Source of the DNA: Siphonodentalium dalli | Taxonomy: Eukaryota; Mollusca; Scaphopoda; Gadilida; Siphonodentaliidae | Length of the DNA: 64,000 bases | NCBI GenBank assembly: GCA_032622095.1 | Contig: CP136064.1 | Span: forward strand, 251,040,484 to 251,104,483 | Reading direction: 5' to 3' | Shown here: positions 1-64,000 of the stretch, in pieces | Numbering within the stretch: position 1 is the first letter of the stretch | Layout of the letters: each line of letters begins with the position of its first letter | Program-made: the position numbers and the translations under genes | The notes under the pieces: generated by a model | What the model was told of the DNA's origin: nothing | The model's input: only the letters and a program-made list of their open reading frames with translations | The model's database searches: none

Positions 1-767
1 TAACCCAGGCCTTAAAATCCATCAATTTTTTTGAGAATCAAAACATAGCGTTTCTGAAGGGAATCATCACTATACAGTCATTCAATTTCAGGCAGTAACG
101 GATCACAGGCAGTAACGGGTCAGTTGCTGTTTATCGCCGTGGCAAAAGCCACAGATGGGCAATCTCACACGACTTCCCCGTCGAGTAAATTTTGGGCTGA
201 AGTTTGTTTCATCGGAGGAAAGTAGGTCAACAAAATATGTCAAGTTGCAGATCGGCTGCTGTCAATAAAAAACAGAATAGAATACACCCAAACTAAGCAC
301 TGTAAAATATCAACAAATTATTGATTTTTCAACTCCCAGACCCCCACAAAAGTTAAATTTGCCTTATTGTGTAAACATTTAATTTGTTTCGACCTACTTC
401 CGTTGTCAATAGCGGGTCACATGTTTTTGTTGACAGTCGTTCGCACGTGAAATCACGGACTGAATAAAAACATGTCAATTGAATTCTAATGATTAGCATA
501 CGTTGGAAATAATAAAAGATAGTAACATTTCATGCCTTCATTGGCAATTTGAGACATCATCCTCATCATACTCTGTCTGTATAACATTATATAAATTAAC
601 ACTTTTGTATTGTATAAACTACATATATTTTTGAAAACCATACACCCCACTTAATCTTGCATGTACCTAACAATATAAGCATTCCTTATTACACAGGTCA
701 GATCTGATTGTATCTGTCTGACATGTTTGATAATAAAGAACAACTGGGGAGAATGTGAAGGGTTTTT
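1..767. other. Unassigned AT-rich sequence at left edge
   Basis: No exon, long reading frame or known repeat end was recognised here. A short direct repeat of CAGTAACGG-type sequence lies near 90-125. This stretch may be intergenic, or an intron in the 5' UTR of the RRM/F-box gene, whose first visible exon begins with a 3' splice site at 2812-2813 and so needs an exon further upstream. Confidence 0.4.
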
Positions 768-1640
768 TTATGTGTACCCATACCATAGTATGGTACACAT
801 AGTGTCAACGTCCGGATTGACCACTCGTCGTTCGTCCGTCCGTCCGTCCGTCTGTCCGTCCGTCCGTCTGGCCGTCCGTCCGTCTGTCCGTCCGTAGACA
901 CTTTACGTGTAATGCGATAACTCAAACATTTTTTACCTGATCAAAACCAAAATTTGTATATGGGGGTTTCAGCCCAATATACAGATCGAGTTCGAATATG
1001 GGTTTGATCCGACTTTTTTTTACAGAGTTGTGGCCCTTTTTTTACTTAGAATTCACACATTCTGCCATAACTCAAACATTTTTTATCTAATCGGAACCAA
1101 ACTTGGTATGTGAGTTTCTTGGCCCAAAATACAGATCGAGTTCGAATATGGGTTTGATCCGACTTTTATTTACGGAGTTATGGCCCTTTTTCGACTTAGA
1201 ATTAATTAATTCTGCCATAACTCAAACATTTTTTATCTGATCGGAACCAAATTTGGTATGTGAGTTTCTCGGCCCAAAATACAGATTGAGTTCGAATATG
1301 GGTTTGATCCGAGTTTTTGTTACAGAGTTATGGCCCTTTTTCGAATTAGAATTCATTAATTCTGCCATAACTCTAACATTTTTTATCTGATTGGAACCAA
1401 ATTTGGTGTATGAGTTTCTCAGACCAACATACAGATTGAGTTCGAATATGGGTTTGATCGGATTTTTAATGGAGTTATGGTCCTTTGACATATAATTCAC
1501 ACATACATGTACTTCGATAAATCAACCATTTTTCATCTGATAGGAACCAAATTTGGTATGTGAGTTTCTCAACTCAAAATACAGAACGAGTTTGAATATG
1601 GGTTAGATCCAAATTGTTATACCAGAGATATGGCCCTTTT
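768..1640. repeat. GTCCGTCC / TTATGGCCC interspersed repeat with five tandem units
   Basis: A short inverted repeat (TATGTGTACC...GGTACACATA, 769-802) is followed by a GTCCGTCC microsatellite (832-895). Then come about five degenerate 140-155-bp units, each with a CATAACTCAAACATTTTT block, an ACAGATCGAGTTCGAATATG block and a TTATGGCCCTTTT block. Units start near 915, 1070, 1211, 1361 and 1510. Related repeats recur throughout the window (14290, 19871, 21365, 26395, 40835, 45370, 53960, 57138, 59795). Reading frames here are shadows of the repeat. Confidence 0.85.
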
Positions 1641-2813
1641 TAAACTAAGAATTATCCAGATTATAACCCAAGTAACTTACAATTAATGAATACCTGCTTC
1701 TCTGTGAGCAAGATAAAAGACAATATAGTTTATTGCTTTGAGAGTTATTTATAGCCCTCATATGTTAGCTCTGTATAAGACAGAGATAGGTGATTTAACC
1801 CCTTTTACCCATTCCATGTCTTTTAACCTTTTCCATTAAATAAATAATTATATTATTTTGATATCTCACATGGCAATTTGCAACAACATGAATAGAACTG
1901 CTTACACTATGATAGTGGTGACAGGCTCTAGAGTTTAGATGTTATATTAACCCTTCTATATTGACTCATACATTCCAATAATTTGTGTTATTACTGGTTA
2001 TAATGTACATTTGTCATATACTACTTTAGATCATAACAGTATACTCTATAATTCAACATTAAACGATTATGATTCTGATCATAACAATTTATTATCGCCA
2101 AGGGATGGGTTAAACATCTGCCGATCGTGATCGGCCTCTCGTTTTTAAGTACAATTTAAATATGAGATGCATGTATGTTGTTCTAAGCAGTCTGGCTTGT
2201 CAACAAATTATAATTTCTCTTTGGAAGTGAATGAATTTAGAATATTTGGCAGGTCAAAAGTGGCAGAGATAGGGGTTTATCACTTTTGCTTCCAATGAGT
2301 TAACTTAAACCCCTAAACATATCCTCCGAAATCACTAAACCATTGGATCTCATAGTGAGAGGTCATTGCGTGAATAAGGACAGAGTTAAGAGATTTAAAA
2401 CTACTCCTCCCCACCCCAAATACTTTAACCCTTCTTAAGACAAATTATTTGAGCTTTTGATTTCAAGTTAGGTACTGATATATGGATTCCTGTGATCATA
2501 TCTTTAACAAATTATCAGTTATAGCTAATCGCTATCGCCAAGGTATGGGTTAAACATCTGCCGATCGTGATGGGCCTCTCGCTTTGGCTTAATTAGAACA
2601 CACAAGAGGCAATGAGTGCAAAAAGCGCAGAAAACGCTGCCACAAAAATACATCACTATCGTAAGATGGCTATTGAAATGAATTGATTACCCTCATTGTA
2701 TCGTCCTTGAGACTGATTAATAAATCTTCACTGAACCTTAGCTATCTGGCAAACTAGTAGCATGCATTTATTTATTAAGGCAAACATGAATGCTATGTAT
2801 TTCTATTCTACAG
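1641..2813. other. AT-rich non-coding DNA with a 49-bp direct repeat
   Basis: No coding exon was found. A 49-bp block is present twice in direct orientation at 2093-2141 and 2533-2581; both copies contain TAAACATCTGCCGATCGTGA. The end of this stretch is the pyrimidine-rich tract and AG (2812-2813) of the acceptor for the first coding exon of gene 1. Confidence 0.6.
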
Positions 2814-2850
2814 GTCCATCAAATGCCCATCTGGAACAGCTTGAAGCATA
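2814..2850 (+). other. 5' UTR part of first visible exon of gene 1
   Basis: The exon begins after the TTCTATTCTACAG acceptor and runs into the ATG at 2851. An in-frame TGA at 2842-2844 just before the ATG means the frame cannot extend upstream, so translation starts at 2851 or at the second ATG (2854). Confidence 0.75.
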
Positions 2851-2931
2851 ATGATGGATGATAATGATATTGGGGCTAAACCAGAACTTGTTTCTTTGAG
2901 AAAGATATTTGTAGGAAATATCAGTTATAGG
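2851..2931 (+). CDS. Gene 1 coding exon 1 (residues 1-27)
   Basis: Starts MMDDNDIGAKPELV and ends in the RRM beta-1 strand, RNP2 IFVGNI (19-24). The donor is AGG|GTGAGT, phase 0. Confidence 0.9.
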
Positions 2932-5900
2932 GTGAGTAGCAATAATATTTCACCATTATCATAGGATAATTGTAGTTAGGATCCCATGTACATGTATCAT
3001 TCTGATAAGATAGATACAAGGCTGAAAATAGTGTGTCTGTCAATTAAAGAATGAGGTCCAAAGAGGGTGAATTTAGTGACACTATCCCACACAGTGGCTA
3101 GAATCACCAAACTCACCTTCTGGGGACCTCATTCTGCTTAGGCCTCAACTCCCATGGGAGACTGATTGAAGTTCCCAGTTGAAGTGATGTTCACCTATTA
3201 GTAACTATGCATTTTAACTTCTGCAAATTAGGGGATATAGAAACTGAAGAGAAGGAATAGCATCACTAAATTCACACTACCAGTATGTGGACCTCAATCT
3301 GCAAATGACAGACACACTATTTGCAGCCTTGGATACATAGTCAGTTATAGCCATTTGGCAGTTTTGTTGTTATAGTGTATATGAAATGGTAAAATTTATA
3401 GTAGGGCCAAAAAAATAAATTTATTTGAGTCTCAAACAATTATTTTTCTGAATCAATGAGGGAGGGAGGACTTTTTTTTCTGCTCATCGTAAGCATGGAT
3501 CATGATAGCTTCCATTTTCTAATAATAGTAAGAAAATGTAGAGAGAACTTTTTTTGCATATTCATTGTTTAATCTGATATAAAAATTATTGTGGTACTAA
3601 CGGTACTGTACCTGTATCACAGGGACAGGGGCGTAGCAAGCAAATTTTATTGGGGGGGGGGGGGGTATAACCATTCATCGCAAAGCGATGACCTGAAGCC
3701 AAAGGCGTCTGTGGGGGAAAGCACGAGAGGGGGTTGCCCCCTCTCGATGGAAAAAAGTTTCTGACATTGGAAGCTTAAAGTGGCTCTCTGGTGGCTTCTG
3801 ACCCATCTGACATTGTTTTCCCACCACTACATTATCATAGATTAGTTCAACATTCTTATCATTTATCAATTGTAATTTCATAAAATGGTAGGCCGCTTGA
3901 AAGTGTAATGAACAAATAGGTATATGGGAATTCATGTTGTGTTATTATCTAGTCATTAATGATGTGAAATTATTCCCATAACTGGGATCAGATATTCAGA
4001 AAGTAAATATGTCACAAACAACCATGAGAAAGTAGACTACATGGATACACACATCACCATGGGTATGTATCGTGGGGTATTTATCGTGTGGGTATGAATA
4101 GTGTGGGTATGTATTGTGGGTATGTATAGTGTGTATGTATAGTGGGTATGTATCGTGGGGGTATGTATTCTGGGTATGTATAGTGGGGTATGTATAGTGT
4201 GGTTATGTATAGTGGTGGTATGTATTGTGTGAGTATGTATAGTGTGGGTATGTATAGTGTGGGTATGTATAATGTGGGTATGTATAGTGTGGGTATGTAT
4301 AGCGTGGGTATGTATAGTGGTGGTACATGTATATATTGTGTGGGTATGTATCATGTGGGTATGTATAGTGTGGGTATGTATAGTGTGGCTATGTATAGTG
4401 TGGGTATGTATAATGTGGGTATGCATAGTGTGGGTATGTATAGTGTTGGTATGTATAGTATGGGTATGTATAGTGTGGGTATGTATCATGAAGGTATGTA
4501 TGGTGTGGGTATGTATCGTGGGGGTGTGCATTCCCGCGATCGTCGGCGATACTTCATTAGTTTGCCAAATATTTTTACTAACCTTTGGAAAATATTGGGG
4601 GGGTAAATACCCCCCTTGCCCCCCCGGTTCCTACGCCCCTGCACAGGGATTATCAATAATGTTCTAATGCCCCTGACTATTCACAATTGCTATCTACACC
4701 AGACTATGATGATCAGCTAATCATTTTCTTCAATATAGTCTTTCTACTTAATGTTCTATGTCACTATGTGTATACATCATATTCAATCTATCAATCACAG
4801 AGATTTTGTTTGTTTGTTGTTGTTTTTTTGTCATAATATCACAAATTTAGCCCTTTCATGATGGGAGCTTACTGAATTTTTGCGAAAACCCTGTGCCAAT
4901 ATATTCTCAATATATATACGAGTCAATCATAGGTCGTCTCGCATATAGAAGAGAATGCATTGGCCTAACAAATTTTATATTATTTTTTATAATTGTTAAA
5001 GAATATAACAAAAAATGAAAATATTTAGAACAAAATTGTTAAAGAATTTGATTGATTTGACTTGATTGATCCAATCTGTTTTACAGAGTTATGGCCAGAG
5101 TAGTTGTCACATTTTCCATGTGAACCTCTAACCTTCTGCTCCCTCCCCTATACCCCCTCCTTCATATCATTCCCTCTCCTCCTACCCTCCACAAATTCTT
5201 GTAATAACCCTTTTTTTCTTTGACAACAATAAGCATTTAAGGCAACTTGAGTTAATTACCTGACCACATGCTCTTTCATTTTTAATCTTATCTTTTAATA
5301 AACAATGTTCCACAGAGCAATGGCATGTTTATATGTCTAAGGGTGTTTTGTTAACCGCCACTTAGCCAAGTGAATTTATTTAACTAGACCAACGTAGCTC
5401 TAGGTCCTTTGATGCTTGGACTTACATTGGATCAAACAGGACCCATATAGGAGATTTACATACATGTATGACATATGTTGTGTTTTACGATACATCCATT
5501 GTTGAATTTTTTGACATTTTTATTAGTTTCTTCAGAGTGGTGTAGTGGCTGAGTCGTAAAATATCAGTTTGAAGTAGTGAAATAAGCACAGAATATCTCT
5601 TTAAATATATTGGTATGGAGAAAAATATTTACATTGTCTACATTATTTACAATAGCATGCTGACTCCCAGTGAACAGTTTTTATAAGTGTGCCTACTAAG
5701 ATAAAATATAAGTTATATTGCACACATCAATCTGCAGATGTGTGTAGAAATTTCACTACACATTCGGCTATCACTATCCATATGTACACATCTACATTTA
5801 TACAAAATAGTGCCTATGAACAATCACCTGCTTTGTGTGCCTTTAAATCTGCTTGAAATTAATACATTTTTCTTATTTCAGGTGGGTCGAAAGCCTTTGA

Positions 5901-8900
5901 TGAAATTTTTCAGTAAATTTGGAAAAATTGCAGATTGCTATGTTCCCAAGGATCATATAAACCAGCTTCCAAAAGGGTGAGATCAGGATTTATGTTGGCT
6001 GGAAAATTCTTATGGCCAATTTTATTTCGGAATTTTTTTGACCAATTTAAAAAAAAACAGCCATAAAAATCAGTGCATAACTTTGGATAGAGTTCAATGG
6101 AAAGCAACAAAATTAGTACCTCAGCTGAAGAAACTACATTATAGAGATTGTAAGATATAATATCTCTTAAATATTGATTGCGATATTGTTTTGAGTTATC
6201 ACTTAGTATTAGGATTTCAAATTTTTGAAATTTTTACGATTGGTTTCTTTCCTTTTCCCTAACATAGGTTTGCGTTTATAACATTTGCCACCAGACAGGA
6301 TGCACAGAAGGCATTGGATGCAGACGAAGAGCAACTCACAATTGACGGAAGGTTTGTAATTAACCAGTGTTCGCGCTGTCGGGGGCCAAATTGGCCAGTG
6401 ACCAATTTTTTTCGAAATTGGCTATTACAATTTTTTTTGGCCAAACTGTTTTTACCCCAAATTGAGACGGAAAGCTAATTCAAAAGCTTAGTGACGAAAG
6501 CATTGCGGGTTTCATACTTCGGAAATATCGTACCATGGAAACCCAAATTTTGTAACAGGATCATTTATTGAAACATTTAACCAGCCAATTCAAATAATAT
6601 TTAATTAAAAACACTAATCGTCAAAATGCTTAATCTGTTCACTGGTTATGTAATTTTGTATTGATTACTTAACTCAATGGCATGCCATTTATGCAATGTG
6701 TCATAAACTGACTCCCGTCTACTACAACAATGTGTCTTCACATCATAAAACGTTTGAATACGAAAGATATTTAACAGTTATCACCTCACGGTAATAAGCA
6801 GCATTGTTTTTATCTGGGCGAAAATATAGAGCAATGACAACTAACACAGCTCATTGCTTTATTTGTTGGCGACCATGATGTCAGTGACAACAAGTTATTG
6901 CATTTCATTAAGCAGATTTATGTGATTATAATTATATAGAATGTTAGTTTCATGTTCGCGAATTTCGTTTTAGTTTCAATTGTCAACCGCCCAGAAAATC
7001 AGGATTTAATTTGGCCAAATTGTTTTTAATTTGGCCAATAAAACTTTCATTTTGCCAAACTTTTGGCCAAAAGATTTTTTGGTCGAGCGCATACACTGTA
7101 ATTAAGCCTTTCTTTACTGAATGGAATAATCACTTTCAGTTATTGAATAACTTATTAATCATCTGGAGGGTTCTTCATGAAATATAAGCAGACAACATGT
7201 AATAATAATTAATATAGCACTGGTAGTGAGTTGTCAGTATGCGCCAATCAGCTGATCGACCAAAATGAGGGTTCATGTGCTGAATTTATACTCGCCGCTC
7301 GTGGGAAAAGTTATATTCCACTGTAGCCACTTATAATTAATTCTGGTAAGAACCGCAGGTCTCCTGTATATTCTATACTCAACTCATTATTAATTCTCTG
7401 TTATATAATAATGTATTTCGTTATTTGCAATGTTTGTTGATAAATTACTGTAACAATTTTGTTTACATAACAATGCTTTCTCGATATATTTATGCCTTGG
7501 GATTCTTTAAACCAGCCCCTGATTAAATTATGATTGTTACAGCGCTCATATATTTTTCAGAGCTGTACGGGTTCACAGGGCAGAGGAATCCAAACGAACA
7601 TCAGGAAAAGTATTTCAAAACATTCCGACATTCAATGATGTTAATACCGAGGCAGGAGATTGGGATGCCTCGGATTCTGAGGTACTCACGAGGACTTCAC
7701 TAAGAACTGACTTTAAGGATATAAGCCTGGTACGATGTAGATAAAATTTCCTCACCAGGGACATGGCAATGGGGGGGGGGGGTTTAAAAATCTTAACAGC
7801 TGGAAATTTTATTCCTGACACAACATTAGTTGGAAATTTTTCAACACAGATAGCTTGAATTTGTTCTTATTTGTTCGATTTTCCAACTTGTAATTAGCGG
7901 GGAACTTGTAGGAAATTTTTCTACATTAGGTCAAAAGATTGGTCTGAAATGGCTACCAGATGAAATTTTCCAACTTTAGATGGGGGTGGGGGTTTGAAAA
8001 TTTCCAACATTTGGAAAGTTTGAGGTAGCAGTTGGAACTTCGGAGCAGAATGCGAGTGGAATATCACTAACCTGGGAGTTTTTTGGTGTAGTTCAGGTCT
8101 GGGAATGCAGTCGGAAATTTCAAGGTGGACACTCCACCAAGGGAGACCATCAAGCCACGTCCCTGCTCAGTCAGTATTTCTTCAGACTTACTCACATCAT
8201 GATTGTGCGACTTTAATTTAACAATGTCAAGTTTAGATTCACCCTCTGGGAACCTCATTTTGCTTAGGCCTCAACTGCTATGGGAGACATATGATAAGAT
8301 TGAAGTTCACCAGCTGAAGTTGGTGAAACTGAAAATAGTTTTAATACTAAATTAATATTTTATAGAATGGAGAGGACGAGAATGTGGACATCGATGAATT
8401 TTCAGCTAAGATTTCCATCAACAGCCTGTGTGATGACATACTGATGATTCTGCTGTCCCATTTACCATTACATGACAGAATCCGAGCTGAGAGGGGTATG
8501 TTCTGTATCATGGAGGCTCATTCGAGTGGGAATGGTGTATATTTGGTAGACTGGGGTTTAATTCTCATCTTGCTGATCTCTTTATAGTGTGACTTTTGAC
8601 TAACTGAATCTTCTTGTGATGTTAGTAGCTTCAAAGTTTAAAGATATGAGTATAGTATATCATTGAAATTTTATTTACCAAAATGAAGTGCATTATACTC
8701 CAAAAATTCTCCCATATTTTCTGAACTTAACAAAGTCAAAAATCTTTAATTACATTAATAACAACTTAAAAGGCCAATTTCATAAGGAAAATTCATAATT
8801 CATTTATAGGAATCCTGAATTATTTCTGAGTATGAGCGTGAGGATTAAACACTGCTTTAATGGCAACTTGATGGAATTTCATCTCCTTGGAATGTATGTG

Positions 8901-11900
8901 AAGTTATTTTCTTTTTCTAGTTTGTCATCGGTGGAGGAATGTAGCTTTGAAAATGTGGAAAGGTCAAGAAACACTGCAGTTTTTACATGTGTTCAAACAG
9001 AGGTTTGGTGGTGAGTGAACTTAATTTACTGAAGAGAAAGAGAAAAAACTGGTGTTTTAGTCTGGTTTACTATCAATAGCCCTTTCTAAATGGATACTCC
9101 CACTCAGTTATAAAAGTATTCATTGGAGTTGTCCATTATTTTTTTGGAGGGATTTTCTGGTAAAATGAGCTTAAGTTTACTTATAAATCATGTTAACAGA
9201 CCTCTGATATATGCATGTTTTGGGAAAGGCTGCCCTCTATGTGCATATACGCAAAGATTCCATTTGACCTAATCTGAAGACATGCAAGCAAGATATTCCC
9301 ACCCACAATTCTGGGAGTGAAGTTCATTATAGAAGAGTAATGGGATGGGACTCAGTCCAAAACAGCATCAACCCAACCGATATCCCAAGCTTTAGTGGAC
9401 TGAGAAGTCTTGGTCTAACTCGGCATGTAATTTTGTCATGTTACGGGTTATATATTTCAGAATTTTGTTTTCCAGGTGTTACTGACAAGATGCTGCACTC
9501 CTTACTACAGAGATGTACCAATCTGAAGAACTTAGATATGTCTGCATCTCCTCGATGTGTTACAGACCTCGGCATAGACCTCATAGGTAAGAACCAAAAT
9601 GTTCATTGATGCTGCTATACGCAAAGTGCTCCAAAGAGGCCTGGATGTAGTGTGTCTGACATTTGCACATTGAGGTCCCCAGAGGGTGAATTTAGTGACT
9701 AATCCTGCAGAGCATGATAGCATCAACAAATTCACCCTCTGGGATCCTCATTCTGCTTAGGATTCAACTGCTATGGGTGACCTAGGATCAGATTGAAATT
9801 CTCCAGTTGAAGTTTGTGATGTTCACCCATTCGTCACCTCGATTATTCAATTTAGGGGATATAGAAACTGAACAGAAGTGAAAAAGTAACTAAAACAATG
9901 TTAATTTGAGACTATAGACTCTTCCCAGAAGTCAAAATAATATTTTTTGGCTAATTTTGTTGTGGCACCGAATCTAATAGTTCTAACTCAAGGGGATGAG
10001 GTCCAAATAGATTTCTGCAGAGCTGGTAAAGTAATCTCCCACAGTTGATGTTGTAGTTAGAGACAACACTCATTGTTAGATATTCTATGGGCACACTTCT
10101 GACCCCATAACATAAAGAGGACAGGCTAAATCCCCTCCTCTCATCATTACAGGTAAATATTGTACACAGTTGCAGATATTGAATCTATCAGGAGTAGATG
10201 CTACAAACACTAATATGAAGACAATCAGTGCTGTGTGCAGCAAACTCAAGGTGGGCCTCTCACTTCATCACATCTTGTTTGGTCGAATTGTGTAAGAAAC
10301 GTTATCCAATTTAACCAAATTTGGTTCTGGCAGTTACTCATGAATATCATGGATGATTTTGAAAACTAGTCCTGCCTCAATTTTATTTCAGGAGTTATGC
10401 GCCCTAGATTGTTTCCTGGTGTCCATTTGGCTATGTAAGCATGCTATCTTCAACAAGGGCTATTTGATTTTGACCAAATTTGGTTTGTGGGTTCTACTCA
10501 AGCACACAAATTATGCCCCAACTCAACTACGGCATCTGTGATGAGCACCTCTTGTCTGGAAACTATTGATTATATGCGTGGTCAAATGCTATGTACAATA
10601 GAGAAATACTGTACATAATAATATTTCCTAATCAGTCTGTAAAAAGAAACAGTTATTATAACAGTGTATACTTGACCTTCACTGATTAGTTTACTGCCGC
10701 AGCCAATCAAATACAGATCCCGTGACCAAGTGATCAGTATTTTCACGTGTGATGACCAACTTCTATCAAAATCCTGTGTATCTGTTTACACCTCAGCAAG
10801 ACAAAAAGTTTTATACATGTGTTTTGAACTCTGATTTCTCTTAATTATTGGACAATTGTGGACTTTGGATTATATTTCAATGGATTATGTCAACGTCAAC
10901 GTCACTTTTTACCATTTTGTGTCACGTTTTTCAGGGGACATGTGGTTGGCGACATTTTATTTTAGTATATTTTATTATACTGGAATATGATTTTGGGCTG
11001 AATGGCTTATCACAGTTTTTTAGTGTGGGGATTATATCATGACAATTCTAAAATGCCACAGCAGCGAAATGAACATTTTGTAGATTTGTACTGTTTTTAA
11101 CTCTTTCATGACGGGAGCTGCGCTGGTGCAGTATTAAAGATCTTACGAACACCCTGTGTCAATGAATTCTCTTATAATTGCGAGTCTCCCATATATAAGA
11201 TAATGCATTGGCTTACAAGGTCAAGGTAAATATTGTTAGGTCAATGTATTCTCTTATATAAGAGAATGCATTGGCATAGGGTTTTTCACAAAATTTCAAG
11301 AAACTCCAATCATGAAAGGGTTAATGGATAGTCCCTAAGCCCTTATTGAACATTTAAATTACATTTCAGGAGGTGGTGCTAAAGAAATGTTTATTTATTG
11401 GAGAGACAGGGTAAGATTTTGTTTATTGCAAGTTCAGTCAAAGTTATTATTAGAAGCAAAATCGTAAAATTAAGCAATATTGAGCCAGTTTTATTGTACT
11501 GTTATTAAAGACCATAGGCCGTATCGCATATATAAGAGAATGCATTGGCCTAACAATTTTTTATAATGTTTTATAAATTTTTCTTATATTCTTTAACAAT
11601 TATTATCATTTTTTGTTATCATTTTTTCTTACATTCTCTAACAATTTTTATCATTTTTATCATTATTTCTTACATTCTTTAACAATTTTTTATCATTTTT
11701 AAATTTTTTCTTACATTCTTTAACAAATATAAAAAATAATATAAAATTTGTTAAAGGAATTAGTCTGTCAAAAAAATATTTTTTTTATCGTCATAATACT
11801 AATAATATATGTCTAACAGACCCATTTCGCCAAGAAAATTCAAAATCGAGTAGATAGTATTTTTATTATTATGATATTAAAAAAATCGCGGAAATATCCG

Positions 11901-14900
11901 AAGTCAGTCACGTGAGTGCGATCACATGACCACAACTCGGTCACATGACCGATCATCTGCATCGACGCTTACCGATGACAGCGGTGGGTGGAGCTTTAAA
12001 TAATCCGCCAATCACGTAACGAGTTGATAAATTACGCTGGTTAATTACCTACGCCTTTACGATAAATAGCGATTACGGAATAAAACTGTTTGAATGTGCT
12101 GAATTATGAACTGGATTTGCTAGAATGTTGGATTATATAACGAATAATGATGGCTAAAATGCACTTTGAGGCGATAACAGTTGTTTGAAATGAGATTAAT
12201 TTATGCAGAAATGCAATGAGCGAGCGGAATTTCGTGCGAAACTAATTTAACTTTTTCTGAAAGAATACAAGTTACGCCATATACCGGTACTTCATTCTTC
12301 GTTGTATGGTACCAATTTCGGAAGCTAGTTTACACACTAGTGTCATCCCGTTGTGCGCTATATGCGTACAATTAAATACAAATGGGGTGTGATTAAAAAG
12401 GTGGTGGTTATTGTACTAGTACATGTATCATGATGGCTTATATTCGTCATAATAATGTTCCTGTCTGTTTCTTCACACGAAACATTTTGTGTGGAGAAGT
12501 GCACGACTGTGAACAGCTTGCTAAAATCCTTCCAGTCAAGATCGATAAGTGAGTAAACAAAATAATTCACTCGAATACACAACAGACTGTTGAAACTACA
12601 ATAATTATTAGTTAGGCTGCAGTTTGGCATAACGACATTTTTTTTTAATTGAAGGTTAGCCTGGCATTATTTTTCAGTTTGTGTTTGTTGTTCGTTTTAT
12701 TTTACGTTTTGATGGCACATATTGACTTTCTAGAGAGGATTATTTTGAATTGTTAGCATAGAAAAAATCCAATGATTGCCTCTATCTGTATCTGTATGTA
12801 GTTCGGTGTAGTAGCCTTGATTTGGCTGTAGGTGCACCGTTGGACGACTTAATTAGCTGTTAATGCTCTAATAAAGAACGTCCATGTTTTCGTCGCGTGT
12901 AGACAATAAAGAGCGTTCTCAATTATGAACGTGCTCTATTTCTATATGTCATGGGTGATTTTGTATGTGGTATTGTGACAATTAAATATAAAGAGCGTCC
13001 ATGCTTCCGTCTCACAAAAGCGGTAGACAATAAAGAGCGTTCTAAATTACGCACTGTGTTGTCTTTTTTGAGGTACTAAATAATGGATCGCTAGCCCGCC
13101 CACAACTGAATACACTACATCTACTAGGCATCTTGGAATATGTGGAGATAACAGATACTCGGGATATTATATCGAAAGTAAAACAACAAACAAACACAAA
13201 ACAAAAGCGCCTAAATAGAGTTAACATTATTCAGCCCAGTGTTTATATTAATTTGGGCGCTTCTTATATATGTATGACCAGAGAGATAATGTTCTTTCTA
13301 TTCACTTTGTGGCATTTTAGAGTGCAAACAAGTTCGCGACTGACACTGATGAATAGTCACTGAGTGATTACAAATCACCGAGTGAATACGCGAGACAATC
13401 AAAGCACTAATTACTGCCATCTATTCACCAAAGCAGACACATGCCGGCATGTTATTAATGGCTACAAAAACAACAACCATTCTAGGCGTTATTAATTACT
13501 TTATTCACATAGTTATTGCCTTCTATTCCAGATAAACGACCAAAGCGTAACGTAATCTATACACCACACGCGCACATACGACTCCGCATTTTAGTATCGG
13601 CTGACTTACGATTACGTCATCGTAGTCAGCATAATAAACTTTGGCTCCGAATCTGTGTTTTTAATTTGCTCCCCACAAGTACGTCACTCGTAGTTTAGTC
13701 ACGGAAATCTCCGAATACCGGTGGTGGTATTATTTATTTATTTTACGGGTTATTTATTATGCGATCGGAATGGGACTTGGATCATTTTAATCACAACAGG
13801 GAGGGCTTTCCGATTGCGTTATGTAGTTTCTAGACCGAATAAATCCTTTAAGCCAATGCATTCTCTTATATATGCGAGGTACCTATGGTCGACTTGCATA
13901 TATAAGAGAATGCATTGGCACAGGATTTTCAAAAAATTTCAGGAAGCTCCAGTCATGGAAGGGTTAAACTATTCACACAAGTGCATATGTTGCGTTATAA
14001 CACAGAATTTCTAATAAGTTATTGCAGCTAATAAGTTCGATATTAGAATAAATGCAACATATCAAATCAATATATCTGAAATAAATGCCATATAAGGTAT
14101 ATGTTACGGCTTACGTTGCATTGAAAATTGAATGTCTCAGTTTTTTACGTTAACAGATACAATATAACAAACTCATCGCAGCCATCTGATTGCCTCATTG
14201 TTATTGTCTGTGACCCTATTTCAATGCAACGGATGAAACAGATTTGTCTGAAACCTACTTTACAATCTGATATTATATGTATGCTCTCATTTTTATATGC
14301 CCATTTTTTTAAAAAGCGGGACGTGTTATGTTATTGGTCCATCCGCCCTGTTAGCTTTTGATTATTGATAATAAGTTCAGTCTCAACTGAAAGGAATGAA
14401 ATTTTGTATGTGGGTTTACTAGCACAAAATACTGGTCAAATTCGAATTCGGTTCCACCCACCAATTTTCACCAGAGTTATGCCCCTTTTTGTTAGAATTT
14501 TCACTCAGTTTTCATTTCCGGATGATAATATTAGTAATTCTGAAATGAATGGAATGAAATTTGGTTTGTGAGTGTACTAGCCAAAAATACAGGCAAAGTT
14601 CGAATTTGGGTTCCGCCCGCCAATTTTTAAGGCCCTTTGTTGGATTTACCATGTGCGTATTTTGTCATGCCCTAGCAATGCTCTTGTTCAGGTTATGGTG
14701 GTTATTCATCAGCTTACAATATGACATTATTATTATCTTCTTAATTTTCAGATTATGGTAGCTACTCATCAGCTTACAATCTGACGTTATATGTGTGTTC
14801 TTCTTTTTCAGATTATGGTGGCTATTCAAAAATTGTCCTCTGCTAGAAGTGATTGATCTTGAAGGCAATATAAGACTAACTGGTCAGGTAATCAGAATTA

Positions 14901-17900
14901 TAAATTGTAACTGGTCAGTTAATCAGAATTATAAAATCTAACTGGTCAGGTCGTAATCCGAATTATAAAATCTAACTGGTCGGGTAATCAGAATTATAAA
15001 ATCTAACTGGTAAGGTAATCAGAATTATAAAATCTAACTGGTAAGGTAATCAGAATTATAAAATCTAACTGGTCAGGTAATCAGATATATAAAATATTTA
15101 GGTGACTTTTTGTATTCGCCAAATTAGCTACCCTTAATTTATCAATAAAAATTGTAACTGTTCAGGAAACATAGTGTCTTCACCTGCATAGAAATGTAAA
15201 TATTTTCCAGTTTGACAGAACCAAATTAATTACTATGGTGCTGGTATTAAACATAGGACATCAAATCAGAAGCTTCACTATATCTATCAAATTTATAGAA
15301 GGAACTTTTCATTCTGCCATATCGTCATAGCAAACTCATATGATACCGTCAAACACATGTCTAGTTTCATTCAAAGACATTTTAATTAATAATATTACAG
15401 TCTTAGTGAACCCAGAATCAAGTCATAAGTTTAGTGTGCCTGTCATTTGCAGAATGAGGGCCCCAGAGGGTGAATTTAGTGACCCTTTCCTGCATAGCAG
15501 GCTAGCATCACCATGTTCACCCTCTTGGGACCTCATTCTGCATGTCCTCATCTGCTATGGGAGCAGAGACGTGGCGACAGGGGGGAGGGGGGTTTGGGGT
15601 GGGGTGTCTCACCCCCCCAACTTCGGTCTAAATTTTCAACAGTTGGAAATTTCATACCTGCCAAAACATTAGTTGGAAATTTTACACCAACAATAGGTTG
15701 AAAATGTTCTTGTAGTTTGATTTTCAAACAATTTATTGGGGGGAATTAATTGTTTTTGGACCAATATTTGCATATTTTCCTATTTTTTGTCAAAATTTTG
15801 GACTGAAATGGTCATCAGTTGGAAATTATCCAACCTTAGGGGGGGGTGGCAGGTTGGAAATCTCCAACACTTGGAAAGCTTGTGTCCTGGTCCCTCCCCT
15901 GTGGCCAGTCAAAAACTGCTAGTTAATTTTAAGAAAACAATATTGTCATACATTTGGTCAACATTGTCATTGGAATTGTCATCAGTTGTAAATTTTCCAA
16001 ACTAAGTAGGGTGTCAGGTTTGAAATTTCCAACTCTAGGAATGCTTGAGGCTAGTCTAGATGCTAGGATTTTGCGATTTTCTTGTTCAGATTACAAAATT
16101 TCCGCACACCGGGTCGAACCATGGTCGGCCCAGTGTGTCATTGTTCCCCCCCCCCCCCCCCCTGGGATTTTCTTGTTCAAATTTCAAAATTTTCTCACCA
16201 GGCTGAACAACCACGGTCAGCCCAGTGTGTCGTGGTCTCTTACATGTAGCCGTGTGCATTTGTATGAAGTTAGACCACTAGATGTTAGGATTTATGCAAT
16301 GTTTCAGGTTAAAATATCTTAATGTTCTCTTACCGGGAATATAGAACCATGGTATATGAAGATATAGAATATTAGGCCTAAGCACTGAACAGAGGTGCAA
16401 GGGGGGGGGGGTGCAAATGGAATTATGCAAAACTTGTGTTTGGTCTGATTCTGATTCAAGGGGGGGGGGGGGTACAGTTGGAATTTCCCAAAGTGGACAC
16501 CTACCCAACGGAAACCATCTAGCCACGTCCCTGTATGGGAGACATAGACTCAGATTGAAGTTCCCATTGTGATGTACACCCATTGGGAACCTCGATTATG
16601 CAGTGTGTCATCTGCCAATTTGTGGAAATAGAGAAACTAAACTAGAAAAGAAATAGAATCTAAGTTTCTATAGATATTTTATAATAAAGAAACTTTCCAG
16701 AGAAGATGAGACCTAAGCAAATGTCAGACACCATATACCACATGTATTACCATTACTATTTTTGTTTCCCAGGAATATATATTTTAGTTTCTAATAAAGA
16801 TTATCCTTTCAGTGCTTCCATATGTTGGGGAACAATACCAAGAAACTTGTGCTCAACGATTGCTTGAAGGTGAGTTATATATTTTAAAGTGAAATATATA
16901 AATAAATTAATTATTAATTGTCCGTTATCACATAGAGGTTCATTGTATGTTGTGAAGTTTTTTGTGAAGAATTTTCTTTTCATCATATTGGTCCATTGCT
17001 GATTCCATGCTTTTGTGAAATCAGGAAGTCACATGGTTTGTTCTCGAAAAAGGGGTCTTGGTCGAAACTTACAGTGATTGTATTTATCTTGTAAATTATG
17101 TGTCATATCATATATATGCCTGTTACCTGTACATGCATGACACCAAGCTTGGTGCTGTGTGACGAGCAGGGTCAATGATATTAAACAAGCTTCAATTTAT
17201 ACCTAGTAACTGCTTTCTTTTGTCATATTTTGGAGTATTGACAGATAATCAGAATGATAGGCACTGGCTTAGTATCAGGTGTTCATAGCATCATAACATG
17301 TGTGAGAAAATTATAGGTACATGAAATACTTACATACGGATGTCATATTCGTTGGACAGATTTAGTTGAAGTGAAAAAAAATCATCTGAAATGACTAAAT
17401 TTTTTGCCCACTTATTACCAGGCTTGTATTTAATTCCAATCATATTCATCATTTCAGCTTAGTGATGTCGGCATACAACAGTTAACAGATAAATGTCCTA
17501 ATATAACAGAACTCCACATCAGTAACTGTCTAAAGCTATCAGACGGATCTATTCAAAGGATATCACTAGTAAGATGCATTATAAATATCTATTTTTGATG
17601 GCTGATAACTCATGCTTGTAAACTTGTATATATTAGCCATGGAAACTTACTTTAAATACAAAATTCATAATATATTGTGTTTTCTTGTCTATACTTAACC
17701 CTTTCAGTGCCAGGTCCGATTTTTGTATCAACCCATATACCCTGTGCCAATGCATTATCTTATACATGCGAGTCGACCATAGGTCGCCTCGCATATATAA
17801 GAGAATGCATTGGCCTAACAATTTTTCATCATTTGTTATTATTTTTTACAATTTTTTACAATTTTAATAATTTTTTCTTATATTCTTTAACAGACTTATT

Positions 17901-20900
17901 TTGTAGGTTTATGCCAGGCATCAAACTTATTACTATGAATACTTGGTGATAGTTTCGAGTTATAACATGCCCCTAAGGTTTTATCCAGTTTGTTTTTAAA
18001 TTCGCTATAGCATGCAGCATTGCTTAAGCATACCCAAAACAAATTCAACCCAAATGTTTTTATTATTTTTTTTTAATTTTAGGGCCGATTTTACAGACCG
18101 TAAATTAGGGCCGATGAGATCGGCCCCTGGCACTGAAAGGGTTAACATTCAGTGAAAATTTTATCAGCCTGTAAATTCCAACTACATCTTTATGCCAAAA
18201 CTAAAATTGGGTTTGTTTGGCCACTCCCTACCTACCCAAGAAAAGGCCCCTTACTCTGCCTTACTGGAATATTTTTGATCAGCCTTACATAGAAGAAATT
18301 TTATTTTTATAATATAGTTTAGCCGCAATAATAACTTCTGATATTTCACAAAATAGGTGTCATGTTTATCAAAGTTATCAGTTTCTACGAAGAAATATAT
18401 AATTACTATTATAAATTTAGTTGAAATATATTAATATTTGTCAAGTATTATTCATGGGATTATAACAGAATGGGTTGAGGTACTCGCTAAGTATCAGTGT
18501 TCCTTGTTTAAATTTGCGTGAATATATTCTCATTTCTTATCGATTAGGTCACATATCGATTAAAATAAGATGTCCGTCAATTCAGATCAAGCTTAAAAAT
18601 TTGTCCCATGTATGTGTTATTATCGAAACTGAAGAAACTTGGCCTTAGATATATTGATCTCCATGATAGTTTGTTATGTTAAGAACTGCTTGTTCCGTGG
18701 ATTTCCATGCATTCCATGGAGTATGGATGAAAGTTGGTCTGACATTTTGTGTGGCACTTGAAAAATATCAGACCAACTTCCAAACCCCATGGAACGCAAC
18801 AAAATCAATGTCCGTTTCTCATATTTGCACTCAACTGGCAGATTGAAAGATCATATAGCACCCAATTTGAAGGATATTCTGATATCGTGTTGCAATTTGT
18901 GTCCATAATATATGAAAACAAGTTGGTATGTGATATCATATTTTTTTTACAATGTCCACCCACCATTCAAGTTCCACAGAGTGAATGCATGTAGGAGTGT
19001 ATATAATATCCATTGTATTACCTTTGAAATTGAAACATTTTAACTTTTATGAAACTGAATATGGCTTATCATAAAGTAGGTATTCATGTAGAATTAACTC
19101 CCCTATTTTCTGCAGGTCATCAAAGATATCCAGGTCTTCAGTTATGGTGGAAAAGTAGAAGGTAATATATCATCAAAAGAATGAATGCATAGCCAATCAT
19201 TACCCATGCTGAATCGGAGAGAATATTCATCTACATAATATAGGTTGAACCATTTCTTTGTAAATAAAATAAGTTAAATGCTACAAAAATGTTCTTAAAG
19301 TGATGTGAAACACTCCGGTAGTGTGATCAAATAGAAATGGAGAATAATCTTGTTCAAATTAGTTATTTTTACGAATATTAATCCAAATTTCCCGCACACA
19401 CATTGTCATTCTTATATATTAATTAAATGCAATGACGCTCGATGGCGAAATCATTTACGTTAGTTTATCGCCGATTGTTGCGTCCTGAATCAAGATATAA
19501 TTTATTTACAATTGTGCATAGTTAAGACGATTATATCTATGCAGTGGTATGGTCGATTTCTTTGAGATTTTCAGCGATGTTAGTAGAATGCTACATTCCC
19601 ACAGTTGGCATAGCACCTGAATACTAACTTATCAGTTTCACGCACCCGAACAAGTACATAATATGTCTTTAATACAAGTATCTGTATATGATATGGTTTA
19701 TACCCACATTGAGAAAAAATGAACCCCTGATTTGAACACCAAACCTGGTCCAACTTGGAAGAAAAAATTACTTACATGAGTTTTTAATGAAACTGTGATA
19801 GATGAGGAAAGATCAGTTAATTTACAAAGTGTGTGATTGTCTTGGTGAGAATTTTCTGCAAAAAGAAAGTTTATTATCCCCCGCCAAATAAAATTTGCGG
19901 GGGATATAGGAATGGGTTCCATCCGTCCATATCGTCTGTCGCACCGTCTGTCCATCCATCCCGAATTTGTAAGAGTCATAACTTGAACAAATGTAAATGG
20001 ATTTCAAAGATTTTTGGTATATGAGTTCATCTTATCATTACCTAGAATGAGTTCGCAAGCCAGGTCCGGTCGGATATTATTACCGGAGTTATTGGACTTT
20101 GTTTATTATTTTTGTCGAATTTACCAAATAGCAAATAGACGACGTCACAGGGCTCATTTCCACAAATGTCAACGAATTTAAAAGATTTTTGGTATATGAG
20201 TTCACATGACCAGTATCTAGAACGAGTTCGCAACCCAGGTCCGGCCGGATATTTTCAGCAGAGTTATTCGACTTTGTTTATTGTTTTGTGTGCAAATGGA
20301 CGACGTCACAGGGCTCATTTCCACAAATCTCAACAGATTTCAATGATATTTGGTATATGAGTTCACTTGACCATTATCTAGAACGAGTTCGCAAACCAGG
20401 TCCAGCCGGATATTTTCAGCAGACTTATTGTGTGCAAATGGACGGCGACACAAGGCTCATTTCCACAAATGTCAACAGATTTCAAAGATTTTGGTATATT
20501 CGTTCCCATGACCAGTACCAAAATGAGTTCGCAAGCCAGGCTTTTTGACAAAATCCCACCTCTTGTTTAGCACATACTGAGAACGCAAACATTATTGAGA
20601 ATGCACTTCCCCAGCTGCACAATTTGGCAGGGGATACCGCCGTCTGCGACTTCTTGTTATTAATCAAACTACAATTAGTTTGTATCTTTAATATTTTCTT
20701 ACTTCATTTTGTAGTCACATGCAATGGGCTCAGGAATATAGCGAATATGTCGGCATTGGTAAGTAGATACTGATCACTCCTTTAACCCTTTACCCAACAG
20801 AAGGGCCCTGTGCCAATGCATTCTCTTATATATGCGAGTCGACCATAGGTCGCCTCGCATATATAAGAGAATGCATTGGCTTAACACATTAAAAATTATA

Positions 20901-23900
20901 AAATTGTTAAAGAATGTAAGAAAAAATGGTAAAAAGTGTTAAAAAGTGTTTTTTTAGGCCAATGCATTCTCTTATATATGCGAGGCGACCTATGGTCGAC
21001 TCGCATATATAAGAGAATGCATTGGCACAGGGCTAACTGTAACTATCACAATGTGGTCAAGGAGCCGGTTCCAATGATATCCATATTTGTATGGTTCTAT
21101 TGAGACAGACCGAAGATATTTTAGGCTGTTGAAGCTTTATTTGGCCGGTTTGTTGGGTAAAGGGTTAACCCTTTCTATACTATATACTCATTGACGAGTA
21201 GTTATCCCTTATAAATGTTCATATAATAAGTTCAACTCCCGACCATAACATTTCCCTTCAACAAATAGAACTCCTTCTTCACTATTATTATTTGTCGTCT
21301 GCTTATATTACATGTACAGCCCTCAAAATCAACAATAGATCATTCTTTATATGTACACTTTTTATATGCCCATTTGAAAAAACGGCCTTATTATGTGATT
21401 GGTCTAGCTGTCCGACCCTCCGTCCATCTGTCTGTCCATAGCAATTTTGGTTTCCGGATGATAACTTTAGTTTGGGTTATTTTATTAACTAAATTTGGAA
21501 TGTGAGTTTTCCGGACCAAATTGCAGGTAAAGTTTGAATTTGGGTTCGTCCCGATGATTTTTATCAACATTTTATTTCCGGATGATAACTTGAGTTTGGA
21601 ATATATGATCACAACTAAAAACTTGGTATGTGACTCAGTCATACTAAAATACAGGTCAAGTTCGAATTTGGGTGCGTCTATTGTTTTATACCCTGGAATC
21701 TATATAAAACTTGCTGGGTGTCCTCGATTCATGTTATTTTATACCCTAGAATCTATGTAAAACTTGCTGGGAAGAGATAGACCATCTTTAACACTATCAT
21801 TATTTCAGGTTGAGTTGAATCTAAGTCAGAACCAACAACTTACAGATGATGTGCTCATACAGATAGCTCATGGATGTCCACATCTTGAGTATGTTAATGA
21901 TTGCAATACTGTTAATTGCCATTCAAGCAAGCCTTGAAATGGGGTGTCTGTCATTTGTAGAATGAGGTCCCCAGAGGGTGTATTTAGTGATGCTACCCCC
22001 GCATAGCGGGCTAGCATCACCAAATTCACCCTCTGGGGACCTCATTCTGCTGAGGTGTAAGCAGAATGAGGTCCCCAGAGGGTGTTTGGTGATGCTAGCC
22101 CACTATGCGGGGTAGCATCACTAAATTCACCCTCTGGGGACCTCATTCTGCAAATGACAGACACCCTATTTCAAGGCTTGCATTCAAGAGTGCGTTTTTT
22201 CTTTCACATGTGTGCTAGCAAGCCTGAGATAGTTTGTCTGTCATTTGCAGAATGAGATCCTCAGCATCCCCGGCTAGCATCACCAAATTCACCCTCTGAG
22301 GCCTCAACTGCTATAGGAGACATAGGATCAGATTGAAGTTCCCCAATCGAAGTTGGTGATGTTCACCCATTTGTCACCTTGATTATGCATTTTATCTTCT
22401 GCAAATTAGGGGATATAGAAACTGAACAGAAGAGAAAAAGTAACTAAAAACAATGTTAATTTGAGACTGTAGATACTTCCCAGAAGATGAGGTCACCAGA
22501 GGGTGAATTTAGTGATGCTAGCCTGCTGTGTGGGGTAACATAACTAAATTCACCCTCTGGGGACCTCATTCTGCAAATGACAGACACACTATTTCAAGGC
22601 TTGCATGTGTGCTAGCAAGCTTCAAATAAGATGAATGACTTCTTTCTACATCACAATTAGGGATAATTGAAATGTCTCATAAAGAATTGAACCTTTTTTC
22701 GTAAAAAATTCGATAAATAATTGCTATGTAGTATTAAACTATAACATAAACGACTATTGCGAGGAGATATCTCTTGATTCCATTAGCTTAGGAAGCATAA
22801 ATCAAATTTTTAATTGTTACATAATATAGACATTGAAAGTGAGAAAGGTAACATAAAAACCAAACATGTAATCAGTGTTCATTAAAGATCTTCTTCAATT
22901 TAACTTTTGTATCTTCGAACAGGAAGCTTGACATCAGCTTATGTCACCGGCATCTTACAGACCTGGGAATCGGGGCGCTATCATGTTTAGATAGACTCTA
23001 TTATCTCAACATCAGCTATCTTCACAAGGTTTGTAAAACATTAATATATGGTTACCATCAATTTTATATGATCAAGGTCTCATTTTGTACTAAGAGACCA
23101 AACAATATGATAGAGGTTGTGAAATATGTTTGGAATATATCATCCTTCAATAAAATTCAAGTCTGATTTAACAGTCGAAGTTGGGTCGAAATAATCAATT
23201 CAATTTGTCTGAAATTTAGTATAAACTGAGACAATTTTTATCCAATTTGAAAAACTGTGTTATCTTAACACATATTGGTATTTCAATAGGAACAATACTC
23301 AGCCATTGTGCAAATATGTCTCATATTGTTCTATAATTACAGCATGCCTTTAACCCTTTCATGACTGGAGCTGTGCTGGTGCAGTATTAAAGATCCTGTG
23401 CCAGTGCATTCTCTTAATGAGCCTCACATATATAAGAGAATGGACTGGCTTACAAGGTCATGGTAAATATTGTTAGGCCAATGTATTCTCTTATGTATGC
23501 GAGGCTCTCTATTGGAGACTTGCATATATAAGAGAAAGAATGCATTGGCACAGGGTTTCGCAAAATTTCTGGAAGCTCTATAGAAGTAAGGGTTAAATGT
23601 TACAAACTGATGATCTTTAATATGTGAGAATTGAGTCCATGAATTAATTGCAGGTTACCTCAAACAGTATCAAGCTGATCGCATTGAATGGCAGACTGAA
23701 AGAATTCATAGCCAGAGCATGCTCAGAGATCGATGATGAGTGTATGTAATACCAGAGACTCTACTCGATCTCTATTTGCTGGTAGAGGGGTGATGTCGCA
23801 AGAGCTATACTTGTCCTTGACCTCGTTTAATGGTATACTTGTAGGGCGTGCATCTATAATCTCAAATCGTCTCCACCCACCATGCATGTGCTATTTGACT

Positions 23901-26900
23901 TATATATCAAGATGTTCCACCCACTTGGGTGTTTTAAAAACCACCCGAAAGATACCCATTAATTAGTTGAATATAACGTAACTGCCAATTCCGGGGTGAA
24001 GGTCGAGTATAGCTCCTGCGACATTACCCCTTAACCTATTTACTACCATTTTCTCAAGAAGGTTTGAATTGGGAGCTCTATATGCCCCTTAATTAAATAA
24101 GCTTTGATTTGTGGTGGCATTTTGAGTGAACAACTCTCTGAATTAAAGCCACATGGCGGTTTGCGCTCAAACATACACCTAATAATATTTTATTTTGGAT
24201 TTTTCTTGGTATCGAAATTGGTTGATAAATACTTGAACTACCTTTCTACAAGCATTATAAATTATGTCCCAGAATGATGCATTTGAAGTCATAAAAATAC
24301 AATTTCAAACTCAATATATGTGCCCCGTACAAAAACGGTGCCATTTGTTTAAAGTGATGTGAAACACTCCGGCAGGGTGATCAAATAGAAATGGAGAATA
24401 ATCTTGCTCTTATATATAGTCATGTTTACGAATATTAATTCAAATTGACATCACACACTGTCATTCTTATATATCAATTAAATGCAATGACTCTCGATGG
24501 CAAAATCATTTGTGTTAGTTTATCGACGATAGTTGTGTCCCGAATCGAGATGTAAACATTTACAATTGAGCGTGGTTTAGGCGATGTTTTCTATGGAGTG
24601 TTATTGTCGATTTCTTTGAAATTTTCGGCATTGTTAGCAGAATGCTATATCCCTTAGGTTGGCATAGCGCCTGATTACTTTCTGATAATTTCCACGCACC
24701 AGAATAAGTCCATAATATGTCTTGAAATCAGAATTCTGGAATCGAAAATGGAATGTCCGGAAAAGGTATATTCATAATATTGCATTATCTTAACATGAAA
24801 CTATTCAAAAACTTCATGTACTGCTTTCTCTTTGTTTTAATCATCAACATGATGCAGTACCTTAAATGTTTCAGAGTGACAACAGCTCTAGATTTTCTTT
24901 CCTTGGTCCATAGTTGCTGACTAAAAAATTTAACTAGCACAAATGAAACAATTTCAAATTTATTGAACAATATAAGAAACAATACACTTATTTTTAGCCA
25001 TATATCAATTTGTTCAGAAATCTTCCGTGAAGGTTGTGTTTTGAGATACCTTTTATCTATTATGTATACCATTACATAATTTTGGGGTTCGAATGAGCCA
25101 GATCCATTTAAGCAACATTTCCACAACGGATGTCTGAAGTAATATAATGGTGTTGGTGTTGAGCCAATTTTGGAAGGTGCCTCAAACTATATACTTAATT
25201 AAAATTCATTTCTACTTCTATCTACAAACCAACCTATACTGCTATAGTTAGAATCAAATGCTTTCTAGTCGATATAAGGAATTGAAGTTTCATACTGAGC
25301 CAACAAATTGTAGTTCCTGAGTTACAAGTAGCCCATTAGAATCATAAAACAATAATGATGCCAGCCTCACAGTTTTCTAGGGAATAACTAGGATAGCAGT
25401 TAAAAAATGAATACAATTACCGGGATAGTAATGAGCATAGTTTGGCTCTCAGATATTCACCAGCGTCTACATTTCATAGTTGTGATTTTACATCCTTTCC
25501 ATATATTCTAGTTATTTGAAAAGTAAGACATTATGAAAACAATGTCATCTTTTTTCATGTCGGCACTATTTATTTGGATGTCTTATCGGGTTTGATGATC
25601 AACAAGCCTTATTTATTACTAACTGGTAACTGTAATTGTAATAGATAGATATAAAAAGTCAGAGGTAATAACATTATACAAACACAATCTCTGAAGAGCT
25701 TTTGACCGACTGTAAAACAATACATATATAAATTGAACACATACAGAAATCATATCAATTTAATATAAGTTAAAATAAGTTATCCTAGTTAAAATACCTA
25801 ACTGTAACAGTTATCTTTTATAAATTTGCCAAGTAATAAAATTACTATATATTAAAAACATCAGTATAATTTCATTTGCCACTTCCAGTAATAACAGAGA
25901 AAAGTAAATTAGAATTTGCTTGAATTACATGTTTCTGAAGTTTTGGAATACTTTGAAATGTTAGCCAAAAACCATAATCTCCTGTAATAATAATAGAAAT
26001 GAAATGTTAAAGTTGTTGTGTTATTTACCTTTATTTGATAAGCATGCAAACCCTCTCTAATTTTAAATTAACAGGTATGCGAGTCATAGCAGAGCAGTGC
26101 TTTGAACTAGAGTTTGTGGATCTGTGCGGGAATCTAGATGTGACGTCAGCCACTCTCACTACATTCTCTAACTTATTTATTGAGAACGGTATAACACTAT
26201 ATTTGGGAGGTGAGTTTCACAAATACAACACTATCTGAAATAGAGTTTGAAATCACACATCAATCGAAATTGGAAAATACACAAACAGTGCCACTTTAAA
26301 AGATGGTCTATCTGTTCCAGGCCACAATTACAACAACAACAACATAATATTTTATAAAACCCGATTTGAAGACTACAAATAGATTTTCATATGCCTTTTT
26401 TTTTTTTAAAGGGACATATTATGTCATTGGTCTGTCCGTCCTTCTGTCTGTTCGCTTTTTTTTTCATATCAGGATGATAACTTTAGCAAGTCTGAACTGA
26501 ATGATATGAAAATTATATGTGGGTTTACTAGCAAAAAATACAGGTCAAGTTCAAATTTGAGTTCCGCCCACCAATTTTCACTGTAATGGCCCTTTTTTTT
26601 TCTAAATTTGCACTCAATTTTTTTTCTGGATGATAACTTTTACTATGTCTGAACTGAATGGAATTAAATTTAGTATGTGAGTTTACTAGCCCAAAATACA
26701 GGTCAAGTTCGAATTTGGGTTCCACCTGCCAATTTTCACGAGAGTTATGGCCCTTTGTTTAAATTACAACAGGCATAGTTTGCCATACCCAAGCAACGCT
26801 CTTCTTCTGTGAATAAAACATGGAGTTGACAAAACTGAAGATTAGGTGTATTATTTGTCTAAAGTCATAACATAAGTGGTTCATTCCTGCAAAATATGTG

Positions 26901-29900
26901 AATCGAAATGACATTTTTCCTTGATGGAGAGTGCTAACAAGATAGAGTTCTCCCTCTTGCTATGCTCCGAATACCCCTGAAGTTTCTGTTCTAAAAATGA
27001 TATTTTTAAAAATATAATATATATTTCCTTAAAGAAAGCCTGAACACTGAACTATATGGATATATGTCCTGCGTTGTAAACCATAGTAGAAAGGGGTTAA
27101 CTTTTTGGTTGCCTACCATTGGCTTGCTCGGAATCAGTCACGCATGCGCAGTCCCAATATAACTCACTTACAGATTGAATTCGTCAGTTTATTTTCAACT
27201 CAATCATAAGATTGGCGAGTTGCGGGGTTGGGAATGGCACCGCCATGGGAGGGCCCTATGATAGTTCAGTGTTCAGGCTTTCTTTAAGGAAATATATATT
27301 ATATTTTTAAAAATATCATATTTCCGCCAAAGGAAGCCTTTCACACTGAACTATATGGATTAGAATGCAAGCCCAGGAGGAGGCACGAGCAATAAAATTA
27401 ATAGCCAAATTTTTTAGGGAATGCACTCTTCTAAAACAGATTGTACCTAAATATGAACTCTTTAATGTATCTGTTATGATTAGTTACGTGAAATAACTCA
27501 TATAATTAGAGTGCCATATTGCTCAAACATGTACCTCCCCCCCTTGTTTTTGGAAGCAACATCCCAGGTGGTGCCATTCAATTCAGAATTGCGAGCGAAC
27601 CGAGCAATTCTCTTTTCTTCATCCGTCAGTTCTAAGAGCCCAGCCGATTTGAGATGCGAGGAGACTAACTCCCTCTCCGCCTTAGCGACATAACGACCTG
27701 CACTGGAGGAGGCCCACTCCGAAGATGGCAAGACAACCAACATTAAGAGTTAACTAACTGCTGTTCGCCAATGCAATTGGCAGAGAACCTGATGCCCAAT
27801 TTGTGGCGGCACAGGGATCAAATGGAGAGCCCATTAGCCTAAATGGGTTAGACAACTATAAGCGAGTCAAGCCATCGGATCAGAGGGAGCCCCCACCATC
27901 GCATGCTGCAGGTGGTCATGCCCAAGCTAATATCCTGGCCAAGCTGGAGGGTGGGGAGAGGTCATTTTTCTCCAATCCCTTCATGGAGGAGTGGCAGGCA
28001 AGGCCGCTTTTTGTCATTAAGACGAGCGTGGCCAGCGGGACGCGGCGCTTTACCTCATGGGTACGGCCCCTGCCCTACGCTTAAGCTGCCAGAGGCCCAT
28101 CTGCCGGTGTCGATTTGTAGGCATGCGATTTGGCAGCTTTAGCGCCCAGAACCGCTGGTGTTTGGTGGGGGACAAATGTCCTGGAGGTCCCAAGTACCCC
28201 GTCTTCTCCACCAGACGTTTCCCCACAAACTGATTGTACCGCCAAGGCGTAATCGGAGGAGCGTGAACTGGTCCTGCCCTTAGAACAGTTATCACACGTT
28301 CACATGTCTCTGAGGTACCTATGTATCACAATATACACATTGCGTATATATATATATAAAATGATATAATATATATATCCGGGGATATATATATTAAGTT
28401 TTCCTCATGAGACCATGTCAGAAGGCCCTACCAAAGCTGCGCCCATCAATCCAATGGTCGGAGCCAGATCACAGCTCCCTGTCATGATCCAACGTATCAC
28501 TAAATATAGATATATAACCCCACAGAGAACATGTCGCATGTCTCTGAGGTACCTATGTATCACAAGATATCATTGCAGAAACCAGGTGATACAAATCTTT
28601 CGCATATATAGATATATAAAATGATATAATAGATATATCATGGTGATATATAAGTCATCATGAGATCATGTCATAAGACCCTACCAAAGCTGCGCCCAAC
28701 AATCCAATGGTCGGAGCCAGAGCAGAGATCCCTGGCACAATCAAATGTATCATTAAAGATATATATATAGCCCCTCAGAGAACATGACTAACAGCCATGA
28801 GCATCGGGAGCGCATGGCCGAACACCGAAGGTGACCAGAGCATCCAATGAGAAAGCAAACCGCTACTCTCAGGTGCCAAATAATTATGTCGGTACGATTA
28901 TTAATTTTGGAGAAATTTCCCAACGATCACCATCCTTTGGAATGGAGATAGACAGCAAAATGTGCAATCACAAGTATTATGTTCAGCCTAAATCCACACA
29001 CATTACTATTATTAGGCCATCACGACCACTAGGCACCTGAGAGCAGTCCACATTCCCAGCGGAATACCCACCGCGATCCGATTCTAAGAAATGAAGGTGC
29101 GCCTTCTACAACCAAAATCAGTTCAAATGATGTACAATGTAGTCAGATGATAAACACAGGTAAATTTTCACGGTCACCATACGGAATATTCAGGTCTGAG
29201 CCTCTGCCCCCCCCCCCAAACATGCAGCAGAACGACCTAGATGTGTGATAGGTCGGTTAGTCTGAAGCATGCAGCAAACTAGGGGAAGACCCGCTCTAAA
29301 AATGGCTCCCCTAGGAAGGAAACGAATGAAATTATCATCCTCCTAGTAAAGGATACACATCCCTTTTATAATGTTGTTTTATTTTAATTTGAAGAGCCAA
29401 GATAGAGAGGAACTCCCCCTACCTAAGTGGTCCTGCTTAAGGCATGTTTAAGGAAGAGAGGACAAATCCAGCATAGACCGAAATGCGCAGAGTTGGCAGC
29501 ATGGTTTCAGGCCCTTACGATCGGGCATCTGGTGCCATGGGGATGGGATCCACTCGTACGGGGTGGTCCCCTGCCTGTGTCTTAGGAAAGGTCGGTAATG
29601 CTGGTCAATGAGCTTCCTAGAAAGCTTAGCTGGACAGCGCAAACATCTTTGCCTGTTTTATTGTCTATGTGCCAGATAATCAAATTGATATGGGCAATAG
29701 AAGTATGAAGAGCCATGCGGATGGACTCTTGTCGGAAAGGCTATTGGCAGTGGTCGTGGGACACATGACAATATAAATGCTTTCCATGTAAATATGCTTC
29801 ATTCGTGTGTGAAGTCTATTCGCCATATCAACTGTATAAAAGGTCGGGACACGTATATATTTGAAAATTCATTGAGACTCCAGCTAGTCCATCAATACCC

Positions 29901-32900
29901 TCAAAACACCTACCATGCCCTTTATGAACAATGCATGCTGTATTGGATGTACAGCCTGTTCTTGTACCTAGCTCACATTTGATATGGTTACTTGCCATAA
30001 ATAATGTCTCCCCCCACCTTCCTCGTCTTGGAATACCACTGCTATTATATCGTTATTCATTGGGGAACGTCATCCAGGCCACGGTCGCCAGTTATTGACA
30101 GTGGGCCAGTTAACTGGAGGGGTCAAGTAACCACGATTCTAAATACCTGTCAGGCTGGAATCATTCTCATAATTGAATCAAGAAGGGGAAAGTTTTTTAA
30201 TCCAAATTATCTTCAAATATATTTGTAGATAGTGAAACCATGATTAAACACCGTCAGAGTGACGATAAGCTTCTTTCCTTACTCTAGAGAATGCAAACCG
30301 GAGCACCCATGATTTGTAATTTTGTGTCCCAATTAGAGCCATATCCCGAATCGTAGCAACCCAACCCCCACCGCTTCTTTTCGGTAAACCTGAACAGAAA
30401 GGATAGAAATTATGTTTGTATTCCGGAAGGAGACACCATTTAGTTGAGAAACAACCCAGCAATTTTGAAAGGATGGGTTAATTTTGGATACAATTCAGAA
30501 TAATAACTAAAATCTGGAATTGAGACAATAGTGAAACTGTCATCACGACTAATTTTAGTGTTATGCTTGCAATCATTAAATGCTAGCAGTTCAAAATTCG
30601 ACAGTGAAGTTGAAGTACTGTACGAGAATCGAATCATGTACCGGGAACTCAACAGAATTATGACTCTTGTCAGATGTCAATCCCTGTCTGAAATTAATGA
30701 CACTAACGAATCTTAGTACCACGACAGTCGTTATTTTTCTGATATTGATAAACTGTAGTCAACTTCAAGCGTCGACAAACACATCTAGATCATAGGAGAC
30801 ATGTGTGACAGTATTGAAACAGAAAACACAAAGTATTTTGTGAAAGCATGTTGTTTTGATGAGTTCTAGTGACTCCAGTAGTGTTCTTTAACATGCACAC
30901 ACCTAGGTGTGTACATGGGTCAGCCATTAAGTTTTAATTGTCCACACCCGATCGCACAGCGTAGTGCACCCACGACAACATACCTGAACAAGTGTTGTAA
31001 TGGGGAAAGTCGGCATTTGCATTCAGATTTTATTCAGTAATGGGAATGGGACTTTTTAGCCTGACAAACTTGGTATCGGACCGAGTTCTGATTTCTGTCA
31101 GAATACCCTGACCAGGGTGCGATCCCCGGTCCGCTAGCACATGGCTGAGATTGTTACATTGAAGTTGATGCTCCGTTACGAGAATCAAACCATGAACAGA
31201 ATTATAACACTTGTCAAATATCAATCTCTGTCAATTTATTAAAGTAATAATGACACTACTGTTATTCTTAGGTACCTGTTTTTTACATTGATAAACCAAG
31301 ATGTAATCAACTTTAAGTTCAAATGTGAACAAAACATCTGGATCAGTTGTATTGAACCATAAAACAACAAAGTATTATGTGAAAGAATGTTGTTCATAAC
31401 ATTATGATAGATAGCGTCAGTAGCGATGGTAATTATTGCTAAATAAATGTCCACGCGTAAATAAATTCCTACGAAATTAGGAGACTTCCGGTCGCGAATC
31501 ACGTGGCATTTTTTATATCTGACAAATTCTATCATACCTTATAGGTGCTATAATAATTACATAGATGTATTGCTCACAATAATCTATGCGCCTCGTAAGG
31601 CCTTGAAATGGCGGCTGATTATGTCAAAATGTCGATTTTCATATTCGATCAATTTTAAGTCCGCCGCCTGTTCGAAAACACGGACAATTGTATGTTTGAA
31701 GCGAAACGGTCCGTGAATTCGAAACAATAATTCTAAAAACGAATGCGTAGGCGACCAGTAATTATTGTATCGATAAATTGAATTTGTTGTCTAGTTGTTA
31801 AACGACAAATTCGGAACAATACTCCCTTTAGACTTCCGTTCGGTTTCGTAGCAGAAAATAAACTGACGAATTCAATCTGTAAGTGAGTTATATTGGGACT
31901 GCGCATGCATGACTGATTCCGAGCAAGCCAATGGTAGGCGACCAAACAGTTAACCCCTTCTACTATGGTTTACAAACGCAGGACATATATCCATATAGTT
32001 CAGTGTGAAAGGCTTCCTTTGGCGGAAATATAGTCCGTAAAACTGTCCCAAACGGTTGTATGTTTTATACAAGATAAAATCAACATAAAATCAATAATAA
32101 TTTAATAGAAGTATTTCTGGACAGGTGTCTTCGATTCATATTTATTATCGTATACTCAGGAAACTATATAAAACTTGTTAGGAAGAGATAGACCACCTTT
32201 AACCCTTTACCCAACAAACCGGCCAAAACCGGCCAAATAAAGCTTCAACAGCCTAAAATATCTTCGGTCTGTCTCAATATAACCATACACATATGGATAT
32301 CATTGGAACCGGCTCCTTGACCACATTGTGATAGTTACAGTTATGCCCTGTGCCAATGCATTCTCTTATATATGCGAGTCGACCATAGGTCGCCTCGCAT
32401 ATATAAGAGAATGCATTGGCCTAAAAAAAATCTTTTTTTAACACTTTTTACCATTTTTTCTTACATTCTTTAACAATTTTATAATTTTTAATGTGTTAAG
32501 CCAATGCATTCTCTTATATATGCGAGGCGACCTATGGTCGACTCGCATATATAAGAGAATGCATTGGCACAGGGCCCTTGTTGGGTAAAGGATTAAACAG
32601 CTTGATTTGACACCTCAAGCATCAGTATTATAGAGGTAACATTTAGTATCAGAGATTTAGAGGTAACATTTATTAAAATGTCTTGGATGGCGCAATAGCA
32701 GTGATTATTGGAAATAGAAATATGCTGAGAGAACTTGTAGGTAACAACAGTATGTTAATTTGTAAAACTTATTGTTCAAATATGTTAACCCTTCAATGAC
32801 TGGAGGTTCCTGAAATTTTGTGAAAACCCTGTACGAATACATTCTCTTATACATGTGAGTCTCCTATAGGAAGCCTTGCCTATATTAGAGAATACATTGG

Positions 32901-35900
32901 CCTAACAATATTTACCTAGTCGTTGTAAGCCAGTGCATTCTCTTTTATAGGTGAGGCTCCCTATGGGAGACTCGCAAATATAAGAGAATGCACTGGCATA
33001 TGATTTTTAATGCTGCACCAGCACAGCTCCCATCATGAAAGGGTTAGTATGTATAACTTATTGTTCAAATCTGTAAATCTGAGAGTAACGGTTTGTTTTA
33101 TTCCTTAAATATTCTTGAATATGAAAATAATTGTTTTAATTTATTATAGTATTTACAACTATGGCTTTTCAGGTACTAGTGTTGAAGTTGAAGAATTCGG
33201 ACTGCCACCAAATATAGAAGTTCATATGGCGAACCTCTCCCAGCTGTACCTCCGACCAGACCAGGATATTATACTTCCTGCTGGTGTGTATCTAATATAT
33301 GTCTAATAATTAGGCCACTAAGGGTTCCCTGGTTCAAAGCTGCAAATAGTGTGACTGTCATTCGCCGAATGTGGTCCCAGATGGTGAATTTAGTCACAGT
33401 GGCTAGCATCGCCAAATTCACACTCTGGGGACCTCATTCTGCTTAGGCCTCAACTGCTATGGGAGACCTAGGATCAGATTGATGTTTCCCAGTTGAGTTG
33501 AAGTTGGTGATGTCGGTTGGTATGCTTTATGTCCACCCATTAGTCACCTTGATTATGTATTTTATCTTCTGCAAATTAAGGGTATATAAACTCAAGACAA
33601 GGGAAAGAGTAACTAAAAACAATGTTAATTTGAGACTATAGATACTTCCCAAATGCAGAATGCGTTCCCCAGAGGGTGAATTGGGTTATGCTTGATAGCG
33701 GCACTAAATTCACCCTGCAAATGACAGACACACTATTTGCAGGCTTTTCCTGGTTGCTCAATCAGAAGGGCACATAGTCCATCAGGCCATCATAATGCAT
33801 CCAGCGATGACGAAATTGGTTCAATTCTTAATAGCTATAGACTTGTGAACCACACACGGGCAGGGTCCACACAGACAAACAAATTTAATCAGCCAATTTT
33901 TGGCTATTTGTTAACCCTTTCATTACAGCAGCTATGCTGATTAAGCATTAGAGATACTTTGCCAGTGCATTATCTCCTATATGTGAGTCTCCCACAGGGA
34001 GCCTGGCATATGTAAGATAATTCACTGGCACAGGGTTTTCACAAAAATTCAGGAACCTCATGTCATGGAAGGGTTAAAATCTTTGGTCTAATTGAAAAAC
34101 CAAATTCATTGAGGAAACTGAAACTAAAAACATTAATAAATTTAATTTTGAAATGAGAAAAATAACACTGAGATAGGCAAATTTTTAATATGATCAATCA
34201 ATTAAAGTTTATTGTCTAATAAAATCATAGTTTGTCTTATAAACCAACATAAATATGCAAGGATTTGGTTATTGATTGGCACGATGTTATAGTGCAGTAA
34301 AGTATCAAGCTCACCTTACAGAATCCGATTTCTCTATTCAGATATTCACTTTCAGTTAACTCTTAACCCTTTACCCAACAGAAGGGCCCTGTGCCAATGC
34401 ATTCTCTTATATATGCGAGTCGACCATAGGTCGCCTCGCATATATAAGAGAATGCATTGGCTTAACACATTAAAAATTATAAAATTGTTAAAGAATGTAA
34501 GAAAAAATGGTAAAAAGTGTTAAAAAAAGATTTTTTTTAGGCCAATGCATTCTCTTATATATGCGAGGCGACCTATGGTCGACTCGCATATATAAGAGAA
34601 TGCATTGGCACAGGGCATAACTGTAACCATCACAATGTGGTCAATGAGCCGGTTCCAATGATATCCATATTTGTATGGTTTTATTGAGACAGACCGAAGA
34701 TATTTTAGGCTGTTGAAGCTTTATTTGGCCGGTTTTGGCCGGTTTGTTGGGTAAAGGGTTAAAGTAGTTATTTTTCAAATATTAAACCGTCATTCTTATG
34801 TATTAATGAAATGCAAGATGTAAATATTTACAGTGAATCGTAGATCAGACGATGCTATCTATGGAGTGGTATGGTGGATTTCTTTGAGATTTTCTGCGAT
34901 GTTAGTTGAATGTTACATTCCCACAGTTGGCATAGCACCTGAGTACTAACTTATCAGTTTCACCCACCGAACAAGTCCACAGCATGTCTTTAATATTTAC
35001 TGAATGTACTCTCCCATTCAATTATAAATGTACTAGTATACATTGGAATGGTCTATTATTCATTCAATAAATATAATCAGACAGCAGACAGACACACAGA
35101 TAATGCAAGTCCACAAGGATTTCTGTTCATTGGTGGGAAATATTCATTTAAGAAGTTGATAATTATTGTTGAATTTATCGTCTCAACATTTCTTAAGGTA
35201 ACTACTCCTAAATGAGTGTTCAACCCTTTCATGACTAGAACTTCATGAAATTTAGCAAAAACCCTGTGCCACTGCATTCTCTTAGAGCCTCGCATATATA
35301 AGAGAATGTATTGGCCTAACACTTTTGATCCTGATATTGTAAGCAAGTTCATTCTCTTATATATGCGAGGCTCCCTATGGAAGACTCAGAAAATGCACTG
35401 GCACAGTATCTTTAATGCTGCACCAGCGCAGCTCCCGTCATGAAAATAATCAGAGGGATAATAATATGTCTTGTTTCATTCTGTGATGTAGATGAGGAAG
35501 ATGAAGAGAATATTGATGAAGCCGAGCTTCGAATTGATATCGAAGAAGATATTTCAAACAGTGCGGCTACAGACAGCAGGAGCGAAGGGGGTGAAAACCA
35601 GCAGCAATGTCTTCCAGATCCTAGTAAGTCGTCGAAGAAAGTTTGAGCTGATTTATAAGTGTGTGAAGGATAATGTCAATATTCTGAGATAATTTAAAAA
35701 AAAAGCTTATTTCAGTTATTTAAGGATGGTCTTTCTCTTCCTATAACAAGTTTATATAGTTTCCTGGGTATAAAATAATAAATATGAATCGAAGACCCCT
35801 CCCTGGAAACGCATCTATCAATAAATATTGATTTTATTTCAAGTGCTCTAGTATAATATACCTACTATCAATTTGTGAGAGTTTACAGCTCGCGTTCATT

Positions 35901-37513
35901 CGGAGCATAGCATACGGGATAACTCTTATCTAAAAATAGTAAGGAAAAAATGCCCCACTTGATTATCACATTATACAAGAAAATATTGATTTAAAATCAA
36001 TAGTAATTGATAGAAGAGTTTCCGGACAGGGGTCTTCGACTCAGATCTATTATTTGAAACTAAATAAAATGTTTTTAGGAAGAGATGGACCATCTTTAAA
36101 AATATATCTTTCATCCAAATCCAACAACTGGTTAGATGTCCAAATATCTATTTTTTTGTTCTCGAAAACAATTTCCCGTCTATGTGCGCATCCATTCCGA
36201 TTGAATGCTGGATGATAACTTCATTTATTATATGCTAAGTTATCATATTATAGTATTTTTGCATCAGATACAAACCGTTATCCGTCTAGTGAGATATCGA
36301 TATCTCACTAGTATCCATCCGCACTAAAATTAAAAGTGATTAGGTTTCTTGATGGAAGACTAAGCTAAAAGTCCCTGAGTTTTCAGTTTGAAAAAAATTG
36401 TGATATATGATCAATAAAATTATTTTGTTAAACATACTATGATGTTAAACCCTTTATCCCTCAACCAAACTGTCTGAAAAATGGAACTATTTTAATATGC
36501 ACAAGCTCATTAATGGTTAATTGTGCTTGGGTATACAAATTTGCTCTCTTTACTCTTCATTCAAGTTGGGTCATGGTCCAACTGAGCGGAGCATATAATA
36601 AACAGAACATCTACACTTTTTGGTTGGACATGTTAATTATCTCATTCGTGATGAAAAAAAATGAATTTCCACTCGTGGCATAGCCACTCGTGGAAATTCA
36701 TTTTTTTTGTCATCACTCATGAGATAATTCCCATATTCAATCAAAAAGTGTAGATATCCTCTATTTATTGCACATCCATTTGTTTAGTATTGTGAAATAC
36801 AGCAAAATACAGAAGATTTCAAAATGTTCGATGAAATTATTTGTCTTGTCTTGAACAATACAAATGGACTACTAGTATGTTGAAAACGCCATTGACGACA
36901 TCAACTGTAACAGAAAGTGTCCACTAAATTTGAGGTAGAGTCTACATAAATCACAAGTACATATGTTCAATTATATGAAGCAAAATATATCTCAATTTTA
37001 GTATGCTACAAACTACAATCTTCAGAGTGTGCAATAAACATAGAACAGCACAGATCGGTGGATATGTTAACGTTATTGCTCTCATTTGCAATGCCACGAG
37101 TTTAAAGTCAAACCTACGATTCTCGCTTTACTATCCCGTCACAACAAACTCGTGCAACAACGTTAATCAATTCACATGCTTGTGTCATTCTGTCTCCATT
37201 GTGCATTTGAGTGTATTTAGCATGCATCCTCGACTTGAATTACTTGATTTTTGCATTAATTCCATGGAATATAGTTGTAGGTGGTTCAGTAATGACTGGA
37301 TTTCAGCTATCAAACAAGTTGAGCACTCAATGGTATCTATGTCTGTAATCAGTACAATGGATCTCTCCTCTTTTTTCAGATCCTGCTCCAAAGTATGTAT
37401 ACACGGCTGAAGATAACGATGATGTGTGTGATGAATTCGACGATGAATTCGACAATGATGAGTATCTGATGAATGATGACCCACTTGAAAATGAGAGATG
37501 GAACTTAACATGA
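2851..37513 (+). CDS. RRM - F-box - leucine-rich-repeat protein (EEED8.10-like), 21 coding exons
   Basis: Joined exons: 2851-2931, 5882-5976, 6268-6351, 7561-7681, 8366-8495, 8921-9010, 9476-9586, 10153-10250, 11370-11410, 14812-14887, 16813-16869, 17458-17568, 19116-19161, 20715-20758, 21809-21888, 22923-23028, 23654-23741, 26075-26209, 33173-33283, 35492-35623, 37380-37513. They total 1971 nt, giving 656 residues, with GT-AG junctions and one open frame throughout. Residues 19-95 form an RNA recognition motif (RNP2 IFVGNI at 19-24, RNP1 KGFAFITF at 58-65). Residues about 145-187 form an F-box (INSLCDDILMILLSHLP ... VCHRWRNVALKMW). Residues about 201-531 are leucine-rich repeats of the cysteine-containing FBXL/AMN1 type, such as CTQLQILNLSG and CFELEFVDLCGN. 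The tail (569-656) is strongly acidic. F-boxes normally bind SKP1 in SCF ubiquitin ligases and LRRs bind substrates, so an RNA-linked SCF receptor is a reasonable inference. The same domain set defines C. elegans EEED8.10 (recalled, not searched). Function is unproven. Confidence 0.92.
3019..3329. mobile_element. Family B hairpin MITE, intron 1
   Basis: The left end AGGCTGAAAATAGTGTGTCT and the right end AGACACACTATTTGCAGCCT are inverted copies. The flanks TAGATACA and TGGATACA match at 7 of 8 bases, fitting a hAT-type 8-bp target duplication. The interior holds the family hallmark: paired ACCTCATTCTG / CAGAATGAGGT hairpin arms around AGGGTGAATTTAGTGA. Confidence 0.78.
3626..4641. mobile_element. 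hAT-type non-autonomous element carrying a 15-bp minisatellite
   Basis: The termini CAGGGGCGTAG and CTACGCCCCTG are inverted. The element is flanked on both sides by the perfect 8-bp duplication CACAGGGA (3618-3625 and 4642-4649). Poly(G)/poly(C) tracts lie just inside the ends. Most of the interior is a minisatellite. No transposase frame was seen. It sits in intron 1 of gene 1. Confidence 0.88.
4060..4530. repeat. 15-bp minisatellite (GTGTGGGTATGTATA)
   Basis: About 30 degenerate copies of a 15-bp unit. Because 15 is divisible by 3, reading frames stay open on both strands (His-Thr-Ile repeats on minus, Val/Cys/Met repeats on plus). These frames are composition artefacts and not genes. Confidence 0.93.
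4849..5040. mobile_element. Degraded family A element
   Basis: Contains CCCTTTCATGATGGGAGCT, an AAACCCTGTGCCAAT block and AGAGAATGCATTGGCCTAAC, all landmarks of family A, but no intact right end. The remainder of intron 1 up to 5881 is AT-rich with nothing recognised. Confidence 0.6.
5882..5976 (+). CDS. Gene 1 coding exon 2 (residues 28-59)
   Basis: The acceptor is CTTATTTCAG. It encodes the RRM helix-1/strand-2 region (PLMKFFSKFGKIADCYVPKD) and ends in the codon for Gly59. The donor is GG|GTGAGA, phase 2. Confidence 0.93.
6268..6351 (+). CDS. Gene 1 coding exon 3 (residues 59-87)
   Basis: Carries RNP1 (GFAFITF) and the RRM second helix (TRQDAQKALDA). The donor is AG|GTTTGT, phase 2. A hAT-like element is inserted at once downstream: its target duplication begins at 6357, the last base of the donor hexamer. 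Confidence 0.92.
6365..7098. mobile_element. hAT-type non-autonomous element inserted at the exon 3 donor
   Basis: The inverted termini CAGTGTTCGCGCTGTC and CAGTGTATGCGCTCGACC (right end reverse-complemented) are flanked by TAATTAAC (6357-6364) and TAATTAAG (7099-7106), an 8-bp target duplication with one mismatch. Subterminal TTGGCCAA-type motifs are repeated at both ends. No reading frame of note. Insertion began 5 bases into the intron, leaving the GTTTGT donor of exon 3 intact. Confidence 0.85.
7561..7681 (+). CDS. Gene 1 coding exon 4 (residues 87-127)
   Basis: Finishes the RRM (RAVRVHRAEES), then an acidic linker rich in Asp, Ser and Thr. The acceptor is ATATTTTTCAG and the donor GAG|GTACTC, phase 0. 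Confidence 0.9.
7756..8165. mobile_element. hAT-like element, CAGGGACRTGGC termini
   Basis: The left end CAGGGACATGGC and the right end GCCACGTCCCTG are inverted, and AGTTGGAAATTTT motifs fill the interior. The same family is found intact at 15564-16533. The flanks (TTCCTCAC and CTCAGTCA) do not form a clean duplication, so the ends may be decayed. Confidence 0.65.
8235..8330. repeat. Family B fragment
   Basis: Matches the family B interior (ACCTCATTTTGCTTAGGCCT, then a TATGGGAGACAT block and TTGAAGTTCACCAGCTGAAG). Neither terminus is present. Confidence 0.6.
8366..8495 (+). CDS. Gene 1 coding exon 5 (residues 128-171), F-box first half
   Basis: Encodes an acidic stretch then the start of the F-box (SLCDDILMILLSHLPLHDRI). 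The donor is AGGG|GTATGT, phase 1. Confidence 0.92.
8921..9010 (+). CDS. Gene 1 coding exon 6 (residues 171-201), F-box second half
   Basis: The acceptor is TTTTTCTAG. It encodes VCHRWRNVALKMW, the typical C-terminal F-box helix, followed by a linker ending in FGG. The donor is G|GTGAGT, phase 1. Confidence 0.92.
9476..9586 (+). CDS. Gene 1 coding exon 7 (residues 201-238), LRR
   Basis: Encodes an LRR unit (MLHSLLQRCTNLKNLDMS, then VTDLGIDLIG). The acceptor is TTTTCCAG and the donor ATAG|GTAAGA, phase 1. An in-frame AG at 9459-9460 is a possible alternative acceptor, but the phase favours 9476. Confidence 0.88.
9647..9935. repeat. Family B MITE, right end missing
   Basis: Starts TAGTGTGTCTGACATTTGCA and includes the hairpin pair around 9672-9755 and the AATGTTAATTTGAGACTATA block, but lacks the closing terminus. 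The rest of intron 7 up to 10152 is unremarkable. Confidence 0.7.
10153..10250 (+). CDS. Gene 1 coding exon 8 (residues 238-270), LRR
   Basis: Encodes GKYCTQLQILNLSGVDA and then MKTISAVCSKLK, matching LRR spacing. The donor is AAG|GTGGGC, phase 0. Confidence 0.9.
11101..11320. mobile_element. Family A element (TTAA-flanked), intron 8
   Basis: Flanked by TTAA at 11097-11100 and 11321-11324. The ends are CTCTTTCATGA and TCATGAAAGGG, near-perfect inverted repeats. It holds AAGAGAATGCATTGGC hairpin arms. TTAA duplication plus a CCCTTT-type terminus is the signature of piggyBac-like elements. No coding capacity. Confidence 0.8.
11370..11410 (+). CDS. Gene 1 coding exon 9 (residues 271-284), LRR microexon
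   Basis: A 41-nt exon encoding EVVLKKCLFIGETG, the beta strand that follows the helix of exon 8. The acceptor is TACATTTCAG and the donor GG|GTAAGA, phase 2. Confidence 0.85.
11500..11760. repeat. Family A internal fragment, intron 9
   Basis: Contains CGCATATATAAGAGAATGCA and a run of TTTTTTCTTACATTCTTTAAC motifs like the spacer between hairpins in family A. It lacks termini. Confidence 0.6.
11880..13840. other. Low-repeat block in intron 9 with E-box-like motifs and a partial tandem duplication
   Basis: This part of the intron does not match the window's repeat families. It has CACGTG at 11909, two direct copies of TCACATGACC (11931 and 11949 region), and a duplicated AATAAAGAGCGTTCT segment (copies about 12870-12925 and 12989-13055, roughly 117 bp apart). 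A short antisense THAP-like frame lies at 13042-13131. Whether this is a regulatory island or an old insertion cannot be told. Confidence 0.4.
13042..13131 (-). pseudogene. Possible THAP-type zinc-finger N-terminus, truncated
   Basis: The minus-strand frame from the ATG at 13131 reads MPSRCSVFSCGRASDPLF and stops after 29 codons. THAP domains usually begin Met-Pro-x-x-Cys-x4-Cys, and this has Cys5 and Cys10 with that spacing. The rest of the domain (second Cys, His, AVPTIF box) is absent. It could be a relic of a P-element-like transposon, a first exon, or chance. Confidence 0.22.
13848..13966. mobile_element. Family A element, partial, intron 9
   Basis: One complete hairpin (two inverted AAGAGAATGCATTGGC arms around GTACCTATGGTCGACTTGCA) followed by the right end TCATGGAAGGGTTAA. 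The left terminus is missing. Confidence 0.72.
14290..14670. repeat. GTCC/TTATGGCCC-type interspersed repeat, intron 9
   Basis: Two degenerate units with GGAATGAAATTTTGTATGTG, AAAATAC-GG-CAA-TTCGAATT and GTTATGCCCCTTTTT blocks, related to 26395-26790. Several reading frames here are repeat shadows. Confidence 0.75.
14688..14830 (+). repeat. Exact 60-bp triplication of the exon 10 acceptor
   Basis: TTCAG-[AG]TTATGGTRG occurs at 14691, 14751 and 14811, exactly 60 bp apart, so three AG acceptors with the same exon start exist in tandem. The third is the real exon 10. The first would splice in frame (60 is divisible by 3) but reads into TAG in copy 2, where TGG-TGG became TGG-TAG. Use of copies 1 or 2 would give a premature stop. 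Confidence 0.9.
14812..14887 (+). CDS. Gene 1 coding exon 10 (residues 284-309), LRR
   Basis: Encodes LWWLFKNCPLLEVIDLEGN followed by IRLTGQ. The acceptor (AG 14810-14811) is the third copy in a 60-bp triplication, and the donor CAG|GTAATC is the first copy in a 31-bp array; see the separate entries. It is chosen because only this acceptor gives an open frame with LRR sequence. Confidence 0.88.
14878..15093 (+). repeat. 31-bp array of seven copies containing the exon 10 donor
   Basis: The unit is ACTGGTCAG-GTAATCAGAATTATAAAATCTA (split here at the exon/intron border), repeated about seven times. Copy 1 is the real 3' end of exon 10 and its GT donor. Copies 4 to 7 keep CGG, AAG or CAG followed by GTAATC, so several potential donors remain. 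Period 31 shifts the frame by one per copy. Confidence 0.92.
15427..16740. mobile_element. Family B MITE split by a hAT insertion, intron 10
   Basis: The left part (15427-15563) and right part (16542-16740) form one family B copy when the inserted element and one TSD are removed. The joined order matches the uninterrupted copy at 50879-51350 (ATCTGCTATGGGAGACATA). The left terminus is decayed. Confidence 0.82.
15564..16533. mobile_element. hAT-type non-autonomous element nested in family B
   Basis: The ends CAGAGACGTGGC and GCCACGTCCCTG are inverted. The element is flanked by the perfect 8-bp duplication TATGGGAG (15556-15563 and 16534-16541). Inside are repeated AGTTGGAAATTT motifs and long G or C runs. 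No transposase. It is younger than the family B copy it interrupts. Confidence 0.9.
16813..16869 (+). CDS. Gene 1 coding exon 11 (residues 310-328), LRR
   Basis: Encodes CFHMLGNNTKKLVLNDCLK in a 57-nt exon. The acceptor is TTATCCTTTCAG and the donor AAG|GTGAGT, phase 0. Confidence 0.88.
17458..17568 (+). CDS. Gene 1 coding exon 12 (residues 329-365), LRR
   Basis: Encodes LSDVGIQQLTDKCPNITELH and then LKLSDGSIQRISL, the LRR pattern typical of FBXL proteins. The donor is CTA|GTAAGA, phase 0. Confidence 0.92.
17699..18141. mobile_element. Family A element, CCCTTTCAGTGCCAGG subtype, intron 12
   Basis: TTAA at 17695-17698 and 18142-18145. The ends CCCTTTCAGTGCCAGG and CCTGGCACTGAAAGGG are perfect inverted repeats. 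The left half holds the ATATAAGAGAATGCATTGGC hairpin. No open frame of note. The rest of intron 12 up to 19115 holds nothing recognised. Confidence 0.85.
19116..19161 (+). CDS. Gene 1 coding exon 13 (residues 366-381)
   Basis: A 46-nt exon encoding VIKDIQVFSYGGKVE. The acceptor is TTTTCTGCAG and the donor G|GTAATA, phase 1. It joins exons 12 and 14 in frame. Confidence 0.78.
19297..19680 (+). repeat. Family C repeat, copy 1, intron 13
   Basis: Begins AGTGATGTGAAACACTCCGG and ends near CATAATATGTCTTT. It is closely similar along its length to 24352-24730 in the same orientation, and its 3' half to 34790-34996. No inverted ends or target duplication were spotted, so the class is unknown. Confidence 0.8.
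19871..20655. repeat. GTCC-type repeat with about 125-bp tandem units, intron 13
   Basis: Starts with a GCGGGGGATATAGGAATGGG block and CCGTCTGTCCATCC microsatellite. Then come about four units carrying TTTGGTATATGAGTTCA, AGAACGAGTTCGCAA and CAGAGTTATT blocks. It ends with GGCAGGGGATACCGCC. Short reading frames within it are repeat artefacts. Confidence 0.8.
20715..20758 (+). CDS. Gene 1 coding exon 14 (residues 381-395)
   Basis: A 44-nt exon encoding VTCNGLRNIANMSAL. The acceptor is TTTTGTAG and the donor TTG|GTAAGT, phase 0. Confidence 0.78.
20786..21164 (+). mobile_element. Family A element, CCCTTTACCCAACA subtype, intron 14
   Basis: Flanked by TTAA (20782-20785 and 21165-21168). The inverted ends are CCCTTTACCCAACA and TGTTGGGTAAAGGG (right end near-exact). 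It holds two perfect hairpins, each made of inverted AAGAGAATGCATTGGC arms around a GCGAGTCGACCATAGGTCGC loop region. It is nearly identical to 34367-34758 and, inverted, to 32203-32592. Confidence 0.88.
21365..21700. repeat. GTCC-type interspersed repeat, intron 14
   Basis: A CCGTCCATCTGTCTGTCC tract followed by two units with TTTCCGGATGATAACTT and AGTTTGAATTTGGGT blocks. It is related to 14290 and 26395. Confidence 0.75.
21809..21888 (+). CDS. Gene 1 coding exon 15 (residues 396-422), LRR
   Basis: Encodes VELNLSQNQQLTDDVLIQIA and then HGCPHLE, a classic LRR unit. The donor is GA|GTATGT, phase 2. Confidence 0.92.
21928..22180. mobile_element. Family B double-hairpin MITE, intact, intron 15
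   Basis: Perfect 8-bp target duplication CATTCAAG (21920-21927 and 22181-22188). The termini CAAGCCTTGAAAT and ATTTCAAGGCTTG are inverted. Each half is itself a hairpin (GAGGTCCCCAGAGGGTG against CACCCTCTGGGGACCTC), so the 253-bp element is a palindrome of palindromes. Eight-base duplication and CA-start termini point to hAT transposase mobilisation. Confidence 0.93.
22219..22603. mobile_element. Family B MITE, longer form, intron 15
   Basis: The ends are CAAGCCTGAGATAG and CTATTTCAAGGCTTG. It is flanked by a perfect 12-bp direct repeat CATGTGTGCTAG (22207-22218 and 22604-22615), longer than the expected 8. It lies 38 bp from the previous copy. Confidence 0.85.
22923..23028 (+). CDS. Gene 1 coding exon 16 (residues 422-457), LRR
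   Basis: Encodes KLDISLCHRHLTDLGIGALS and then LDRLYYLNISYLHK. The donor is AAG|GTTTGT, phase 0. Confidence 0.92.
23354..23592. mobile_element. Family A element, intron 16
   Basis: TTAA on both sides (23350-23353 and 23593-23596). The left end is CCCTTTCATGACTGGAGCT and the right end is decayed (AAGTAAGGG). It has internal hairpin arms with AAGAGAATG and GCATTGGCACAGGGTTT. Confidence 0.75.
23654..23741 (+). CDS. Gene 1 coding exon 17 (residues 458-487), LRR
   Basis: Encodes VTSNSIKLIALNGRLKEFIA and then RACSEIDDE. The donor is GAGT|GTATGT, phase 1; the split codon gives Cys487. Confidence 0.9.
24352..24730 (+). repeat. Family C repeat, copy 2, intron 17
   Basis: AGTGATGTGAAACACTCCGG start and CATAATATGTCTT end, colinear with 19297-19680. 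The rest of intron 17 (23742-26074) shows no exon or repeat I could name; it is AT-rich. Confidence 0.8.
26075..26209 (+). CDS. Gene 1 coding exon 18 (residues 487-532), LRR end
   Basis: Encodes MRVIAEQCFELEFVDLCGN followed by a final repeat or cap (ITLYLGG). The donor is GAG|GTGAGT, phase 1. The following intron (26210-33172) is the longest in the gene and is filled with transposon. Confidence 0.92.
26395..26790. repeat. GTCC-type interspersed repeat, intron 18
   Basis: A TGTCCGTCCTTCTGTCTG tract and two units containing GATGATAACTTT, AAAATACAGGTCAAGTTC and GTTATGGCCCTTTG. It ends with a GCCATACCCAAGCAACGCTC block also seen after the 14290 copy. Confidence 0.78.
26997..27326. mobile_element. 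330-bp inverted-repeat MITE (family D), intron 18
   Basis: Perfect inverted arms of about 58 bp, with the outer sequence ATGATATTTTTAAAAATATA and the inner CTGAACACTGAACTAT. The left internal part (27043-27199) also matches, inverted, the right end of the adjacent large element (31848-32010). It therefore seems to be a short derivative of the same transposon. Confidence 0.82.
28298..28790 (+). repeat. Two tandem 250-bp units inside the family D element
   Basis: Blocks ATGTCTCTGAGGTACCTATG (28303 and 28538 areas) and CCTACCAAAGCTGCGCCCA (28424 and 28681 areas) each occur twice in the same order, separated by GATATATA-rich palindromic stretches. Confidence 0.8.
30590..31395 (+). repeat. Direct repeat pair of about 240 bp inside the family D element
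   Basis: The segment at about 30600-30860 and that at about 31155-31395 share colinear blocks such as TACGAGAATC-AA-CATG, CAGAATTAT and AAAGTATT-TGTGAAAG. They are about 70-80 percent alike by eye and 550 bp apart. Function unknown. Confidence 0.65.
32203..32592 (-). mobile_element. Family A element, CCCTTTACCCAACA subtype, inverted, intron 18
   Basis: TTAA at 32199-32202 and 32593-32596. It is the reverse complement of the copies at 20786 and 34367 (starts with the GGCCAAATAAAGCTTCAACA end). It lies 580 bp upstream of exon 19. Confidence 0.87.
32789..33043. mobile_element. Family A element, CATGA subtype, intron 18
   Basis: TTAA at 32785-32788 and TTAG at 33044-33047 (one mismatch). The ends are CCTTCAATGACTGGAGG and CCCATCATGAAAGGG. 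The left half shares TTCCTGAAATTTTGTGAAAACC with the reverse complement of the right half of 33915-34073. Confidence 0.78.
33173..33283 (+). CDS. Gene 1 coding exon 19 (residues 532-569)
   Basis: Encodes FGLPPNIEVHMANLSQLYL and then PDQDIILPA. The acceptor is GGCTTTTCAG and the donor CTG|GTGTGT, phase 1. It is flanked by inverted family-A repeats in introns 18 and 19. Both neighbouring junctions are phase 1, so skipping this 111-nt exon would keep the frame. Confidence 0.87.
33335..33747. mobile_element. Family B MITE, intron 19
   Basis: The left end CAAAGCTGCAAATAGTGTG pairs with the right CACTATTTGCAGGCTTT. The flanks CCCTGGTT (33327-33334) and TCCTGGTT (33748-33755) form an 8-bp duplication with one mismatch. 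Confidence 0.82.
33915..34073. mobile_element. Family A element, short, intron 19
   Basis: TTAA at 33911-33914 and 34074-34077. The ends are CCCTTTCATTACAGCAGC and GTCATGGAAGGG. It has a single hairpin with decayed arms. Confidence 0.78.
34367..34758 (+). mobile_element. Family A element, CCCTTTACCCAACA subtype, intron 19
   Basis: TTAA at 34363-34366 and 34759-34762. It has two perfect hairpins and a GGCCGGTTTTGGCCGGTTTG right end. It is nearly identical to the reverse complement of 32203-32592, which lies on the other side of exon 19. Confidence 0.9.
34790..34996 (+). repeat. Family C fragment, intron 19
   Basis: The 3' half of the family (TTTCTTTGAGATTTTCTGCG and CAGTTGGCATAGCACCTGAG blocks), truncated at its 5' side next to the family A copy. 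Confidence 0.75.
35224..35443. mobile_element. Family A element, decayed, just upstream of exon 20
   Basis: The left end CCCTTTCATGACTAGAAC and right end CAGCTCCCGTCATGAAAA remain, but neither TTAA is intact. Its right end lies only 48 bp from exon 20, inside the region where the branch point and polypyrimidine tract would be expected. Confidence 0.7.
35492..35623 (+). CDS. Gene 1 coding exon 20 (residues 569-613), acidic tail
   Basis: Encodes an Asp/Glu-rich run (DEEDEENIDEAELRIDIEED) and then a Ser/Gln-rich stretch. The acceptor TGTGATGTAG is weak in pyrimidines, but phase and composition fit. The donor is CTA|GTAAGT, phase 1. Confidence 0.82.
36609..36754. repeat. 146-bp hairpin, intron 20
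   Basis: Inverted arms with TCTACACTTTTTGGTTG at the outside and GAATTTCCACTCGTGGC at the inside surround a very short loop near 36677. No clear duplication at the ends. The remainder of intron 20 (35624-37379) holds nothing else recognised. Confidence 0.8.
37380..37513 (+). CDS. Gene 1 coding exon 21 (residues 613-656 and stop)
   Basis: The acceptor is TCTTTTTTCAG. It encodes NPAPKYVYTAEDN, an acidic run containing DDEFDNDEYLMNDDP, then ERWNLT and TGA at 37511-37513. The 3' UTR follows. Confidence 0.9.
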
Positions 37514-37868
37514 TGAGGTCTTCCTAGCAGATATCAGTCAAGTTGGCACTCCCTCTACATCTTAAGCTTCTAGCTACCTGCAGGGTTCTTGTTGTACAAA
37601 ATATTCTTATGCCTTATTCGAATATTCTGGCCTTGGACCAATTGACGACCAACAACTCAAACCATGGCTAGCTTCCTGCTTGAGACATGGAGCAGTCATA
37701 AAGATTGTATTGAAGACTCCAAGATGGAAACATGATCAGGCTTCAGCTGGAAAGTCAACAATCTGTCCACCACAGATCCCTGATGATTTGATTTTGTTTA
37801 ACAAGGGAGAAATTATTTTGTTTTAGTTGACGTTTTTATTATCCAATAAATGAGAATTCTAAATACTT
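37514..37868 (+). promoter_or_regulatory. 3' UTR and poly(A) signal of gene 1
   Basis: A canonical AATAAA lies at 37845-37850, about 335 bases after the stop, followed by a TGTGTG-containing GU-rich stretch near 37870. This is the expected cleavage context, so transcription of gene 1 probably ends close to 37868. Confidence 0.75.
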
Positions 37869-39130
37869 TGTGTGTTTCCATAAATGTGTCGATTTCAACC
37901 TCAATGACTAGACTGACATAGCTGAATGAGCCTTGCATATATTACAAGGCCAAGGTTTTAAAATATTGTTAGGCCAATGTATTATTTTATATATCACTCA
38001 GCTAAATGTGTCTCTTTCCACTCCATTTATCAAAAACTTATCAGATATTTTCAAAATATGTATGCACTGTTGTGATATATGGCATATCTGCTATCAGATG
38101 GTTCTATCAATGTGGCCATGTGGTGTATGTAGCGCGAGTACCATGCAAAAACTTAACCTCCATCCAAAACGATATTTAGTGTCACGTTCAACAACTAGTC
38201 AGATTTCTTATGTCATGTCATATTGTTTGCTTGTTAAAAGCAACCTGAAAGCATATTTGATATGCCTAGTAGGTCTACCTTCAGGATTGAGTTGATTCCA
38301 TTCTTGAAATTTGGAGGGTCGCCTAAAATGGTTTCAATAGAATTTAGAGAGCATTTCGTTTTTATCGAAATTGATAGATGGTTCTATTTGGCTTATGATG
38401 ATCGGTGCGATTTGAAATGTTGTGACAACTGCTAAGTACGAACCTCAGACATATTATTTTAAATTTCGATGTGATCAGTGGGTTCTTGCTGGCTACCGTT
38501 GTGATCAAAATTTAACATTGATCCCTATTGATATTCTCGTATTTTGGATAAATGCGCCATTTTACATATGATTATACGTGAATTGAAATTTCTCAAACAT
38601 ACTTTGGAAAATTTCTGATAACAGTTGCAATAAAGATTTAACATTGAACCCTATGGAGAATATTTGTTTATTTTACTCAAACATTGATAGTAATATCACT
38701 AAACGGAAATCAAGTACTACCATAGGAAGACAAGGCATTTGGGTCTGACCCACTGTAACTATCAGTAATCTAATTTGTGCAATAGTTGTTATAGTTGTGC
38801 TTCAATATACAGTACTTGACAAAAGTATGTGTAGACTGGTTAGTAATGCCATCAATATGGATACCCATGCATGTTGAGTCAATAACAAATTATCGCCAAG
38901 ACTATAGTTTTTTTTAAAGGTGTGAATATGTAGTAAATTATAGCTTTATTGATACCTGTAATGAGCTGACTAGTGCTTTGAGCCAAATTTTTACATCAAA
39001 ATGAGTTCTAATGTGACAAATACACTGGCAAATGATACTCCATCATCATCACACATGCATCCGGAGATTCTGTGTTTTCTTTGGAACATCATAGCTAACT
39101 TTATATGTGGTTGTCAACTCTTGATGTTCT
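37869..39130. other. Intergenic DNA, no gene seen
   Basis: It contains a small family A remnant near 37930-38000 (GCATATATTACAAGGCCAAG, then GTTAGGCCAATGTATT). The 120-codon plus frame at 37933-38295 has no recognisable domain and overlaps that remnant. Nothing else is supported. Confidence 0.5.
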
Positions 39131-40830
39131 ACCTTTATATGGTATGAAAATCATTTATGGCTTTATATGATGTCCACCCACCATTTATGGTAATGAGCAT
39201 TGTTCTTTATATGGTGTGTGTTCACATATATATGATGTCCATTTACCTTTATATGATGTGCTTTTACCTTCATATGGCATTCCCTTTTATGATGATGACC
39301 AATGTTATGTATATGATGTGCATACGACTATATGATGTGCATACATCTTTATATGATGTCCATTCACCTTTATATGGTGTCCATTCACCTTTATATGATG
39401 TCCATTCATCTTTATATGATTTGAAGTTGTCTTTATATGGTGTACAAATGTATTTATATGCCCAGTAAATATCTGCATATGGTGTCCAATTCACCGTTGT
39501 ATGGTGTGCAAATGTCTTTATATAGTGTGCAAGTATCTATATATGGGGTCCATTCACCACTATGACATAAAACCACAGCGTATAGATGAATACACATCAT
39601 ATAATATGTACATCATATAAAGTTGTATGCACATCATATAAAAAAAAGCAGTCACCATCATAAAGGTGATTGCCCACCATATAAAGGTAAAACCACATCG
39701 TATAAAGGTAAATGGACACCATATAAACAGATGAAGGAGCAATGCCTACCACATAAAGGTGAATGGAACAGAATGGACACCATTTAAAGGTAAAACAAGA
39801 TTATATAAAAAAACAAATGCACACCATATAAATGTGAATGGACACCTTATAAGGTAAGTCACACTATATAAATGTGAATGCACTTATAAAGAACAGTGTT
39901 CATCACAAAGGTGAATGACACCATATACAGATCAATGGACTGCATATTAAGGTGTTGGACACCATATGGTAAACCCACACCATATACAGGTAAACGAACA
40001 TCATTTAAAGGTGAATAAACACCATATAGAGGCAAATTGATATCATATATATGTAAATGGACACTGTGTAAAGGTGAATGGACAACAAGTAAAGAACAAC
40101 ACTCATCATAAAGGTGAATAGACAACATATAAATGTAAATGGACACCATATACAGGCGAATGGACACAATACAAATGTGAATGAACATCATATAAATGTA
40201 AAAGGACACCACAGAAAGGCGGATGAACATCGTGTAAATGGACACCGAATAAAGGCTAATGAATATCTTATAGATGTAAATGGACACCATATAAAGGTGA
40301 ATGGACACCATACAAATGTACTGGGAGGTCTCTTGAGAAACTTGCATCAAATAAAGGACAACACTCAGCATAAAGGTGAACGGACACCACATAAAGGTGA
40401 ATGGGAAGTTTATTGAACACCTTATAAAAGTAAATGGACTTGCAGGACACCATATACAGGTGAATTAACACAATATAAATGTGAATGGACACAATATAGA
40501 GGTAAAACCACATCACATGAAGGTGAATGGGCACCATAAGGTGAATGGGCACCATATACAGATAATGGGGACCATATAATTGTGAATGTGCATCATATAA
40601 AGGACAGTGCTCATCATCATAAAGGAGATTGGACACAATATAAAGGTAAATAGACACAATATAAAGGTGAATGGACACCATATAGAGATATGTGTACTAC
40701 ATATAAAGGTGAATGGACACCATATAAAGAGAAAACACATATAAAGAACAGTGCTCATCTTCGTAAATGTAAATGGCCGGACACATATATATACATGTGC
40801 ACATCATACAAAGGTGAATGGACACCATAA
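39130..40830. repeat. Degenerate minisatellite, about 21-bp unit, reversing orientation near 39.55 kb
   Basis: From 39130 to about 39550 the unit reads TTATATGGTGTCCATTCACC. From about 39570 it reads the other way, GGTGAATGGACACCATATAA. The unit length, a multiple of 3, leaves long open frames rich in Ile, His, Leu, Tyr and Val on the minus strand; these are artefacts. Confidence 0.9.
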
Positions 40831-40834
40831 CAAG

Positions 40835-42100
40835 AGATGGACTGTCGTCCGGTGCATACCCCCTCATGGCATACCGCCTAGTGTGGGCACATCTATAACT
40901 TATGATGGCTATACTCAGACATATGGACCCAGAAATCAGCATTTTCATATAAACAAAGATGAATAACTATAGAACAAAAAACCAAAACAAACATTTGAAT
41001 GTGCCATTAAATGCCCCTCATAGTGGTGAACATCCATACAAAATTTCATTGAGATCCGATCATTACTGTTCAAGTTATGAGCTGAACAGACATCGGACGG
41101 ATCAAACAGCCAACATTTCCAGATAAACAAAGATGAATTACTCTAGAATGGAAAAGCAGAACAGAACAATGGAACCCCCTATTGAATGTCCTCATAGCAG
41201 TGAACATCTATACCAAATTCCATTGAGATCCCAGCACAATTACTATTGAAGTTACGACATGAACAGACACCAGACGGACCAAAAAGCCAACATTTCCAGA
41301 TGAACAAAGATGAATAACTCTAGAATGGAAAAGCGGAACAAAACGATGGAACCCTCTTTTTAATGTCCTCATAGTAGTGAACATCCATACCAAATCCCAT
41401 TGAGATCCCAGTACAACTGTCGAAGTTACGACATGAACAGACACCAGACGAAACCAAAAAGCCAACATTTCCAGATGAACAAAGATGTATAACTCTAGAA
41501 TGGAAAATCCTAACAAAACGATGGAACCCTCTATTGAATGCCCTCATAGTAGTGAACATCCATACAAAATTTCATTGAGATCCGAGCACTACTGTTCAAG
41601 TTATGACACGAACAGACATCGGACGTACGCGGACTCACGGACGCACGGACGGACGGACGGACAGGTGCAAAACAGTAATCCCCCCCTTTTTTTTTTTAAA
41701 TCCAACATTTCAAGATAAACAAAGATGAATAACTCTAGAATGGAAAATCCGAACAAAACGATGGAACCCTCTATTTAATGTCCTCATAGTTGTGAACATC
41801 CACACCAAATTTGGTTGAGACCCCAGCACAACTGTTGGAAGTTATGACATGAACAGACACCAGACGGACCAAAAAGCCACTATTTCCAGATAAACAAAGA
41901 TGAATAACTCTAGAATGGAAAATCCAAACAAAACGATGGAACCCTCTATTTAATGTCCTCATAATAGTGAACATCCATACCTAATTTCATTGAGATCCGA
42001 GCACTACTGTTCAAGTTATGACACGAACAGACATCGGACGGACGTACGGACTCACGGACGGACGGACGGACAGGTGCAAAACAGTATACCCCCCCCCCCT
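40835..42100. repeat. Tandem GTCC-type repeat units (about 190-210 bp), minus orientation
   Basis: Repeated blocks are CATTTCCAGATAAACAAAGA, AACTCTAGAATGGAAAA, ATTGAATGTCCTCATAG, AACATCCATACCAAATT and GAGATCCGAGCAC, ending in GGACGGACGGACGG tracts. At least five units. The same family is tandem at 45370 and, in the opposite orientation, at 59795. Confidence 0.85.
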
Positions 42101-43162
42101 TTTTTTAAAGGGGGTATAATTATAAAGGTGAGTTGATACCACATACAGGTGAATTGACACAATATAAAGGTGAATGGACACCAGATATATAAAGGTGAAT
42201 GGGAAGTTTATTGAACACCTTATAAAAGTAAATGGACTTGGACACATATACAGGTGAATTAACACAATATAAATGTGAATGGACACAAATAAATATAAAG
42301 GTAAAACCACATCATATGAAGGTGAATGGGCACCATATACAGATAATGGGGACCATATAATTGTGAATGTGCATCATATAAAAGACAGTACTCATCATCA
42401 TAAAGGAGATTGGACACAATATTAAAGGCAAATAGACACAATATAAAGGTGAATGGACACCATATAGAGATATATGTGTACTGCATATAAAGGTGAATGG
42501 ACACCATATAAGACATATAAAGAGAAAACACATCATATAAAGAACAGTTCGACCATCCCGGGGTTAGCCATACCTAATTTCATTGAGATCCGAGCACTAC
42601 TGTTCAAGTTATGACACGAACAGACATCGGACGGACGTACGGACGCACGGACGGACGGACGGACAGGTGCAAAACAGTATACCCCCCCCCCCTTTTTTTT
42701 AAAGGGGGTATAATTATAAAGGTGAGTTGATACCACATACAGGTGAATTGACACAATATAAAGGTGAATGGACACCAGATATATAAAGGTGAATGGGAAG
42801 TTTATTGAACACCTTATAAAAGTAAATGGACTTGGACACATATACAGGTGAATTAACACAATATAAATGTGAATGGACACAAATAAATATAAAGGTAAAA
42901 CCACATCATATGAAGGTGAATGGGCACCATATACAGATACTGGGGACCATATAATTGTGAATGTGCATCATATAAAAGACAGTACTCATCATCATAAAGG
43001 AGATTGGACACAATATTAAAGGCAAATAGACACAATATAAAGGTGAATGGACACCATATAGAGATATATGTGTACTGCATATAAAGGTGAATAGACACCA
43101 TATAAGACATATAAAGAGAAAACACATCATATAAAGAACAGTTCGACCATCCCGGGGTTAGC
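41975..43162 (+). repeat. Recent 594-bp tandem duplication
   Basis: The segment from CCATACCTAATTTCATTGAG (41975) to GTTCGACCATCCCGGGGTTAG repeats at 42568-43162 with only a few substitutions and one homopolymer length change. It spans the end of the GTCC-type repeat and a block of the 21-bp minisatellite. Confidence 0.93.
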
Positions 43163-45369
43163 CGTATAGAACCGCAACATCAATGATTTCTTTAGAATAG
43201 AATTGTAACATATTTATACTGTCAAAAAGGACGTTGCTAAATGAGCCCCAGGCAAGGAACATTTTTAGCCAATTCCTTGTTGCGGTCAAGGACGCCCCGA
43301 TTTGATAGCTTGCTGTTCCATCAAGTATACACGTGGCACGTTAATGGAACTTGGTGTCATTTAAACACAATATTACATTTAAAAAACAACTGTATTGTTT
43401 TACTGTTTTTGCTCAAGAGAATCACTTTAATTTGTTAGGGCTGTATAATTAATGACTGTGGACTGTTGTGAAAATAAATCGTGTATGTTATTTTCTACGC
43501 GAAGGATGCCCACAGACCAGCGAACTTTGTAAACAACAGTCGATGTGGAACTTCCTGAACCAAAACTTTTTACCAAATCACCGGCAACCTTTTTCGCTTC
43601 AATCATTGCTAAAATGAGTATAAATGTTTTTGAATAGTCTGTAAAAATGTTTATGGAGGCTTACTGCAAGAATGAACAACCAATCAGGTTAACAGTTATT
43701 CCATAATTAATCATTATATTACCCAACAAGGAAGAATATTGCAACCATTGTCGTATTTCAAATATTAGTTATTTTTAAAGAAGCCACGTCTCATCTGATT
43801 TGACACAATTAAAAAACTATTTCTTCTTCTTCCTGTGTAGAAATATAATTACTGACTTCCACTCAATGAAATCATAGCTTAAACCTATGTGCTATTAGTG
43901 TTTCGATTTTTAACTCTCTGCGGGCTGGCGACAAGATATATATTCAAATGCCGCACTTCACCTACAGACATATGAGATTGGGAGGCCTTTTTTTCACATT
44001 TATTAACCCTTTGGCAAGTAGAACAACCTATATGTACGGTTCGCGAGTGGAACGACATATATGTCATTTCAGGAAGTGTCATTTTTATGTAGACGTAACT
44101 TCAATTAATCATCTGATTTATAAATGAATTAAATTAAACTCACGCATGACGTCATGTATATTACGTTTCAAATACTCTTCAAACGGTTAAATAATTGGAC
44201 TGTAGTCTTAAGCATAAATGAATTCCGCAATTACATGTAGTTGTACACAAATGTAATCAAATTGGGCTTAAGCGCAATTAAACATGGGAATGGGACGACT
44301 CGGGCAGGAGACAACTCGGGCCAAAGACATCAGTATTCCGGGGCGACTGTCTCTGGTGTGAAACGTAATTGGTTTCATCAGATTAGAGTGATTGACATAA
44401 TAAATGGCAGTAATTAGGGTATGTGCTAATTTAATTATCTCGGAGCTTATTATGATAACTAAGGGGTTAAAAATGAGAAAATAATTAAAAGGCATAATAA
44501 TTTATTTAAATTAGCCAAACGAAATAATCCAGACAAGGCAATTCAAATTAAATTTGACATGTTGTTGAATACAAATGGACATGCTTAACAAACATACACA
44601 ATTTTTTTTATCGTCTTTGCCTCGTCAAGATTAATTCAAAAGTGATTCAGAAAGAAAGATAAAAATTCGCGCGAAATTTTTGAAAAAGAGTTCAGCCAAT
44701 GAGATTCGAGGAATATATGTCACTCACGTGTGAACGTGCGCCGGTGAACATGAAAAGCTGTCATCCGCGTACCGTGCTAATTAAGTAATTTGTATTCAAA
44801 TTTAACCAATTTGGGGTGTAATTGTTGTGCATGGTTTTAAAGGAGCTAAATATATAAAGATTATGACAACATCCTGTTGTATCATTGAAACTTTATTATA
44901 GATAAAAGATAGACATAAAAACACAAGATAAACAATAATAATTAACAGATAAAACATCCAATACACAACATACATGTACATAGCACAGTTAACTACAATG
45001 TCTTTAGTCTGAAGTTCTGAACTTCGAAATACCCCAGTCGTTTCAACTCTACAGTACAATGACTTTAGTCTGTCGTCGCCTGTTGAAGTTGTTGGTCGCT
45101 GTTTTTTTCTTCTGTGTCACGAATGCCAAGCATTTCTTGAGAAAGCAAGGTTCGCTATGATGTCTGTGGAATCGCGTCTACTGGAATGGATTGATATAGC
45201 TCCTAAATACTAATTCCCATCCCAAATTTATATCATTTTGTTTTTAATTTAATTAATATAATTATTATTTTATTCACTTGTATTATATATTAAAAGACAC
45301 ATCCACACATTATTTCTTTCATTTACATATCAGCCATCCATCTTTATATATTTAAAATGTCTCCAAAAC
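43163..45369. other. Intergenic DNA, mostly unrecognised
   Basis: No exon could be supported. CpG-containing sequence with a CCAAT box and a CACGTG E-box lies near 44693-44760 and could be promoter-like. An unseen 5' exon of gene 2 must lie somewhere upstream of 50002, but I could not place it. Confidence 0.35.
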
Positions 45370-45722
45370 AAAAATAGCAAGAGATGGACATCCAGTGCAT
45401 ACCAAATTGTGGCATACCACCTAATGTGGGCATACAGTACCTATAACCTATAACTAATACACTCAGATAGAAAAAAATAAGCATTTTCATATAAACAAAG
45501 ATGAATAACTATAGAATGAAAAACCTAAATGAAATGAGTGAACATATAATTGAATGGTGGTGAACATCCGTACCCAATTTCATTGATATCCGAGCATTAC
45601 TGTTCAAGTTTATGACCTGAACAGACATTGGACGGACAAAAATCCAACATTTCCAGATAAACAAAGATGAATAACTCTAGAATGGAAAACCCGAACAAAA
45701 CAATTGAAACCTCTATTGTATG

Positions 45723-46648
45723 CAGGCTTGTCAAAGTACCGCCGGTACCAAGGTAGTCGGTACCGGTACATGTACTAGTGTTGTATTGTTTATTCCACTA
45801 CATATCACACATTTAAAAGAGTATATTCTAATGTGGTAATTACTGGTAATGTATGGCACTTTGTGCCAGTTTTTGGTGATTGTTGTGGATGACAAATACA
45901 ACCATGTCAGACTATCCTAATGCACGTATGCCACAGCAGCCACACACAAATGTGTGACATACATGCATTAGTATAGTCTGAAATAGTTGGATTTATCACC
46001 CACAACAATCACCTAAAATGTGCCATAATTTAGGCAGCCTGATAGGTCACTGTACACATTTCGCCTTAGTTTTGTCATTAATGTCCGCTACGTAATAGTC
46101 CCACACATTACTTTTACGTCTGGGAGCTGTTTTGGATTTCGAAGTTGATGCCATTGTGATTTGCGAATTTGCGATACTGAGAAATACTGACTTATCTGCT
46201 GTCCACTTACAAGCACAACTGACTAGACTGATGCAATAATTTTTTGACGGGTCACAGGTCACGTGACAGGTCACAGGTGCCGACATCAAAGTAATCAAAC
46301 TGAAAGGAAACACAGAGTGTTCCAGACTTCCGTGCGTGGGCGGCGGGATTGCATTGATCCGCCGGGCGGATCAATGCATTCCCACCCACGCATGGCTGTC
46401 TGGAAAACTCTGTGTTCCCTTTGATGTCGGCATCGTCCGCCACATGCTTGATCTGTTGACACATAGTAGCATACCATAATTCAAGCGGCAGTTGCGGCAC
46501 ACTTAAAAGAGCAAAGTTCCTTCAATTTTAATCGATCTATACTGATCTATTTACTGTTTTTGGCGAGTACCAAGAACCGTCGGTACTCAGTATCAGAACC
46601 GGTACCATTGAAAGTGCCAAGTACTGCCGGTACCGGTTGACAAGCCTG
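45723..46648 (-). mobile_element. hAT-type element, 926 bp, with broken BED-finger frame
   Basis: Perfect 8-bp duplication ATTGTATG (45715-45722 and 46649-46656). The inverted ends are CAGGCTTGTCAA and TTGACAAGCCTG, with subterminal GGTACCGGTA motifs. A minus-strand frame near its middle looks like the start of a BED zinc finger, as in hAT transposases. Two internal hairpins lie at about 45875-46020 and 46290-46430. It cannot encode a full transposase. Confidence 0.93.
46047..46154 (-). pseudogene. Truncated BED-type zinc finger (hAT transposase or ZBED relic)
   Basis: The frame from the ATG at 46154 reads MASTSKSKTAPRRKSNVWDY, then about nine residues further on the motif DKTKAKC, and stops after 35 codons. 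BED fingers start with a Ser-x-Val/Ile-Trp-x-(Tyr/Phe) motif and then Ala-x-Cys-x2-Cys. Here the first half is clear, but only one Cys remains before the stop and the His pair is missing. It lies inside a hAT element with matching target duplications. Confidence 0.6.
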
Positions 46649-46790
46649 ATTGTATGTCCTCATAGTATTGAACATTCATACCAAATTACATTGAGATCTG
46701 AGCACTACTGTTCAAGTTATGACATGAACAAACATCAGACGGATGGACAGGAGCAAAACGGTATACCCCTTGTTTTTTTATAATAAAATA

Positions 46791-47516
46791 ACCATGCACT
46801 TACTGTCTTGCAATCTGACAAATCTCTCGCAATCAATGCAGTATTGCAGTAATACATGTATATTGTGAATTATGGCTGGAAAAAACCCACCCAATGGTAG
46901 AGCCCGAAGCCGCCATCGCACACCGCCGCTGCCAGCCATATTGGCCACAAGCCGCCTCCAGCCATATTATCCTAACGTCAGCCACATGAAAAAAACTCCG
47001 CCACCGGAATTTTAAAATGGCTGAGCCTTGTGCATGGACTTATATATCAAGCACAACTGTACTGTGAATCCCAAAGACCTAAACAGCATTGCCTAATATT
47101 GGCATACATGCATGGACACTGCTTGGTTGTTATATTATCAGAACGCCTGGGCCTCGCATGCTTTCATCTAACTGAATGGGAGCATCAATTCAGCATTGAA
47201 ACTTGAAAGGGTTAAAATATAAATTGTTTATTTCGACACGACTCAGTCTCAGAGATTGCTGGCATTTGTCAATATATGCACATAACCTGTAGAATAGAAT
47301 AGAAAATAGTTTGAAATATTATATATCATTACTATTGGATTCATCCTTCAATGATGCACAATAAAAGTTCACGGTTGAAGCCATGTCACTCGGGACCTGT
47401 TGAGTTATATCCAATTGACAACTAATCATGCAATTAGTTATATCAACACTCATGTCAGAGGACAACTAAATTGTGTTCTTACAAAATTTTGCTATAACAA
47501 CTCTGTCAGAGGACAA
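46791..47516. other. Intergenic DNA, no gene seen
   Basis: A GCCGCC-rich patch near 46900-46990 is not part of any open frame I trust. Short direct duplication GTCAGAGGACAAYTAA occurs at 47455 and 47504 areas, the second being the left flank of the next element. Confidence 0.5.
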
Positions 47517-47520
47517 TTAA

Positions 47521-47989
47521 AGGTACTCAACCCGATAAAACTCCTCTCAATTACTATTTCAATGGCTTCGGGGGTCAAAAATATTTGATTCGAGTCGAGG
47601 AAGTCACCCATCAAAGCTCAGATTTGTTAGATATCGATTTTAGAAATCTATTATTTTTCATTATCGGGAATACTATCTGGCCCAGAACTCAGTCAAAATT
47701 GCGTTAAAATTACCACTTGATTTTAGAGTTATTCATCCTTGTCTGTTTGAATAGATTTGGAGTACACATCCAGAGCAGATTACGGCAGTTATGAGTACTC
47801 ATCTCGAGAACATAACAAATTTGAAAAATCAATATCTAATAACTCTGAGCTTTGTTTGATGGGTTCCTCGACTCGAATCAAATATTTTTTACCCCCAAAG
47901 CCAAAGAAATAGTAATATAGGACCCTCTGATCGGTTTGTTGTTGTTGGAATCTGTTGAGATGGGGACCCTCTTTACGGGTTGAGTACCT
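47521..47989. mobile_element. TTAA-flanked palindromic MITE, AGGTACTCAACCCG ends
   Basis: The inverted ends AGGTACTCAACCCG and CGGGTTGAGTACCT are flanked by TTAA (47517-47520 and 47990-47993). The arms extend inward (AATATTTGATTCGAGTCGAG against CTCGACTCGAATCAAATATT). A nearby copy of the target (GTCAGAGGACAACTAAATTG) resembles the empty site. Confidence 0.82.
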
Positions 47990-49036
47990 TTAATTGTGTT
48001 TACACAACATTTTGCAGTAAAAACACTGTCTCGTCAAGTAAGTCTTTGTATTCCCACACACATGGATTAAATTGAAGTGATAATGAAAGTGAGAATAATT
48101 TAATATAATCTGTTATAAATACAAATAAAATATATCATAAAAAAATATTATATGGGTATCCACCTGGGACAAGTCACCCTGTGGACATGTGAGACAAGTT
48201 GACCCAAAGCCATCCCAAAATCACCACCGTGGTGAGTTGTCTCCGGCCCGAGTTGTCACAGATCCATTTAACATTATGTGGGCAGCAGTTGCGCTTAAAT
48301 TTAAGTGCAATTAAAAACTCTGTAATTTCAATTGCACTTTAGTACCGTACAATTGAATTGTGCTTTAACACAATTATTGATCAACAATAACAAAACCCCC
48401 TTAAATCTTATAGAATAGTCTTTTAGAAAACATAAAACAACCAGCCCAACCTGATTAACCTCATTTGATCTTCGAGGGGTGGAAACTTGTTATGGTTATT
48501 GCGCTTAAGTGCAATAGGGTAGAGCTGTATATAATTGCGCTTGAGTGAAATAGAATTCCAATTATTAATAAATGTGAAAACGGCCTCCATACAGACACTG
48601 GCCTGTCAAATGTTTTGAATTTGAGGAGGTGATCATGCCCGCCCGTCTTCGCTTGCTTAAACTTAAATAAATTTGTATCACATACTCAATCAAACTGTTC
48701 GAAGCAATTATCAAACATTCTGAACTTGTTGACCCATGACCCTACTGCAGTTTCTGTTCGGAGATTGACTTCATTTTGCCGAATGGATAATTCTATTGTG
48801 TTATAATTCATTCTGGATTTGACCTTTGGCACGGTATATGTACGAAACAGTCGGCAATTGCTGAGTGCCAATTACATCAGCTTTCTATTTGGCACTATTT
48901 TTTCATGCTGTGTCCACTGAATAAAAGAAGATAACTGAAAAATACATGTAGGATGTGGCATGGCCTGCAATGTCAGTAAATGAGTTATTCAGAAAAAAAT
49001 AGCAAGCAATGAAGTTTTCAAGCCTATGATGTACAG

Positions 49037-49242
49037 TAATGCTCTAAATAATCGACCCTTAACCACAGCAGAATTATGGGTAACTTTTCAGGATTTAGTC
49101 GGAAATATGGCTTGTTGCCATTCATCGGAAAGCTCTTGCCGAGAGCTTTCTGATGAATGGCAACAAGCCATATTTCCGACTAAATCCTGAAAAGTTACCC
49201 ATAATTCTGCTGTGGTTACGGAGTCATTTACTTAGGGCATTA
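49037..49242. mobile_element. Perfect hairpin MITE (family F), copy 1
   Basis: The termini are TAATGCTCTAAATAA and its decayed complement ending AGGGCATTA. The arms are about 75 bp and virtually perfect (GTTGCCATTCATCGGAAAGC against GCTTTCTGATGAATGGCAAC). Only TA could be a duplication, as in mariner-type elements. Upstream (47994-49036) I see nothing definite. Confidence 0.82.
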
Positions 49243-50001
49243 GTTATACAATGTTTCTAAAAAAAAGTCTTTTGTCAACACAGGAGCTCGGGGGTCTGCA
49301 TCAGAAATACAAAATCTCTGTTGATTGTCCTACTGTCGCTGGAGGGGTCAGGTTACTATGTTTTAAGATTTTTGCAGCTTTCGACCAGGAACGAGTCTAT
49401 TCAACAAGAGACATTGAGTGCACTCAATAAACACGAGAGTCACAAAAACAATGACAGACAACAGCTAGATAGCAAATTTTATTTACTATGCAGTTTTAAC
49501 AACTTTGAGACGAAAAGCATTCATTAAAAATATACTTTTACTTCCATTAAAGTTCTAGGAATTTAGATAGTTGTTGTCGAATTTTGCACGATAGACTGGT
49601 CCTTGTCTTTGTTCACCGAAAAGTTTAAAACATAGTAACCTGACCCTTTCTGCCCTACTATCACAACAATTACCAATACTACCAGCATTAGCAAACAACC
49701 CCCATTTATTCAACATCAGTATTTAATACCAGTAGCTGTTCGAGATATGTAGGTTACATTTACCGTGATAATAAACAATGGGGTCTATGTCCAATCTTGA
49801 AAATCATCTGCAAACTAATCTCAAGAGACCTCCCGGTACCTACTAAATTAAAAATCGCTCTCCTGGTGAAACATTATGCAATTTTGAAAATGACAGGCTG
49901 ACATTCACTGCCAGCAACGACATGTTAATTTGTTGTCTCATTATAGTTGCAAAATTCATCAGTGTACATGTAGATAACTTTGCTTATATATCTCATTTCA
50001 G

Positions 50002-50090
50002 ATAGCAGTAATACAACCACATCTCATTCAGATGGGACTCATCCTTTTTACTCCGTGATCGTGCTCAACAGAGGGACTGATGATGAGCTG
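50002..50090 (+). CDS. ATP13A: Gene 2 first visible exon
   Basis: The acceptor is TCTCATTTCAG. The frame (two bases of a split codon first) reads SSNTTTSHSDGTHPFYSVIV, then LNRGTDDEL. The Asp-Asp-Glu before the GYR motif is typical of the family. No in-frame ATG, so an upstream start exon is needed. The donor is CTG|GTAAGA, phase 0. Confidence 0.82.
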
Positions 50091-53000
50091 GTAAGAAAAG
50101 CTCATATAACTTAAATATTTTAACCCTTTCTCAGGGTTTCCGCTTGGGGGGGGGGGGGGGGAGGGACAGTGGGTCCCTTTCAGGGTCCCATTTCCCTGGG
50201 TCAGTTTTCCCCCATCCATAGATCATACATCACTTTCGAATATGTGAACTACCGGTAGACATCGCTTATGCCCAGAGTTAAATCAAAGTACCAATGCATC
50301 TGCTATCTAATCCTGATTATATTGTGGGCATTGTGTTCTGTCAAAGATATTGATTGTATTTATTTAGTCTTTGCTCGATTCTCTTTGATCTTGATTGATG
50401 TGTTTAGCGACATTGACAAAATGCAGCATGTGCGATTTGCTTTGACAATGTGAATACAAGTGAATGATCGTGCTATCAGAAAATGTACCGGTATGTAAAC
50501 AATATATTAAACAATCATATCATCGCTTTATCTTTTTCTATCACAGTATATGACATATCATTTTGATGACAGATTAATCGCGGACATGTCCGATAATTAA
50601 TCACATCCAGGGGTTCACATGAATGCCCAGGCTCCATGTGCAAATGTAGTGCATCTTGTGAATGAAGTCCATTATAGAAGACTAATTGGACGGGACTCGG
50701 TCCAAAACATCCACTTTGCAATGAGCTATTGCATCACAACCAATGAAATTGCACCCAGTTTGAGCCATGACCAATGGAATGGGGGGATCTCATCAATAGA
50801 GAAATTAAATCTATATGAGAGTTACAGACATAAATCTAATAAGATTATCATCGGCTTTTCAGAGAGACTAGTTGGACACAAGCCTGATTATAGCGTGCCT
50901 GTAATTTTCAGAATGAGGTCCCCAGAGGATGAATTTAGTGATGCTATCCCACACAGTGGGCTAGCATCACCAAATTCACTCTCGGGGGACCTCATGCTGC
51001 ATGGCCTCATCTGCTATGGGAGACATAAACTCTGATTGAAGTTTCCAAATGGTGAATATTGTGATGTACACCCATTGGGAACGTCAATATGCAATGTGTC
51101 GTCTGCCAATTTGGGAATATACATGATACATGTAGAGAAACTAAACTAAAAAAGAAATAGAATCTATGTCAAAAAGTTTCTATAGAAATTTGATAATAAA
51201 GAAACTTTCCAGAAAAGATGAGACCTAAGCAGAATGAGGTTCCCAGAGGGTGAATTTAGTGATGTTAACCCATTATGTGGGATAGCATCACTAAATTCAC
51301 CCTCTGGGGACCTCATTCTGCAAATGACAGGCACACTGAACTCAGGCTTGGTTGGACACTAGTGCTGAATGCTAGATTTACCACTCACAGCCAATAAGTG
51401 CATCATGATACATCATTTTGATGACAGATTAATCGCGGACATGTCAGATAATTTATCACATTTAGGGGTTCACATGAGAGACTCACATACAGTAATGCCA
51501 TAAATAATTGACTCCTTAACCACAGCAGAATTATGGGTAATTTTTCAGGATTTAGTCGGAAATATGGCTTGTTGCCATTCATCAGAAAGCTCTCAGTGAG
51601 AAATATGGCTTGTTGCCATTCATCAGAAAGCTCTCAGTGAGAAATATGGCTTGTTGCCGGCAACAAGCCATATTTCCAACTAAATCCTGAAAAATTACCC
51701 ATAATTCTGCTGTTGTTAAATAGTCGATTATTTAGGACATTAGTGTATATGAGATAATGCACTGGCACATCAATTAAAACACATCGCACATCAGTTAAAA
51801 CTTAGCGTGATACGATTCTTCAGAAAGAATTGTTACACCCCTACTGTACTTCTGTTTCAGACAACAACAGGTTATAGACGGAGTGAGTGGAAGACGGCCA
51901 TCTTCTACATATGTGTGCTGCTCACACTCGGTTTCTTACTGCTGCTTGTGCACTGGAAACCAGAGTTAGAATGCTACCTCAAGAGAAAGATCTGTCCATT
52001 ATATGCAGCAGACATGGTCTTGCTCAAGGTCAGTCTGTGTAAACTTTGTTATTATTGTTGTTGTTGTAGGCCTGATGTATTGACAGCATTGTAAGCCTTT
52101 AATCAACAGAAAACTCAGACTGCCATTTTGGTTTGTATCAGACAAGAAGTACCGGTAGTACCAAATACAAAACATGGAATGAACATAATTCCAACAAATC
52201 AGTTCTACCACAAACAGGCACTGAAGAGTCATACAAACATACTTCATATATTGTAGTCTCGTCAAAATGTCATATCCTGGAAGCATGCAGGCTACCCCCA
52301 AATTACGTCACATCGTGTAATGTTAATCGCTTCGATTGGAAACTTAAATTTTTTGGCTACTAATAGTGAGTTCTGATTGGCTACTGACATGGCATCCTGC
52401 GGTTTGGGAAATAGAAAGTCTACGACAAGTAATCAGACCCGATATTTATATGTGGGTCTGGTTAGACCTAATACCAAAAGTTTGTTTTAATACTTATGGT
52501 TCATTTTAAGCTTCAAATACCGGTACTGTATATGAAATATATTCATTGTCTGCAGAGAGAAAACCCAAACATGATAAGAATATACAACACCGTTATGTTA
52601 TTGATATTTTGTGGAACCCATATTTTGTGATTGATAATTTTATACCATACTTTTGAGGTGCCTTCTTGCCATATTGCTATTGTTGTATCCATAATTTTGT
52701 ATGGTACTAAATCAATTTGAATTTATTGTTACTCTTAACATTAACTATTTGATGACTGGAGCTTCTTAACATTTTGCGAAAACCCTGTGTCAATGCATTC
52801 TCTTATATATGCAAGTCTCCCATAGGGAGCCTCTCATATTTAAGAGAATACATTGGCTTAACAATATTTACCTCGACCTTGTAAGCCAGTGCAATCTCTT
52901 ATATATGCAAGGCTCCCTGTGGGAGAATCCCTAAGAGAATGCACTGGCACAGGGTCTAAACTGCTGCATTCCCCTCATAAAATGGTTAAGTACTTCTCTT

Positions 53001-56000
53001 TTTAGCATCATAAAAACTCAGTGTATGTTGTATTACATTTCTCCATATATTTAAGAAATATATAGCTTATGGCAGACTCACATATATAAGAGAGCGCACT
53101 GACACAGCATCTTTAATGCTGCACCAGGAGATCTACCGTCACGAACCCCTATGAAAGGGTTAACAAAAAATGTCTTCTCTTTGATTCCAGGACATGTTTG
53201 GGGTCAAGTCTGTTTGTCAGGTGAAGTTTGTAAATGTTGATCAGTAAGTTACACTAAAAACATTGTTATTTCTATACAACCAGTCTTTGATAGTGAGATT
53301 TGTCTCAGCTATTGGTCTTATTTTTAATGTCATATCGAAGATTTTTACCATGAATCTTCTCAGGGTCCATTCAAAATAAATACCTACGTGTCCTCATGTA
53401 GACAAACTATCCTGTGGTGAAGGAATGCTTTTATTATCACAAATTTTCTAAAATTATGGAAATTCAAAATGTATATATAATCATATGGGAATAAATTTTA
53501 TACGTTCCTAAGTTTCTTATGTTGACTATAGAATCTATCTTTTACAGAGTGTATTTTTATTTATTTCATTTTAAAAGAAAGCCTCTTAATATTTCTAATC
53601 CATTGATGAGAAAGAATCTGTATCTGAATTACTAGTATTGAACAAATCTTACTTCATTTGAAAAAAACTTCTGAGGCTCACCTTTAGATGGTGAGGGATG
53701 CATTTATTTTGAAATGCCAAACTATGATTAATATACTGCAGATAGATTTAGAATAACTACTCAGCAGTGTTCAAGAGAAATTATAAATAAATTGAACCCT
53801 TTGAGTGCCAGGGGCCGATCTCATCAGCCCTAAACCTACAAAATAAGTCTGTTAAGGAATATAAGAATAAATTATTAAAATTGTTAAAAAAAAAAAAAAA
53901 AAAAAAAATTGTTAGGCCAATGCATGCTGACTGAGATGGTCACTGCATGTAATTGTTCCCCGAAAAATTTATTTTTGGGGGACTATAGAAACGGGGTCTG
54001 TCCGTCCGTCCGTCCGTTCGTCCGGACGTCCGTCACACTTTTGAGTACCTTCATGGTGTAATCATCTCCTCCTACAGATTTCATCCCAGAGATTTGAAAC
54101 TTCAGAATATTCCTGCCCATATATTGAAGATGTGCAACATGTATATAGATGACGGAAAAATTCTTTTTTGACAGAGTTATTAACCCTTTTCGACTTAGAA
54201 AATTTCAACATTTTTTATAATTTTCAGGATGAAGGTACCTTCATGGTGTAATCAACTCCTCCCAGAGTTTTTATCCTAGAGATTTGATACTTCAGAATAT
54301 TGTTGCCCATATATTGAAGATGTGCAACATGTATAAAGATGACGGAAAAATTATTTTTTGACAGAGTTATTAACCCTTTTCGACTTAGAAAATTTCAACA
54401 TTTTTTTGAATTTTCTGTATGAGGGTACCTTCATGGTGTAATCAACTCCTCCCACAGTTTTCATCCTAGAGATTTGAAACTTCAGAGTATTGTTATCCAC
54501 ATATTGGAGATGTGCAACATGTATATAGATGACGGAAAAATTATTTTTTTACGGAGTTATTAACCTTTTTCGAATTTCAAAAATATTTCTTTAACAAAGC
54601 GGCATCGACTTGCCACTTTTTCGGGGGACACTGTGGTCAGCTGACCTTTTATTCGATTATAGCAATGACCTGTTTTCTGCCTAGTTTGATATCAAATTTA
54701 TGAATATAACTTATTTTGGCATTATTTATTCTTTATTATTTCTTTCTTAAAAAATATACACACGCGTCTTGACTATGAAACAATCCTGATTATTGTTAAT
54801 TTGTGGATGATGAATTAATTGTATATCCACTAGTGAAACAATAAATGCACAGCTTAATTATATGCTCAACGGTGATTTATTTAAAAAATTGTGGTTAAAT
54901 CAATTTTGATATCCCCCAGAAGGAGATCAAGTCTGAGTTTAGTGTGCCTGTCATTTGCAGTGGGCTAGCATCACTAAATTCACCCTCTGGGGACCTCATT
55001 CTGCTTAAGCCTCATCTTCTCTGGAAAGTTTTTTTATTATCAAATTTCTATGGAAACTTCTTCGCATAGATTCTATTTCTGTCATGTGGCAGATGACACA
55101 TTGGGAGACATAGACTCAGACTGAAGTACCCAGATGTTGAATATTGTGATGTACACCCATTGGGAACCTCGATTATGCAATGTCTCATCTGCCAATCTGG
55201 GGATATAGAGAAACTAAGCTAAAAAAGAAAGAGAATCTTTGTGAAGAAGTTTCTATAGAACCTAAAACACTTGTAAATTTGATAATAAAGATACTTCCCA
55301 GAGAAGAATGAGGTCCCCAGATGGTGAATTTAGTGATGTTAGTCTGGTATGTGGGGTAGAATAACTAAATTAACCCTCTTGGGACCTCATTCTGCAAATG
55401 TCAGGCATCTTATTCTCAGGCCTGCATTGCATGTGTGTATTAACGAACAACTATTATTTCAGAACACTGGATGAAATCCATACACAGGATAACTATACCA
55501 GAGCAGACAAGCCTGACTCTGATGATGACAGAGCACAGATCATTATTGATGGGGTAGGTGAAATTAATTAGTTCAGTTTTGTGATCAGTGTTTGATTGAA
55601 GTAATTGATGCAGGGGGGGGGGGGGCGGAATTGACTTTGTTACTTTACTTTTCAATCACATAAAAATAGCTTAGTAATTCTCAGCTATTACGTAAGCATA
55701 ATAAAACTTAATGTTGTACATTCCTATTCTCATATGACTTCAGTTCCCTAGATTAATCTTAAGAGTTCCATAGAATACTGACTGCTTTAGATTAATCTTA
55801 AGTGTTTCCATAGATTACTGGTTGCTTTAGATTAATCTTAAGTGTTTCCATAGATTACTGGTTGCTTTAGATTAATCTTAAGTGTTTCCATAGATTACTG
55901 GTTGCTTTAGATTAATCTTAAGTGTTTCCATAGATTACTGGTTGCTTTTGACATTTCTGTAATTGATCATCAACTAAATTAGGGTCTGTCATGATGGCAG

Positions 56001-59000
56001 GTACAAAACCATTTCAGCCTGTCATATTAAATTTTTTGTGAGATTTCAACCTGTCACGGCCCATGACAGGCCAGTTATTTCAAGACTTCATCAAGATGAC
56101 TGTTATATACATAAATGATGTGGGAGGTGAAATTTAATCAAATTGTTGTTTTATCGGGTTTGACCAAGTTAAATTTAATTCATATAAATGATGTATGAAG
56201 TGAAACTGAAAGTATTTGTTGTCTACTACGATTTGAACGAGATAAATTTCATACTCACAATTGATGCAGGAGGTGGCACTGTAATTTTTCTTTTGACATA
56301 TCTGTACTCCAGTTTATTAGTAGTAATTTGCCTTGGCTAGAAAAATAGCCTAGGCCAGAAATTTATCCTCTGCTAAAAAGGCTAGGAATCAAGCCTTGAA
56401 ATAGCGTGTCTGTCATTTGCAGAATGAGGTCCCCAGAGGGTGAATTTAGTGATGCTACCCCCGCATAGTGGGCTAGCATCACCAAATTCACCCTCTGGGG
56501 ACCTCATTCTGCTTACACCTCAGCAGAATGAGGTCCCCAGAGGGAGAATTTGGTGATGCTAGCCCGCTATGCGGGGTAGCATCACTAAATTCACCCTCTG
56601 GGGACCTCATTCTGCAAATGACAGACACACTATTTCAAGGCTTGCTAGGAATCTATTGCGATTTAAGACTGATGAATAACCAGTAATGATTGCGGCATCA
56701 CCCGAAGCGGATGGTTGACATAATGTGTGTCATATTTCTTGGTGATAACATCAACAAAAATAGTCCCTTCTTGTATTCCACTAGTGGTATACAACAAAAT
56801 GTAAACAATGGCTAGGATTCTGTTGAATACATGTACCTCACATCAATGGGTGTGGAATAAAATTGAGTTTTCTTTTACATACACTGTCAGGGAGAAGAAA
56901 TGAAATACTTTGATCATCAGCATACTCGGTATATATGGGACAAGAAAGTCTACTGCTACACCAAGCTCAAGTGAGTGTACACATTACAGTTCTATACTAA
57001 ATGGTATATTATTCATGTGTAGGGGTGCTTAGGATGAGCAGATGAAAAGATACTACAAGTGCAGAGGGATTCATTTTCCTTGGTGGAAAATGTTCAGATA
57101 ATAAGTTCAGTTATTAATGGTAATTTGTTAACATTTTTAGCTCACCTGAGACGAAGTCTCCGGTGGAGCTATAGTCATCACTCCTCGTCCGTCGTCCATC
57201 CGTGCGTCCGTCCGTCGAGCCGTCCATCCGTCCGTCAACTTTAAAAAAAAACATCTTCTCCTCTGAAACCATCATACCGAATTGGTTCATATTTGGTGTG
57301 GATGTTCCCTAGGTGATTCTCATTCAGATTTGTTCAAATGCGGTCACTGGGTCAAATAGTTGCGAAGCCAGGGCCATAACTCTTTCCCACCATAGTAATT
57401 CTTTTAAACATCTTCTTCAGAACAATAAGACCGAATGGTTTCATATTTGGTGTGGATGTTCCCTAGGTGACTCACATTCAGATTTGTTCAAATAAGTTCA
57501 CTTGAAATAGTTGCGAAGCCAGGGCCATAACTCTTTCCCTCCATAGTATTCTTAAAGTGACTTCTTCTCAAATACCATCAGGCTATATGGGTTCATATTT
57601 GGTATGAAGGATCATTGTTTGACTGGGGTTCAGATTTGTTCAAATCAGGTCACTGGGTCAAATGTGGGCGGGGCCAGGGACATTCTGTTGGGTAAAGGGT
57701 TAAAACTATTCTATTATAATTTCTATCATTATTTCAGTGATTTGTCTAGCAATACGAAGTGTGTCTCCTTCGAGGATGAGTTCAAAGGACTAAGCTCTCA
57801 CATACAGAATGAGAAGTGAGTTCATTAACCAGTTCATTAACCAATTCATTAACAATGAACACTATCAATTCTATTAACCCTTCCATGACTGGAGCTTCCT
57901 GAAATTCTGCGAAAACCCTGTGCCAATGCATTCTCTTATATATGCATCACCAAATTCACCTTTTGGGAACTTTAATCTGCTTAATAGGCCTCAACTGCTA
58001 TGGGAGGAGACCTAGGATCAGATTAGGTCTCATCTTCTGTGAAGTATCTATAGTCTCAAAATAACATTGTTTTAGTTACAATCGAAGTGACTAATGTGTG
58101 AACATCACCAACTTCAACTGGGGAACTTCTATCTTATTGCAATTTATATTAGCTATCTGTAAGTTACCAAATTAAATTAAAAATACTGGTACTGATGTTT
58201 TAATCTCTCGATGGAACAGCACCTGCATATATCCAGAAGTTGGTGAGCTTGAACCAACAAGGTCATGATATGGAGAAACGGTCTGACCATCCTACATTAA
58301 TTAGGGGACAGAGCCTTTCGCATCACTACGCCAACTCTATGGAACAGTCTTCCGAATGAACTGAGATTATCATGTGACCTTTTATAATTCCGGAAACTTT
58401 TGAAAACACCTGTTCAGAATTGCTTATGGATTGACATGAATAACTGTTTTACTGTAAATAACTTTTAATGGAACCTACATACTGTAAAAGTAAATTTTTT
58501 TGTGTTGGTCCAATTTTCGTGGTGTTCGTGGATGTTGATAACCACTAAATTTAAAAACCCCATGAAAAAAATATCTTCGAAACTATCACGGTCGCCATTT
58601 TGAGAATTGCCTTGTGGGAGGTAATTCTATTCATCCGATGTACATTCAAAATCTAGGGTGGTAACTCTATCGATCTGGGAGTATATGAATGGAAGAGTAG
58701 CTACGGTCTAATTACAAAGTTTAATTGTTCTTACATGTGCTTCATAAAAATAATTAACATAACAATAACACATGTTTGACTTATTTACTATTAACAGTCA
58801 CAAATCACAGTTCATCAGCTATTGTGAAACCAGACACAATTATGTCTACTTTTGTAACGAGAATTAAAGAGACCTATTTGCACTATGTAGTATATGCCAT
58901 TGACCATTTGGTGGTATATTTTATATGTTGCAGATTTATTTCGATATTGGCTTTGGTAAATATTGCCCATTCTTGCGTTGATTGTTTTGAGAAGCAAGTG

Positions 59001-61651
59001 ACTTTCACCTAGCTTATGTTGGTTTATGTAATACAATTCCGGTTGTCAACATTCTTGATAACAACAAAGACTTGGACACACGACATGCTAATTACACATA
59101 CAGTGCAGACGCGCAATTCCTGACAGCTTGCCGAGGTGGCTGCACTTCTATTAGTTGGATGTGTTTGTTATTATTGGGGGGGGGGGGGGGGGGGGTGGAG
59201 ATGACCCACGAATTTACGAGTCCACAAAAAAGTCATAAATGGCTGAACAATGAAAATTGATACCAACTAATTTAAGGCCATGCACAGTATGTTACAAAAT
59301 GTCTATGAACACAATTTTGTGAAAAAGGTGCTCTGTAAATTATAATGCATTTGATGTGTAAGATTTGTTGATACATTTAACTTTTATTGAATGACACATT
59401 TATTTCAGATTGAAAATCTATGGTAAAAACATCATCGATGTGGAAGTAAAATCTTATGGGAAAATCTTCATTGAAGAGGTGTGTATATATGTCTTTCAAC
59501 AAACATATAATAGATTGGTCAAGGAGCTGGAGTCAAGAAAATAATTGTATAATTTCCATGGGAGGAAGCAGGAAGACGACCGTATGGTCATGCAACCTCC
59601 CTGTAATGTATATTGTGATATGTTTTTAAATTTTTTTTTTTTTTTTTTACATTATTATTGTTGATATACATTGCTGAATAAAGTATATTCTGTTCTATTC
59701 TTTGCACTATTTGCAAATAATTTTGACATGATTGAAATTAAACCTGACTTTTAATATCTGGTTATAGCTCATAATATATCCTGTAATTAATTGGGGGTAT
59801 ATTTTATTGACGTTGTCCATCCATCTCTCAAGCTATCCATCTGTCAGTCCGGGCATAAATCTCAGCTATTGTTTATCGGATCTGAATGAAATATGGTATG
59901 GAGGTTTGCAATCATGACTGCTTTCAAATGAGGGATAAGTTACATTGTTTGCTTATTCCATTCGAGAGTTATCATGTCTTTGTTTATCTGGAAATCTTGG
60001 TTGTTTGTAAGTTCGTGCAGATATCTCAGCCCTTAATATTGGATATGAATGTAATTTGGTATGGAGGTTCGCCATCATGACTGCTTTCAAAATAAGATTG
60101 CCCAAATATGTTGTTTCCATTTTCCATTCTAGATTTATCTTTCTTTGTTTATTTTACAATTGGGTTTCATCCTGCCCATGTTTAAATTTGGGATATGCCA
60201 GTACCTGAGGTGCAACTTCTTGTTGTTACTAATGATCTTCTTTTTTTTCTTGCCTCAGGTGCTGAATCCATTTTATATCTTCCAAGTTGCCAGTATTATC
60301 CTGTGGGCAATAGATGAGTACTATGCATATGCAGCCTGCATTTTCTTCATCTCTCTCATATCCATTATTGTATCATTGTACCAAATTAAAAAGGTGAGTG
60401 AAAAGTTTAAGGTCACACCAAGTCAATTTCCCATTTCTGAGACCAAATTTTTTTTAAAGCATGCAAGTATGTGGTTTTTAATTAATTTTTAATTTCTGGG
60501 GCATACGCCAACGAAGCATTCGACATCTGCATCAGCTAGCTCTGGGTTTAATTTCAGTTGCCCGAGGCCATTATTTCCCAAGCGGGCTAGCATCACTAAA
60601 TTCACCCTCTGTTGCCTGAGTTCAGTGTGCCTGTCATTTGCAGAATGACGTCGCCAGAGGGTGAATTTAGTGACGCTATCCCACATAGCGGGTTAGCATC
60701 ACTAAATTCACCCTCTGGAGACCTCATTCTGCTTGTGCTTCATCTTATCTGAAAATTTCTTTAATATCAAATAACAATTTTTTTAGAAACTTATTCAAAG
60801 AGATTATTTTTATTTTTTAGTTTAGTTTCTCGATATCCCCAAAATGGCAGACGACACATTGCATAATCAAGGTTCCCAATGGGTGTACATTACAATATTC
60901 ACCATTTGGGAACTTCAATCTGAGTCTATGTCTCTCACAGATGAGCCTTGCAGAATGAGGTCCCTAGAGGGTGAATTTGGTGGTGCTAGCCCATTATGCG
61001 AGATAGCATCACTAAATTCACCCTCTGGGGACCTCAATCTGCAAATGACAGGCACAATGAACTCAGGCTTGGATGCATCAATATTTTTATGAATCGTTAC
61101 AGGCCTATTAATATATAGTTGATGGAGGGAGGTAAAGTGGCAACATTTGAATGGGGAATTCAGTGTTAATTTTTGAGAAAAGATTGATCAAACCTCATAA
61201 AGTGCAGGTGATCATATCATACCTTTTTGGAAAGTTTGAAGACTTATCTAGTGACAATGCGAAGCAGAATTTTGATTTTAATCCCAGGTTGGATATTATT
61301 GGACATTATTAAAAAGTAGGTCACCATTGTTTATCATTGTTTAAAATATTTCCATCAAATGTCACAAAACAAAACAAAATGAAAAATCTGCTTCGCGTTG
61401 TCACTAGATATATGCTCAAACATTCCAACAAGACATGAAGCATTATTCTACAGTTTGTAAATATTGAGTAATCTTGTCTTGAAAATTAACACTGAATTCC
61501 CCATTTAAATGTTGCCACTTTACCTCCCTATTAATATATGGTTGATGGAATTATTAATCTGTTGATATTGAATCCTTTCAGCAAAACACACATATCCATG
61601 ATATGGTCTCCACACCAGCTTGTAACATACCAGTAACAAGGACCGGCACAG
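50002..61651 (+). CDS. ATP13A: P5B-type ATPase, ATP13A2/ATP13A3-like, 5' part (incomplete)
   Basis: Visible exons: 50002-50090, 51861-52028, 53191-53243, 55463-55553, 56891-56970, 57738-57815, 59409-59478, 60259-60393, 61582-61651 (834 nt, 278 codons, one open frame across GT-AG introns). Family members are polyamine exporters of late endosomes and lysosomes. Seen here: the GYRRSEWKTAIF start of the P5 N-terminal domain, a hydrophobic hairpin (ICVLLTLGFLLLLVHW), the RYIWD motif and the region before the first ATPase membrane helix (NIIDVEV, VLNPFYIFQ). Two membrane helices follow (VASIILWAIDEYY, ACIFFISLISIIVSLY). The start codon is not visible, because the first exon opens after an AG in phase 1. 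The actuator, phosphorylation and ATP-binding domains lie beyond the window. ATP13A3 and ATP13A2 cannot be separated from this part. Confidence 0.92.
50879..51350. mobile_element. Family B MITE, intact, gene 2 intron
   Basis: Perfect 8-bp duplication GTTGGACA (50871-50878 and 51351-51358). The ends are CAAGCCTGATTATAG and CTGAACTCAGGCTTG. It has two hairpins separated by a unique spacer. This is the reference copy for the interrupted element at 15427-16740. Confidence 0.92.
51494..51742. mobile_element. Family F hairpin MITE, copy 2
   Basis: The ends TAATGCCATAAATAATTGA and ATTATTTAGGACATTA are inverted. The left arm has grown by tandem copying of a 41-bp piece (AAATATGGC at 51560, 51601 and 51642). 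It shares the ACCACAGCAGAATTATGGGT arm with 49037-49242. Confidence 0.85.
51861..52028 (+). CDS. ATP13A: Gene 2 second visible exon, N-terminal membrane hairpin
   Basis: Encodes TTTGYRRSEWKTAIFYICVL then a hydrophobic run to HWKPELECYLKRK and ADMVLLK. The donor is AAG|GTCAGT, phase 0. Confidence 0.95.
52743..53163. mobile_element. Two family A remnants, gene 2 intron
   Basis: One copy runs from TTGATGACTGGAGCTTC (52748) to CTCATAAAATGGTTAA (52988) with decayed CCCTTT ends. A second right half (53070-53163) ends ATGAAAGGGTTAA just upstream of the exon at 53191. Confidence 0.68.
53191..53243 (+). CDS. ATP13A: Gene 2 third visible exon
   Basis: A 53-nt exon encoding DMFGVKSVCQVKFVNVD plus a split Gln. 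The acceptor is TTTGATTCCAG and the donor CA|GTAAGT, phase 2. Confidence 0.87.
53800..53935. repeat. Family A fragment (CAGTGCCAGG subtype)
   Basis: CCCTTTGAGTGCCAGGGGCC, then a TAGGTTT-complement block and a poly(A) run of about 24, ending GTTAGGCCAATGCATG. It resembles the right half of 17699-18141 in reverse. Confidence 0.6.
53955..54640. repeat. GTCC-type repeat with three 180-bp tandem units
   Basis: Starts TTTTTGGGGGACTATAGAAA and a GTCCGTCCGTCCGTCC tract. Units repeat at about 54045, 54228 and 54420 with ACCTTCATGGTGTAATCA, GAGATTTGAAACTTCAGA and GTGCAACATGTATA blocks. It ends TTTTTCGGGGGACA, an inverted match to the start. Confidence 0.85.
54945..55410. repeat. Family B MITE, decayed
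   Basis: The interior order matches 50879-51350 in part inverted form. The first hairpin lost its left arm (jump from CATTTGCAG to TGGGCTAGCATC), and the ends lack a duplication. Confidence 0.7.
55463..55553 (+). CDS. ATP13A: Gene 2 fourth visible exon
   Basis: Encodes TLDEIHTQDNYTRADKPDSD then DDRAQIIIDG. It is less conserved, but it joins both neighbours in frame. The donor is GGG|GTAGGT, phase 0. Confidence 0.85.
55747..55947. repeat. 40-bp tandem array, five copies
   Basis: Unit AGATTAATCTTAAGTGTTTC + CATAGATTACTGGTTGCTTT. The last three or four copies are identical and the first is diverged. It lies in the intron after the fourth visible exon. Confidence 0.93.
56390..56644. mobile_element. 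Family B double-hairpin MITE, intact, gene 2 intron
   Basis: Perfect 8-bp duplication CTAGGAAT (56382-56389 and 56645-56652). It is nearly identical to 21928-22180 (253 against 255 bp), so both are recent copies of one source. Confidence 0.94.
56891..56970 (+). CDS. ATP13A: Gene 2 fifth visible exon
   Basis: Encodes MKYFDHQHTRYIWDKKVYCY and TKLN; RYIW is a family hallmark. The donor is AA|GTGAGT, phase 2. Confidence 0.93.
57138..57695. repeat. AGCTCACCTGAG / GTCCGTCC interspersed repeat
   Basis: Starts TTTAGCTCACCTGAGACGAA with a small hairpin (CACCTGAGAC...GTCTCCGGTG), then a GTCCGTCC tract. Three units follow with CATATTTGGTGTGGATGTTC and AGCCAGGGCCATAACTCT. A family A right end (TGTTGGGTAAAGGGTTAA, 57678-57695) closes it. 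This repeat start is familiar from bivalve genomes. Confidence 0.82.
57738..57815 (+). CDS. ATP13A: Gene 2 sixth visible exon
   Basis: Encodes DLSSNTKCVSFEDEFKGLSS then HIQNEK. The acceptor is ATTATTTCAG and the donor AA|GTGAGT, phase 2. Confidence 0.9.
57875..58135. repeat. Chimera of family A and family B fragments
   Basis: The left half of a family A element (CCCTTCCATGACTGGAGCTT to TATATATGCA) passes directly into family B sequence (TCACCAAATTCACC at 57947) and the inverted family B interior (CATCACCAACTTCAACTGGG). Confidence 0.75.
58304..58387 (+). pseudogene. 3' end of a non-LTR retrotransposon reverse-transcriptase frame
   Basis: The frame reads GDRAFRITTPTLWNSLPNEL then RLSCDLL and a TAA. 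The pattern Arg-x-Phe ... Ala/Thr-Pro-x-Leu-Trp-Asn-Ser-Leu-Pro is the common C-terminal motif of CR1/jockey-like LINE ORF2 proteins. An in-frame stop lies just before it, so it is a short dead fragment in a gene 2 intron. Confidence 0.68.
59409..59478 (+). CDS. ATP13A: Gene 2 seventh visible exon
   Basis: Encodes LKIYGKNIIDVEVKSYGKIF, the conserved Tyr-Gly-x-Asn segment before the first ATPase-core helix. The donor is GAG|GTGTGT, phase 0. Confidence 0.93.
59795..60180. repeat. GTCC-type repeat, two units of about 180 bp
   Basis: The blocks ATTGGATATGAATGTAATTT, GGTATGGAGGTT and CATCATGACTGCTTTCAAA occur twice, with ATCTTTCTTTGTTTAT and ATCATGTCTTTGTTTATCTG at the unit ends. This is the reverse-complement orientation of the 40835-42100 family. 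Confidence 0.75.
60259..60393 (+). CDS. ATP13A: Gene 2 eighth visible exon, core membrane helices 1-2
   Basis: Encodes VLNPFYIFQVASIILWAIDE then a second hydrophobic helix (ACIFFISLISIIVSLYQIKK). The acceptor is TTGCCTCAG and the donor AAG|GTGAGT, phase 0. Confidence 0.96.
60611..61071. mobile_element. Family B MITE, gene 2 intron
   Basis: Left TTGCCTGAGTTCAGTGTGCC and right CACAATGAACTCAGGCTTG are inverted. It has two hairpins with GAGGTCCCTAGAGGGTG-type arms. No clean duplication: a further family B scrap (60575-60610) abuts the left end. Confidence 0.78.
61127..61528. mobile_element. 402-bp palindromic MITE with 21-bp flanking repeat
   Basis: The inverted ends GGGAGGTAAAGTGGCAACAT and its complement continue inward (GAATTCAGTGTTAATTTT). 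The flanks TATTAATATATAGTTGATGGA (61106-61126) and the same with one G for A (61529-61549) are direct repeats. Confidence 0.85.
61582..61651 (+). CDS. ATP13A: Gene 2 ninth visible exon, last in window
   Basis: Encodes QNTHIHDMVSTPACNIPVTR and TGT, leading into the actuator domain. The donor is ACAG|GTAAGA, phase 1. No following exon was found before 64000. Confidence 0.88.
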
Positions 61652-61670
61652 GTAAGATTTCATGTTGACT

Positions 61671-61785
61671 AGACACCAAGTCTGGATTTAGTGTGTCTGA
61701 CATTTGCTGAATGGTCCTCAGAGGGTGAATTAAGTGGTGCCGGCTAACATCACAAAATTCACCCTCTTGGGACAGTTGGCATCAA
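61671..61785. repeat. Family B fragment
   Basis: CAAGTCTGGATTTAGTGTGT then one decayed hairpin (GAGGGTGAATTAAGTGG ... TTCACCCTCTTGGGAC), truncated on the right. Between here and 62663 no exon was found; 61858-62106 is an open frame without recognisable domain. Confidence 0.65.
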
Positions 61786-62663
61786 AACAAACTGGGTTTA
61801 TTTATTAATGTTTGGTTATCATTATGGCAGAAAAAAGAACCAAAAGAGCAGCTGTGCATGTGCAAATATCAAGACCTCATGATGATAATTAAAGGCCCAC
61901 TTAATTTTCGAGGAAGCTTGTTCGGTCTAATAAACTATGAACATGTTGTTTTTGTTGAGATACCGACTTGGTGTTCTGTGCGCAAGTTCATTTATTTTCA
62001 ATGGAAGGGAAATAACTCTATATCTTGGAGCCATAACGGGGGAAATCTTTCTATGATTCCAGCTGTTTTCTGTTTCTCTATGAGACACAGACGTTTCAAA
62101 TGGTGATGAATTATAGTATTTTAATTATATTTAAATGACATATATTGTTATTAAAACCGTATATCAAGGCACTGTGATATGTAATCTAAAGTTTTCAAAT
62201 TATGTACATCAATTTTGAACTTGTGAGTTTTTCGGCCACTACAGCATGTTTGAAACAAGGTGTTTTGGGTGACAAGATATCTCGTTGTCTGCTTATGGAT
62301 GGCATCTTTCGGGCAACAAGATATCTCATCGCCAGCACTGAATGAGTTAATATGAAAAGAGGAAATCTATTTTTTCATGTACTTGTTGATGATAGTTGAT
62401 ACAGAATTTTATGTTATATCGCATGAACTCACTTTGAAGGCCTTGAGTCCCTTTAAGAAAGTCTCTTTCCATAGAAATAGCAGTACATTAGAACCTCTCC
62501 AAACCGAACACCCTTCTGACCTACTCTTCTGTTCAGTTTAGAGAGGTGTTCGGTTTATAGAAAATCACACTATGATCGGAATGTATTGATGTTGTTACTA
62601 AGAGTTGTCGAAGCACAACCAACTCATTATTGATTAATTTAACTTTATTCAATAAAGTACTGA

Positions 62664-63872
62664 ATAAAATATAAGTAACAATAGATAAAACATGGTATAT
62701 TAAGAATTAAAACATAGTATAATAAAAATTAAAACATGGTATAATAAGAATTAAAACATGGTATAATAAGAATTAAAACGTGGTATATTAAGACATAAAA
62801 CATGGTATATTAAGACATAAAACATGGTATAATAAGAATTAAAACATGGTATAATAAGAATTAAAACATGGTATAATAAGAATTAAAACATGGTATAATA
62901 AGAATTAAAACATGGTATAATAAGAATTAAAACATGGTATAATAAGAATTAAAACATGGTATATTAAGAATTAAAACATGGTATAATAAGAATTAAAACA
63001 TGGTATAATAAGAATTAAAACATGGTATATTAAGAATTAAAACATGGTATAATAAGAATTAAAACATGGTATAATAAGAATTAAAACATGGTATAATAAG
63101 AATTAAAACATGGTATAATAAGAATTAAAACATGGTATAATAAGAATTAAAACATGGTATAATAAGAATTAAAACATGGTATAATAAGAATTAAAACATG
63201 GTATAATAAGAATTAAAACATGGTATAATAAGAATTAAAACATGGTATAATAAGAATTAAAACATGGTATAATAAGAATTAAAACATGGTATATTAAGAA
63301 TTAAAACATGGTATATTAAGAATTAAAACATGGTATAATAAGAATTAAAACATGGTATAATAAGAATTAAAACATGGTATAATAAGAATTAAAACATGGT
63401 ATAATAAGAATTAAAACATGGTATATTAAGACATAAAACATGGTATATTAAGACATAAAACATGGTATAATAAGAATTAAAACATGGTATAATAAGAATT
63501 AAAACATGGTATAATAAGAATTAAAACATGGTATAATAAGAATTAAAACATGGTATAATAAGAATTAAAACATGGTATAATAAGAATTAAAACATGGTAT
63601 AATAAGAATTAAAACATGGTATAATAAGAATTAAAACATGGTATAATAAGAATTAAAACATGGTATAATAAGAATTAAAACATGGTATAATAAGAATTAA
63701 AACATGGTATATTAAGACATAAAACATGGTATAATAAGAATTAAAACATGGTATAATAAGAATTAAAACATGGTATAATAAGAATTAAAACATGGTATAA
63801 TAAGAATTAAAACATGGTATATTAAGAATTAAAACATAGTATAATAAGAATTAAAACATGGTATATTAAGAC
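62664..63872. repeat. 22-bp satellite array, about 54 copies
   Basis: Unit ATTAAAACATGGTATAATAA + GA. Most copies are identical. A minority variant reads TATTAAGACATAAAACATGG and appears in small clusters (62781-62830, 63421-63470, 63712). It lies in the intron after the last visible gene 2 exon. The 128 bases after it are unassigned. Confidence 0.96.
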
Positions 63873-64000
63873 ACAGACAAGACAGGAAACATGGAAATGA
63901 TAAAGTTTACGGTGATTCACAGTTTTTGAAAATATCGATGACAAAATTAATGTAGCACAGGTATAAAATAGTTTTGTATATGCATTCTGATTTAATTAGC

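Follow-up and report, generated by a model that had tools for sequence, protein, structure and literature searches.

Tandem repeats on both borders of one LRR-coding exon of an FBXL-type gene in Siphonodentalium dalli: probable border remodelling with decoy splice sites

A 76-nt coding exon in a 64-kb stretch of Siphonodentalium dalli DNA (the window, i.e. the whole of the DNA analysed) carries two independent tandem repeats, one on each of its borders, as a preliminary description of this DNA had claimed. We consider it probable that these repeats remodelled both borders, that the donor now used is array-borne and that the remaining copies are decoys, repeat-driven remodelling with decoy sites being the most likely reading rather than a regulated switch. 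All features described below lie on the + strand.

Results

The host gene, animal-type to judge by gene architecture and repeats, is predicted to encode an RRM/F-box/LRR protein, with reading frames for the RRM, the start of the F-box and the LRR open across the modelled exons, and as judged by its cysteine-containing LRRs it appears to be of the FBXL F-box/LRR type. Among solved structures the LRR part was closest to FBXL2 (E=1.1e-18) and FBXL17 (E=6.3e-12), an RRM_1 match (45.2 bits) fell on the upstream exons, and the F-box profile was matched at positions 1-24 of 43 (13.9 bits, E=0.053, below the Pfam cut-off of 20.5), the exon for its second half not being found. The 76-nt exon (14812..14887; 1 nt plus 25 codons, LWWLFKNCPLLEVIDLEGNIRLTGQ) is the eighth of 12 exons recovered in a gene model that lacks some exons, and joins in frame to both neighbours. 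The preceding LRR exon (11370..11410, 41 nt, EVVLKKCLFIGET-G, donor AGG/GTAAGA) ends in phase 2 and, joined to it, gives a continuous cysteine-containing LRR, whilst the LRR frame continues in the following LRR exon (17458..17568, phase 0, LSDVGIQQLTDKCPNITELHISNCLKLSDGSIQRISL). Frame and LRR homology support 14812 and 14887 as the coding borders. No second copy of the gene was found inside the 64-kb window by tblastn, Rfam at its gathering threshold and NCBIfam above its cut-off returned nothing, and none of seven pattern matches of the LRR peptide to viral contigs was confirmed as a relative.

On the left border TRF delimited an array at 14687-14828 (period 60, 2.4 copies, score 198), and the first exonic bases after its three AGs are 14692, 14752 and 14812, bearing out the earlier claim of three acceptors at a 60-bp period. 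The unit consists of 43 nt of intron 3' end and 17 nt of exon start. Copy 1 (14687..14746; TRF and repeat search) holds an acceptor AG, a 17-nt exon-start copy, a branch-like ATGAC and a pyrimidine-rich stretch; copy 2 (14747..14806) holds an acceptor AG, an exon-start copy with a TAG, a branch-like CTGAC and a pyrimidine tract; and the partial copy 3 (14807..14828) holds the coding acceptor together with the 17 nt of the real exon start, which encode LWWLF. Copies 1 and 2 are identical at 47/60 positions, and the real exon start matches each upstream copy at 15 of 17. By weight matrix the acceptors of copies 1 to 3 scored 8.4, 9.9 and 13.75, the used one being the strongest of the three (splice-site weights and the U1 5' end were vertebrate-like values, and scores rank sites only roughly). 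The TAG that upstream acceptors had been said to introduce is present in frame, at 14759-14761 in copy 2.

The intronic part of an outermost copy lies at 14260..14294, with a branch-like CTGAT and a pyrimidine-rich stretch; it is 29/35 identical to 14774-14808, and its match score was reached by 0/5000 shuffles and by 9/5000 random 51-mers from the window. On a rough estimate, 9/5000 is about the number expected from 51-mers overlapping the copies themselves. This outermost acceptor copy is split in two, its intronic part being separated from its own AG by an interspersed repeat element of ~395 bp (14295..14689, left edge uncertain by a few bases) that ends directly before the first acceptor AG (14690-14691). 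A relative of the element lies within the window (14289-14689 against 26383-26807, 75% identity over 431 aligned columns). The element's tail, ...CTCTTGTTC, forms the pyrimidine tract of the first acceptor, and the relative has its own tail, ...CTCTTCTTC.

On the right border TRF placed an array at 14869-15095 (period 31, 7.3 copies, score 350), in which seven whole units (14876..15095) each contain a donor-like motif. Start-to-start spacings are 31, 31, 34, 31, 31 and 31, so that of the previously described seven donor-like copies at a 31-bp period running to 15093 the seven units stand, but unit 3 is 34 bp long, the array ends at 15095 and one GT has been lost. Unit 2 reads CAG/TT, without its donor GT (at 14918), and unit 3 reads CAG/GTCGTA, a 3-nt insertion having damaged the donor after 14949; because of these two changes GT is in register in 6/7 units and NNG/GTAATC in 5/7, the remaining array donors falling after 14887, 14983, 15014, 15045 and 15076. 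Units 5 and 6 (15003..15064) are identical (31/31) and carry CTG/GTAAGG donors after 15009 and 15040 which, on the same rough ranking, outscore the coding donor by matrix (9.3 vs 7.3) and by U1 duplex (-8.5 vs -8.1 kcal/mol). Noisy splicing at the 76-nt exon is plausible since the used donor is outscored in two of the units further downstream, and copy-number variation of an array with two identical units is likewise plausible. A degenerate outlying half-unit, TAAAAATTGTAACTGTTCAG (15146..15165), shares 90% identity with 14899-14918, a stretch of 20 nt. The exact 31-bp unit pattern had 0 matches in prokaryote genome contigs.

The exon's last 12 nt, CTAACTGGTCAG (14876..14887, encoding LTGQ), belong to array unit 1, forming its portion before the used donor, and probably represent an in-frame insertion. 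Units 3 and 7 begin with the identical 12 nt, and the left edge of the array at 14876 is exactly 12 nt before the donor. Relative to FBXL2 and FBXL17 the LRR of this exon is 4 residues too long, and C-to-C spacing is 30 in the affected repeat vs 27, 25 and 26 in the three preceding repeats. With LTGQ removed, the bit score against FBXL2 rose from 70.7 to 95.1 and that against FBXL17 (6w66) from 48.8 to 59.5; removal of EGNI gave 79.5 and 60.3, and of LTDK 91.1 and 42.6, respectively. A scan of deletions of lengths 1-8 gave 4 residues as the best excess for both relatives, and the 14 best 4-residue deletions all begin at residues 96-111, around the junction (LTGQ being 105-108), the place of the excess being resolved to about a dozen residues. 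In a box scan covering the printed target segments only, LTGQ removal improved the scores from 73.9 to 79.9 and from 49.9 to 56.0, and several overlapping deletions did better (LSDV 85.5; GQLS 60.0). Given that the exon's last 12 nt are the start of unit 1 and that the repeat has a 4-residue excess, the donor seems to come from the array, 12 nt of which became exonic without loss of frame. An older donor, proposed to have lain at 14875/14876, is not visible today, the site reading CTAACT, and would be weak by matrix even with G for C. Where the preliminary description took the array units for copies of the exon end, the evidence points rather to the reverse, the exon end being a piece of the array.

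The 30-residue repeat may, however, be natural LRR length variation. The excess would then be old, the array would later have grown from an existing exon-intron junction, copying the exon end and the donor, and the duplicates would be inert intron debris. LRR lengths do vary in this family, the excess is not placed best at LTGQ alone, and gapped TRF carries the array to 14869, slightly into the exon. Yet the likeness between the exon sequence 5' of 14876 and the unit is at chance level, its score being reached by 1286/2000 shuffles, and the 4 excess residues correspond exactly to the 12 nt of the array segment; we regard this account as the strongest of the rivals, though unlikely.

Combining the acceptor copies with GTs gave 72 single-exon products, of which 69 contain a stop and 3 are open. 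The pair 14812/14887, earlier named as the coding pair, proved correct, being the one of the three with a full LRR and good sites. Two- and three-exon products, modelled with introns of at least 40 nt, were never open (0/130 and 0/40, 0/170 in total), and a new intron or micro-exon within the 60-bp copies was rejected on frame. A TAA in the donor array was confirmed at 14939-14941. Among the GTs beyond 14887 up to 15110, frame is kept only by a weak one after 14917, so the anticipated lengthening of the exon in 31-nt steps would give hardly any usable longer protein. As use of a decoy would almost always lead to a premature stop, the main effect of using one now and then would be a smaller output of good mRNA.

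A more far-reaching proposal, which we hold to be doubtful, is that the array behaves as a splice-donor VNTR: slippage would alter the number of U1-binding sites after the exon, some of them stronger than the coding donor, and individuals would differ in how much of the F-box mRNA is spoiled; the outer acceptor copies would form a second leak; and the array would already have replaced the original donor once, changing the protein by four residues. Improbable, too, is a regulated poison switch, in which the sites would be kept because a shift to upstream acceptors or downstream donors yields premature stops, the level of the protein being set through nonsense-mediated decay. The stops in 69/72 single-exon and 170/170 multi-exon products and the strong downstream donors would fit such a switch, but frame-shifting alternatives in an AT-rich intron would be expected to meet stops anyway, one donor lacks GT and another is interrupted. 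Selection on the repeated donors, looked for by comparing unit-to-unit conservation, was not seen, the donor 9-mer being slightly less conserved than the rest of the unit (93.7% vs 96.8%), and the regulated multi-donor reading of the preliminary description is not supported. Predicted accessibility singles out no copy, and RNA structure hiding the decoy donors was rejected as an explanation; the GTAAGG donors are predicted to be less accessible (unpaired 0.18-0.20) than the GTAATC donors (0.45-0.54). An error of read assembly that falsely multiplied one junction is very improbable since, despite the identity of units 5 and 6, all other unit pairs differ by 2-4/31 (unit 3 counted without its 3-nt insertion), the two full 60-bp copies differ by 13/60 and an independent element splits one acceptor copy, a pattern not expected from errors.

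The whole window, dinucleotide-shuffled 20 times, gave a top TRF score of 69, with 7 arrays in total scoring at least 50. The window itself is repeat-rich (12.5% covered by TRF arrays of period at least 10): with its 28 merged arrays placed at random, on average 2.9 of the 24 exon borders fell within an array, against 2 observed, and 5.2% of 20,000 placements put two different arrays on the borders of at least one of the 12 exons. Each array is thus far beyond chance, whilst the pairing alone is only mildly surprising. A close copy of the junction's own 24-mer within 400 bases was found at only these two of the 24 junctions (21/24 and 23/24), the best nearby copy at the other 22 junctions of the 12 modelled exons being at most 16/24. 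At 300 random window positions the same measure reached 22 at the 95% point and 24 at the 99% point, so the copy of the acceptor junction is not exceptional against that null.

Discussion

We infer the order of events, the ancestral state, the exact place of insertion, the sites used and the fate of aberrant mRNA as follows. Two separate tandem-duplication processes would have acted on the LRR exon, one per border. At the acceptor side, tandem duplication would have carried a 60-bp block of intron end and exon start into the intron, with a later insertion of the interspersed element into the outermost copy. At the donor side, the 31-bp minisatellite would have grown from about the first intron base, and a donor in unit 1 would have become the one used, bringing 12 array nt into the exon in frame and placing LTGQ behind the beta-strand part of the LRR. 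The coding borders today would be 14812 and 14887, and the other copies decoys.

The locus is a natural and compact example of tandem repeats, together with an interspersed element, reshaping a single coding exon at both ends, probably with a readable trace in the protein, namely four extra residues matching 12 array nt. Species without the array should also be without the four residues, and the 76-nt exon provides a ready test of spliceosome choice among near-equal donors 31 nt apart. A literature search at the level of titles and abstract beginnings found no two-sided case, with repeats on both borders of an exon, which is no proof of absence from print; the literature on the host gene yielded nothing of use.

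Donors within a minisatellite are reportedly found in the human gene IFI6, with units of 12 nt. As there, a tandem array sits on an exon-intron border with units as putative splice donors; seven units adjoin the exon end, each with a donor-like motif. In IFI6, three mRNAs are reported to arise because splicing also uses the donors of two repeat units further downstream (PMC4526556). Unlike IFI6, the units here are 31 bp, most products contain stops and the acceptor side is multiplied too; among the GTs after 14887 up to 15110 the weak one after 14917 alone keeps the frame. For potato RdRp an intron is described as gained when a stretch spanning an intron-exon boundary was duplicated in tandem (PMC4974935); the duplicated block contains branch site, pyrimidine tract, AG and exon 5' end, as does the 60-bp unit. 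The new intron is supported in that account, whereas all 170 two- and three-exon products here contain a stop and a new coding intron is therefore not indicated. Tandem alternative donors such as GYNGYN are stated to enable, in most cases, subtle protein variations (PMC1779574). Those donors resemble the present array in placing several close donors on one exon, but lie three bases apart by motif, whereas here the distance is ~31 nt and the frame is mostly lost.

Host gene and repeats of the window

The RRM, F-box start and LRR at 5882-26209 look like one gene on the plus strand, with RRM exons at 5882-5976, 6268-6351 and 7561-7681 (RRM_1, 45.2 bits), an F-box start at 8366-8495 (13.9 bits, under the Pfam cut-off of 20.5), cysteine-containing LRR exons at 9476-9586, 10153-10250, 11370-11410, 14812-14887, 17458-17568 and 21809-21892, and probable further LRR exons at 22923-23028 and 26075-26209. 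Joining the six LRR exons that end at or before 21892 gives a single open frame, which matches the solved structures of FBXL2 (E=1.1e-18) and FBXL17 (E=6.3e-12). We take the domain combination to resemble the C. elegans EEED8.10 annotation. Further exons between 17568 and 21809 may be absent from the model, and neither the first exons nor an exon with the remaining F-box was found in the window; the model is partial, so the ordinal 'exon 10' given to 14812-14887 in the preliminary description is unconfirmed.

The window also holds many copies, in both orientations, of a foldback element of MITE-like look, AGAATGAGGTCCCCAGAGGGTGA ... TCACCCTCTGGGGACCTCATTCT (21959-22151 and 56419-56615, with further copies at about 9648-9777, 15432-15563, 50891-51022 and 60619-60745). 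TRF further reported long runs of TATATGATGTCCATTCACCTT-type 21-bp repeats, present in either orientation (39161-43105), and, with the window's top score of 2190, a 22-bp tandem array of ~54 copies (62686-63871, 96% match). A possibly very recent array at 51559-51658 consists of 2.4 copies of a 41-bp unit with 100% identity, and 27480-28320 has 52.6% G+C, against 36.2% for the window, with several overlapping open frames.

Tandem arrays at both borders of the 76-nt exon

The exon at 14812-14887 is flanked by a 60-bp array on the acceptor side (TRF 14687-14828, score 198) and a 31-bp array on the donor side (TRF 14869-15095, score 350), the best score in 20 shuffled windows being 69. In 5.2% of trials, random placement of 28 merged arrays left one of the 12 exons with a different array on each border, so the two-sided pairing alone is weak evidence. 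Between the two complete 60-bp copies there are 13/60 differences, and between 31-bp units 0-4 of 31, suggesting that the right array is younger than the left or more homogenised.

On the left, 14260-14294 is an extra copy of the 60-bp unit's intronic part (29/35 bases identical to 14774-14808, in the unit preceding the coding acceptor). The sequence between it and the first AG, ~14295-14689, is read as an interspersed element inserted in the outermost acceptor copy, immediately 5' of the AG; 14289-14689 matches 26383-26807 (75% over 431 columns), and the element's pyrimidine-rich tail occupies the expected tract position. On this reading, the 60-bp duplication would have come first and the insertion later.

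A probable array-borne donor

In translation, the LRR spanning the exon end has a C-to-C spacing of 30 residues, versus 27, 25 and 26 in the preceding three. Removing LTGQ, encoded by the exon's last 12 nt (14876-14887), with which array unit 1 begins, raised scores from 70.7 to 95.1 bits for FBXL2 and from 48.8 to 59.5 for FBXL17 (6w66), whereas a three-residue deletion in the preceding repeat lowered them to 52.0 and 43.2, respectively. Partial gains came from other four-residue deletions within the LTGQ-bearing repeat (EGNI, 79.5 and 60.3; LTDK, 91.1 and 42.6). A scan of deletion lengths 1-8, run only against the FBXL2 and FBXL17 segments aligned in the structure search, gave four residues as the best excess for both relatives; the best 14 four-residue deletions all begin at residues 96-111, and LTGQ (79.9 and 56.0, versus 73.9 and 49.9 undeleted) ranked below LSDV for FBXL2 (85.5) and GQLS for FBXL17 (60.0). 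The excess of four residues is therefore firm, and its position, near the exon junction, is fixed to within roughly twelve residues.

The exon just 5' of the array showed no above-chance likeness to the unit (1286/2000 shuffles reach the score), and the coding donor looks array-borne. On the simplest reading, the right array would start at the old intron start, unit 1 having supplied the donor now used, 12 nt downstream of the old one and in frame. Unit 2 and an outlying half-unit start GTAACT where unit 1 has CTAACT, which fits, short of proof, an old donor at 14875/14876 destroyed by a single change.

Splicing and reading frames

Of the seven donor-like copies proposed earlier at a 31-bp period, the units themselves hold, exactly seven whole ones running from 14876, but unit 2 has lost its GT and the motif in unit 3 is interrupted. 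The others read CAG/GTAATC (units 1 and 7), CGG/GTAATC (unit 4) and AAG/GTAATC (units 5 and 6). An extra donor, CTG/GTAAGG, is present in each of units 5 and 6, whose sequences are identical; it scores 9.3 versus 7.3 for the coding donor (vertebrate-like weights, for rough ranking), with U1 duplexes of -8.5 versus -8.1 kcal/mol (vertebrate-like U1 5' end). Donor motifs are no better conserved between units than the remainder (0.937 versus 0.968), which speaks against selection maintaining many donors.

The coding borders are most likely 14812 and 14887. Acceptor scores rise towards the exon (8.4, 9.9 and 13.75 for first exonic bases 14692, 14752 and 14812; same rough weights), favouring 14812; no sequence feature marks 14887 as clearly the best donor, making occasional use of decoy donors plausible.

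With neighbouring exons fixed, the three acceptor copies were combined with every downstream GT in 14690-15110. Only 3/72 single-exon products were open, all from acceptor 14812: with donor 14887, with 14848 (exon shortened to 37 nt; weak donor, 4.05) and with 14917 (ten residues added; a GT left by mutation in unit 2, scoring not above zero by weight matrix). None of 130 two-exon or 40 three-exon products (introns of at least 40 nt) was open, and skipping the exon likewise leads to a stop. For the protein, splicing here is therefore nearly all-or-nothing. mRNAs with premature stops are mostly degraded under the general rules of nonsense-mediated decay, and decoy-spliced mRNAs would mostly share this fate.

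Comparison with known systems

Among the titles and abstract openings found in a literature search, no case affected both borders of one exon. A minisatellite provides multiple splice donors in human IFI6 (cited in PMC2572611 and PMC4526556), much as the 31-bp array bears donor-like motifs here, and a tandem duplication crosses an intron-exon boundary in a potato RdRp gene (PMC4974935), as the 60-bp acceptor unit does in S. dalli.
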